A stretch of 64,000 nt of DNA from positions 626,675 to 690,674 of the forward strand of contig NW_025064901.1 in NCBI RefSeq assembly GCF_019112545.1. The letters are read 5' to 3'. The DNA is from Guyanagaster necrorhizus (Eukaryota > Basidiomycota > Agaricomycetes > Agaricales > Physalacriaceae). Below the pieces are notes generated by a model, which was not told the DNA's origin, made no database searches, and was given only the letters and a program-made list of their open reading frames with translations. Of the stretch, positions 1 to 64,000 are shown piece by piece. How positions within the stretch are numbered: position 1 is the first letter of the stretch; every line of letters begins with the position of its first letter. The translations under genes were made by a program, and so were the position numbers.

Positions 1-2165
1 ATAGCGACATCATCATCCCTCTTACATGACTCACCCACAAGAGAACTCTATGAAAATTTGATAACAAATGCTTGGCTGCCTTCAATGAATTGAAATAGGC
101 CTTTACACATGCTCTCATCCTTACTCACTGAGTTTCTGATCAAAAGATAGTAGTGGAAACTAATGCCTCTGATTACACCATCACAGCCATCCTCTCTATC
201 TACCTTGAAGATGGTGAAATTCATCTGATTGTGTTCTGCTCCTGGAGTCTCCACAATGCCAAACTTAACTATGACACTCATGATAAGAAGCTCCTGGCCA
301 TTTTTAAAGCTTTTAAACATTGGCAGTACTATCTTGAAGGCTCTATAGATTCCATCAATGTTGTAACAGACCACAAGAACCTTAAATACTTCACCACCAC
401 TAAGATTCTAACCTGCTGACAAGTCCACTAGTCTGAATATCTATCCCAGTTCAACCTAGTAATCCATTTCCATCCTGGAAAACTTGATGGAAAACTGGAT
501 ACACTCACTAGATGATGGGACATCTACTCTAAAGAGGGGGATAGCCAATATGCTCAAGTCAACCCCTACAATTTCTGACTCATATTCACCCAAGAACAAC
601 CTTTCACATCACTCTGTGCAACCTATCTTGAAGGCTCTACCCTCTGAGCCAGTGCCATCATGGACATTGACAAGCTCCACATCAATATCAAACAAGCATA
701 ATTTTCTGATGCTATATCCTCCAATGGCCTCTACCAGACTAAGGCCACTTTAGAATCCTCCCTCCCTCAGTGGTCCATTGACGAATCAGATATCCTCTGG
801 TTTGAAGGCCACATCTATGTCTCAGAGTCCAGAGATCTCTGTCTCTATATACTACAGAATAATCATGACCATATCTTGGCAAGCCACTTTGGTCAAAACT
901 GAACATTGGAACTAGTCTAGCAGAACTATACCTAGCCAAAGATGCATAAATATGTCTAACACTATGTTAAATCCTGCACAGTTTGTGGGCAGAATAAGGC
1001 ACTCAGATACTGCTCCTATGGGTTACTCAAACCTCTGCCAGTTCCTGAATGGCTATAGGATTCTATTTCCATAGACTTTATTAAACAACTACTGGACTCT
1101 AATGAATTTACCACCATCTTAGTAGTTATAGACCAAGCTAGCAAGCAAGCCATCTTCATTCCCACTCATGATACTATCAACTCTGTGGAGCTCACCCAAC
1201 TTTTCCTTATCTATGTATTCTCTAAACATGGGATACCCAGTCACATCACATCTGATCATGGCTCCGAATTCATCTTCCAATTCACTTGCACCTTAGTCAT
1301 AGCCTTTGACATGGAACTCCATCTTACCTCTAGTTATTATTCAGGGGCTGATGGACAAATGGAATGAGCAAACCAAACTCTGGAACAATACATCTGCATC
1401 TACTGCTTCTACCAGCAGGACAACTGGGACACTCTCTTACCCATTGCTGAATTTACCTACAATAATGCCTCTAACATGTCCACTGAAATTTCCTCATTTT
1501 TTGCTAATAAGGGTTACCACCCCAACATCACTGTTCACCTCAAAAGAGACATTGCCTTCACTTGGGCCTGAGATTTTGCAGTCAACTTTGATGAACTCCA
1601 TCAATTACTAAAGGATGAAATTTTTGAAGCTCAGTCTCACTACAAGACTCAAGCAGACAAGCATTGGATTCCAGCATCCCCATTCACAGTGGGGGACAAG
1701 GTCTATCTCAGCTCCAAATATATCAAAACCACTTGTCTGACCAGAAAATTCTCAGAGAAATACCTTGGTCCTTTCAAAATCATAGCTCAACCTGGTACCC
1801 ACTTCTTTACTCTGAGGCTTCTGCCAGATCTCCAGTCCATTCATCTCATCTTCCATGTATCACAATTGGAACCCATAGAAGAAAACACCATTCCTAACTG
1901 AATCCAACCACCACCACCTCCAGTCAAAGTTGATAGAGAAGAACATTTCCAAATAGCCCAAATCCTCAACTCTAAACTGGACTGCTGGTTCCACTGCCCA
2001 CTGCTGTACAAAATCCAGTGGCTAGGATACGAAGGTACCAACAAAGAATTTGCTTAGTTACCAGCCTCCAAATTCTCTATTGATGAATTTATTAAGAAAT
2101 TCCACTATCGATACCCAGGCAAACCAGAACCCTTATCTAAAGTCATTCAAACATTCCATCTCTAA
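1..2165 (+). pseudogene. family A pol, 3' part (RT end, RNase H, integrase, chromodomain)
   Basis: This is the C-terminal half of a Ty3/gypsy polyprotein that would copy and integrate the element. Bases 1-150 hold the RT/connection end. RNase H follows at about 150-420 (THDKKLLAIF is recognisable; the first catalytic Asp reads Asn in ETNASDYT). The integrase zinc finger lies at about 840-1000 (NNHDH and SCTVC), the integrase core around 1070-1400 (ITSDHGSEF), and a chromodomain at about 1985-2100. The frame holds to a TAA at 2163-2165, which is shared by A2 and A3, so it is the genuine end. In-frame stops such as TGA 417-419 replace a position that is Arg in relatives, as expected from CGA to TGA. 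It is inactive. Confidence 0.93.
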
Positions 2166-3076
2166 ATACAACACTACTCCAGACACTACTGGTGCCCCAC
2201 CTTACTATATCAATTTTAACAACTAATTACTACCATTTCAATCACTCCATTCACACTTTTAAAAGTCAAAACCTTGCATTTATATTTTTATCCACTACTA
2301 ACATCTGACACCCTTTTCTATATACAGTTCATACAAAATAATTTTTACAAAGAAGCAGAACCTGATGGACTCACATCAGAATCCAAATTCTCTCTCCATT
2401 CCTTCAACTCCTCTATGTCCTCATTCAGCCTCTTCAACATCATCTCCCAAAGATTCTCCACCTCTTGATCCCTCTCATCCTTGAAGATCAGTCAGGCCTT
2501 CTTCTAGACTTCCACCTCAGACTCTGAAAACAACTCTGAAGGAGATGACATATTATTGGAACCGTAGTCATCTTAAAGGCCTGCCACAGTATCACAAACA
2601 TCTGCCACCTCATCCACCAACTAATCCACATGATGCATCAACTTGTGTATCAATTTTGAAAGTTGGTGGAGACTGGTGGAGATCTCTATGCTACTAATCA
2701 CCTTACTTGTGATGACACTCCAGTTGAATGAACAGGCAGTCTTCTTAATCTTGCAATGTGCACAAGTCTGCCCATATATGGCACCTTTAGTAGTCAGGTG
2801 TGTATAACAATGGACACCATCTTGGTGACAGCACACACAGCTTTCTGAGAACAAAGGCTAAGTCAAACTATACAAGAAAATCAAGACACTTACTTTCACC
2901 ATCCAACAACTCTTTGCCTTCTGCCAGCCCCACCACTTCCAACTTTATCTGCTTCTTGAGACTAAAAACCACCTCTGCCCCACTGTCATCCACTAGGCTC
3001 CTCAACCTGAACTTATATTTATAGCCCCTCTCCACTGGACTCACCACCTTCCTCTTCCCCTCTTGCACTCTCTTTC

Positions 3077-3603
3077 TGTTATGATTTTTCCTATTTTCTT
3101 CCTTTTTTCTTCTCTTTTTCCTTGGAAATGATCCCTATCTTTGCTTAGTCAGAGTGCTTAGCCAGCACCTATGACCGTGGGAACACTTAGCTCAGCAGCC
3201 TAAGTCGGTCATTCTCCCACTGCACTGCTATGCGCTGTGAAGGGAGAGACAATACCTTTTTTGTCCTCAAATTGCAGTGCATGACCACAGCTCTGCAGCA
3301 AGACAACAGCTTTTGTGGGAGACCTGGCAATGGTAGGGGGAATAGCTCTACAGCAGACAATATCTTTTGTGAACAGTTATTTATAACACGATAACAGAAC
3401 AGTATTTAAGTAGTTTAGTTCTCGCTGTAAAAACCCCAGTCTCAAACTAAAGTTTTACTTCACCATCTCATCTCGAGTGAACTGCAACCGCCTTGACTAC
3501 ACAACGCTAGTAACACACAAGTGAACTCTGATAGTATAACCTGAAGTGCAAGGTTCTATCAGTTTATCACGTGTCACTAGTCACATGGAATTTGGGCTTA
3601 ACA
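3077..3603 (+). repeat. B1 5' LTR
   Basis: This 527 bp terminal repeat begins TGTTATGATTTTTCC and ends GGGCTTAACA. It is the same length as the 3' LTR at 10964-11490. It holds a TATA-like TATTTAAG and the presumed transcript start, described separately. Confidence 0.97.
3403..3450 (+). promoter_or_regulatory. B1 LTR promoter: TATTTAAG and presumed mRNA 5' end
   Basis: TATTTAAG starts at 3403. AGTCTCAAACTAA lies at 3438-3450, 35 nt downstream, where transcription would begin. That 13-mer is complementary to the primer site at 3605-3617 with one mismatch, at a CpG-derived position. This is what a self-primed element needs, because the 5' end of its own RNA must pair with the primer site. The transcription start itself is inferred. 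Confidence 0.6.
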
Positions 3604-3604
3604 A

Positions 3605-3617
3605 TTAGTTCGAGACT
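3605..3617 (+). promoter_or_regulatory. B1 primer-binding site, self-priming type
   Basis: TTAGTTCGAGACT starts one base after the LTR, where a primer site belongs. It does not begin with TGG, the hallmark of pairing to a tRNA CCA end. Instead it complements the R-region sequence at 3438-3450. Self-priming by the mRNA 5' end is established for Tf1 of fission yeast and relatives. Its use here is inferred from sequence only. Confidence 0.7.
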
Positions 3618-3658
3618 TCTTGCTTCCCTTCTCAAGCTTAAAACGCTTTGAGAACTGA

Positions 3659-4970
3659 ATGCCCCCTGCTCTAAATCCATCTGATCTGAACTTCACTCAC
3701 GAGTTCTTCGAACTCTTGGCCTCTATTATTGGAACCTTGATTGGTCTATTGGTGATTATACAGCTGTGCCGTGGATGCCAATCCATTACTGCCTGGGCTA
3801 TCTGACACTATCAAGAATTCCAATGCATCCGTACAATCCTCTGAAATGTCACACCTGACCTCCCCCTCCACGACATCCCTGCCTCTGTCCGAAACTCTGT
3901 CTGAAACTCCGAAGAAACAGAAGACGAGTCTGAGCACTCGACTGAAAGGGGTCCTAGGGAAGAGGAGGAGCAGCAGTAGCAGTGGCAACATCAATATCCC
4001 CCAAAACCCCTGTCAGCAGTCATCCAAGACCCTGGAAACCCTTGGGCTATAGAGTTTCAACGATCCCAACCCAATACCTCTGCCTTCACCTCCGAGCGCA
4101 GCATCACTGCATCAAGAACAACCATTGCCCAATCTGGAATTGGGCGTCAGGCTAGAGACTCCTTGGATGCCGTTCAGATGGCTCCAGCAGCCAGAAGCAT
4201 CACAAGGAGCAGTGGAAGGAGGACAAGGGTCAGTAGTCCCAACCCCTTCTTTGATGACACCAACAGAGACAAGGTCTGATACTGGCAAGCAGCATCAAGA
4301 GCAGCCAGTAGAATGGAACAAGAGCGAGGAGGAACCCCACACCTACCAGAGCATGGTCTAGTGGTACCAAATCCAATACAGCCGATGCCCCACTCTCTTG
4401 CCAGATACCTCGATACCACGATCAGCACTCCTGACTCTCCATTCCGAGAACCGGCCACTCCCGTCAGTGAGCCCAACCCCTGGACCGGACCAGCCAGGAC
4501 CGTCCATGCCGACAACTACTACTATGGGGAGCCGACACTCCTCAGTGATGACCGCCTGCTATCATATGGAACAGACACCATCGCCGAAACTGACGATATC
4601 CCCATCTAGGGAGATAGGATACTGTCAGACTTTGGATCAATCGGAGGTGACGATGAACATATTGATCCCACTGGGGACCTCAAAAGGGACCTCGATGGGC
4701 CAATCGCCTCTCTCTTCCTCTGCCCCAAATTTTACAGAAACTTCCACCGGTATTGCCAAGCAGTGGCGCTGCCAGCAGAAGGAGAAGGGGAACAGTCCGA
4801 CCGGGAGCCTTCTCCTCGACCCGGATCCGACGATGCCGAGTCAAGTACTCAGCCCCGACCCATGTGCCCTGGAGGCCTTCGGGCAGCAAGGCAGTTCCCT
4901 CCTCGAGGGGACCGTCAACAGGAGGGCCGAAGGGGATGACGAGGCAGAGGAGGAGGACCTAGAGGGCCGA
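3659..4970 (+). pseudogene. B1 ORF1: leader protein with a transmembrane segment
   Basis: The reading frame starts at ATG 3659 (MPPALNPSDLNF), 55 bp after the LTR. Residues 17-38 or so are strongly hydrophobic (LASIIGTLIGLLVIIQLC), which predicts a membrane helix. A charged, Ser/Pro-rich stretch follows. The segment SLFLCPKFYRNFHRY near 4700-4760 has a recognisable counterpart in B9, so the frame was coding at least that far. In-frame stops (for example TAG 4607-4609, Trp in B2) fit simple transitions. The frame overlaps gag, which is offset +1; B2 and B7 show the same offset. Whether ORF1 is separate or is joined to gag by +1 frameshifting cannot be decided. I know no named family for it. 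Confidence 0.6.
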
Positions 4971-6680
4971 GCAGTGGACCCCATCCTTAAATGGAGGAGT
5001 ATCATCAGCATGACCACATGCCAAGAACAGGAGAAGAAGCAACGAGAACGGGAGGCGTGGGAGGAGGAATTTATTCGGTTATACCAAGAATAGGTAGCCA
5101 AATTATGGAGAGATGATCACTGGCTACGATCGTCCCTGGGGAGAAGGTATATGGCTGCTGATCATGTCAAGAAGGAGGAGATTTTACAGTATGCTGCAAC
5201 TGAGCAGGCTATTTTTAATTTCAATCAGCATTTCTTACACTACCAGATGATAGCAATGCCGCCCTATCGGCCAAGATTCGGCAAGAGGGAACCACCCAAA
5301 CCCTGGACACCGAGTGTAATGCCGGCAAAATCAACAGGGTGAGCGACGCCATCAATCCGATCAGCACAAATAGCCATGACAAGATATTCACTCGCCATGT
5401 CAGCTGTCTGCAGCATGGCATCTTGGCTGACCAGGTCCTACATGCAGCCAAGAGTTTACCACCTGAATCCCTAGACCGGCACAGGAAGCCGGCTACTAGG
5501 AGGGCAGCCACCTCCTGATGAGGCAACCGGATTGGCACTGGCCGACGAGAAGAAGGACGACCCCGAAGCAACGGCGCAGGGGTGGACAATCAAGGATGGG
5601 AGGATCGTCAAGAAAGATGGCCCGCCGGCGCCAAGAAGCCCCGTCGCTGATGACAGGTCCTTACACTCCTTTTCAGGACCACCAATGGATTGGGCTGGTC
5701 CCCCAGGAGGGGAACTTCCCAATCCGATGGCACCTCTTGATCTGAAGGCGCATGTATTAAATGTCAAACCGACATACGGATGGGATCCCCTTCTTTTTAA
5801 AGGAGCTTCCGATGATATTGACCGCTTCCTCATGGATTGCAACCAATATTTTCAGGTCTTCGCCTCATACTTTCTTCATGATGTGTACAAGGTGAACTAT
5901 GCTACCACCTACTTCGAGGACAAGGCAAAGGTATGGTGAGTACTACTGGCCCCTAACTTCTGGTCCACCACACGACAACACGGCTGGTACCCCGCCTGGA
6001 CGGTGTTGAAACAAATGATCCACAACAAGTTCACGGATCCGGTGGTCTGAGAAGTTCACAAGGCAAAGATGAAGGAGTATAAGATGGGCGACAAGGCGGT
6101 GCCCAACTACTTTGACGAGTTGGAGCGACTCGGAAAGCTCGCAGGGATCCAGGAGGATGTAGCAGACTCAGGGCGAATGGTCGAGTATATGAAGCGGAGA
6201 GTGCTGCCCCACTACCTAAAGACCATTTCAGATCTCAGCCATAGCGTCCCAGTCGGCTATGACGACTGGAAGTCAAGAATCACCCTAATGTGGCAGGAAC
6301 AGCAACGACAGAAGGCCGAAGCGACAAACCTGTGGGAACAGCACAGGTACCAGAGACAGGGCTCGAAGCCCTCCACCTCCAGGCCGACCACATCTGCCAG
6401 GCCTGGCAGCTCAGCCCCAACTTCCCAGAATGACAGGAAGCAAACTGGTAAGGGCCCAAGTACCAGAATGGGTAAGCAGATTGATGTGGATCATCTCAAG
6501 AAGGAGGGGAAGTGCTTCAATTGCGGCCGACCAGGCCACATGGCATGGAACTGCCTAGAGAAGAAGAACGAGCACACGCAGGAGGACATTAGGGCACAAA
6601 TCGTGGAGTTAACGAAGGAAGTGGAAGACCTCGGGGATGACGATAAACCTGAGGAGGTAAAAGACAGGGCCGAGCAGTAG
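4398..6680 (+). pseudogene. B1 gag (capsid/nucleocapsid)
   Basis: This encodes the structural protein that packages element RNA. The frame is open from about 4398, but its true N-terminus is uncertain because it overlaps ORF1. A Glu/Lys-rich stretch (about 4930-5090) leads to a capsid-like region (about 5700-6350), a Ser/Thr/Pro linker, and a CCHC zinc knuckle, CFNCGRPGHMAWNC, at 6513-6554. An acidic tail ends at TAG 6678-6680; B2 has TAG at the same place. Internal stops at 5091, 5340, 5476, 5937 and 6048 fall at Gln, Arg or Trp positions and are each one transition from sense. No frameshift was noticed. Confidence 0.88.
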
Positions 6681-9600
6681 GCAATTCAACTGTCTCAGCC
6701 AAGGAAACGAGTAACGGGTCACAAGCTGCTGGACAGACTGACATTTTATCTTCTTTAGTATTACCACCTATGTCTAAATTATGCGTGCATTCGAATATAC
6801 CCGACCTCGTTACTCAGAAACCAGAATCGCCTAAGGAATTGACTTCCAAAACTCAAGGGCCGACGAAGGGCTGAAGAAGGGCAGAGAGCCCTAACAAAGG
6901 TACATCATCATTTAAAGATCATCAAGCTAAAAATATAAAACAGACTCAATTGCCTTCAGGCCGAACAGAGGCAGTGGGCCCCATAGCCTGGCTCAAGCCA
7001 TTTGATACCGAATGGACTTGGCAGGCAATCAGGGATGCAAAAAACGAAGCGACAGCAGCTGCCATGCTTAAAAACTGGGTACACAAAACCCAAGTTGAAG
7101 AGGTGATCGACGACATGATCACAGGAATACGGGAAGCGGAGAGATGCCGTGCACTCGAATGGCTCGATGAATTACGGGGACCACGAAAGTTCATTCGACA
7201 AGCCAAGTCCTCTGGACATGACCTGGTAACCAAGACACAGATCGAAACATTAACGTCTTGATCTACCTATGCAGTCGCTGCCCTCATTGATAGTGGCTGC
7301 ACAGAAAGTTCCATTAATCGAGCTTTCGTCACCAAGCATCAATTATCTACTCGGGCAACAGCAGCCCTGATACCTGTCTATAATGCAGATGGAACAAAGA
7401 ACCAAGCAGGGTCGATCACCGAATACATGGAGCTCAGGCTCACTATTGGCGATCACTCAGAACGAATCGACCTCGCCATGACTGATCTAAGAACCAGGGA
7501 GGTGTTCCTCAGACATGATTGGCTAATCAGACACAATCCGTTAATCAACTGGAAAACCAGATGCATCATCTTCACTCGATGTTATTGCCAGAAGATTCTA
7601 TTTGAACTACCAGATGAAGATCCTGAGGACCGATGGGATGAGGAGCTGGAAGATGATGAAATGATACTCGCCGTCGACCTACAAAGGGCCATTAGCATCC
7701 GAGCAGTGCACCATGCTAATGACCTAGCGGCAAAGGCCAATGCTGGAAAGGAGGAAAAGACATTTGAAGAAATGGTATCCACATGGGCACATGATTACTG
7801 GGATCTATTTGAAAAAGAAAGTTTCGATGAGCTACCCGATCCAAAGCCATGGGACCATGCAATCAAATTGATTCCTAATGCCAATGCAAATCTAGATTGC
7901 AAGTGCTATCCACTTAGCAATAACGAACAACAAGAACTGGACAACTTTTTAGAAGAAAACTTATCCAGTGGAAGGATCTGTCCATCGAAGTCACCCATGG
8001 CATCACCCTTCTTTTTTGTAAAAAAGAAGGATGGGAAACTCTGGCCAGTACAAGATTATTGGAAGCTAAACAAAATGACGATCAAAAATCGTTATCCACT
8101 TCCTTTGATCTCAGAGTTAATGGACAAACTTCGGGAGGCAAAGTATTACACCAAACTGGATGTTCGGTGGGGATACAATAATGTACGCATCAAAGAAGGC
8201 GACAAATGGAAGGCCGCTTTTAGAACTAACCACGAGTTATTCAAACCAACGGTCATGTTCTTTGGTCTGACCAATTCATCCGCCACCTTCTAGTGGATGA
8301 TGAATGACATCTTCAAGGACCTCATCGCCATGGGAAATATCACAATTTACTTGGATGACATACTCATCATATTTAAAACCAAAGAAGAACACAGAAGGTT
8401 GGTACGTCAGGTGCTTTCTTTAATGAGGAAGCATCGATTGTTCCTCAAAGCCGAAAAATGCGAATTCGAGGTTCTGGAAACAGAGTACCTTGGAGTCATT
8501 ATCAGCGAAGGAAGTATTCGAATGGATCCCATCAAAATTGCAGGGGTAACCAAATGGCCGGAACCAACAAAGAAGAAGGAGCTGCAATCCTTCTTAGGGT
8601 TTACAAACTTCTACCGAAGATTTATTCAGGACTACAGCAAAATCATTCGACCAATGACACAATTGACCAGAAATTCCCCATGGAGTTGGGGAATTTCCCA
8701 ATGGGACGCATTTAATAACCTTAAACGCTGATTAGCTGAAGATGTCATCTTGGCCATACCAAGCCAAGATGGAAAATTCCGAGTGGAAGCCGACTCTAGC
8801 GAAGGTGCAGTTAGAGCCATACTCTCCCAGGAACAGGACAATAAGTGGCGACCAGTCGCTTTTATGTCAAAAGCAATCTCTGTAACAGAGCGCAACTATG
8901 AAATCTATGACAAGGAACTCCTCGCCATCATGCTTGCCCTTGCCGAATGGTGGCATTATCTCATTGGAGCCAATCATACATTCGAGATTTGGACAGATCA
9001 CCAGAACCTCTGATATTTCCGACAACTGCAAAAGCTTAATCGCAGACAAGCTAGATGGGTCACAGAACTATCACAGTATGAGTATACACTCCATCACAAA
9101 GCTGGAGTGGCAAACAAGAAGGCCGACTTCCTCAGCCACAGGGCGGACCATGATGAAGGAGGAGACGACAACAAAGAATTCGTACTGCTATGACTGGAAC
9201 ACTTCTGGGCAATGATTATGCCCATGGAAGAAGAGATGCATGAACGCATCAAGAGTGCCACTAGGGATCCACACAAATGGGATCAAAAAATCGCCCCATC
9301 ACTCAACCACGAGCGAGGGCTGAAGAAGGAAGGGGGAATGATCCGCTATGATGGACGGATCTATATCCCAAGAGATCAGAAACTGCATGGTGATGTCATC
9401 ATGGCATATCACGATCATGCAATGGCTGGACATCCCGGGATTGCAAAGACCAAGGAATTGGTCTTATGAGAATATTGGTGGCCCAAAATGGACTATGATA
9501 TCATCTGATATGTCAAAGCCTGCGAGGCATGCCAATGAGGCAAGACTTCAACGCAACCCAGAGCAGCACCGCTTCACCCAAATGAGATCCCTTCATCACC

Positions 9601-10879
9601 ATAGACCTACATTTCGGTAGACATGATCACTGGACTTCCCGAAAGTGACGGCTATGATGCAATTATCGTTATCGTTGATCGCTTCTCGAAAGTGATCATT
9701 CCGATCGCTTGCTCCACAGAATTGACATCCGAAGGATGGGCAAAAATACTATGAGATGAGGTTTATGCAAAGTATGGCATGCCTCAAGTAGTAATTTCAG
9801 ACAGAGGACCACAATTCGTTTTCAAGTTCTTGGATGATTTGTATCGTCTCCTCAACATCACAAGAAATGCCTCAATGGCATATCATCCACAAACGGACAG
9901 CCAAACAGAATGAGCCAACCAAGAAATTGAAAAGTATCTGTGACTTTTCATCAGCTATCGACAAGATGACTGGACAGAATGGCTCACACTAGCAGCATTC
10001 CAACATAACAACAGAATTCATTCAGCAACTGGTAAAACCCCTTTCTTTGTGAACTATGGGAGAAACCCACCAGTTGCGCAAACTGGACAGGCCCATACGA
10101 CAACACCAGCCTCCACGGACTTTGCAACAACGATGGCAAAAATCCATGCAGAGACCAAGACAGCGCTGGATAAAGCCGCTTTGTCAATGAAAAAACAATA
10201 TGATAAACACAAACAACCAGCACACAAATACTCGATCAATGACAGAGTATGGCTAGATACTACAAACCTTCACCTGCCAAGGCCGAAACAAAAATTGACA
10301 GACAAATGGACCGGGCCATTCAAAATCCTTGCAAGGATTGGTGAATCCACATATAAGTTGCAACTGCTGGCAACTTGGAAAATTCATAATGTTTTCAATG
10401 AAACATTATTGACCCCATACATAGCCCCAGCCTTCCCAAACCAAGAATGCCCACCTCCACCTCCAGCAGAACTCATCGATGATGAAGAACACTATGAAAT
10501 CGATGAAGTTCTAAATCATAAAATCCGAAGGGTCAAAGCACGAGGAGGAGGAATGACAACAACTGTTGACTACCTAGTCAGCTGAAAAGGATACGGGCCG
10601 GAATCAAATCAATGGGTCAATGAAAAGTACATGAATGTGGATGATGCGATTCGGGATTACGAACACAGAATCAATAAAATTACTATGGGACATACAACAA
10701 GAAGCAATGTGTCTCAAGTAGCCAATGGATCCACAGGCAGCCTGCGACGGATCGAAAGTTATGATATAACAACAGGCAAAACAAGCAACGATCCATCACT
10801 CTCACAGTTCGAGATCCTGCTACTCGAACAACAACCAATTACCGATCAAAGTCTTTATGAACCTGAAGCCGACGAATGA
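6653..10879 (+). pseudogene. B1 pol: protease, RT, RNase H, integrase, chromodomain
   Basis: This polyprotein lies in the -1 frame relative to gag, overlapping its last 28 nt. A linker leads to an aspartic protease with DSGC at 7289-7300. RT follows from about 7900 (YLDD at 8348-8359), then RNase H at about 8750-9020, the integrase zinc finger at 9400-9540, the integrase core at 9620-9950 (VISDRGPQF), and a chromodomain at about 10500-10680. The end is TGA 10877-10879, matched in B2. One frame is kept throughout. I count 13 in-frame stops (6872, 7259, 8291, 8729, 9011, 9191, 9467, 9506, 9536, 9752, 9911, 9941, 10583); twelve are TGA and one is TAG. Relatives mostly have Arg, Gln or Trp there. 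It is dead by point mutation only. Confidence 0.95.
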
Positions 10880-10950
10880 GTCCAGCAGATCACCATCTCC
10901 TGCTGAGGGGTGGAAGACTCCCCTAACTAAACCATCAGGACGATGGTCTT

Positions 10951-10963
10951 AAGGAGAGGGTAA
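10951..10963 (+). other. B1 polypurine tract
   Basis: AAGGAGAGGGTAA abuts the 3' LTR, the position where plus-strand DNA synthesis is primed. B2 (19337-19350, minus strand) and B7 (43334-43346) have the same kind of tract. Confidence 0.85.
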
Positions 10964-11490
10964 TGTTACGATTTTTCCTATTTTCTTCCTTTTTTCTTCT
11001 CTTTTCTCTTAGAAATGACCCCTATCTTTGCTTAGTCAGAGCGCTTAGCCAGTGCCTATGACCATGGGAACGCTTAGCTCAGCAGCCCAAGTCGGTCATT
11101 CTTCTGCTGCACTGCTATGCACTGTGAAGGGAGAGACAATACCTTTTTTGTTCTCAAATTGCAGTGCACGACCACAGCTCCGCAGCAAGACAACAGCTTT
11201 TGTGGGAGACCTGGCAACGGTAGGGGGAATAGCTCTACAGCAGACAATATCTTTTGTGAACAGTTATTTATAATATGATAACAGAACAGTATTTAAGTAG
11301 TTTAGTTCTCACTGTAAAAACCCCAGTCTCAAACTAAAGTTTTACTTCACCATCTCATCTCGAGTGAACTGCAACTGCCTTGACTACACAATGCTAGTAA
11401 CACACAAGTGAACTCTGATAGTATAACCTGAAGTGCGAGGTTCTATCAGTTTATCACATGTCACTAGTCACATGGAATTTGGGCTTAACA
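10964..11490 (+). repeat. B1 3' LTR
   Basis: This is 527 bp, TGTTACG...GGGCTTAACA, followed by the duplicated CTTTC. It differs from the 5' LTR at about 26 positions, all transitions. Confidence 0.97.
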
Positions 11491-12229
11491 CTTTCTCCTC
11501 TCCAGGGTTCCCTCAAATTCTTTTGACTCATCGTCCCCTTTGGTCCCCTTATCTTGCTCACTATCAGACTCTAAAGATATACAGCCAGTCACCTTCTTAA
11601 AGTGAAGACTGAGGCCAGGACCAAACTATTTCATCAGCACTTGATGCAACCAAAAATCAATGATCTCCATAGAAGTCATCTGCAACCCATCCTCTGTAAC
11701 CATCTCCTCCTGCTCTGCCTCTGAGACTGAAGCCCTCACTGCAGCCTCCACAGCCTCCCTCTCCTCTACCTCCTTCTGAGCTACCTCTCTCAATGCCTCC
11801 TCCACCTCCTTAGCCCACCTCTCTGCAGCCTGCTAGACCTCCTTCCTCTTCCTCTCCAATTTCTCCTTCTGCTCTCTTTTCTGCATCTCCCAGACCACAC
11901 AGTCTGCCTAAACCTTTTTCTCCCACTTCTGCTCCCCTTGCTATTCCAAATGGCTCTCCATGGCCTCTGCATATTCTTTCTCCATGATCTGCCATTCCAG
12001 ATGAAATAATTCCTTAGCCTCTTTAGGGCCATCAGGGGTAGGTTCTCTTACCAAAGACTCAGGAGTATGCGAGCAATGATATGCAGTGGGAGATGATATA
12101 GTTGAGGCTATGATGGTTGTATCTAACTAAGTTGCAAAAAATTCCCATAGCCATCAACAATCTTCTATATGAATCCATCAGCCACCGGGATCTGTGCTCT
12201 TAAGGGCAAAAACACTAATAGGGGGATAC

Positions 12230-12729
12230 TGTTATATATATGCCATCAGCCTCTGTGTCACCTCAACCAACCATGAATGCAATCACAGAAACCCATCAGA
12301 CTCCAGCTGCTCTCTATTACCTATTAATTTTATTTTACCATTATTATTTTACATTCATATTTCACATTGTAATATTCAGACCCTGAACTCAGTAGTGAAT
12401 ATTGACATCAGAATCCAATAGAATCCAACTTGGAATTAGCTACTATTAGTATATAAAGCCATGTATAACTATTGTAACTACTTAGTTTGAATATCAACTT
12501 GGATAAGCCATCTACACTTCACACTCACTTCAACTCCTTCCTACCTCATCCATCGGATTCTGCTCTGAAGGATATTCCTGTTCGCTTCTCTGACAGAACT
12601 TTATTCTGTCCATTCAGATTCTTGAGCTCTGACTCAAGAGTGACATTGCTAATAGCTTTATCGATATCCATGCACTCTGCTGGATTCCACATGTGCACTC
12701 AAGCCCACTTGATTGGCACATTCCTAACA
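12230..12729 (+). repeat. A1 3' LTR (family A)
   Basis: This 500 bp repeat, TGTTA...CTAACA, follows a purine tract at 12217-12229. It carries a TATATAAAG box and matches the LTRs of A2, A3 and A5 and the solo LTR at 15258. The 5 bp after it are CTGTT; the matching 5' flank lies outside the window. Confidence 0.94.
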
Positions 12730-14639
12730 CTGTTACAGTGTATTATATTTGTGATTATTTGATTATTATTTGACATTTAATATATATCAAAAAAACTTTA
12801 TCCTTCTCACTCTTACAGTTATATATCTGACAATTTCAGTAATCAATTTTATTTTTTATCATGTTATATAGGCTTTATGAAAAAGAGAGTGGAAAAATCA
12901 GCAGTGAATAGTCACAATTTACAATATTATTTGTTCAGTCTTTTATACATTTTTGAGTCAGAAAGAGATTTACATCTGACTATTCAACCCAATCTCTAGC
13001 ATTATTCTCTTTAAAAAAATAACTAGAAATTTCAGCTGTCTGATTATCAAGTAAAACATTATCAATAAGCTTATTTATTAGCTCAATATATATAGCACTA
13101 AGAAAATAGAGTTCTATTTTTTCAAAATGATGAATGACAACTTCTAAAAAGGATATAAGTATATCACAGAGTAGTAATAAGAAATAGCTGGAGAATCTGA
13201 GAGCACACTACTAGTGGCTGATATATACTCAGATAGCTGATGCACAATGAATAGTCTTAAAGAAAGAAAAAAGATATATTGATATAACTCTATCAAATCA
13301 ATAGTTTATTAATGTGATATGAGTGTATATATATATAAGAGACTATTAAAGCCAAGAAAGGAGAACAGCAATCTGAAGTGGTAAATCTCTATACATTGCT
13401 ATTCTGAATGTCATATTAGTCATTATTGACTATTGAAAGCTAACATAGCTAAAGTAACTGAAATCCTTTTTATAAGTATTCTGAGTCATTACCATCATTT
13501 TCAAATGGCTTATTTGCTGGTGCTAAACAAGAAGACACACCAGCAGAATCATTAGCTGAATCAGCAGAACCTTTTACATCTATAACATCACCTCATCAGT
13601 AGCACTATTGCTGCAGAAACTGCATTATAACAGACAATTATAATCACTACTCTGATTCTAGAACTCAGTTTTGCCACTATCCCTAAGTGAGCCACTATCT
13701 GACACTTTATCTCTCTGGCAATTTGAGAGCATAGATTTATAGGACAACCTCAAATCCACAATTGTAATAAAATCACTGGCATTTAAGGGTAAAAGCTCAG
13801 ATCTCAACTGGTTCTTCAATTAGTGTAAAGTATACTTCAAGATTTATAGTATATATTTTACTATAAGTGCTAATAGGTTCAGCTCATATTGAGTCATCTT
13901 TTGCTCATCAAGATTTAAAGACAAGGTATGTGAGTGATGAGATTACTAAAAACTCTATCTCTATAATTAATTCACTAGATATTAGCAGTATCTATCATAT
14001 TTTACTTTTAAGTATACAGTAACTAGCTAATTTAAAGAAAATGCAAAAACAGAACTATAATAAATAAAGTGAAAAATACTGAAATATGCTAACTACAAGA
14101 ATACTAAAGTGTTTTTTTAGAAGTTTGAGAAACTGATATATCAGACAGAAAAATTGAAAGACAGATCTACTATGTTAAAGCAGGTAGAAAACATGATTGC
14201 ATTAGAAAATAATAACATTCTAACTACATATAATGAATAGAAGTACTGAGTTCTACAGATAAACTATCAATGTTGCAGAAGAGAATAAGTATATTGCAGA
14301 GATAAAAGATACTAAAACAAGTGCAGCTGAATTATTCCAGAAGGAATCTGCACTGACAGAAGATAACAAAAAGACCTCAACTGGTGTAATATATAAAGGC
14401 ATAAAATAGCCAATAAATATAAATTAAGGAAAGTGCTAGATGATGAGAATATTATATTCTACTGACTGGATAAGGATAGACAAAGACAACAGAATCCACA
14501 AAAATCAGAATAGTGTAAAGCTTTTCAGAAGAAATCCCATTCTAAAAAGACTGAAGAGTATCTGAAAAAAAGCATTCTATTATGAGAGACAAGAAGCTAA
14601 TTAAATAGTAGAAGCTTAGCACAGCTGTTTAGATATTAT
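12730..14639. other. AT-rich stretch with no identifiable gene
   Basis: This very AT-rich DNA lies between the A1 3' LTR and the first recognisable pol motifs of relic B4. I see no frame longer than a few dozen codons, no zinc knuckle and no clear LTR. By position it should be the 5' LTR and gag of B4 decayed past recognition, but that is inference. It is too degraded to exclude another origin. Confidence 0.5.
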
Positions 14640-17600
14640 ATATAATAAAAGAGTCTACAAACACTATCATATTAGCTATTTTATAGAAGTAGATCTACTC
14701 AAAGCAGACAATTGAAATCAACCAAAAGCTGATCAACATCCTTTAAAATATAAACAAGGAGAAAGCATTCTGGGCTCTGAATGAGATACATAAATTCAAA
14801 AAATACATTCAAGGAGAAAAAAGAGATGATAAAACTATTCTCAAAATTCAGTTAGAAACCTTAAACATACACCAAGTAATCACTATGAAAATGCTATTAG
14901 ACAAAAATTATATAAGCAGCTCTATTGATAAAGATTTTATTAAGCAGAATAGGTTTAACATATAAAATTGACTTTGCAGTCATTCACTTGTATGATTAAA
15001 AAATATTCTTAGAGTATAACTGGTTTAAAAAGTATAATCTATGAGTGAACTGAAAGAATAATGATATCATTTTTAATGAGTGTATATGTAACAGATAATA
15101 ATAATTATATCTAAATTAGGATCATCCTGAAAAGTCTATCTAGAAGAAATTAGATGAGAGAGAACATCTTTTGATAGTGGATTTTTAATCTGCTTTAAAG
15201 ATATGAATGATGGATACTATATTTAATAAGTTAGCAGCAAAAGTTCATGCAGAAAAGTGTTATGCACATGCTGCCAGCCTTTATGTCACCTCAATCAACC
15301 ATGGATTCAATCATGAAAACTCATCAGACTCTAGCCACTCCCCATTACCTATTAATTTCATTTTTACCATTATCATTTTATATTCATATTTTACATTGTA
15401 ATATCTAGATCTTAGACTCAGTAGTGAATATTGACATTGAAACCTAATAGAACCTGACTTGAAATTAACTACTATTAATATATAAAGCTATGTATAACTA
15501 TTGTAACTACTCAGTTCAAATATCAACTTGAATAACCATTCACACTCTGTGCTCACTTTAACTCCCCTCTATTTCATCCAATGGACTCCACTCTGAAGGA
15601 TACCTTTTATTCCATCAACAGAACTCTATTTTGTCCATCCAAATCCTTAGGCCTGACTCAAAGGAGATATTGCCAATAGCTTCATTGATGCCCACACACT
15701 CTACCAGTCTCTGCACATGCACTCAAGCTCAACTGATTGGCATGTTCCTAACAAAAAGCCAAAAAGAATATTCAAAAAGCTAGTCTCTAAGTATTATAAA
15801 AACTTCAATGAGCTACCATCATGAAAGCTATAAAATCATACAATCAAGCTGATATCTGAAGCTAATATAAACTTAGATTGCAAGGTGTATCCACTTGAGC
15901 AGATAGAGTAAAAGAAGCTTGACAAGTTCTTTGATAAAAATCTTATCAGTAAAAGAATCTAAGTCTTTAAATCTTTAATAGCATTCTCTTTTTTGTCAAA
16001 AAAAAAGATAGAAAATTGAGATCTATATAAGATTACTGAAAGCTGAATGATCTTACAATTAAGAACTGCTATTCACTCTTACTCATTCCTGAACTTATAC
16101 ACAAATTATCTAATGCAAAGTACTTTATCAAGCTAGATATACACTAAGAATATAATAATATTCAGATATTAGTCATATTCTTTAAGCTTATAAACTTGCT
16201 GGCAATCTTCCAAATGATGATGAATAATATATTCTAAAATATAGTCACTAAAAAAAAATGACAATCTATCTAAATAATATAATAATTTTCTCAAAAATAT
16301 TTAAAAAACACTATAAACTGTGCAGTAAATATTACAGATTCTATAAAAAAATAAATTATATCTAAAACTAGAAAAATATGAGTTTAAAACATTCAAAATA
16401 GAATATATAGACCTCATCATAGTAGAAGGAAAGCTATAAATAAATCTGATGAAGATGGTGAGAATATGAGAATAGCCAATGTCTATCAAGAAGAGAGAGC
16501 TGTAATCTTTTTTAAAGTTTATAAACTTTTACTGATGCTCCATAAAAAGCTACAGCAAGCTGGCACTACCACTGACTAAGCTTACTGAGAAAGCTGAATA
16601 GAGATAAGAAGAGCAAAAACAGGTATTTTAGGAAATGAAGCATTAAATTTGCTTAGATCTTATACTTACAATCTCAATAGATAATAGAAAATTCAAAATA
16701 AAGGCTGATATATCAGAAAAAGCTCTTAAAGCTATTTTCAACTAAGAACAGAATAAGCAGTGAAAATCCATCACATATCTATCTAAGGTCTTATCTGTTA
16801 CTGAATACAACTATGAAATCTATGACAAAGAGTTTCTGGCTATTATAATAGCTTTAAAGGAGTGGCAACACTATTTAATAGATGTGAAATATGAGTTTGA
16901 AATTTGGACAGATTATCAGAATCTTCAATAGTGAATAACAGAGTTGACAGAATATCATTTCATGCTTCATCATAAACTCAGTGTCATCAACAAAAAAGTG
17001 GACTTACTCAGTTGACATGCAGATTATAACCAAGAGAACAATAATAATGAAAAAATTATAATACTCAAATCTAAATTATTTTATATAAATACTATGATAT
17101 TCTTTATTGTATTAAAAGTCTTAAAGAAAGTTCAATAAAAGAAGAATAAAAATCTATATTAAAAAGTGAGAAATATATTAGCAAATGAAACTAAGCATAT
17201 AAAAAAAAACAGTATCACTTTATCTAAATAAGATTTTATCAGATAAATAAAAAGTGATTTTTATAGATATATTAGAACTCTTCTCTGAGTTTAAGAGATA
17301 TAATATCATTTTGACAGTAATAAATCAATTCTCAAAAAAACTTATTCTCATCACAATAAACATAAACTTAAATGCAAAAGACTGAGCACATTTTTTCTGA
17401 AATCATGTGTACATCTATCATAAGCTCTCTAATAAAATCATCTCAGATTATGCATCACAGTTTATTTTACAGTTCATTAAAGAGTTATACAAGTTGCTCA
17501 GAATCACTCAGAATCCTTTTATAGCATATCACTCTCAGACTGATACACAGATAAAGTGGGTCAATCAAGAAATTGAAAAATATCTCAGAATTTTTATAAA

Positions 17601-17960
17601 CTATTGGCAAAATAACTGAATAGAGTAGATTCCAATAGCAGATTATAATGAGGCTGAACATACATTGCATAAAGCAGCAGAGTCTATAATAAAGAAAAAA
17701 TATTAGTAAGAGATTATTAGTCAAATGATATAGTTATGCTGGATATGAAGATAAAGAAAATAAACAGAAAAATAAAGAAGTTGAATAACAAGTTTTGAAG
17801 TCTCTTTCAAATCATAAAAAAAAAGCAATAAAGCATATAAATTAACTATTCCAAAGATATAAAAAGTCCATTCTATCTTTAACAAAATCCTTCTTAATTT
17901 ATTCTAAATAGTAAAGTTTTCTAATCAGAGAGTATTATCACTATCCAAACTAATAATCAT
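14640..17960 (+). pseudogene. B4: heavily decayed family-B-like pol
   Basis: Scattered peptides across several frames follow the family B pol order. The linker/protease region at about 14760-15100 reads LNEIHKFKKYI and ISSSIDKDFI. RT lies at about 15840-16650 (INLDCKVYPL; IYLNNIIIFSKI in place of YLDDILI). RNase H is at about 16670-17020 (YNYEIYDKEFLAI, FEIWTDYQNL), and integrase at about 17300-17620 (ISDYASQFILQF, NQEIEKYLRIF). The integrase C-terminal part is at about 17800-17960. The sequence is strongly AT-rich, with many stops and indels. It is interrupted by a solo family A LTR at 15258-15753. Neither LTR is visible. It is more divergent than B1, B2 or B7, so it is an old or separate subfamily. 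Confidence 0.8.
15258..15753 (+). repeat. solo family A LTR with TSD AAAAG
   Basis: This is 496 bp, TGTTATG...CCTAACA, flanked on both sides by AAAAG (15253-15257 and 15754-15758). It lies inside the B4 pol relic, between the protease and RT. Such a structure forms when the two LTRs of a full insertion recombine. Confidence 0.95.
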
Positions 17961-17997
17961 AAATAATAAAAATAAATACAAGATTGATATGATCTTT

Positions 17998-18091
17998 TAT
18001 TAAAAACATGCCAATTGAGTAGACTTGAGTGCACATGTAGAGTCTGGCAGAGTGTGTGGACATCGACAAAGCTACTGGCAATGTCAACAGT
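17998..18091 (-). repeat. family A LTR fragment (94 bp)
   Basis: This matches one end of the minus-strand A5 LTR from TATTAAAAACATG (TGTTAGGAACATG in A5) to GGCAATGTCA, then stops abruptly. The next bases come from the cargo gene. Confidence 0.8.
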
Positions 18092-18165
18092 GGGACAGAA
18101 GTGATTGTTAGCCTCAAAAAGCAGATAAAGTTGGAAGTGGCAGAACCAGCAGAAGGCAAGGAATG
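18091..18165 (+). pseudogene. cargo gene fragment in an A/B mosaic
   Basis: About 75 bp encode the end of cargo exon 1: VSLKKQIKLEV, then a stretch ending EGKE. This is in the orientation expected for a minus-strand family A element. It is joined on the left to an LTR fragment and on the right to the ORF1 of B3, so it is the remains of a fifth family A copy reduced by deletions. Confidence 0.75.
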
Positions 18166-18305
18166 GCCCAGGCAGTAATGGATTGGCGTTCACAGCACAG
18201 CTGTATGATCACCAATAAACCGATCAAGGTTCCAATGATAGAAGCCAAGAGTTTGAAGAACTCATGAGTAAAGTTTGGGTCGGATGGATTTAGAGCAGGG
18301 GGCAT
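18165..18305 (-). pseudogene. B3 ORF1 N-terminus (transmembrane leader), truncated
   Basis: It starts at ATG 18305 (minus) with MPPALNPSDPNF and keeps the hydrophobic segment LASIIGTLIGLLVIIQLC. It runs to ITAWAI, where it fuses with cargo-gene sequence. It lies 57 bp inside the B3 LTR, as in B1. It is a remnant and cannot make Gag. Confidence 0.8.
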
Positions 18306-18347
18306 TCAGTTTCTCAGCATGGTTGGGCCTGAGAAAGGGAAGCAAGA

Positions 18348-18360
18348 AGCTTTGAGCTAA
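18348..18360 (-). promoter_or_regulatory. B3 self-priming primer-binding site
   Basis: On the minus strand this reads TTAGCTCAAAGCT, one base from the LTR edge at 18362. The B3 LTR at 18516-18528 reads AGCTTTAAGCTAA on the minus strand, the complement with one mismatch. Both the primer site and the R sequence differ from B1 and B2 in a matching way. Confidence 0.7.
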
Positions 18361-18809
18361 TTGTTAAGCCCAAACTCCACATGACTATTAACATGTGATA
18401 AACAGTTTGATACCTTGCACTTCAGGTATGTCCAACTGAGTTCACTGATGTGTTAACAGAGGTGTGTGGTCAAGGTGTTGCAAGTCACTCGAGATAGGAT
18501 GGTAGAGAATAAACTTTAGCTTAAAGCTGAGGTATTACAGCAAGAGCTATGCTACTTAAATACTGTTCTGTTATCGTACTATAAATAAGTGTTCACAAAA
18601 GCTGTTGTGCTGTTTCTCCTGCTGTTGCCAGTCTCTCCACAAAAGCTATTGTCCTGCTGTGTGCTGTTACTGCTGCACCACAGTTGGAGAACAAAGGGGG
18701 TATTGTCTCTCTCTTCACAGCACACAGCAGTGTGATAAGACAAGGACCAACTGGGTTGCTGAGCTAAGCGTTCCCATGGTCCTAAGTGCTGGCCTAAGCA
18801 CTCTGACTA

Positions 18810-19336
18810 TGTTAAGCCCAAATTCCACATGACTAGAGACACATGATAAACTGACAGAACCTTGCACTTCGGGTTATACTGCCAGAGTTCACTTGTATGT
18901 GACTAGTGTTGTGTTGTCAAGGTGGTTGCAGTTCGCTCGAGATGAGATGGTGAAGTAAAACTTTAGTTCGAGACTGGGGTATTACAGCAAGAACTAAGCT
19001 ACTTAAATACTGTTCTGTTATCACGTTATAAATAACTGTTCACAAAAGATATTGTCTGCTGTAGAGCTGTTCCCCCTACCGTTGTCAGGTCTCCCACAAA
19101 AGCTGTTGTCTTGCTGTGGAGCTGTGGTCATGCACTGCAATTTGAGGACAAAAAAGGTATTGTCTCTCTCTTCACAGCGCATAGCAGTGCAGCAGGAGAA
19201 TGACCGACTTGGGCTGCTGAGCTAAGCATTCCCATGGTCATAAGTGCTGGCCTAAGCACTCTGACTAAGCAAAGATAGGGGTCATTTCCGAAGAAAAAGA
19301 AAGAAAAATAGGAAGAAAATAGGAAAAATCGTAACA
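18810..19336 (-). repeat. B2 3' LTR
   Basis: This is 527 bp. Its R-region site retains the CpG form: TTAGTTCGAGACT on the plus strand, i.e. AGTCTCGAACTAA on the element strand. That is the undecayed complement of the B1 primer site. A polypurine tract adjoins it at 19337-19350. Confidence 0.96.
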
Positions 19337-19424
19337 TTACCCCCTCCTTAAGACCATCGTCCCAATGGTTAAGTTAGAGGAGTCCTCCCTCCTTGGAAGG
19401 AGGTGGCCGATCTGCTGGACCCGT

Positions 19425-22400
19425 TCATATAATGTCTGCAGATTGATAAAGACTTTGATCATGAATTTGTTGTTTGTCTTGTCGCAGAATCTCGAACTGT
19501 GAGAGCAGTGGATTGTTTTTTGTTTTGCTTGTCATTATGTCGTGACTTTCGATCCGTTGCAGGCTGCCTGTAGATCCACCACATCCATGGGGTACATTGC
19601 TTTTCGCTGTATGTCCCATAGTAATGTTGTTGATTCTGTGTTTGTAGTCCCGAATTGCCTCCTTCGCATTCATATATTTTTCATTGACCCATTGGTTTGA
19701 TTCTGGACCATAACCCTTCCAGCTGACTAGGTAATCAATGGTTGTCTTCATGCCTCCTCCATGTGCTTTGACCTTTCTGGTTCTGTGGTTTAGCACTTCA
19801 TCGATTTCATAGTGTTCCTCATCGTCAATGAGTTCAGCGGGTGGTGGAGGTGGTCATCCTTGATTTGGAAAGGCCAGTGCCATGTATAGTGTCAATAATG
19901 TTTCATTAAAAACATCATGGACTTTTCAAGTTGCTGGAAGCTGCAACTTGTATGTGGAGTTGCCGATTTTTTTGATTACTTTGAAGGGTCCTGTCTGCTG
20001 GTCAGCCAATTTTTGTTTTGGTCTTGGCAAGTGGAGGTTTGTTGTGTCCAGCCAAACTTTGTCATTGGTTGAATATTCATATACTGCCCGGCAATGCTTG
20101 TCATACTGCTTTTTCATGGTTAAAGCAGCTTTTTCAAGTGCGGTCTTTGTTTCTTCGTGGATCTTTGTCATTGTTGTTGCAAAGTCCATCGATGCTGGTG
20201 TTGTTGTATGGACCCATCCAGTTTGTGCAACTGGTGGGTTCCATCCATAGTTTACAAAGAAGGGTGTCTTACCCATTGCAGAGTGAACTCTGTTGTTATA
20301 TTGGAATGCTGCTAATGCGAGCCATTCTGTCCAGTCATCTTGCCAGTAGCTGATGAAAAGTCACAAGTACTTTTCAATTTCCTGGTTGGCCTGCTCCGTT
20401 TGGCCGTCTGTCTGTGGGTGATATGCCATTGAGGCATTTCGTTTGATGTTCAGAAGTCGATACAAATCATCTAAGAATTTGGAAACGAATTGTGGTCCCC
20501 TGTCTGAGATCACTACTTGAGGCATACCATACTTTGCATAAACCTCATCCTGTAGTATTTTTGCCCATCCCTCGGATGTCAATTCTGTCGAACAGGTGAT
20601 TGGAATGATCACCTTCGAGAAGCGATCGACTATAATGATGATTGCATCATAGCCGTCACTTTCGGGAAGTCCCGTTATCATATCGACTGAGATATGGGTC
20701 CATGGTGATGAAGAGACCTCATTTGGGTGGAGTGGGATTGCTCTGGGTTGTGTTGAAGTCTTGCCTTGTTGACATGCTTTGCAGGCTTTAACATATTGGG
20801 TGATATCATAGTCCATTTTAGACCACCAGTATTCCTGTAAGATCAGTTCTTTGGTCTTTGCAATTCTGGGATGTCCGGCAGTCGCGTGATCATGGCATGT
20901 TGCAATGACATCACCATGGAGTTTCTGATCCCTGGGGATATAGATTCGTCCATCATAACAGATCAATCCCCCTTCTTTCTTTAGCCCATGCTCGTGGTTG
21001 AGTGATGGGGCAATCCTTTGATCCCATTTGTGGGGATTTCTAGTGGTGCTCTTGATGCATTCATGCATCTCTTCCTCCGTAGGCATAATCATTGCCTGGA
21101 AGTGTTCTGGTTTTAGTAACATAACTTCTTTGTTGTCGTCTCCTCCTTGGTTGTGATCCGCCCTATGGCTGAGGAAATCGGCCTTCTTGTTAGCGATGCC
21201 AGCCTTGTGGTGTAGTGTATATTTGTATTCGGATAGTTCCGTGACCCATCGTGCTTGTCGGTGATTAAGTTTTTGAGGTTGTCAGAAGTAACAGAGGTTT
21301 TGGTGATCAGTCCAGATTTCAAAAATCTGGACTGCTCCAATGAGATAATGCCGCCACTCAGCAAGGGCGAGCATTATAGCAAGGAGTTCCTTATCATAGA
21401 TTTCATAGTTGCACTCAGTTACTGTGAGTGCCTTTGACATGAAGGCGACTGGTCGCCATCTGCCATCTTGTTCCTGTGATAGCATAGCCCCAACTGCACC
21501 TTCACTTGAGTCAGCTTCCACTTGGAACTTCCCATCCTGGCTTGGTATAGCCAGGATGACGTCTTCGGCTAATCAGTGTTTAAGGTTATTAAATGCCACC
21601 TGTTGGGAAATTCCCCAGGTCCATAGGGAATTTCCGGTCAATTGCATCATTGGTCGGACTATTTTGCTGTAGTCATGGATGAACCGGCAGTAGAAGTTGG
21701 TGAACCCGAGGAATGATTGTAGTTCCTTCTTCTTCGTAGGTTCTGGCCACTCAGTAACTCCTGCTACTTTGATTGGGTCCATCCTGATGCTTCCTTCACT
21801 GATAATGACTCCGGAATATTCAGTTTCTAGTACCTCGAACTCGCATTTTTCAGTCTTGAGGAAGAGTCAATGCTTCCTCATTAAAGATAGGACTTGGCAT
21901 ACCAATCGTCTGTATTCTTCTTTGGTTTTGGACATGATTAGAATATCGTCCAGATAGATCGTGACCTTCCCTGTGGCAATGAGATCTTTGAAGATATCAT
22001 TCATCATCCACTGGAATGTTGCTGGTGAGTTAGTTAGGCCAAAGAACATTACTGTCGGTTCAAACAAACTGTGATTTGTTTGAAAAGCAGCTTTCCACTC
22101 GTCGCCTTCTTTGATTCACACATTATTGTATCCTCACCGGACGTCCAGTTTGCTGTAGTATCTTGCTTCTCGGAGTTTGTCCATTAGCTCTGAGATTAAT
22201 AGAAGAGGATAACGATTTTTAATTGTCATCTCATTGAGTTTCCAGTAATCTTGGACCGGTCGGAGCTTCCCATCCTTCTTTTTGACAAAGAAGAAGGGTG
22301 ATGCCATTGGTGACTTTGATGGCTGGATTTGTCCACTAGATAAGTTCTCCTCGAGGAACTTGTCTAGTTCTTGTTGTTCATTATTGTCTAGTGGGTAGCA

Positions 22401-23650
22401 TTTGCAATCCAGGTTGGCGTTTGAGTTAGGGATTAATTCGATAGCATGGTCCCATGGTTTTGCATTGGGTAGTTCATCGAAACTTTCTTTTTCGAATAAA
22501 TCCTGATAGTCGCACACCCATTCGGATACCATTTCATCAAATGTCCTTTTCCCTTTTTCAGCATTGGCTTTTGCCACTAGGTCATTAGCATGGTGCATTG
22601 CACAAATGTCAATGGCCTTTTGAAGATCGATGGCGAGTATTGTTTCACCATCTTTCATTTCTTTGTCCCATCGGTCCATGGGATCTTCATCTGGTAATTC
22701 AAATGGGATTTTCCGGCAGTGGCATCGAGCAAAAATGATGTGCCCAATTTTCCAATTGATTAGCAGATTATGTCTGATTAGCCAGTCATGACTGAGGAAT
22801 ACTTCTCTGGTTCCTAGGTCTGTTACTGCTAGATCGATTCGTTCTGAGTGATCGCCGATAGTGAGCCTAAGCTCCATGTATTCGGTAATTGATCTGGCTT
22901 GGTTCTTTGTTCCATCTGTGTTATAGACTGGTATTGGGGCTGCTGTGGCTCGTGTAGGTAATTGGTGCTTGGTGATGAAAGCCCGGTTGATGGAACTTCC
23001 CATGCAGCCACTGTTGATCAGGGCAGTGATTGCATGGGTAGATCGAGATGTTAGTGTCTCGATCTGCACCTTGGTGATTAGATCCTGCCCTGCAGTTTTA
23101 GCTCGACAAATAAACTTTTTGGGTCTGTGTAATTCATCGAGCCATTCAAGTGCTTGGCATCTCTCTCCTTTTTGCATTCCCATGATCATGTCATCAATCA
23201 CTTCTTCAATGTGGGTCTTGTGTACCCAATTTCTGAGTATGGCTTTTGCCACTTCTTTATCCCTCGCATCTTTGATTGCTCGCCAAGTCCATTCAGTATC
23301 GAATGGTTTCAGCCAAGCTGTGGGGTTCTCTACCCCTGTTCAGCCCGAAGGCAGTTGAGTCTATTTTATTTTTTTAGTTTGATGAATGGAGGATGGAAAC
23401 GTATCTTTGGGGCTCTCTGCCCCTCTTCAGCCCTTCGTTGGTGCTTGAGTTATAGAAGTTGGTTTCTTAGGCAATTCTGATTTCTGAGTAATAGGGTCGG
23501 ATATATTTGAATGCATGCATAATTTAGACATAGATGGTAATACTAGAGAAGATAAAGTGTCAGTCTGTCCAGCAGATTGTGACCTGTTACTCGTTTCCTT
23601 GGCTGAGGCAGTCGAATCGCCTACTGCTCGGCCTCATCTTTTAACTCCTC
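19425..23650 (-). pseudogene. B2 pol: protease, RT, RNase H, integrase, chromodomain
   Basis: This is the -1 frame relative to gag, as in B1. It overlaps the gag end near 23640 and runs to TGA 19427-19425. The protease reads NSGC near 23015, with the catalytic Asp changed to Asn by one transition (B1 has DSGC). A long open part (23252-22134) covers protease to RT. YLDDILI is at about 21960. RNase H lies at 21520-21280. Integrase lies in an open stretch, 21122-20361, with HHCC finger, VISDRGPQF and NQEIEKYL. The chromodomain is at 19796-19600 or so (VDYLVSWKGYG). All pieces share one frame. Stops match Trp, Arg or Gln positions. Confidence 0.95.
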
Positions 23651-25822
23651 AGGTTTGTCATTGTCCCTGAGGTCCTGTGCTTCCTTGGTTAATTCTGCAA
23701 TCTGTGCCCTGATGTCCTCCCATGTGCATTTGTTCTTCTTCTCTGGACAGTTCCGCACCATGTGGCCTGGTTGGCCACAGTTGAAACACTTACCCTCCTT
23801 CTTGAGGCAATCCACGTCGATCTGCTTGCCCGTTCTGGTACTTGGGCCCTTACCAGTTTGCTTCCTGTCGTTCTTGGAAGTTGGGGCTGAGCCGCTGGGC
23901 CTGGCGGACATGGTCGCATGAGAGGTGGAGGGCTTGGAGCCCTGTCCCTGGTACCTGTGTTGGTCCCACAGGTTCATTGCTTTAGCCTTCTGTCGCTGCC
24001 GTTCTTGCCACATCAGGGTGATTTGCGCCTTCCAATTGTCATATCTGACCAGCACACTATGGCCGAGGTCCGAGATGGTCTTCAAATAATGAGGCGGCAC
24101 TCCCTGCTTCATGTATTCGACCATGCGTCCCAAGTCGGCGATGTCCTCTCGAATTCCTGTGAGTTTTCTGAGCCGTTCCAACTCGTCGAAGTAGTCGGGC
24201 ACCACCTTGTCACCCATCTTGTATTCCTTCATCTTTGTCTTGTGAACTTCTCAGACCGCCAGGTCTGTGAACTTGTCGTGAATCATTTGTTTCAACACTG
24301 CTCAGGCAGGGTACTGGCTGTGTTGTCACATGGTGGACCAGAAGTTGGGGGCCAATAGTACCCACCATATCTTTGCCTTGTCTTCGAAGTAGGTGGTAGC
24401 ATAGTTCACCTTGTACATGTCATGAAGGAAGTATGAGGTGAAGACCTGGAAATATTGGTCGCAATCCATGAGGAAACAGTCAATATCATCTGATGCTCCT
24501 TTAAAAGGAAGGGGATCCCATCTGAATGTCGGTTTGACATTTAATACATGCACCTTCAGATCGAGAGGTGCCATCGGATTGGAAAGTTCCCCCCCTGGGG
24601 GACCAGCCCAATCTATCGGTGGTCCTGAAAAGGAGTGTAGTGACCCATCATCAGCAATGGGGCTTCTTGGCGTCGGCGGGCCTTCTTTCTTGACGATCCT
24701 TCCATCTTTGATCATCCACCCCTGCACCATTGCTTCAGAGTCATCCTTCTTCTCATCAGCCGGTGCCAACCCAGTTGCTTCGTCAGGGGGTGGCTGTCCC
24801 CCTAGTAGTCGGCTCCCTGTGCCGGTCCAGGGATTTGGGTGGTATACCCTTGGCTGCACATAGGACCGGATTAGCCGAGATGCCGTGCTGCGGACAGCCA
24901 ACATGGCGAGTGAGTATCTTGAGGTCGCTGTTCGAATTGAGGATGCTGTGTTTGCTATCTTGGGTAGCATCGCACTTGGCATCCATGGCATTGGTGCCTC
25001 TCGTTTGCTGAATCTCGGTCTGTATGGTGGCATTGCCATCATCTGGTAATGTAAATAGCGCTGATTGAAATTAAAAATCACATGCTCTGTCACAGCATAC
25101 TGTAGAATCTCTTCCCGTTCAACAGGATCTGCTGCAGTATACCTTCGCCCTAGGGATGACTGTAGCCAAAGATCGTCCCACCATAATTCGGCTACTTGTT
25201 CTTGATATAGCCAAATAAACTCCTCCTCCCATGCTTCTCATTCCTGTCACTTCTTCTCCTGTTCTTGTCGCATGGTTATACTTACTATACTTCCCCACTC
25301 AAGGATAGGGTCCACTGCTTGACATCCTTGGTCCTCCTCCTCGGCCTCATTGTCCCCTTCGGCCCCCTTGTTGGTGGTCCCCTCGAGGAGGAAACTGCCT
25401 TGTGGGCCATAGGTTTCCAGGGCAGGGAGGCTGGGGCTGAGTGCTTGACTCAGTGTCCTTGGGTCCAGGTCGAGGAGTAGGCTCTCTGTCAGGCTGCTCC
25501 TCTTCTCCTTCTGCTGGTGGCGCCACTGCTCTGCGATACCGGTGGAAGTTTCTGTAGAACCAGGGGCAGAGGAAGAGGCTGGTGATTGGCCCATCAAGGA
25601 CCCTTTTGAGGTCCCCAGAGGGGTCAATATGCTCGTCATCACCCCTGATTGATCCGAGCTCTGATGGTATCCTATTTCCCCAGATGGGGATATCGTCAGT
25701 TTCAGTGATGGTGTCTGTCTCATATGATAATGGGCGGTCGTTGTTGAGGAGTGTCGGCTCCCCACGATAGTAGTCATCGGCATGGACGGTCCTGGCTGAT
25801 CCAGTTCAGAGGTCAGGCTCAC
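23621..25822 (-). pseudogene. B2 gag
   Basis: Capsid/nucleocapsid frame ending at TAG 23623-23621, the same stop as in B1. An acidic/Lys-rich section (about 25400-25230) leads into a long open segment, 25093-24326, and a second, 24232-23621. The second contains a CCHC knuckle, CFNCGQPGHMVRNC, at 23788-23747. Stops in between replace Arg or Trp of B1. The N-terminal limit is uncertain because ORF1 overlaps in another frame. Confidence 0.88.
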
Positions 25823-26654
25823 TGATGGGAGTGGTCGGTTCCCGGAACGGAGAGTTGGGAGAGCCGACTGTGGTATCGAGGTAATTGGTGAGGGAGTGTG
25901 AGGTTGGCCGTATTGGGTTTGGTACCACTGGAGTATGCCTTGGTAGGCATGAGGCTCCTCCTTGGCCTTGCTCTAGTCTACTGGCCACTCTTGATGCTGC
26001 TTGCCAGTACTGGACCTTGTCCCTGTTAGTGTCATCGAAGAAAGGGTCAGGACTACTGACCCTTGTTCCTCTCCCGCTACTCCTTGTTGATGAGCGGGGT
26101 CGGGACTGGTGCCTGTTGGCACTTCTGGTGTCTAGAGCCATCTGAATGACATCCAGAGAGTCTCTAGCCCAGCGCCCAATTCCAGACTGGGCGATGGTTG
26201 TTCTTGATGCAGAGAGGCTGCGCTCAGTGGGGGGGACAGGGGTGTCAGATCAGGTTCGTCGAAACCCTGTAGCCTAAGGGTTTCCAGAGTCTCGGACGAT
26301 TGCCGATGGGGGTCTTAGGGGATATTCGTATCGCTGCTGCTGCTGCTCCTCTTCTCTAGAACGTTTTTCAGTCGAGTGCCCAGGCTCGTTTTCTGTTTCT
26401 TCAGGGTGTCAGATGGAGTTTCGGACAGAGGGAGGGATGTTGTGGAGGGGGAGGTCTGGTGTGACATTTTGGAGGATAGTACAGATGTGCTGAAATTCTT
26501 GATAGTGTCGGATGGCCCAGGCGGTAATAGATTGGTGTCCATGGCACAGCTGTATGATCACCAATAAGCCGATCAGGGTTCCAATGATAGAAGCTAAGAG
26601 TTTGAAGAACTCGTGCATAAAGTTTGGATCAGACAGATTTAGAGCAGGGGGCAT
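25290..26654 (-). pseudogene. B2 ORF1 with transmembrane segment
   Basis: The start is taken at the ATG giving MPPALNLSDPNF, the conserved N-terminus; another ATG lies five codons upstream (26669). The hydrophobic helix LASIIGTLIGLLVIIQLC follows at residues 22-39 or so. Next come RHYQEFQHICTILQN and a Ser/Arg-rich stretch, then SLFLCPWFYRNFHRY as in B1. Gag is offset +1. Stops fall at Arg or Trp codons. No family is recognised; a membrane-anchored Gag leader is one reading. Confidence 0.6.
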
Positions 26655-26696
26655 TCGGTTTCTCAGCACAAATAGGCTTGAGAAAAGGAAGCGAGA

Positions 26697-26709
26697 AGTC
26701 TCAAACTAA
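26697..26709 (-). promoter_or_regulatory. B2 self-priming primer-binding site
   Basis: It reads TTAGTTTGAGACT on the element strand, one base inside the 5' LTR. Against B1 the central CpG has decayed to TpG. The R site in the B2 5' LTR has decayed on the other strand (AGTCTTGAACTAA), so the pair now shows two mismatches from one ancestral CpG. Confidence 0.65.
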
Positions 26710-26710
26710 T

Positions 26711-27237
26711 TGTTAAGCCTAAATTCCATGTGACTAGAGACACATGATAAACTGACAGAACCTCACACTTTGGGTTATACTGCCAGAGTTCACTTGTATG
26801 TGACTAGTGTTGTGTTGTCAAGGCGGTTGCAGTTCGCTCGAGATGAGATGGTGAAGTAAAACTTTAGTTCAAGACTGGGGTATTACAGCAAGAACTAAGC
26901 TACTTAAATACTGTTCTGTTATCGCGTTATAAATAACTGTTCACAAAAGATATTGTCTGCTGTAGAGCTGTTCCCCCTACCATTGCCAGGTCTCCCACAA
27001 AAGCTGTTGTCTTGCTGCAGAGCTGTGGTCATGCACTGCAATTTGAGGACAAAAAAGGTATTGTCTCTCCCTTCACAGCACATAGCAGTGCAGCAGGAGA
27101 ATGACCGACTTGGATTGCTGAGCTAAGTGTTCCCATGGTCATAAGTGCTGGCCTAAGCACTCTGACTAAGCAAAGATAGGGGTCATTTCTGAAGAAAAAG
27201 AAAGAAAAATAAGAAGAAAATAGGAAAAATTGTAACA
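26711..27237 (-). repeat. B2 5' LTR
   Basis: This is 527 bp, TGTTAAG...TTGTAACA on the plus strand, followed by GACTA. It pairs with 18810-19336. Confidence 0.97.
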
Positions 27238-27300
27238 GACTAAGCAAAGATAGGGGTCATTTCTGAGGAAAAAGAAAAGAAAATAGAGAAAATCATAACA

Positions 27301-30299
27301 GATACCCTCTCTGAAAAACTACCCGAACACAGGCCATATGACCTCAAAATCAACCTTGAGGAAGGAACATCTCCACTGCTTAGACCCATTTATTCTCTCT
27401 CAGAATCTAAACTCAAGGTCCTACAAGAGTTTATTGATGATAATCTGTGCAATGGGTTCATTTCTCTATCCCACTCTCTATATGAGGCTCCAGTTTTATT
27501 TGTCAAGAAAAAGACTAGTGAACTCTGACTTTGCATTGACTACTGTAGTCTAAACAAAATGTCCAAAAAAGATCACTACTCTCTTTCTCTCATTTCTGAT
27601 CTCCTCAACTCTGTCTGCTCTGCACACATCTACACCAAGCTTGACCTTTGGCATGCCTACCATCTCATTCACATAGCTAAGAGGGATGAATGAAAAACAG
27701 CCTTCTGAATCCATTACAATTCCTTTGAATGACATGTCATACTTTTTGGCCTCACAAATGCTCCAGCAGCATTCCAATGATTTGTGAATGATATATTCTC
27801 TGACATGCTCGATAAATCAGTAGCAGTCTACCTCGATGACATCCTCATATATTCTGACAATCCAGAAGATCACCAGAAACATGTTCGTGAGGTCCTACAC
27901 AGGTTTAGAGCTAATAAACTCTACTGCAAAGGTTTCAAATGTGAATTCAACCAGGATTCCATAGAGTACCTAGGCTACATCCTATCACCTGAAGGACTTT
28001 GCATGTCTGAAGAAAAAGTCAAGACCATTGTTGACTGGCCAGTGCTGTGAAAAGTCAAGGACATCCAATCCTTCCTTGGCTTTGCCAACTTCTACTATCA
28101 CTTCATACATAGATATAGNNNNNNNNNNNNNNNNNNNNNNNNNNNNNNNNNNNNNNNNNNNNNNNNNNNNNNNNNNNNNNNNNATGAAAATTTGATAACA
28201 AATGCTTGGCTGCCTTCAATGAATTGAAACAGGCCTTTACACATGCCCCCATCCTTACCCACAGGGTCCCCGATCAAAAGATAGTGGTGGAAACTGATGC
28301 CTCCAACTATGCAATTGCAGCTATCCTCTCCATCTATCTTGAAGATGGCAAAATTCACCCCATCGCTTTCCACTCCCAGAGCCTCCACAATGCTGAACTC
28401 AGCTATGACACCCATGACAAAGAGCTTCTAGCCATTTTTGAAGCCTTTAAACATTGGTGGCATTACCTTGAAGGCTCCATGGACTCCATCGATGTCATAA
28501 CAGACTACAAGAACCTTGAATACTTCGCCACCACTAAGATTCTATCCTGCCAACAGGTCCGCTGGTCTGAATACCTATCTCAGTTCAACCTAGTAATCCA
28601 GTTCCACCCTGGAAAACTTGGTGGGAAACTGGATGTGCTCACTAGATGATGGGACATCTACTCTAAAGAGAGAGATAGCCAATATGCCTAAATCAACCCC
28701 CACAATTTCTGACCTGTGTTCACCTAAGAACAACTCTCTGCATCACTCTGAGCAACCTATCTTGAAGGCCCCACCCTACAGGCTAGTGCTATCATAGATA
28801 TCAACAAACTCCATACTGATATCAGACAAGCACAATCCTCTGATGCTACATCCTTCAATGGCCTCCACCAGGCCAAGGCCACTTCTGAATCCTCTCCCTC
28901 TCAATGATCTATTGACAAATCCAACATCCTTCACTTCAAAGGCTGCATCTATGTCCTGGACTCTGATAATCTCCATCTCTATATACTATAGAACAATCAT
29001 AACCATATCTTGGCAGGTCACTTTAGTCAAAACCAGACATTAGAACTAATCCAGCAGAACTACACCTGGCCAAAGATGCATGAATATGTCCAACACTATA
29101 TTAAATCCTGCACAGTTTGTGGGCAGAATAAAGCACTCAGACACTACTCCTATGGGTTACTCAAACCTCTGCCAGTTTCTGAATGACCATGAGATTCTAT
29201 TTTCATGGACTTCATTGAACAACTACTGGACTCCAATGGATTCACCACTATCTTAGTAGTCATAGACTGAGCTAGCAAGCAAGCCATCTTCATTCCCACT
29301 CATGACATCATCAACTCCATGGAGCTTGCCCAACTTTTTCTTATCTATATATTCTCCAAACATGGGGTATCCAGTCACATCACATCTGACTGCAGCTCCA
29401 AATTTGTCTTCCAATTTACTCATGCCTTAGCTGTAGCCCTTGACATAGAACTCCACCTTATCTCTAGTTATCATCTGGAGGCTGACAGCCAAACTGAATG
29501 AGCAAACCAAACTCTGAAACAATACATCTGCATCTACTGCTCCTACCAGCAGGATAACTGGGACACCCTCTTACCCATTGCTGAATTCGCCTACAAAAAT
29601 GCCCTTAATGTGTCTACTGGAATTTCTCCATTCTTCACTAACAAGGGTTACCACCCCAACATCACTGTTCACCCTGAAAGGGATATCACCTCCACCCGGG
29701 CCTGAGATTTCATGGTCAATCTTGATGAACTCCATCAATTACTAAAGGATGAAATTTCTGAAGCCCAGTCTCGCTGCAAGACCCAAGCAGACAAGCACTG
29801 GATTTTGGCATCTCTGTTCACAGTAGGGGACAAGGTCTACCTCAGCTCCAAACATATCAAAACCACCTGCCCGACCAGAAAATTCTCAGAGAAATACCTT
29901 GGTCCTTTCAAAATCATAGCTCAATCTGGTACCCACTCCTTTACCCTGAGGCTTCCACCAGACCTCTGGTCCATTCACCCCATCTTCCATGTGTCACAAT
30001 TGGAACCCATAGAAGAAAACACCATTCTTAACTGAATCCAACCACCACTACCTCCAGTTAAAGTTGATGGAGAAGAACATTTTCAAATAGCCCAAATCCT
30101 CAACTCTAAACTAGACCACCGGTTCCACTGCCCACTGCTGTACAAAATCTAGTGGCAAGGATATGAAGGTACCAACAAAGAATTTGCTTAGTTATCAGCC
30201 TCCAAGTTCTCTGCCGATGAATTTATTGAAGAATTCTACCATCGATATCCAGACAAACCAGGACTCTTGTCTAAAGTTATTCAAACATCCCATTCCTAA
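27301..30299 (+). pseudogene. A2 pol: RT, RNase H, integrase, chromodomain
   Basis: It starts at DTLSEKLPEH-like sequence (compare A4 at 48197). RT motifs include an intact YLDD at 27829-27840 and IQSFLGFANFY before the gap. RNase H after the gap reads ETDASNYAIAAIL and YDTHDKELLAIF (28290-28520). Integrase covers about 28930-29700 and the chromodomain about 30110-30250. TAA 30297-30299 is the conserved end. More than ten in-frame stops occur (for example 28048, 28647, 29499, 30033), mostly TGA at Arg positions. It is inactive, in contrast with the open cargo frame of the same copy. Confidence 0.93.
28119..28183. other. assembly gap (65 N)
   Basis: This run of N lies within A2 pol between RT and RNase H. 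A1 bases 5-49 show that about 45 nt are expected here. A gap in a repeat suggests that neighbouring repeat copies may also be imperfectly assembled. Confidence 0.99.
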
Positions 30300-30477
30300 T
30301 ACAGTGCTACTCTGGACACCACCAATGCCCCACCTTACCATTTCAATTCTAACCACTAATTACCACCATTCAATCACCCTTTCTACACTTTTAAAGTCAA
30401 AAAATTTTTTGCATTTATATTTTTGTCCACCACCAACATCCAACACCCTTTTCTATATACATTTTGTATAAAATATT

Positions 30478-31862
30478 TTACAAAGAAGTGGAACCTGATG
30501 GGCCTGCATCAGAACTCAAACTCTCCTCCTGCTCCTTCAACTCCTCTATATCCTCATTCAGCCCCTTCAACATTGCCTCCTGAAGATCCTCCACCTCCTG
30601 ATCTCTCTCATCCTTAAAAATCAGTTGGGCCTTCTTCCAGGCCTCTATCTCAGACTCTGAAAACAGCTCTGAAGAAGATGACATATCATCGGAACTGTAG
30701 TTATCTTGAAGACCTGCCACAGTATCATGAACATCCACCACTTTATCTGCCAACTCATCCATGTGATGCATCAACTTGCATATCAATTGTGAAAGTTGGT
30801 GGAGACCGGCGGAGATCTCCACACTGCTGATCACCTTGCTCACAGTGACCCCCTTGTTGAATGAACAGGTGGTTTTCTTGATCTTGCAGTGAGAGCAAGT
30901 CCACCCTCGACCGGTGCCTTCAGTTACCAGGCATGCATAACACCAGGCACCATCTTGATGACAGTGCACACAACTCCCTAAAAACAAAAAAAGCTAAGTT
31001 GAGCCATGAAAGAAAACTAAGACACTTACTTTCACCATTCAACAATTCCTCACCCTCCACCAGTCCCGCCACTTCCAACTTTGCCCACTTTTTGAGGCTA
31101 ACAACCACCTCTGTCCCACTGCCATTCACTACACTCCTCGACCTGAACTTGCATTTATGGTCTTTCTCCGCTGGACCTGCTGCTCTTCTCTTCCCCTCCC
31201 ACACCCTCTTCCTCCTCTCCAGAGTCCCCTCAGATTCCTCAGACTCATCATCCCCCTCAGTCCCCTTGTCCTGTTCATCATCGGATTCTGGAGGCATAGA
31301 GCAAGTCACCTTCTTGAAGCGAAGACCAGGGCCAGGACCAAACCGTTCTGCCAACACTTGATGCAGCCAAAAATCAACAGCCTCTGTGGGGGTCATTTGC
31401 AACCCATCCTCCATAACCATCCCCTCCGGCTCTATCTCCTCAGCCTCAGCCCTCACCACTGCCTCTGTGGCCTCTCTCTCCTCAGCCTCCCTCTGAGCCA
31501 CCTCTTTCAATGCCTCCTCTGCCTCTTTAGCCCGCCTCTCCACAGCCTGCTGAACCTCCTTCCTCTTTCTCTCCAACTCCTCCTTCTGCTCCTTTTTCCA
31601 TGCCTCCCAGGCCACATGGTCCACCCAGGCCCTCTCCTTCTGCTCCTGCTCCCCTTGCCATTCCAAATGGCTCTCCATGGCCTCCACATATTCTTTCTTC
31701 ACAGTTTGCCATTTCAGATGAAATAATTCCTTGGCCTCTTCAGAGCCATTGGGAGTGGATCCCCTCACCAAAGGCTTGGGAGTGCATGAGTGACAATATA
31801 GACAAAGATGGTGGTTTCAGATCAAGCTGAAAAAACTCCCACGGCCACCAACAATCTTCCAT
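30478..31862 (-). CDS. antisense cargo gene, best copy (coiled-coil plus Zn2Cys6-like protein)
   Basis: The two exons are 31862-31030 and 30977-30478 with a 52 nt intron; the phase matches, so both open frames join. The start ATG (MEDCWW) is 61 bp from the 3' LTR, as in A3 and A5. Exon 1 encodes a Glu/Lys/Arg coiled coil (roughly residues 40-130), then GLQMTPTEAVDFWLHQVL, an acidic patch and basic stretches. Exon 2 opens with C-X2-C-X6-C-X2-C-X11-C-X2-C-X6-C, close to a Zn2Cys6 cluster, then a second coiled coil and a TAA. From 31771 to the stop no in-frame stop is present. The only break seen is one extra T near the N-terminus. It ends 178 bp from the pol stop, convergently. It resembles Cys-rich hypothetical proteins common in agaricomycetes (from memory). 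The function is unknown. Confidence 0.82.
30978..31029 (-). other. spliceosomal intron in the A2 cargo gene
   Basis: This 52 nt intron has donor GTAAGT, a branch-like CTCAAC/CTTAGC stretch, a T-rich tail and acceptor TTTTTAG. Splicing joins phase-1 exon 1 to exon 2 in frame. Equivalent introns are 49 nt in A1 (2893-2845) and A3 (46118-46070) and 50 nt in A5 (58329-58378). On the element's own RNA the intron is antisense, so retrotransposition would not remove it. Confidence 0.88.
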
Positions 31863-31923
31863 ATGGCCCCACCAGCCATCAGGATCTGCACTCTTGAGAG
31901 CCAGAATGCTAAGAGGGAAATAC

Positions 31924-32415
31924 TGTTATGTGCATGCCACTGGCCTCCATATCACCTCAACCAACCGCGAATCCAATCACACTACCCATCGGACTCTGAC
32001 CGCTTCCCATTACCTACTAATTTCATTTCACCAGTATCATTTCACATCTGTATTTCACATTGTAATATCTAGACCCTGAACTCAGTAATGAATACTGACA
32101 CCAGAACCCAATGGAACCTGACTCAGAATTAGCTACCATTAGTATATAAAGCCATGTACATCATCATAGCTACTCAGTTCAAATATCAACTTGGATAAGC
32201 CATCTACACTTTGTACTCACCCCTTCCTATCTCACCCATCGGATTCCACTCTGAAGGATACTCCTGCTCACTTCTCTGATGGAACTTCGGTCTGTCCATC
32301 TAGATCCTTAGGCTCCAACTCAAAGGTGACATTGCCAATAGCTTCATCAACACTCATGCACTCTGCCGGACTCTGTGCATGCACTCAAGCCTATTTGATT
32401 GGCATGTTCCTAACA
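31924..32415 (+). repeat. A2 3' LTR
   Basis: This is 492 bp, TGTTATG...CCTAACA, with TATATAAA at 32143-32150. It is preceded by the purine tract AAGAGGGAAATAC. Confidence 0.95.
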
Positions 32416-32423
32416 AAGAGAGA

Positions 32424-32873
32424 TATTAGATCTGCTCATTATATAATCTGAACATGTGATAAACTAGCACTATATCAAGTTTGTACAATCATATCAGAGT
32501 CCACTATAAGTGTTTAGTTTAATAAAATCAAAGCACTTGCAAGTAGACTTTAAAAAAAAAAGTAGTATGAATAAACTTTAGCTTAAAACTGAGTCTACTA
32601 CAGCAAACATTAAGCTAATATATGTTTTTAAGTTCATTAAATATAATACCTACTTATTATATCTGTCTGTAGTCTGTCACTAAGAAGCATAATATCTATA
32701 TATAAAATAATAGATATTATCTATTAGCAAAGTATTTATTATAAGTTATAGTATAATTGCATAAATCATCTAATATAGTTATGGCAATCTTGTGCTGAAT
32801 GATAAGTGTCTATAATGAGATAACTGAAATAGATACTGAAAATAAAATAAGATAAATATGAAAAATCATAACA
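32424..32873 (-). repeat. B5 3' LTR (decayed, short subfamily)
   Basis: About 450 bp in minus orientation. It ends AATCATAACA and is followed by the polypurine-tract complement (TTACTCCCTTTTTAAGAC). The left end is set by alignment to the B6 LTR and is approximate; eight bases separate it from the A2 LTR. Confidence 0.75.
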
Positions 32874-33770
32874 TTACTCCCTTTTTAAGACTATCATTCT
32901 GATAGCTATATTATAGAGGCTTTATAGTTGATGATGGCTTGATCTGCATTTATATACTTTTCATTGATCTATTGATTAGATTTGTAGCTATATCTTTTCC
33001 ATTTGACTAGATAGTCAATAGTAGTCAAGGATCTTTGGTTACAGCATTTATCTGTCTTACAAAGTCAGTGGTGGAAGATTTTTTAAATTTTATATTATTT
33101 CTCTCTATCAATCAGCATTGCTTCTAAGAGTGGTGGTTGGTTTTAGTTTGAAAAGATGGGCAGTATGTATAGTGTTAGAAAGCATTCATTAGAGATGAAG
33201 TGCATATGCCAGCTATCAAAGAGTTTGAGTCTATAAGCAGTCAGATCAACTTTAGCTACTATCAGAAAGAGGTCTGTTTATTTGTTGACAAATTTATGCT
33301 TAGAGCATGAGAGATATAAGTTAATAGTGTCAAGCCAAACTTTGTTGCCTGCTATATATTCTTTAGCAGAGCAACAGTGTTTGTCATATTGATTCTTTAT
33401 GATGGCTATCACTTTTTTAAGAGTATTGTGAGTTTTTTGGTGAATCTGCATCATTTGGTCAGTAAAGAATTATAATATAAGAGTCAGAGTTTGATATCAA
33501 TCAGATGCAGCAACTAGAGGGTGTTGACTATAGTTGACAAAAAAAAAGGATTTTTCTGTTGCTGGATGAACTCAGTTATTATGTTGAAATGCTATAAGTA
33601 TGAGCCATTTGATTCAATCATTCTGATAATAGTTGATAAATGTTTATATGTATTTTTCTATTTTTTGATTGGCATATTCTGTTTGCTCATTGGTCTGAAG
33701 ATAATGCATTGCTTCAGATATGAAGAAGTCAGTAAAAGTTCATCATAAACTTTGATATTAACTGAGATGA
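32874..33770 (-). pseudogene. B5 pol 3' part: chromodomain and integrase end
   Basis: Decayed minus-strand family B pol. The chromodomain, VDYLVKWKRYS, is at about 32930-33030. The integrase C-terminal region is at about 33130-33420, followed by the end of the integrase core near 33500-33760 (EQTEYANQKIEKY). It has many stops. An internal deletion near 33730 joins integrase segments that are normally apart. Upstream domains are cut off by insertion of B6 at 33771. Confidence 0.8.
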
Positions 33771-34226
33771 TATTAAGCTCAAGCAACATGTGACCTAAAA
33801 CACATAATAAACAGGTGCTGTATTGTATTTATACAGTCACATCTGAGTTTACTATATATATCTATATGATGCTGTGTTCCAAGACTTTGCAGTTGGCTCA
33901 AGGTAGAATAGTGAAGTATAAACTTTAGCTTGAAGCTGAAAACATACAGCAAGAGCTAATCTACTTATATACTATTCATTCATTAGAATAAATATAATAC
34001 TACTAATTGTGTCCTTTTAAATCCTTGTGCTCTTTATCCTTAGGCATCACTACTATCTATAAAAGAGTTATTAAGCATCATTGAGGAGCATTGTTGCATC
34101 AGAAGACAATAACAGACTCAGCTTATTGTAATGATTAAGCCTATCTCATAGTCTTAAGCATTGGCCTAAGCACTTTGACTAAGCATGAATAGAGGTTAAA
34201 ACTGAAAGAATAGAAAAATTGTAATA
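33771..34226 (-). repeat. B6 3' LTR (short subfamily)
   Basis: This is 456 bp, TATTAAG...TTGTAATA (decayed TGTTAAG...TAACA), followed by the tract complement TTACTCTCTCC. Its R-like site on the element strand is AGCTTCAAGCTAA, the same as in the B9 LTR. GATGA precedes it; the other flank is lost. Confidence 0.8.
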
Positions 34227-36099
34227 TTACTCTCTCCATAAGACCATTGTCCTGATGGCTTAATTTAGAGATAATTCATAGTCTCATATGACATCATTAG
34301 TGTTCATATATTTCTTGTTCACTCACTGGTTAGATTCTGAGCTATATCTTTTTCAACTGACTAAATAATTGATGGTCATAGTTATTCTCTCTTTTTGTGG
34401 ATTTTGTGAAGGCAGTGATTTAAAACTTAATCAATTTCATACTGTTCTTCATCATTGATAAGTTCTGAAGCTAGAGGGAGAGGCTGTTCTTGGTTTGGAA
34501 AGGCTGGTGTGATATATAGTGAGAGAAGGGTTTTATTAAAAGCATCATAAATCTTCCAAGTGATAGAAAGATGAAGTTTGTAGATGGAAGTGCCAATTTT
34601 GATGATTATAGAAAATGGTCCTGTGTGTTTATCAGCAAGTTTCTGTTTAGGTCAAGGAAGGTGAAGATTGGTTATATCCAGCCAGACCTTGTTGGAAATA
34701 TTATAGGTATAAGCAAGCACTCAGTGTTTATTATATTATCATTTCATTACAGAGGCTATATGGATTTGAGACATCATGTATATAAAATTGGAAGATGCTA
34801 AGGTAGTGATATGTGTGCATTCAGTATGAGAGATGTTAGAGTGTTATTCATGGTTAATAAAGAAGAGGGTTTTTTCTGTAGATAAGTGGATGTGATTGTT
34901 GTATTTAAAAGCAGTGAGAGCAAGCCATTTGACTCAATCATTCTGCTGATAGTTGATGAAAAAACAAAGATACTTTTCAATCTCTTGATTGATGTGTTCT
35001 ATTTGCCTGTCTATCTGCAAGTAATATGCAGTGGATATATTGCACTAAATATTTAAGAGTTGATATAAATTGTCAAGGAATTTTAAGATGAATTATGGCT
35101 CTCAGTCTAAGATTATGACTTGAAGCATGCTGTATTTAGCATAGACCTCATTATGGAGGATTTTAGCCTATTCTTCTGAGGTAAGTTCTGTTAAGCACAC
35201 AACTAGAATAATTGCCTTTGAAAATTAGTTGATGATGATTATGATTGCATCATAGCTATTGCAATCCAATAATTGAGTGGTCATGTCAATGAAAATATGT
35301 GTTTATAGTGACTGTAGTATCTCATTTGGATGAAGAGGTATGGTCTATGATTAAATCATCAACTTTTTCTTTTGGCATGTCTCACATTCTTTCATATAGC
35401 ACTTGATATCTTAGTCTATCTTTGGCCATCAGTATTCTCAGAGTATGAGCTCTTTAATTTTGGTGATTCCTGAGTGGCCTGCTGTAGTGTGATCATGACA
35501 CATGGTGATGATTTCACCACACAGTTTTTGGTCTCTGAGAATATAGATTTGTCTATTATATTGAATCATCCTGTCTTCTTTCATTATTCTGTATTCATGG
35601 TTGAGAGATAGAGCCACTTATTGGTCCTATTTGCTGTTGTCTCTTGTGGCACTCTTGATCTATTTGTAGATCTCTTTCTCTATAGGCATTGTTATCACTT
35701 AAAAGTGTTCAGACTTTAATAATACCACTCTCTTATTGTTGTCTCTCCCCTAATCATGATCAGCTTGTCAGCTGAATAAATCTGCTTTCTTATTTGGGGC
35801 TCCAGCCTTATAGTGTAGTGTGTAGTTGTACTCAGAGAGCTCTGTGATCCATCATGCTTGCTGCTGATTCAGCTTCTAAGATTGTTGAAAATAGTGAAGG
35901 TTTTAGTGGTCAGTCTATATCTTGAAAGTCTGGACCACTCTGATTAGATAATGCTACCATTCTTCAAGAGTGAGTATTATAGCAAGGAGTTTCTTGTCAT
36001 AAATTTTATAGTTGTATTCAGTGATCATTAGAGTCTTAGACAGAAAGACTACTGATCATCATTTCTCTTCCTGTTTCTGAGAAAGCATGGCCTCAATGG
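34227..36099 (-). pseudogene. B6 pol 3' part: chromodomain, integrase, RNase H
   Basis: Minus-strand family B pol inserted in B5. The chromodomain lies at about 34280-34400, the integrase C-terminus at about 34500-34720, the integrase core and zinc finger at about 34900-35560, and RNase H at about 35870-36099. RNase H is cut after the MLSQKQE motif by insertion of B7. Stops are frequent. The rest of pol and gag are not found to the right of B7, so they were deleted or fall outside the assembled copy. Confidence 0.85.
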
Positions 36100-36559
36100 T
36101 GTTATGATTTTTCTGTTTCCTTTCTTGATTAATCCCTATTTATGCTTAGTCAGGGCACTAAACACAGGTGCTTGAGACTGTGAAACAAGGCTTAGTCATC
36201 ACAAACAGCCAAGTCAGTCATTGTCTTTCAATGCAACAGCATTGCCCAATGATGCACAATCATTCTTTTATGTATAGTAACAATGCTCAAAGACAATGAG
36301 CACAAAGGATCCAACAACACACAATTAGTAGCAGTATATTTAGCAAGGCTTGTACAGTATTTAAGAAGCTTGCTCTTGCTGATAAACTCCAGCTTTGAGC
36401 TAAAGTTTATTATCACACCACTTCCTCTTGAGCCAATCACAAAGACCTTGATGCATCACAACTATTATTCACAACCAGTGAACTCTGACATTCCACTCAA
36501 AGTGTGAAGTGATGTTAGTTTATCATATATTTTTAGTCATGTGCAACCTGAGTCTAATA
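36100..36559 (+). repeat. B7 5' LTR
   Basis: This is 460 bp, TGTTATGATTTTTCTG...GTCTAATA (decayed TTAACA end). It is shorter than the 527 bp LTRs of B1 and B2 but shares the CTTAGTCA segment, the TATA-like box and the overall order. Confidence 0.9.
36358..36403 (+). promoter_or_regulatory. B7 promoter and R-start sequence
   Basis: TATTTAAG is at 36358-36365. AGCTTTGAGCTAA is at 36391-36403, 33 nt downstream. It is a perfect 13/13 complement of the primer site at 36561-36573. Confidence 0.65.
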
Positions 36560-36560
36560 A

Positions 36561-36573
36561 TTAGCTCAAAGCT
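36561..36573 (+). promoter_or_regulatory. B7 self-priming primer-binding site
   Basis: TTAGCTCAAAGCT lies one base after the LTR. It pairs without mismatch to 36391-36403. It differs from the B1 site at several positions, each matched by a change in the R sequence. Confidence 0.75.
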
Positions 36574-36616
36574 AGTCCTTCCCTTTCCTCACACCTATTA
36601 GTGTGGAGGAAACTGA

Positions 36617-37270
36617 ATGCTCTCTATCAACCTCTCAGATCTGAACTTTGATCATGAGTTCTTCGAACTCCTCACTTCTATTGTCAGAACATTGTTGGGA
36701 TTATTGATGATTATCTAGCTGTGCCAGGGACACCATTCAATTACTGCTTGGGCCATCAGACACTACAATGAGTTTTAGCACATCTGATATATCCTCCAAA
36801 ATATAACCTTTGATCTTCCACTACATGACATTCCTGACTCCTGGCGAACATCCCACCAGCTCCCAACAGATCTCTTATCAGAAGCCAGACCTAGCAGCCT
36901 GCATCAAAAGAATGTTCAAGAAGAAGAGGGACACTGATACCCTCTCAGATGATTCAGCTAAGGCTGTGACTCTTGCATCTCAAGATTCAAAAACCTGTGG
37001 ATCTCAGAACCCCTGCTCAACCACAAGAATGAGAATGTTCTAGAGGACTTCTTCTGGCAGTCTCTCTCATCTAACCCTACTACAACCTTTTAAACTAGAG
37101 AGATTGCTGATCATGTCCGAGATTCTCTTGATGCTGCTCAGTTAGCTACAAGATTCCACCAGACATCACCTTAAAGCCAGTCTCGCAGCCCTGCCACATC
37201 TTCTCCCTGCTCAGTCAGGACAAGTGATAGGCTGGAGAGAGCACTCTTGAACTGGCTCAATGACAAGCAC
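36617..37270 (+). pseudogene. B7 ORF1 with transmembrane segment
   Basis: ATG 36617 gives MLSINLSDLNFDHEFFELL, then a hydrophobic run (TSIVRTLLGLLMII) and RHYNEF, aligned with B1 and B2 ORF1. Stops stand for Gln, Arg or Trp. The following gag is in the +1 frame, as in B1 and B2. The end is uncertain. Confidence 0.6.
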
Positions 37271-39851
37271 TGAAACAGAGAAGCTGAAGATGAGATCATA
37301 CACCGATACTTCTCTATCTGAGACACTAATGTCCTATTTAACTATGATGAAGCTCTCTGACAAGAAGAACAAAGATAGCGAACTGCACCACAGCTGGTTT
37401 GCAGTGAGCTTGAGGAGTGCATCATTGAAAGTGGCAGGTGGTGATGAGAAGCTGCTGAGTATGACAAGCAACATTGAGAGGAGCAGTGAGAAGTCAAAAG
37501 GGTCTGACTGGAAAGGGCCAACATCTCAAACTGATATGGACTTTGATCTGAAGGCATTGCCATACTCATGTCAGTCCAAGCTAACCCCTCCCTCTCCATG
37601 CCCGTCTTTAGAGAATCTAGCACTGAGTCCAATTGGTAGAGTGAGAACTGCTGGAGAAACAAAATCCTCACAGCAGAAGGAAGAATCCCTGAAACTCTCC
37701 CATGCCTCTCAATCCTGCAGTATCCCCCTCTCCAGTGAACCCCCAGTATTGACACCACATTCAGAGACAATGAGTCTCTTCTTGGACACTATAGACTATG
37801 AGTCTTTGGGACTGCTCACATCCCTGCCTGTGCACTCAGAGGGTTCCTCAGGAGCTGAGTGATTGGGCAGTTACTCGATGATGGATACAGGCAAAATGTC
37901 CAGCTCTATTACAAGTGAGTGGAGGTGGCAAGAGCGATGGGAGGAAACTGATACAATAAACATATCAGGAGTCAACCAGCCTCCACCTATCTCAATCCTT
38001 CTGATGGCCCCACCACTGGCCCCAGCACTCAGCCAGGGCAGCGGAATGACAGTCCAACTGCTAGAGGACAAGGAGAGTTCCTACACTCCATCCACTGCTT
38101 TTCCCCTTGAGAAAGGGGAGGATGATGAGGGTGCAGAGAATGAGAAAACTGAGAGTAGCAACCTACCTTGCACTAGAAAGAACCTCTCTTACCTTTTTCA
38201 AGAAGATATGGATGAAGAAGAATTGGAAAAGGCAATACAGAAGGTGAGAATGCAGGAGTACTAGGAATACTACCTGCAAGGAGTAAATTTCTTATAGTGT
38301 GATACCACTTGGGTGGCATCACAATTAGGACAATTATATTTGCATTCATCAACTAACAAAAATACAAAAATCCTGAGACATGTGGCAACTGACTATACCA
38401 CCATCCAATATAATAAGAGGCATCCAGAAGACCAGATCTGCTGACCCACAGCATATCAAATGCCAGAGCAAGAATGACCAATACCATAGTCATCATCTAT
38501 TATCTCAAAATGAGCCATATACATGGCACCCTCTATCTGAAGCACATTTTCCTACTCTGCCCTCTCATCCTGATCCATGGCTATCCAGCATTCACAGCCC
38601 CAACTGTCACTGGACAAGCTGACAACTTCATACCAGAACCCATGGACCAGTAGAAGAAGTAGGATCCTAGAGGCTCAGCCCCCTTCTGACCAAGTAAGCA
38701 TGAGTGGTGCCAGAAAAGAATCAATCAGGGATGACTCAGAAGCAGTGTGACTTGGATTCACCATATGAGATGGAGTCATAGTCTGAAAGGAAGAAGCACC
38801 ATAGGAAAGTCTAGTTGCTGATGACAACTTGCTTTACTTCTTTCCTGGACTACCATAAGAATAGCAATGACCTCCATTCTCCAATTGGCCTAACCCAATG
38901 GACACACTACCCCACAATGCTGCCATCCTACAATGCCACTCTGACCTTTTATAGAAACTCTGCTCCTTTAAGGGGGCATCTGACAACATCAACTGATTCC
39001 TCATGGACTGCAAACAATACTTTGAAGTCTACATCAGGTATTTAGGAACTGACATGAACAAAGTCATATTCACCACCTCTTACCTTGAAGAAAAAGCAAA
39101 AACATGGTGGATTCTTATCTCTCTCAACTTCCAATTGTTGACTCAGGAGCACTACTGATATCCCTCATGGCCCACCTTCAAGCAAATGCTCTACAACAAA
39201 TTTATTGATCCAGCAGTACAAGAAGTATACAAACAGAAGATCAAGGAGTACAAGATGGCTGATAAAGCAGCCATAGATTATTTCAATAAGCTGGAATGAC
39301 TAGCCAAGCTTGCTGGAATATGGGATGATACCACAAATGATGGATGAATGGTCAAGGCCCTTAAGCAAGGGATCCTCTCCTCTTACATCATGATGATTTC
39401 AGCTATTGGCATTCGAGTCCTTATGCTGAATGGATATGATGAATGGAAGGAATGGATCATCAAAATGTATAAGGAGTGATAAAGGCAGAAAGTGGAATCA
39501 ATAATACTGCAAGACTATGTAAAGAAGTCAACACCACCAACCCCAAACAAATCATCAGAGACAACTGCCAGAAAATCATTGAGACCCTCTACAGCCTCTG
39601 CTTATGGAACACAGAAGACTAGAATGAGAACAACCTATACTGAAACTGAAAAGCTGATAGACATAGATTGAATGAAGAAGGAAGACAAGTGCTTCAATTG
39701 CAGCCAAAAGGGCCACATGGCAAAGGATTGCCCAAAGAAAAAGTGGACATGTGAGGACATTAGGATGCAGATTGCCAACTTGCAGAAAGAAGAAGAAGAA
39801 CTCGGCAAAGAAATCAAGATAGAGGAAGTAAAAGACATGGCCAGTCAGTGA
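37260..39851 (+). pseudogene. B7 gag
   Basis: A long open stretch (37260-37862, about 200 codons) and a second (37863-38264) in the same frame are Ser-rich and acidic and correspond to the N-terminal half of gag. The capsid region is at about 38950-39500 (FLMDCKQYFEV). The zinc knuckle, CFNCSQKGHMAKDC, is at 39690-39731. An acidic tail ends at TGA 39849-39851, where B1 and B2 have TAG. The frame matches B1 gag relative to ORF1. It is more diverged than B1 or B2. Confidence 0.82.
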
Positions 39852-42800
39852 GTGATTCCACTGAACCAGCCAAAGGACTCTATAGTGTGCAAACAACAGC
39901 CATTGATTGGACTGATAATATCTCTGTAGTTATGCCTATACCTATTGTACCTATGCATTCAGATATACCCAGATCTTCTATCCTGCACACCAAAGAATCA
40001 CATAAAGAAAAAACTCAAGTGCCTACAAGCTGAATAGGGGCAGTGAGCCCCATTATCTGACTCAAGCCATTTGACATTGAATGGACTTGGAGAGCTATCA
40101 GAGATGCCAAAGACAAAGCAACAGCGATCACTATACTAAAAAATTGGGTTCACTGGACACAAATTGAAGAAGCCATAGATGAGGTAATCAAAGAAATGAA
40201 GGAAGCTGAGAGATGCTGAGCTCTAGAGTGGCTCGACAAACTCCATGGACTACAAAAGTTCATCTGATGAGCCAAGACACCTGGGTGAGACCTACTCACC
40301 AGGGTTCAGATTGAGACTCTTACATCTTGAATGACCCATGCTGTAACTGCCCTGATTGACAGCAGTTGCATTAGGAGCTCAATCAATTGAGCCTTTATTG
40401 ACAGGCATAAACTCTCAATCTAAGTCACAATGGCATCAATCTCAGTTTATAATGCTAACAGAACCAAGAATCAGACCAGTTCAATCACTGAATTTGTCAA
40501 GCTCAGGCTCACAATCAGGGATCATTCCAAGTGAATTGACTTAGCTATAATAGACCTTGAGACCAAGGAAATTTTCCTTGACCATAACTAGCTAATACAT
40601 CATAATCCATTGATCAATTGGAAAACCAGGAGGATCACATTTGCAAGGTGCCACTGCAGGAAAATTCCATTCAAACTGCCTGATGAAGACTCAGAAGATC
40701 GATGGGATAAAGAGATGGAGGATGGAGAAACCATCCTCACCATTGATCTCCAATAAGAAGTATATATCTGGATAGTTCATCATGCTAACAACTTGGCTGC
40801 CAAGGCTCATAAATGCAAAGTGAAAAAAACCTTTGAAGAAATGGTTTCTGAATGGGCTTGAGATTTCTGAGACCTGTTTGAAAAAGAGAGTTTTGATAAG
40901 TTACCAGAACTAAAGCCATGGAATCATGCAATTGAGTTGATCTCAAATGCTAATGCTAATTTGGATTGCAAAACTTACCCCCTTGGCAACAATGAATAAC
41001 AGAAGCTTGATAAATTTCTAGATGAGAACCTGTCCAGCAGGCAAATTTGGCTCTTCAAATCTCCCATGGCCTCACCTTTCTTCTTTATCAAAAAGAAGGA
41101 TAAAAAGCTTTGACCAGTCCAAGACTATCAAAAGCTTAATAAAATGACGATCAAAAATTATTATCCCATCAAAGTAGCAGGAGTAACAGAGTGGCCAGAG
41201 CCAGTCAAAAAGAAGGAACTATAGTCATTTCTTGGGTTTACAAACTTCTACTGACACTTCATCCAAGACTATAGCAGAATCATCTGACCAATGATCCAGT
41301 TAACTGGTAATGCCCTTTGGATTTGGGGCCTCTCCCAACAGGCAGCCTTTAATGACCTCAAGTGGTGATTAGCCAAAGACATAGTCCTTGCTATTCTCAC
41401 TCAGAAAGGGAAGTTCCAGATAGAAGCCAACTCCAGCAAAGAGGCCATTGGTGCTATACTCTCTCAGGAACAAGACAAAAAATGATGCTCAGTGGCATTC
41501 CTCTTAAAGGCACTTACTGTCATGGAATGAAACTATAAAATCTATAACAAGGAATTGCTTGCCATTATGCTCACTCTGAAAGAGTGGAGACACTATCTGG
41601 TTGGAGCTGTCAAAGTTTTTGAGATCTGGACAGATCATCAGATCTTCACTATTTCCAACAGCCTCAGAAACTTAATTGTCATCAAGTCAGATGGATCACC
41701 AAACTCAGCCAATACCAATACACACTTCATTACAAGGTGGAAACAGCAAACAAAAAGGCTGATCTTCTTAGCTGAAGGGCAGACCATGATCAGGGGGGAA
41801 CCAATAATGAGAGAATCACTCTATTACAGCCTGAACATTTCAGAGCCATGATAATGCTGACAGAAGAGAAAATTCATAAATGCATTAAAAGTGCAACTCG
41901 AGACAGTCATAAATGGAACTAACAAGTAGCCTCATCTCTCAATCATGAATGAGGGATGATGAAAGAGGAGGGATTCATTTGCTATGATGGGCAGATCTAT
42001 ATTCTCTGAGATCAGAGACTACATGGTAAAATCATTGCCATCTGTCATGACCATGCAACTGCCAATCATTCTGGCATAGCTAAAACTAAGGAGTTGATAC
42101 TGTGGGAATACTGGTGGCCAAAGATAAATAATGATATCACTATATATATCAAAGCATGTGAAGTCTGCCAAAGGAGCAAAGCATCAACCCAGGCTTGAGC
42201 TGCATCACTCCATCCAAACAAGATTTCATCATCACCATGGACTCATATCTCTGTAGATATGATCACTGGCCTTCCTGATTGTAATGACTATGATGCAATC
42301 ATCATCATCATCGATCAATTCTCTAAGACAATCATCCTGATTGCCTATTTCACTGAACTAACTTCTGAAGAATGGGCCAAAATTCTGCATGATGAGGTTT
42401 ATATCAAATATGGTATGCCCCAAGTCATCATCTCAGACAGAGGGCCTCAATTCATCTCAAAATTCCTCAATGATCTCTATCATCTATTGAATATCAAACA
42501 AAATGCATCCACCATATATCATCCACAAACTGACAGTCAGACAGAGCATGCAAACCAAGAAGTGGAAAAATACCTCCATCTCTTCATCAACTACTGACAG
42601 GATGAATGGGTTGAATGGCTCACTCTTGCCACCTTTCAACACAATAACTATGTTCACTCAGCTACCAGAAAGATGCTATTTTTCATCAACCATGGAGGAC
42701 ACTCGAATGTTATACAAACTGAATGACACCACACCTCAACCCCCACATCCATGAACTTCACTATTATCATATCCAAGATTCACACTGAGACAAAAACAGC

Positions 42801-43300
42801 ATTTGAAAAGGCTGCATTGACAATGAAGATCCAATATGATAAACACTGCTGACCTGCTCACACATACACTGCTGGTGACAAAGTGTAGCTCAACATGTCT
42901 AATCTTCATCTTCCATATCTGAAACACAAACTGGCTGACAAGTGCACTGGCCCATTTGCAATTATAGACAAAGTTGAGATCAGCACTTACAAGCTCAAAC
43001 TACTGCTAACCTGGAAGATCCATGATATCTTCAATGAAATATTGTTGATCCCATACATTGCACCCATCTTTCTCAACCAAGCATGACCTCCACCATCTCC
43101 ACCAGACCTGATTGATGACAAGGAATATTATAAAGTTGATCAGGTATTAAATCACAAAGTATGAAAAATCAGAGTGAAGAGAGGTGGAATGACTACAACT
43201 GTCGACTACCTTGTCAGCTGGAAGAGGTATAGCCCAAAATCCAACCAGTGGGTAAAGAGAAATATATGAATACCAACACAGCTATACACAACTACAAATT
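39830..43300 (+). pseudogene. B7 pol with RT catalytic core deleted
   Basis: It begins in the -1 frame relative to gag (MSDSTEPAKGL at 39848 is in this frame). The protease site reads DSSC near 40360. RT starts (SPFFFIKKKD near 41070) but at about 41165 jumps from the NYYP of the fingers to PIKVAGVTEWPEP. About 430 bp present in B1 (about 8099-8529), including YLDD, are missing. RNase H follows at about 41400-41650, then integrase (open at 42259-42597) and a chromodomain at about 43195-43290. The frame changes at least once after RNase H. It cannot reverse transcribe. Confidence 0.88.
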
Positions 43301-43346
43301 ATTCCTTAATTAAGCCATCAGGACAATAGTCTTAAGGAGGAGGTAA

Positions 43347-43523
43347 TGTTATAATTTTTCTATTTTCTTTTTTAATTAACCCCTATTTACGCTTAGTCAA
43401 AGCACTAAACACAGATGCTTAAGACCATGAGACAAGGCTTAGTCATCACAAACAGCAAAGTCAGTCATTGTTCTTCAACGCAACAGCATTGTCCAATGAC
43501 ACACAATTGTCCTTTTATATATG
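43347..43523 (+). repeat. B7 3' LTR, truncated
   Basis: About 177 bp, from TGTTATAATTTTTC to CCTTTTATATATG, which aligns with the first part of the 5' LTR. It then switches without a gap to family A RNase H sequence. The promoter half of the LTR is absent. Confidence 0.88.
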
Positions 43524-45398
43524 CTTCTGGCCATTTTTGAAGCTTTTAAACATTGGTAGCACTACCTTGAAGGCTCTGCAGACTCTATCAATATTATAAC
43601 AGACCACAAGAATCTTGAATACTTTGCCACCACTAAGATTCTAACCTGCAGACAAGTCTGCTGGTCTGAATACCTATCTCAGTTCAACCTAATAATCTGG
43701 TTTCAACCTGGAAAACTTGGTGAGAAACCAGATGCACTTACTAGACAATGGGATATCTACTTTAAAGAGAGGGATAGCTAATACACTCAAGTCAATCTCC
43801 ATAATTTTTGACCAGTGTTCACTCAAGAACAACTTTCCATGTCACTCTATACAACCTATCTTGAAGGCCCTACTCTCTGAGCCAGTGCCATTATAGATAT
43901 TGACAAGCTCCACATTGATATCAAACAAGCACAATCTTCTGACCCTACGTCCTCTGATGGCCTCTGTCAGACTAAGGCCACTTCGGAATCCTCCCCCTCT
44001 CAGTGGTCTATTGATGAATCAGACATCCTCTACTTTGAAGGCTGCATCTATGTCCTGGAGTCTAGAGATCTCCATCTCCGTATACTACAGAACAATCACA
44101 ACTACATCTTGGCAGGCCACTTTGGTCAAAATCAGACATTAAAACTAGTCCAGCAAAACTATATCTGGCCAAAGATATGCAAATACATCTGACACTATGT
44201 TAAGTTCTGCATAGTTTATGGATGCAATAAGGCACCTAGACACCACTCTTATGGGTTACTCAAACCTCTGCCAGTTCCTGAATGGCCATGGGATTCCATT
44301 TCCATGGACTTCATTGAATAACTACTGGACTCCAACAGATTCACTGCCATCTTAGTAGTCATAGAGCGAGCTAGCAAGCAAGCCATCTTCATTCCCACTC
44401 ACGACACCATTAACTCTGTGGAGCTTGCCCAACTTTTCCTTATCCACATATTCTCCAAACATGGAGTACTCAGTCACATCACATCTGACTGTGGCTCTAA
44501 ATTTGTCTCTCAATTTACTTATGCCTTAGCCATGGCTTTTGATATGGAGCTCCATCTTACCTCTGGTTACCATTCGGAGGCCAACAGACAAACCAAACAG
44601 GCAAACCAAACTCTGGAACAGTACATCTGTATCTACTGCTCCTACCAACAGGACAACTGGGACACCCTCCTACCCATTGCTGAATTTGCCTACAACAATA
44701 CCCCTAACGCATTCACTGGAATTTCCCCATTTTTCACCAATAAGGGTTACTACTCCAACATCACCATTCATCCCAAAAGAGATATCACCTCCACCTGGGC
44801 CTGAGATTTCACAGTCAACCTTGATGAACTTCATCAATTACTGAAGGATGAAATTTCTGAAGCTCAGTCTCACTACAAGATCCAAGCAGATAAGCATCAG
44901 ATTCTGGCACCTCCATTTACAGTAGAGGACAAGGCCTACCTCAGCTCCAAACATATCAAAACCACCTGCCCGACCAGAAAATTTTTGGAAGAATACCTTG
45001 GTCCTTTCAAAATTATAGCCTAACCTGATACCCACTCCTTTATTCTAAGGCTTCTGTCAGATCTCCAGTCCATTCACCCTGTCTTCCATGTGTCACAATT
45101 GGAACCCATAGAAGAAAACACCATTCCTAACCAAATCCAACCACCACTGCCTCCAGTCGAAGTCGATGAAGAAGAACATTTCGAAATAGCCTAAATCCTC
45201 AACTCTAAACTGGATCACTGGTTCTGCTGCCCACTGTTGTACAAACTCCAGTGGCTAGAATACAAAGGTACCAATGAAGAATTTGCATGATTACCGGCCT
45301 CTGAGTTCTCCACTGACAAATTCATTAGAGAATTCCACCACCAATACCCAGACAAACTAGGACTCTTGTTTAAAGTCATTCAAACATCCCATTCCTAA
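43524..45398 (+). pseudogene. A3 pol 3' part: RNase H end, integrase, chromodomain
   Basis: The first codons, LLAIFEAFKHW, belong to the second half of RNase H. The integrase zinc-finger region is at about 44030-44230, with the second Cys pair decayed. The core is in an open stretch, 44418-44804 (HITSDCGSKF, QANQTLEQY). The integrase C-terminus (FTVEDKAYLSSKHIKTTC) is near 44920-44970 and the chromodomain at about 45210-45330. TAA 45396-45398 matches A1 and A2. Stops such as TAG in place of the Arg/Gln codon after KHW are transitions. Confidence 0.92.
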
Positions 45399-45569
45399 TA
45401 CAATGCTACTCTGGACACCACCAGTGCCCCACCTTACTATTTCAATTCTAATCACTAATTACTACCATTTCAATCACTCTTACACTTTCAAATCAAAATC
45501 TTGTATTTATATTTTCTTTTTCCACTACCAACATCCGATGCCCTTTTCTATATACTTCGTACAAATATT

Positions 45570-46950
45570 TTACAAAAAGGCAGAACCTGACGGGCCCACA
45601 CCAGAACCTGAACTCTCTCCCTGCTCCTTCAACTCCTCTATATCCTTATCCAGCCCATTCAATATTGCCTCCTGAAGATCCTCTATCTCCTGATCCCTCT
45701 CATCCTTGAAAATCAGTCGGGCCTTCTTTCAGGCCTCCATCTCGGACTCCAAAAACAGCTCCGAAGGAGACAACATATTATTAGAACCATAGTCATCTTG
45801 AAGATCTGCCACAGTACTATGAACATCCACTACCTCATCTGCCAACTCATTCATGTGATGCATCAACTTGCATATCAATTTTGAAAGTTGATGGAGACCG
45901 GTGGAGACCTTCACACTGCTGATCACCTCACTCACGGTGATGCTCTTATTGAATGAACAGACAGTTTTCTTGACCTTGCAGTGAGAGCAAGTCTGCCCTC
46001 AACTGGTGCCTTTGGTTACCAGTCATGCATAACACTATGTGCCATCTTGATGACAATGCATACAACTCTCTGAAAACAAAAGCTAAGTTAAGCCAGAAAA
46101 GAAAACCAAGACACTTACTTTTACCATCCAACAATTCTTCGCCCTCTGTTGGTCCCACCACTTCCAACTTCACCTGCTTTTTGGGGCTAACAACCATCTC
46201 TGTCCCACTACTATTCACTATGCTCCTCAACCTGAATTTGCATTTATGGCCCTTCTCTACCAGACCTGCTACTCTTCTCTTCCCCTCCTGCACCTTCTTC
46301 CTCCTCTCCAGAGTCCCCTCAGATTCCTCGGACTCATTGTCTCCCTCAGTCCCCTTGTCCTGCTCATCATCAGACCCTGGAGATACAGGGTGAGCCACCT
46401 TCTTGAAGCAAAGACCAGGGCCAGGACCAAACCATTCCACCAACACTTGATGCAGCTGGAAATCAATGGCCTCTGCAGGAGTCATTTGCAACCCATCCTC
46501 TGTAACCATCCCCCTCAGCTCTACCCCCTCAGTTTCAGCTCTTGCTGCTGCCTCCACAGCCTTCCTCTCCTCAGCCTCCCTCCGAGCTGCCTCTCTCAAT
46601 GCCTCCTCTACCTCCTTTGCCTGCCTCTCCATAGCCTGCCAAACCTCCTCTCTCTTTCTCTCTAATTCCTCCCTCTGCTCCTTTTTCTATGACTCCTGGG
46701 CCACATGGTCCACCCGGACTCTCTCCTCCTGCTCCTGCTCCTCTTGCCATTTCAAATGGCTCTCCACAGCTTCCACATATTCTTCCTCCATGGTTTGCCA
46801 CTCCAGACAAAACAATTCCTTGGCCTCTTCAGGGCCATCAGGGGTGGACCCCCTCACCAGAGGCTCGGGAGTGCATGAGTGATGACATAGGCGAAGATGG
46901 TGGTTTCAGTTTAAGCTGCAAAACTCCCATGGCCACCAACAATTTTCCAT
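45570..46950 (-). pseudogene. antisense cargo gene, copy A3
   Basis: Exon 1 is 46950-46119, the intron 46118-46070 (49 nt, GTAAGT...CAG), and exon 2 46069-45570 (500 nt, TAA). The exon sum is 1332 nt, in frame (443 codons). The start, MENCWWPWEF, lies 61 bp from the 3' LTR. The coiled coil of exon 1 is well kept (a long open part, 46632-45946, runs into the intron). Stops appear in exon 1 (TGA, TAG at Trp) and in the Cys cluster (C3 is preceded by TAG; C4 is TGA). It ends 171 bp from the pol stop. Inactive. Confidence 0.85.
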
Positions 46951-47011
46951 GTGGCTCTACTGGCCATCAGGATCTGCACTCTTGAGGGCAAGAATGCTAA
47001 GAGAGGGATAC

Positions 47012-47509
47012 TGTTACATGCATGCCACTGGCCTCTGTGTCATTTCAACCAACCACAAATCCAATCATGCTACCCACTGGACTCCAGCCGCTTCCCATTA
47101 CCTACCAATTTCATTTCACCATTATCATTTCATATCTGTATTTCATATTGTAATATCTAGACCCTGAACTCAGTAGTGAATACTGACACTGGAACCCAAT
47201 GGAACCCAACTCAGAATTAGCTACCATTAGTATATAAAGCCATGTACATCATTGTAACTACTCAGTTTGAATATCAACTTGGATAAGCCATCTGCACTTC
47301 ACACTCACTTCAACTACTCTCTATCTTGTCTGTCGGATTCCGCTCCAAAGGATATTTCTATTCACTTCTCTGATGGAACTCTATTCCACCCATTCAGATC
47401 CTTGGGCTCTGACTCAAGGGTGATGTTGCCAATAGCTTTGTCAACACCCACACACTCTGCCAGACTCCATGTGTGCACTCAAGCCCACTCGATTGGCACA
47501 TTCTTAACA
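47012..47509 (+). repeat. A3 3' LTR
   Basis: This is 498 bp, TGTTACATG...TTCTTAACA, preceded by AAGAGAGGGATAC. It is followed directly by ATAGCTACCAATGA of A4 pol. Confidence 0.95.
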
Positions 47510-50500
47510 ATAGCTACCAATGATATTTCTATTAAAACCATTCCTAGTATGCAACTCTAATTATTTGATAGCTCTGTCAGAAACTGCATATCTCAAATCA
47601 CAACTATCTCTATCTATTTCTCTTCTGGAGACACTTTTTCTATTAACTTTTATTTCACTCATCTGGATTCATTGTGCAATCTTGTTTTGGAATACAATTA
47701 GCTCTCTTACTACAATCCACTGATTGACTGGACTGAAAACAGTATCACTTTTCATGCAAGCTATCAGGATCTCACTCTAACTAATTCCACAGCTTCAACC
47801 ACATCTCCAGGACTTCCATGCTCATAGAACAACAGTCCATCTCTCTCTGAGCCTTTCAGCTCAATTTCAGGATTTTTATGCTCACTGGACTCCATTAGTC
47901 TAACCTCCAAAGCTTCACTCTGTTCTAAATCTCCTTTAGGTAGCTAGCAGATCCTGTTTTTATATGAACTCATCTATTCCTATTCTCTCTTAGAGTCTTT
48001 TATTATGAAAGCACATCCAAAGATTTCCATCATATCTGATACTGCATTTGTCTGCACCAGTGTAGAAGAAGATGTTCAGCAGTTCATGCTGCAGTCTTTC
48101 TTGCCTAATATTGGAGTCAAAGCTGCATCTGCAGAACCAGCTGATCTTTTATTAGTACTAGTAGAGTACTATGATTTTGCAGACATCTTCAGTGATACCC
48201 TCTCTGAAAAGCTACCCAAACACAGGCTGTATAATCTCAAGGTCAATCTTGAGGAAGAAACATCTTTACTGCTTGGGCTTATTTATTCTCTCTCAAAATC
48301 TGAACTCAAGGCTCTACAAGAGTTTATTGACAATAATCTGCACAATAGGTTCATTACTCTGTCCCACTCTCTATATAGGGCTCTAGTCCTGTTTATCAAG
48401 AAGACTGGTGAACTCTGACTTTGCATCAACTACTACAGTCTAAATAAAATCTCTAAGAAGAATTGCTATCCTCTTTCTCTTATTTCTGATCTCTTTGACT
48501 CCACTCACTCTGCATGCATCTACATCAAGCTTGACCTTCAATATGCCTACTATCTTATTCATATAGCTAAGGGTGATAAATGGAAAACAGCCTTTGAGAC
48601 CTGCTATAGTTCTTTTGAATAGCATATCATACCTTTTAGCCTTACAAATGCTCTAGTAGCATTTCAGTGCTTTGTGAATGATATATTTTTTAACATGCTT
48701 GATATATTAGTAGTAGTCTATCTTAATGATATCCTCATATATTCTGACAATTCAGAAGATTACCAGAAACATGTTCATAAAGTTCTATACAGACTTAGAG
48801 CTAATAGACTGTACTGCAAAGACTTTAAATACAAATTCAACTGGGACTCTGTGAAATACCTACATCCTATCATCTGAAGGACTTTGCATGTCTGAAGAAA
48901 AAGTTAAAGCTATTGTTGACTGGCTAGTGCTGTGAAAAGTTAAAAACATCTAATCTTTTCTTAGCTTTGCTAACTTCTATCATTACTTCATATGTAAATA
49001 TAACAATATTATTATTCTCTTTATATGACTCATTCACAAAGAAATTCTGTGGATTTTGATGACAAATGCATGGCTGCCTTCAACAAGTTGAAACAGGCCT
49101 TTACATATATGGTCCAAATACCTATCCCAGTTCAATCCAATAATTCAGTTCTGCCTGGGAAAACTTAGTGAGAAACCAGATGCACTCACTAGATGATAGA
49201 ATGTCTACTCTAAAAAGAGCAATAGCCAATATGCTCAAGTCAACCTCTATAATTTTTGATCTATCTTTATCTAAGAAAACTCTCTGTATCACTATGCAAT
49301 CTATCTTGAAGGCTCTATCCTCTGAGCTAGTGCTATTATAGACATTGACAAGCTTCATGTCAATATCAAAAGAGCACAATCCTCTAACCTTACATTATTC
49401 AATAGCCTCTACTAGGCCAAAGCCACTTCTGAATCCTCTCCCTCTCAGTGGTCTATTGATGAATCTGATATTCTTCATTTGAAGGCTGCATCTATATTCT
49501 GGACTCCAATGATCTCTATCTCTGTATACTACAGAACAATCACAACTATATCTTAGCAGACCACTTTAGTCAAAATCAAATATTAGAGCTAGTCTGATGA
49601 AATTACATCTGATCAAAGATGAATGAATATGTTCAACACTATATTAAATCCTGCACAGTTTGTGGGCACAACAAGACACCTAGACACCACCCCTATAGAT
49701 TGCTCAAACCTCTATCAGTTCTGAAATGACTATGGAATTCTATTTTTATAGATTTCATTAAACAACTATTGGACTCCAATAGATTCACTACCATCCTAAT
49801 AGTCATTGACTAGGCTAATAAATAAGCAAACTATTTTTATTCCTATTCATAACACCATCAACTCTATGAAACTTATCTAACTTTTTGTTATTCATGTCTT
49901 CTCCAAGCATGGAGTATCCAGCCATATCACCTCTGACTATGGCTCCAAATTTATTTTCCAGTTCACTTGTACTTTAGCTATAGCCCTTGACATGAAACTT
50001 CACTTTACTTCTGGTTACCATCCAGAGGCCAACAGACAAACCAAATATACAAACCAAACTTTAGAACAATATATCCATATCTACTGCTTCTACTAACAGG
50101 ACACCTGGAACACTCTCTTACTCATTGCTAAGTTTGCCTATAATAATGCCTCTAATGTATCTATCAGAATCTTCTCATTCTTTGCTAATAAGAGTTACCA
50201 CTCTAACATCAATATTTATTTTAAACAGTCAATCTTAACAAGCTTCATCAAGTACTAAAAGATGAAATTTCTGAAGTTCAGTCTTATTATAAACCTTAGC
50301 TCAAGCAGACAAGCATCAGATTCCAGTATCTCTGTTCAAAGTGAGCAATAAGGTTTATCTCAGTTCAAAACACATCAAAATCATCTGTCTGATCAGAAAA
50401 TTCTCTGAGAAATACCTTGATCCTTTTTAAATCTTAGCCTAATCTAACACCCTCTTGTTCACTCTTAAATTCTCACTGGATCTCTGGTCCATTTACTCAG

Positions 50501-50515
50501 TCTTTTATACATCTA
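47510..50515 (+). pseudogene. A4: old family A pol from protease to integrase
   Basis: It begins just after the protease active-site region (NDISIKTIPSMQL aligns with NDIPVKTIPSMQL in A5). RT N-terminus and linker lie in an open part, 48005-48418. The RT active site reads YLND at 48719-48730, where the first catalytic Asp has become Asn by one transition. RNase H is mostly missing near 49110: sequence jumps from KQAFTYM to WSKYLSQFNP. Integrase covers about 49440-50500 (GSKFIFQFTC), with indels. It ends in the integrase C-terminal region at the B8 LTR. Its 5' half was lost; A3 inserted at 47510. Confidence 0.85.
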
Positions 50516-50938
50516 TACACATGGTAAACTGATGCTGTATCATATTTGTATAGTCATATCAGAGTCCACTTGCTTGTGCATTCAGTGTGTGTCAAAGCTT
50601 TGGAATAGTTAAGCTTAAGAGAAGAAAAGTATAAAATAAACTTATAGCTTGAAGCTGGACTACTACAGTGAGAACTATCTTATTTATATACTGTTTAGAT
50701 TGTGATAAATATAACTACTGCCTATTGTATTGTTCTGTGCTATACTACTTGTTCTATCTGATCATTGAGGAGTAGACAAGAAGGTGTTGTTTGAGAATGA
50801 AATGATTAAGGATAATGGCACTGCTTATCTATTATGATTATATAATCTTTCTCATGCCTATAAATAGACACTTAAGATGAGATAGATACTCTAATAAGAT
50901 ATGAAATGAAAATGATAAGATAAGAAAAAATTGTAACA
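50516..50938 (-). repeat. B8 3' LTR, decayed
   Basis: About 423 bp in minus orientation, ending AAAAATTGTAACA and followed by the tract complement CACTCCTCTATTAAGAC. The outer end merges with A4 near TACACATGGTAAAC and lacks a clear TGTTAAG, so the boundary is approximate. Confidence 0.7.
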
Positions 50939-52812
50939 TCACTCCTCTATTAAGACCATCATTCTAATAGATCAATTAATAGAAATTTCATAGTCTCATA
51001 TAGTGTCATCTGCATTTATATCTTGTTTATAAATCCATTAGTTAGATTCTGATTCATAGCCCTTCTATTTAATCAGATAGTAGATAATAGTACAGCTGCT
51101 CTCATTACATGCTTGAACTTTTTAGAATTTATTATCACAATTTTTGTCTCTAAATCATGACCTGCCAATACTTGATGATAAAGATATAATGACACTATAG
51201 CTACACCTTATTCATCAATACACAATAAAATGACAAGGAACAATATAATAACTATCATCATTCCACATCTTGAACACAATGAGAACTGTAGCATATAAGA
51301 AACTCACTACTATCTGGTGTGAATACTTTTGCTATAACAGCAGACTATATCTACCAGCTACAACTCTTTATTTCTCTCCATAAAATTCTTATAGCTTATC
51401 TCATCATACTTCTATATCAAAATCAGACCCAGACTCAGCATCTAGAATCAGACTCTGGCAGAAGCAGTGCTAGAGATTTGTGAGTGTTAGTGGAAGCCTA
51501 ACATTTATAGTCAAGAATCTGTTTAACCTTGTAATATTTTTCATCTTCAATTAAGTTGAGCTCTGGAGAAGAAGGGCTTTTCTGGTTAAAAAAAACAGGT
51601 GCAATATAAGAGATAAGAAGCATCTCATTAAAGACCAGATAGATGCACCAGGAATTGAGTAGTTTTAAGCAGTATACAGAAGTACAAACTTTTGCCAGAA
51701 TTGAAAATAATCTAGTGTATTTGTCAGCAAATTTGCATTTTGGGCAGAGAAGATGAGTGATATCCAGCCAAACCTTGTCATTAAGGAAATATTTATGTGC
51801 AAACTGGCAATGTCTATCCTATTGTGCTTTCATGATGGCAGCAGCTTTTTCAAGGGCAGTGTGTCTTAGTATAAATAGAAGTCATCAGGTCTATAAAGTT
51901 GAATGAAGCAGGAGTCATAGTTTTGTGTCAGTTGATAATTATGCTATATGGATGATATTCATGATTAACAAAGAATAAGGTCTTTCTGGTTGCAGAATAG
52001 ATGTAGTTATTGTATTAGAATGCAGCTAGAGTGAGCTATTCAGTCCAATCATCTTGTCTATGATTGATAAATATTCAAAGATCCTTTTTGATCTCTTGAT
52101 TGATATATTTTGTCTGCCTATCAGTCTGTGGATGATAAGCAGTTGAGGCATTACCAAAATGATGACTTGAGACATTCTGTATTTTACATAGACTTTATCA
52201 TGCAGTATCTTCATTCACCCTTCTGATGTTAATTCTGTTGAACATGTGATTGAGATGATTGCTTTAGAAAATCAGTCAACAATGATAATATCATTATAAT
52301 ATTATAGCCATTGCAATCTGAGAGTCTGATAACTATATTGACCAAGGTATAGGTTCAGGATTCTTTAGGGACTTTATTTAGATGAAGTGGAGCAGCTTAT
52401 ACTTATATGCTGGACTTAGTCCATTGGCAAATATCACACCCCTTAATGTACTTCTCAATGTCTTACTCTATTTTTGGCCATTAATATTCCTTTAGCATCA
52501 ACTCCTTTGTTTTATGATTTCTGAGTGTCCTGCAGTGACATAGTTATAGGACATAGCAATAATCTTCTCTTGGAGCATATGATCCCAAAAAACATAGATT
52601 TAATTATTATAATAGATTAGATTCTCTGATTTGATCATACTCTATTTATGATTGATAAAGAGAGCAATATATTAGTCTCATAATCCTGTTTGTCATGTCA
52701 TGCTCTTGATCTGCTTGTGTATCTCCTTCTCTATCAGCATTATCATGGCTTTGAAATGCTCCAGCTTTAAGAGTGTTATCTCACCATTGTCTTTTCTTTC
52801 TTGATTATGATC
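50939..52812 (-). pseudogene. B8 pol 3' part: chromodomain and integrase
   Basis: Minus-strand family B pol. Chromodomain traces lie at about 50990-51090, the integrase C-terminus at about 51550-51830, and the core and zinc finger at about 51960-52500. The RNase H/integrase linker ends at the TGATC before B9. It is strongly decayed. An internal deletion near 52155 removes part of the integrase core. The 55826-56920 block is probably the other end of the same element. Confidence 0.8.
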
Positions 52813-53225
52813 TGTTATAATTTTTTCTATTTCTCTTTTGATTAACCTCTATGTATGCTTAGTCAGAGTGCCTAGACTAGCACTTAGAACTGTGAGACAG
52901 GATTAATCAGCATAACAAACTGATCTGTCATTGTCCTCTAATGTGACAACAAACTCTTAATGATGCACAATAGCTTTTTATAGATAGTAGTAATGCTCAA
53001 GGACAACAGGCACAAAAATCTGAACAAGTACAATAGACAGTAGTATATTTATCTCAATAGACAAGTAGTATATAAATAAGCTCACTCTTGCTGGTATAAT
53101 TCTAGCTTCAAGCTAAAGTTTATTTATATTACTTCATTTTTAAGCTAATCTGCAAGACCTTGAAGTACTTGGTCAATAGATACACACAAATAAACTCTGA
53201 CATGACAGTATAAACTAAGCATAAA
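52813..53225 (+). repeat. B9 5' LTR, 3' end deleted
   Basis: It starts TGTTATAATTTTTTC and carries the R-like AGCTTCAAGCTAA at 53104-53116. It breaks off at about 53225, so the LTR end and primer site are missing compared with B7. Confidence 0.8.
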
Positions 53226-53234
53226 AGAAACTAA

Positions 53235-55825
53235 ATGCCATCTGCATAGACTACAACCTCTGATTTGACTGACAACTTTTTTAAGCTTTTAGCTGCAATC
53301 ATTAAAATTCTTTTAGAGCTTCTTGCCATTGTATAGCTTTGCCAAAGATGCCAATCAGTGATTGCTTGGATAGTCAGGCATTATCAAGCATTCCAGCAGA
53401 TACAACAAATTTTATTAAATATCACATTTGATCTTCCTTTTTATAACATCTCTCTCTGTTCAAGTCTTTTTTCAGCCCCTGCTCAGATCTGTACTCCAAG
53501 CTGGGTCTAGCAGAACACATTCAGAGAACACTCAGAAAGAAGAGGAGAGATATAAATATTCTTCTCAATCTCAATGAATAAGCAGAAACAGCAACAATTG
53601 ATACATAGAGTTCAAGAACTCATGAGTCCCACTAAACCTCTCTCTGGTCCTAGACTATGAGGATGAGGATCTCTCTGACAACTTCTTTGACAATTACAAA
53701 TCATCCTCCAACTCTTTCACTGCCTCACTCAAGCACAGGATTGAAAACTGTGCTCAGAACTCCCTTGATGTCACTAGGGTAGCTACAAGACTCTAATCTA
53801 CTTTGCCCTCAAACTCCAAAGATAACTCACTCTATGTAACACCAGAGTCTAGCTCAACTCTTTCCTGACACAGAGCCATAGATCATAGAAGCAAGAGAGA
53901 AGAATTCTGGAGACTGACTGTTAGCAATAAAATTGACCACTACATGAGAGACTTTACTGAGGAGAAGATCTGCACAGCAAGAGAGCAGGCCAATCTCAAT
54001 TAGGCTGGGACCAAGCAGATGTGGCAACAGAATCTACATGATGAAGAGCAGTATGACTGCCAGTTTAGGCAGCAGCAGCAGTAGCATGAACTTGAAGCCA
54101 CCACCTGAAGCTCAGAGAGCTCCAGCTGATATAGATTATGAATAGAAACCACCCCTAGCTCCCTATTCAGAGAATCCAGCACTCTCACCAGTACTGACTC
54201 CTAAGCAGAATCAGCTAAGGCTGTCACTCTCAGTGAGGCCACCAAATGGCACACTTATCCCTCTATCAAAGCAATCCAAGAACTCGATCCTAGTATCACC
54301 AACATCAATACCATTCTCTTATACACCAACTCTGTACTCAGTGCCTATAGGCTTAGAGTCCCTCTCAATGCCCATATCTCTGACTACAGATGCCAAAGGT
54401 TTCTGGGCAGAAGAATTGCAGCCTTTTTTCTCAATTTTCAATTCTATCAAAACTTCTACAAGTATTACCAAAAACTGAAGAAGCACTGAACACAAGGTGG
54501 CCACTGATATGATGTTAAAATTGGCACTAGACTTGTCAAGCAGTCTCCTGCTTGACTCAGTCCTAGTATCAACTAAAATATCAACCAGTTTGACAATATA
54601 GTCTCAGGTTTCTTCCATCTCCATTTCATGTGATAACTACTCTGTCAAGGACAGCAAAAAAGAGGAGGATAATATGGATAAGGATAAAAAGAGGATCTGA
54701 GATATTTCTCTTAAATGAGGGGAATAAGAGTATGCTAAAAAAAAACTAATAAAGAGGCACTAACAAAAGAGATACAATGAAACAGAGAGAAAGAGTATAC
54801 AGACCTATATCAAGAGAGAGTGGCATTTTTATAGCAAGATGCTAAATAGTTAGCATTCAACCTAGAATGAAAGTATATTTATGCAGACAACACTGAACAG
54901 CAAGATATTTTACAATATTCTGCCACTGAACATGCTATTAACATTTACAACAGAAGGCATCCAGAAGATTGACTCAGCAAGCTCCTGGCATATCAGTCAA
55001 AGTATAATATTCAACTAATGCTATAGATGCTTTTAGTAACCCTAAAATATGCTGTGTATACAGCACTATTAATTTAAACTATGAGAAGCTAATACTCATA
55101 CTCTATATTATTGGTTTAAACCTCAGCCACTTGGCTCTTCCAATCCTGATCCCAGCTAACTATCAGACCTGCTAGATTCTGAAACTCATAGACTGGCAAA
55201 GGAAGCTGACTGCTCAGTGGATAGCTGCCATCTGATAAAGCTGAAGGAAGTGGTAAAGACTCTATTAAGGATGATTCCAAGGCAATACACCTGAAATTTA
55301 TTATATGAAATAGGATAATCATATGCAAAGAGACAGAATCCATGGGAAGTCCTATTGCTGATAATAATTCCCTCCAATTATTCTCTGGGTTACCAATCAA
55401 GTGGTGTCATCCACTCTTTGATCAATGGCTGAATCTGATGGAGGTATTATCTGAAAACACTATCATCTTGAAATGCTGCCCTAATCTGTTAAGGAAGCCC
55501 TGCCCCTTCAAGAATGCATCTGACAATATTGACTGATTTCTCATTGACTGCAAATAGTACTTTGAGGTATACACCACATTCCTCAGAACTGACATGAACT
55601 GAGTCACATTCACCTCATCATACTAGAAAGCTGATGGACATTGACTATCTTAAGAAGGAGGGAAAATGTTTCAATTGTGATCAGAAAGGCCACATGTTAT
55701 GAGATTGCCTGAAGAAGAAGCATATGCAGAAAGATATATGGGCTCAGATTGCTGAGTTATAGAAGGAAGAAGAAGAACTCAGTGCAGAAATGAAGATTGA
55801 GGAGGTAAAAGACAAGGCTGACTGG
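53235..55825 (+). pseudogene. B9 ORF1 and gag with internal deletion
   Basis: ATG 53235 starts a decayed ORF1 with the conserved hydrophobic segment (FFKLLAAIIKILLELLAIV). AAFFLNFQFYQNFYKYYQ at about 54410-54460 corresponds to SLFLCPKFYRNFHRY of B1. Gag then follows: DILQYSATEHAI near 54900 and the capsid start near 55500-55600. At about 55620 it jumps from capsid to KLMDIDYLKKEGKCFNC, losing roughly 570 bp of capsid present in B7. The zinc knuckle, CFNCDQKGHMLxDC, is at about 55668-55710. It ends at 55825, where a minus-strand pol begins. Confidence 0.82.
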
Positions 55826-56920
55826 TGACTTTGATAGTCAGATTTGCCTGCTGGACAGGTTCTCATCCAGAAACTTGTTGAGTTCCTATTGTTTATTATT
55901 GTCTAATAGGTAGATTTTACAGTCCAAGTTAGCATTAGCATTTGAGATCAACTCAATGGCATGATTCCACAGCTTAGATTCTGGGAGCTCATTAAAGCTT
56001 TTCTTCTTGAAGAGGTCCCTGTAATCTCATGCCCATTTGGGCACCATCTCCTCAAATGTTTTCTCTTCTTTTTCTGCTTAGCTCTTGCTGCCAAGTCATT
56101 AGCATGGTGTATAGCCCATGTTTATAAGGCTTATTGGATGTCAACCACAAGAATGGTTTCACCATCCTCCATTTCTTTATTCTACTTATTATCAGAATCC
56201 TTATCTGATAGTTCAAACAGGATTTTCCAGTGTCTGCAATAGGCAAAGGTAATTTTTCTGGCCTTCCAATTGATTAGAGGATTATGATGGATTAGCTAGT
56301 CATGGCAAAGGAACACTTTCTTTGTTTTGAGGTCAGTGATGGCTAGATTGATTTACTTGGAATGGTCCTCAATGGTGAGTTGTAGTTCTACAAACTCAGT
56401 TATTGAGCTGGCTTGATTTTTTGTCCTGTTGGTATTGTAGACTGGAATGGGAGCAGCAGTGGTCTTAGTGAGGAGCTGATGCTTGTTGACAAAAGCATGA
56501 TTAATCGAGCTGCCAGTGCATCCACTGTCAACTAGAATAGTCACCATGTGTGAGCATGTGTGAGAATCAGTTGGTAAGTGTTTTAATATGAGCTTCTGTC
56601 CTATAGTTTTAGTTCAGCAGATGTATCTCTGAGGGCCTTGCAGCTCATTGAGCCATTCCAAGGCTCAGCATCTCTCAGCTTTCCTTATCTCTTTGATCAT
56701 TCCATCAATGACTTCTTTAGCTTGAGCTTTATGCACCCAGTTTTTGAGCATAGCCTTCACTGCTTCTTCTGTTGGTGCTTTTCAAATAGCCCTCCAGGTC
56801 TATTTAATGTTGAATGGTTTGAGCCATTGGGTGGGAGTCTCTCCTTCTGTTCAGTCTATAGGCAGTTGAGTTTTTTCTTTAAGCAATTCTTTGATATGCA
56901 AGAGAGAATTTTTGGGTATA
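55826..56920 (-). pseudogene. family B pol 5' part (RT start, protease), probably other half of B8
   Basis: Reading leftward from 56920: pol linker (WLKPFNIK near 56820), LNELQGPQRYIC near 56640, an intact protease motif VDSGCTGSSIN at about 56530-56500, the protease/RT linker, and the RT N-terminus ending at 55826. Its right end is cut by A5 at 56921. Its left end abuts B9 gag. If this is B8, one deletion removed the 3' half of B9 and the B8 RT/RNase H. Confidence 0.82.
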
Positions 56921-57420
56921 TGTTAGGAACATGCCAATCAAGTGGACTTGAGTGCACATATAGAGGCCAGCAGAGTGCATGGGCATTAATGAAGCTATTG
57001 GCAATGTCACCCTTGAGTTGGAGCCCAAAGATCTAGATGGACAGAATGGAGTTCCATCAGAGAAATGAACAGGAGTATCCTTTGGAGTGGAATCTGATAG
57101 ATGAGGAAGAGAGGAGTTGAAGTGAATGCAAAGTGTAGATGGCTTATTCAAGTTGATATTTGAACTGAGTAGTTACAATGGTTATACATGGCTTTATATA
57201 CTAATAGTAGCTAATTCTGAGTTGGGTTCCATTGGGTTCTGATGTCAATATTTGCTACTGAGTTCAGAGTCTAGATATTACAATGTGAAATATAGATTGA
57301 AATGATAATGGTAAAAATGAAATTAATAGGTAATGGGGAGTGGCCAGAGTCTGATGGGTTTCTGTGATTGCAGTCATAGTTGGTTGAGGTGACACAGAGA
57401 CTAGCAGCATGCACATAACA
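56921..57420 (-). repeat. A5 3' LTR
   Basis: This is 500 bp, TGTTAGG...ACATAACA on the plus strand. It belongs to the same length class as the A1 LTR. Confidence 0.95.
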
Positions 57421-57481
57421 GTATCCTCCCATTAGCATTCTTGCCCTCAAGAGCACAGATTCTGATGGCTGATGGGTTCAC

Positions 57482-58878
57482 ATGGAAGATTGTTGGTGGC
57501 TGTGGGAAATTTTTGCAACTTGATCAGATACCACCACCATCACCCTAACTATGTCACCTCCTGCTGCATATTGTTGCTCACATACTCTTGAGCCTTTGGT
57601 GAGAGAACCCACCCCCAATGGCTCTGAAGAGACCAAAGAATTATTTTGTCTGGAATGACAGACTGTGAAAGAAGAATATGCAGAGGCCATGGACAGCCAT
57701 TTGGAATAGCAAGGAGAGCAGGAGTGGAAGAAAAAGGTTTGAGTGGACCATATGGCCTAGGAGGTGCAGAAAAGAGAGCAGAAGGAGGAATTAGAGAGGA
57801 AGAGGGAAGAGGTCCAGCAGGTCATGGAGAGGCAGGCTAAGAAGACAGAGAAGACATTGAGAGAGGTGGCTTAGAGGAAGGCTGAGGAGAGGGAGGCTAT
57901 GGTGATGGCTTCAGTCTCAGAGGTAGAGCAGGAGGGGATAGTTACAGAGGATGGGTTGCAGATGACCCCTATGAAGGCTATTTATTTTTAGCTGCATCAA
58001 GTGCTGGTAGAACAGTTTGGTCCTGACCCCAGTCTTTGCTTCAAGAAGGTGACTGGCTGTATGCCTCCAGAGTCTGATGGTAAGCAAGATAAGGGGACTA
58101 AGAGAGACAATGAGTCAGAAGAATCTGAGAAAACCCTAGAGAGGAGAAAGAGGGTGCAAGAAGGAAAGAGAAAGATAGTGGGTTTGGCAGAGAAGGGTCA
58201 TAAATGCAAGTTCAGATCAAGGAGCATAGTGAATGGTAGTGGGGCAGAGGTGGTTGCTAGTCCTAAGAAGTGGGCAAAGTTGGAAGTGGTGGGGCCAGTA
58301 GAAGACAAAGAGTTGTTGGATGGTGAAAGTAAGTATCTTGGTTTTTTTGCATAGTTTGACTTAGCTTTTTGTTCTCAGAAAGCTGTGTGCACTGTCACCA
58401 AGATGGTGTCTGTTGTTATGCATGCCTGGCCACTGAAGACATCAGACATGGGTGGACTTATGCATATTGCAAGATTAAGAAGACTGCCTGTTTGTTCAAC
58501 TAGGGTGTCACTGTAAGCAAGATGATTAGTAGTGTGGAGGTCTCTGCCAGTCTCCACTAACTTTCAAAATTGATACACAAGTTGATGCATCACATGGATG
58601 AGTTGGTGGATGAGGTGATGGATGTTCACAGTACTGTGGCAGGTCTTCAAGATAACTATAGTTCTGATGATATGTTGTCTCCTTCAGAGCTGTTTTCAGA
58701 GTCTGAGGTGGAGGCCTGAAAGAAGACCCAACTGATTTTCAAGGATAAGAGAGATCAGGAGGTGGAAGATCTTCAGGAGGCAATGCTGAAGAGGCAGAAT
58801 GAGAATGTGGAGGAATTGAAGAAACAGAGGGAGAGTTCAGGTTCTGGTGTGGGCCTGTCGGGTTCTGCTTCCTTGTAA
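57482..58878 (+). pseudogene. antisense cargo gene, copy A5
   Basis: Exon 1 is 57482-58328, the intron 58329-58378 (50 nt, GTAAGT...TTCTCAG), and exon 2 58379-58878 (500 nt, TAA). The total is 1347 nt, in frame (448 codons). ATG 57482 (MEDCWWLWEIF) is 61 bp from the 3' LTR. About eight stops are present, nearly all TGG to TAG/TGA or CAG to TAG. The long open piece 58001-58354 includes DKGTKRDNESEES and the basic region. In the Cys cluster C5 reads Tyr (WTYAYCKIKKTAC). It ends 172 bp before the pol stop, convergently. Inactive. Confidence 0.86.
58329..58378 (+). other. spliceosomal intron in the A5 cargo gene
   Basis: This 50 nt intron has a GTAAGT donor, TTGAC as a likely branch motif, a T-rich tract and a CAG acceptor. 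Its phase (1) and position are the same as in A1, A2 and A3. Confidence 0.86.
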
Positions 58879-59050
58879 AGATTTGTTATGAAATGTATAT
58901 AGAAAGGCATTGAATGTTAATAGTGGAGAAAAATATAATTACAAGATTTTGACTTTGAAAGTGTGAATAGAGTGATTGAAATAGTAGTAATTAGTTGTTA
59001 AAATTGATATAGTAAGGTGAGGTGCTGGTGGTGTCTGGAGTACTGTTGTA

Positions 59051-62000
59051 TTAGGGATGGAATGTTTGAATGACCTTGGATAAGGGTCCTGGTTTGCCTA
59101 AGTATCAATGGTGGAATTCTTCAATAAATTCATCAGTGGAGAACTCAGAGGCCAGTAGCCAAGCAAATTCTTTATTGGTACCTTCATAGCCTAGCTATTG
59201 AATCTTGTATAGCAGGGGGCAGTGAAACTGATGGTCTAGCTTCAAGTTGAGGATTTGAGCTATTTTGAAATATTCTTCTCTGTTGACTTCAACTGGAGGC
59301 AACAGTGGTTGGATTTGGTTAGGGATAGTGTTTTCTTCTATGGGTTCTAATTGTGACACATGGAATACTAAGTGAATGGACCAGAGATCCAGTGGAAGCC
59401 TCAGGGTGAAGGAGTGGAAACTCAGTTGGACTATGATTTTGAAAGGGCCAAGGTATTTCTCTGAGAATTTCCTGGTCAGACAGGTGGTTTTGATATGTTT
59501 GGAACTGAAGTAGACCTTGTCACTCACTGTGAATGGGAGTGCCAGAATCTGGTGCTTGTCTGCTTGAGTCTTGTAGCAAATCTGAGCCTTAGAGATTTCA
59601 TCTTTTAATATTTTATAGAGTTTATCAAGATCAACTACAAAGTCTTAGGCCCAAGCAGAGGTGATGTCTCTTTCAGAGTGAATGATGATGTTAGGGTGGT
59701 AACCCTTGTTAGCAAAAAATGGGGAAATTCCAATGGACACATTAGGAGCATTGTTGTATGCAAACTTAGCAATGGGTAAGAGGGTGTCCCAGTTGTCCTG
59801 TTAGTAGAAGCAGTAGATGCAGAGTACTATTCCAGAGTTTGGTTTGCTTGTTTGGTTTGTCTGTCAGCCTCCAGATAGTAACCAGAAGTAAGATGAAGTT
59901 CCATGCCAAGAGCTATAGCTAAGATGTGAGTAAATTGGGAAACAAATTTGGAGCTGCTATCCAAGATGATATGACTGGGTATCCCATGTTTGAAGAAGAC
60001 ATGGATAAGAAAAAGTTGAGCTCTGCAGAGTTAATGGTGTTGTGAGTGGGGGTAAAGATGGCTTGCTTGCTAGCTCAGTCTATGACTACTAAGATGGCAG
60101 TAAATTCATTGGAGTCTGGTAGTTGTTCAATGAAATCTATGGAAATAGAATCCCATGGTCATTCAGAGACTGATAGAGGTTTGAGTAACCCATAGGGATG
60201 GTGTCTAGGTGCCTTGTTGCATCCACAAACTGTGCAGGACTTAACATAGTGTCAAACATATTCACATATCTTTGGCCAGGTGTAATTCTGCCAGATAGCC
60301 TCTAATATCCAGTTTTGACCAAAATGGCCTGCTAAGATGTGGTCATGATTGTTCTGTAGTATATGGAGATAGAGATCTCTGGACTCTGGGATATAGATAT
60401 GGCCTTCAAAGTGGAGGATGTCTGATTCATTAATGGACCACTGAGAGAGAAAGGATTTCAAAGTGGCCTTAGCCTGGCAGAGGCCATCAGAGGATGTAGG
60501 ATCAGAAGATTGTGCTTATTTGATATCAATGTGGAGCTTGTCAATGTCTATGATGGCACTGGCTGAGAGGGTAGGGCCTTCAAGGTAGGTTGCATGGAGT
60601 GACACAGAAAGTTGTTCTTGGGTGAACACCAGTCAGAAATTGTGGAGATTGACTTGAGTGTATTGGCTATCTCTTTTTTTAGAGTAGACATCCCATTGTC
60701 TAGTAAATGCATCTGGTTTTTCACCAAGTTTTCTAGGTTGAAACCAGATTATTAGGTTGAACTGAGATAGGTATTCAGATCAGCAGACTTGTCTGCAGGT
60801 TAGAATCTTAGTGGTGGCAAAGTATTCAAGGTTCTTATGGTCTGATATAATATTGATAGAGTCTGCAGAGCCTTCAAGATAGTGCTGCCAATGTTTAAAA
60901 GCTTCAAAAATGGCCAGGAGCTCCTTGTCATGAGTGTTATAGTTGAGTTCAGTATTGTAGAGGCTCCAAGAGTGAAAAGCAATAGGATGAATTTCACCAT
61001 CTTCAAAGTAGATAGAGATGATAGCTACAATGGCATAATTAGAGGCATCAGTTTCCACTACTATCTTTTAATTGGGGACCCAGTGCATAAGGATGGGAGC
61101 ATGTGTAAAGGCCTGTTTCAGATCATTGAAGGCAGCCAAGCATTTGTCATCAAATTTCCATGAAGTTCTCTTGTGGGTGAGTCATGTAAGAGGGATAATG
61201 ATGTCGCTATATCCATGTATAAAGTGATGGTAGAAGTTGGCAAAGCCAAGGAAGGATTGGATGTCCTTGACCTTTGGTGGCACTAGCCAGTCAACAATGG
61301 CCTTGACCTTTTCTTCAGACATGCAAAGTTCTTCAGGTGATAGGATGTAGCCTAGGTATTCCATAGAATCCTGGTTGAATTTGCATTTGAAACTCTTACA
61401 GTAGAGTTCATTAGCTCTAAGCCTGTGTAGGACCTCATGGACATGTTTCTGGTGATCTTCCAGATTGTTGGAATATATAAGGATGTCATCAAGGTAGACT
61501 ACTACTGATATATTGAGCATATCAGAGAATATATCATTCACAAATCATTGGAATGCCACTGGAGCATTTGTGAGGCCAAAAGGCATGACATGCCACTCAA
61601 AGGAACCATAACAGGTCTGAAAGGCTGTTTTCCATTTGTCCCCTTTGGCTATGTAAATGAGATGGTAGGCATGTCACAGGTCAAGCTTGGTGTAGATGCA
61701 CACAGAGTGGGCAGAGTCAAGGAGGTCAGAAATGAGGGAAAGAGGGTAGCAATCTTTCTTAGAGATTTTGTTTAGACTGTAGTAGTCAACACAGAGTCAG
61801 AGTTCACCAGTCTTCTTCTTGACAAATAGGACTGGAGCTCTGTGTGGAGAGTGGGATAGAGTAATGAACCCATTGCATAGATTATCATCAATAAACTCTT
61901 GTAGGGCCTTGAGTTCAGATTCTGAGAGAGAATAAACAGATTCAAGCAGTGGAGATATTCCTTCCTCAAGGTTGATTTTGAGGTTGTACAGCCTGTGTTC

Positions 62001-62960
62001 AGATAGTTTTTTGAAGAGAATATTGCTGAAGACATCTGCAAAATTGTGGTACTCTACTGACACTGATGAAAGATCTGCTGGTTCTATGAATGCAGCTTTG
62101 ACTCCAATATTAAGTAAGGAAGGCTGCAGTGTGAACTGCTGAGCATCTTCTTCTGCACTGGCTTGGATGAATGTAGCAGCAGATATGATGGAGATCTTTG
62201 GGTGTGCTTTTATAGTAAAAGACTCTGAGGGAGGATAGGAATAGATGGGTTCATATGGAAATAGAGTCCACCAGCTATCCAAGGTGAGCTTGGAATGCGA
62301 TGAAACTCTGGAAGTTGGACTGATAGAGTCCAATAGGCACAGAAGTCCTAGAATTGAGCTGGAAGACTTAGAGAGAGGTGGACTATTGTCTTGTGGACAT
62401 GAAAGTCCTGGGAATGTGGTGGAGGCTGCAGAATTGGTTGGAATGGGATCCTGGTAGCTTGAGTGGAAAGTGATACTATTCTCAGCCCAGTCAATCTGTG
62501 GATTGTAGCAGGAGAGCCAGTTGTATTCTAGGACAAGATTGCAAGATAAATCCAGATGGGTGACATAGAAGTCGATGGGGAAGGTGTCTCCTGAAGGAAA
62601 ATAGATAGGAATAGTTGCAGTTTGAGATATGTGGTTTTTGACAGAACCATCAAATAATTAGAGTTGCATACTAGGGATAGTTTTAACAGGAATATCATTG
62701 GCAGCTATATACTTAGTGTCAATAAAGCAGTGGCTAGAACCAGAATCAATAAGAGCAAGAAAACACAGAATGGTAGAAGCTGGAGATCTGTTGGACTCTG
62801 TATTAGTCAGTAATTCTGCTGAAAGTAGAAGATGGAAGGATTGGTTGGAAACAGATGTTGTGTTGAGGGTAATAACTTCTGGTGTGCAAATAGAGTCAAT
62901 GCAACCCTGAACTCATATAGAGGGAACAGAGTTGCTTTCTAGTTTTCTGACTCTGTTGGG
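59051..62960 (-). pseudogene. A5 pol: protease to chromodomain
   Basis: The protease motif LIDSGSS is at about 62753-62733, in the -1 frame relative to gag. A linker and RT N-terminus lie in an open segment, 62333-61797. RT in 61541-61182 has intact YLDD (61496-61485). RNase H is at 61058-60780 (ETDASNYAIVAI, YNTHDKELLAIF). The integrase zinc finger is in 60461-60180 (NNHDHILAGHFG, SCTVCG). The core lies at about 60140-59800, the C-terminus in 59527-59195, and the chromodomain at about 59240-59100. TAA is at 59053-59051. Indels shift the frame between 60250 and 59530; one is a short deletion near 60020. It is the least damaged family A pol here. Confidence 0.92.
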
Positions 62961-64000
62961 GCTGGTTTCATGAGAGCAGTGTCAACTTCAGCTGCACAAC
63001 CCTTGGTGAAGGCCACTACCTTCCACTTGTTGCAGTCTTCAGTCTTATGTTTGACTCCACAGAACATGCAAAGATTGTTCTAGCACTAGTGGTCTTTTTC
63101 TTCCTGAGTAAGATGGCTATCTTTGCCTAGCTTGTTGGCATAGAGCTTAAGGGTGGTAGATTTTGGTGTGGCACTGGAGTCCAAGGGAAAAGAGTTGGAC
63201 CTCTTGAGTTTGAGGTTGGAGGATTGGTTGGAGACCTTATTATCCTGATTTTTACAGGCAATTTTGGTCTTCCAGATCCAGTAACAGGTATCAAGTTTTT
63301 GGGCAAGGAGATGCATGTTGTGGAGGTTGCTGGGCTTCTCATAGTGAGCCATATGATCTTTTATATGAGTACAGAGACTACAGTAGAAGGTGTGGTAGAG
63401 GGAGTTATCTCTATACCCAATTTGTGAGGCATATTAGTTAAATTGAACTATATACTTTATAATTCAGTCTCTATTGTGCATTCAGAGGTGTTCTAATACA
63501 TTCTCAGCATCTCCAATAGCATCAAAGAGGCTGAAGTTGCTATGAAGCTCATCCAAGAAAGCCATATAAGAGAATTGCCAGGCTGGCAGATTCCATAGGT
63601 TGAGGTTAAGAATTTCTGATTCAAACCAGTTAAGTGCAGTGTCAGCCAAGAAGGAGATAGCATAGTTGATCTTGTTAGTATCCATTGTGAATGTGGTAGG
63701 TCTGTCATTAAAGTTCAACTGATGGAAGATGATGAAAGCCTTCAGCTTACAAGAGTTGGAGCTATCAAATGATTCTGGTTCCTTGAATTTGGTGTGAATG
63801 GTGGCTGGCTTAGGGTTATTGAGGGAAGTGGAGACTCCTCATAACAGATTCATAAATTCTAGGAACATGTCCTGCTAGTTTGGGTTGTCGTTTTCTGTAG
63901 AGTTATTAGAGCTGCTAGGGCCATTGAGACCATCTGAACCTTCTAGCCCTCCTGGAAAAGGGTTTGGTGGGTTACCATCTGGTTCTTGTTGAATGAGAGT
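62939..64000 (-). pseudogene. A5 gag, C-terminal part
   Basis: Capsid-like sequence at about 63850-63480 (FKEPESFD, AISFLADTALNWFE) resembles Ty3-type gag proteins. A Lys/Ser-rich linker leads to a zinc-knuckle-like motif, CMFCGVKHKTEDC, near 63070-63032, with one residue fewer than the usual spacing. Gag ends at TAG 62941-62939, overlapping pol in the -1 frame. The N-terminus lies outside the window. Confidence 0.82.

Follow-up and report, generated by a model that had tools for sequence, protein, structure and literature searches.

An antisense, intron-containing gene between pol and the 3' LTR of chromoviruses in Guyanagaster necrorhizus

Antisense genes of LTR elements

The closest described system to the gene studied here is brtn, found in the Boty-like elements of Botrytis cinerea and Sclerotinia sclerotiorum. 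brtn is listed among the antisense genes that lie between pol and the 3' LTR (PMC7264820), the gag-pol of the Boty-like element carries a CHROMO domain (PMC4227169), brtn is given as an additional ORF of BcGypsy1 (PMC8365987), and a Monilinia transcript resembles BRTN (PMC5987419). The sequence-only reading of our DNA had been aware of no antisense extra ORF in fungal chromoviruses, but brtn is such a case (PMC7264820, PMC4227169). The two cases are alike in that both are fungal Ty3/gypsy elements with a CHROMO domain and have a gene in antisense orientation between their pol and 3' LTR. They differ in that the hosts of brtn are ascomycetes, and we set brtn beside our gene by description and not by sequence. 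The 26 homologues that we found, in a search of limited sensitivity, included none from Botrytis.

Plants have genes in the same place, known as aORF-3R, and these include gene23 of maize Grande and the genes of rice RIRE2, Silene Retand (with a TRP28 domain) and PvRetro13 (PMC11963269, PMC7264820). The plant ORFs are kept in most copies and are common to several families, and nuclear localisation has been reported for Grande GENE23 (PMC11963269, PMC7264820). Our gene resembles them in lying antisense between pol and the 3' LTR, in most copies and in several families, but their hosts are plants and Retand belongs to a non-chromovirus lineage. The Pfam results for our gene contained no TRP28 match. 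"Intron" does not occur as a word in PMC11963269 or PMC7264820.

For fungi, a clade of chromoviruses is described that carries additional genes (PMC2774666), and chromodomain elements have been reported with a dUTPase and with an additional ORF whose function is unknown (PMC2864245). The likeness to our case is the presence of additional genes in chromoviruses; the word "antisense" is absent from the text of both papers. Among retroviruses, HBZ and APH-2 of the human T-cell leukaemia viruses are antisense genes with a nuclear product (PMC11963269), and the antisense promoter of these viruses is within the 3' LTR (PMC7264820). We use HBZ/APH-2 as a working analogy only, for an antisense gene with a nuclear product, and claim no relation in sequence. 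HBZ is spliced.

The antisense accessory gene is a kind of gene that is already known, fungal chromoviruses included. What looks new here, with brtn compared by description, is the host lineage, an intron held across families, the protein family, and a natural control in the form of an element without the gene. Our literature searches, which had most subscription journals outside their coverage, turned up no description of a gene like this from basidiomycetes.

The host element and its copies in the window

The window is a stretch of 64,000 nucleotides that forms part of contig C22, and the genome that we searched has 53.3 Mb in 109 contigs. The sequence-only reading had placed a two-exon gene at 30478-31862, antisense between pol and the 3' LTR, and both the coordinates and the strand were right: the gene is on the minus strand, between the integrase/chromodomain region (plus strand, to 30296) and the LTR. 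In this copy, A2, the ATG is at 31862 and the last base of the stop is at 30478. The gene was also said to be shared by three other copies (A1, A3 and A5) and a fragment, and all of these were recovered by DNA or translated search. The features are as follows.

27298..30296, plus strand: pol of copy A2 (end of the protease region, RT, RNase H, integrase, SH3_Tf2-1 and chromodomain region)
30478..30977, minus strand: exon 2 of the antisense gene, copy A2, with the six-cysteine motif and the terminal stop
30978..31029, minus strand: intron of the antisense gene, copy A2, GTAAGT...TTTTTAG, 52 nt
31030..31862, minus strand: exon 1 of the antisense gene, copy A2, with ATG at 31862; frame broken, 17-bp deletion
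31911..31920, plus strand: polypurine tract adjoining the 3' LTR, copy A2 (by eye)
31924..32415, plus strand: 3' LTR of copy A2, TGTTAT...CTAACA
2348..3083, minus strand: 3' part of the antisense gene, copy A1 (exon 2 and the end of exon 1)
11491..12168, minus strand: 5' part of the antisense gene, copy A1, with a nested LTR element (about 3077-11493) between it and the 3' part
12230..12729, plus strand: 3' LTR of copy A1
18086..18163, plus strand: fragment of the antisense gene (residues 253-278)
43737..45395, plus strand: integrase/chromodomain of copy A3
45570..46950, minus strand: antisense gene, copy A3, broken
47012..47510, plus strand: 3' LTR of copy A3, its start placed by analogy with A2
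56921..57420, minus strand: 3' LTR of copy A5
57482..58878, plus strand: antisense gene, copy A5, broken (the element is on the minus strand)
59057..60707, minus strand: integrase/chromodomain of copy A5

None of the window copies encodes the full protein. The spliced frame from the ATG stops after 40 codons in A2, 14 in A3 and 13 in A5, and the gene of A1 is cut in two by another inserted LTR element. The length first given for the gene, about 443-451 codons, agrees with intact copies elsewhere in the genome (449-450 codons) but not with the window copies, which are all broken.

A second LTR family is inserted into family A copies at 3077-11493 and 18810-27237 of the window. Its LTRs are about 530 bp long and 95-96% identical within a copy, and in A1 it sits inside the antisense gene.

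By its sequence, the element that hosts the antisense gene is a Ty3/gypsy chromovirus of the Tf1/sushi type. Its domains are in the order gag, PR, RT-RNase H, integrase and C-terminal chromodomain. In the pol of A2, 65 bases are N (28119-28183), and the domains were taken from L010, a relative with an intact frame. A Pfam scan of L010 gave Retrotrans_gag, RVP_2, Integrase_H2C2, rve and SH3_Tf2-1 above cut-off, and a scan of the window detected RNase H and SH3_Tf2-1. RT was assigned by eye (YLDD), and the Chromo match (E 5e-4, 20.4 bits) is below the curated cut-off of 25.1 bits. The LTRs of family A are about 490-500 bp (TGTTAC...CTAACA) and full copies are about 8 kb. LTR-LTR identity within a copy ranges from 424/483 to 475/492 in the 15 copies that had both LTRs aligned, and the differences between copies look, by eye, to be mostly C-to-T at CG sites.

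Tf1 is self-priming, with a primer site that pairs with the beginning of its own RNA. In our element, the sequence that follows the 5' LTR (GTATATTCGAACT...) is unlike a tRNA primer site. In nine of 15 copies (L010, L011, L014, L015, L018, L019, L021, L023 and L026) there is an exact 11-nt complement of this sequence in the LTR, 33 nt downstream of the TATA box, and in the other six the complement is only 5-6 nt. The sequence match in the nine copies may point to Tf1-like self-priming. A TATA box lies 284-286 bp upstream of the antisense ATG in 19 of 20 copies. We considered whether it could belong to an antisense promoter and rejected the idea, as it is the sense TATA box read on the other strand.

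Insertion, linkage, intron and frame

Searching the genome with the A2 gene gave 40 scored places (38 of them outside the window) from 272 candidates. Every scored place spans 1304 or more of the 1385 bases, and this abundance is far beyond chance. We fetched 20 copies, which were the best 20 of the 38 places outside the window and so are biased toward copies that are like A2. An LTR lies beyond the antisense gene in all 20 (whole in 19, partly matched in L024), and the position and strand of the gene are consistent in the fetched copies and the window copies.

The window holds a cluster of several copies, which is what one might see if they were segmental duplications of a single locus. The copies are spread over many contigs with different flanks, however, and in 15 of the 20 fetched copies we could score the target duplications (the other five had one LTR masked, cut or off the stretch). 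The 5-bp duplications were exact in ten of these, differed by one base in two, and mismatched in three (L018, L026 and L027). The identical target duplications of ten of the 15 show that the family A copies are separate insertions. Segmental duplication is ruled out for the copies tested, and we give it practically no credence as a general explanation.

The gene was proposed to travel with its element, and its linkage to integrase agrees with these separate insertions. Taking the 150 scored matches to the integrase C-terminus (out of 1940 candidates) as a base, the antisense gene lies downstream and on the opposite strand at 125 or more of them, and on the same strand at 0 of the 150 among the matches listed. 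Gene-body matches account for 86 of these at least 125 places, with a gap between integrase and gene of 49-306 bp (median 185), and exon-1 matches for 39, of which 38 are at 1.06-1.37 kb and one at 2.5 kb. We read three of the 25 integrase places that had no listed gene match: the gene was present at L047, a remnant was present at L044, and the gene was absent at L045. From the side of the gene, 86 of 143 gene places adjoin one of the 150 integrases listed and 57 adjoin none among the matches listed. The sequence-only reading had allowed that homologues might be found only as single host genes unlinked to LTRs, and inside this genome the evidence goes against that.

The arrangement extends to families well outside family A. 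An integrase end in sense orientation is beside the antisense gene in six of ten divergent loci, and there was no integrase beside the gene in the stretch read at the other four (L037, L038, C46 and C18). Identities to family A at the six are:

L041: integrase 80%, antisense protein 59%
L036: integrase 71%, antisense protein 30%
L040: integrase 66% over 62 residues, antisense protein 29%
L039: integrase 64% over only 25 residues, antisense protein 32%
L035 and L032: integrase 58-59%, antisense gene matched using an Armillaria protein

A related LTR lies beyond the gene in L036, L039, L040 and L041. These same four, of eight divergent loci searched (the rest being L029, L031, L035 and L038), have an intron acceptor just before the first cysteine, and of these, L039 and L041 retain the GTAAGT donor, which is altered in L036 and L040. 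At L031/L034 (C18, about 405375 to 412500) a gag-like region that is 63% identical adjoins an antisense gene of the Armillaria type, with no matching integrase between the two. This may be a non-autonomous or rearranged element.

We compared the intron and the frame in 23 copies, the 20 fetched copies and three from the window, with A1 omitted because the insertion splits it. The claim that the gene keeps its intron holds: the intron begins with GTAAGT in 23 of 23 copies and ends with AG in 22 of 23. Its length is 49-56 nt and varies through its T-run. The spliced frame is open in five of the 20 fetched copies, with 449 codons in L010, L013, L017 and L019 and 450 in L020. The introns of L010, L013, L017, L019 and L020 are 53, 51, 52, 51 and 52 nt, respectively, and despite this variation the five copies share one spliced frame. 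Read without splicing, the frames end at 300 (L010), 466 (L013), 374 (L017), 466 (L019) and 375 (L020). In L013 and L019 the intron is in frame and open, and therefore read-through is possible in these two.

For selection, we made pairwise dN/dS estimates against one reference copy, L013. The antisense frame gave 0.33 for L041, 0.29 for A5 and 0.38 for A3, and in all three comparisons no other of the six frames was as low. In close copies the values were 0.56 (L017), 0.69 (L010), 0.56 (L019) and 0.59 (L026), and the antisense frame was the lowest of six only in L017. With CpG-prone sites excluded and both exons included, divergence at third positions compared with first and second positions was 2.0-fold for L041, 1.9-fold for A5, 1.5-fold for A3 and only 1.1-fold for L046. 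A dN/dS comparison had been proposed as a check on the gene. It supports purifying selection between subfamilies, but this is not visible in every comparison, A3 and L046 being the cases in point. Judged from these alignments, the antisense frame is under purifying selection between subfamilies. Since dN/dS is low between subfamilies and higher between close copies, the frame was probably under selection during the active period of the subfamilies, with decay setting in once the copies had inserted.

We considered whether the constraint is instead on an extra sense-strand ORF after pol, which the antisense frame would merely mirror. There is a sense frame of 282 codons that mirrors exon 1 in L010, and the mirror frame has the second-lowest dN/dS (0.41 for L041, 0.38 for A5 and 0.52 for A3), because its third positions are shared with the antisense frame. 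Against this, in five of six divergent sequences the protein of antisense exon 1 scores higher than the mirror (318 versus 305, 88.6 versus 63.9, 73.9 versus 48.1, 69.7 versus 50.1 and 274 versus 227 bits), and the sixth, L035, gave no convincing match for either frame. Stop-containing codons number 17, 24 and 17 in the mirror frame of L041, A5 and A3 and 6, 9 and 5 in the antisense frame. Constraint on a sense frame also leaves the intron and the Armillaria proteins (see below) unexplained, and we consider it very unlikely.

Some elements have lost the gene. At L045 (C4:1797217) there are only about 180 bp between the integrase and the LTR, and the antisense gene is cleanly absent. The deletion junction recurs at C69:43941 with one mismatch, there was no match to the antisense gene at that site, and the 3' flanks of the two sites differ. 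The simplest reading of these junctions would be two or more insertions of a derivative that had already lost the gene, with the same deletion arising twice as the alternative that is left. Because the gene-less form occupies two sites, the antisense gene seems to be dispensable in cis.

A smaller deletion, of 17 bp in exon 1 (alignment columns 221-246), is present in 9 of the 23 copies and shifts the frame of exon 1 in eight of the nine. We considered it as a marker of a single clade and found no support for this, as the carriers are scattered on the tree, although many of the branches are poorly supported. The deletion is flanked by 9-bp direct repeats (by eye), and since it lies between these repeats and its carriers are scattered, it has likely arisen by slippage more than once or passed from copy to copy by exchange. 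With the gene-less form at two sites and the 17-bp deletion in so many of the aligned copies, it follows that many copies arose without an intact antisense gene.

The protein and its possible role

The cysteines of the family A protein are spaced C-x2-C-x6-C-x14-C-x2-C-x6-C, and the Armillaria proteins have a loop of 8 instead of 14. The Zn(2)-Cys(6) cluster (PF00172) is a two-helix binuclear zinc fold with the spacing C-x2-C-x6-C-x(5-12)-C-x2-C-x(6-8)-C. The Armillaria protein P0001 fits this spacing with its loop of 8, whereas the loop of family A is 14. UniRef names 11 of the 26 homologues as Zn(2)-C6 fungal-type. Pfam, however, recognised no domain in either exon or in the Armillaria proteins, and the best Zn_clus matches (E 0.13 and 2.1) are below the curated cut-off. 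We found no relative with a solved structure. A structure model of P0001 has long helices and a mean pLDDT of 57.8, and it is of low confidence at the cysteine region, with short strands there and no helices. The protein recalls zinc-cluster regulators, but that it belongs with them is not established. Basic tracts, KRKF and PKKRAK among them, also occur in the family A protein.

A search with the whole protein, which scored the 7995 candidates sharing most words, returned three proteins, all from Armillaria, and the best is 32% identical over 94% of the query (E 4.7e-19). Searching with residues 284-392 gave no match. Searching with residues 228-475 of the Armillaria protein gave the 26 proteins, of which 23 are named, and all 23 are from Armillaria (8 from A. 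solidipes, 9 from A. borealis, 5 from A. ostoyae and 1 from A. gallica). Three of the Armillaria proteins (P0004, P0012 and P0026) have an insert exactly at the intron site and two (P0001 and P0003) do not; at the protein level the insert is consistent with an intron there. The Armillaria type has about 120 extra residues compared with family A, and loci on C46, C27 and C43 of our genome match parts of that region. No relative was found in viral contigs, scanned with the Armillaria alignment and the integrase, or in prokaryote genome contigs, scanned with P0012.

We believe, with moderate confidence, that this is an accessory gene of a fungal chromovirus of the Tf1/sushi-like kind, antisense to the element and spliced by the host, and that its product acts in trans and is probably nuclear. 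An antisense transcript would start on the opposite strand, probably in or beside the 3' LTR, because the start codon is about 60 bp from that LTR. The host spliceosome would cut out the single phase-1 intron. Retrotransposition would leave the intron in place because the genomic RNA is sense and contains just the intron's complement, on which the spliceosome cannot act. The product would be about 450 residues long, with a motif of six cysteines that probably binds metal, regions rich in helix on either side of it, and basic tracts that resemble nuclear signals. It would act in the nucleus, in trans and to the benefit of the element; it might, for instance, bind DNA or RNA of the element and so tune its transcription, silencing or integration. 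The suggestion in the sequence-only reading that the gene may regulate the element or its host is likewise a conjecture.

It is possible that the antisense RNA, spliced or not, is the active product and pairs with the element's RNA to limit or time its expression, with the protein being secondary. Such a role for antisense transcription of LTR elements is discussed in PMC7264820, and the region does hold its place across families. A non-coding role does not explain why dN/dS in the antisense frame is as low as 0.29-0.38 between subfamilies or why the protein has a match over nearly its whole length in Armillaria, so we think it is unlikely.

The gene could also be a captured host gene with a cysteine motif that hitchhikes in antisense orientation as neutral cargo, of no benefit to the element. 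The intron and the cysteine and helix make-up do resemble those of a host gene, and elements without the gene are also present, at two sites. However, the gene lies beside most of the scored integrase matches and is kept in families whose integrases have diverged to 58-80% identity. The purifying selection between subfamilies also counts against neutrality, although not against capture as the origin. On this evidence we think neutral cargo is quite unlikely.

We return to the accessory protein, for which a bolder version can be put forward, tentatively, as possible and rather improbable. The gene would be a host-derived regulator resembling the zinc-cluster proteins, carried since before the chromovirus families and the bearers of the Armillaria homologues split. 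Its intron would limit expression to integrated DNA copies through host splicing, and the protein would be an HBZ-like, trans-acting master regulator of the swarm of elements. Individual copies would be silenced by slippage, and gene-less derivatives would use the protein of others.

If our explanation is true, antisense accessory genes would be a recurrent invention of LTR elements, found in plants, ascomycetes, a mushroom relative and retroviruses. A conserved intron, many copies, a natural control without the gene and a tractable protein would then make the function of such genes testable. Going by the sequence matches, orphan groups of proteins that are annotated as "Zn(2)-C6" in Armillaria genomes may be retrotransposon genes.
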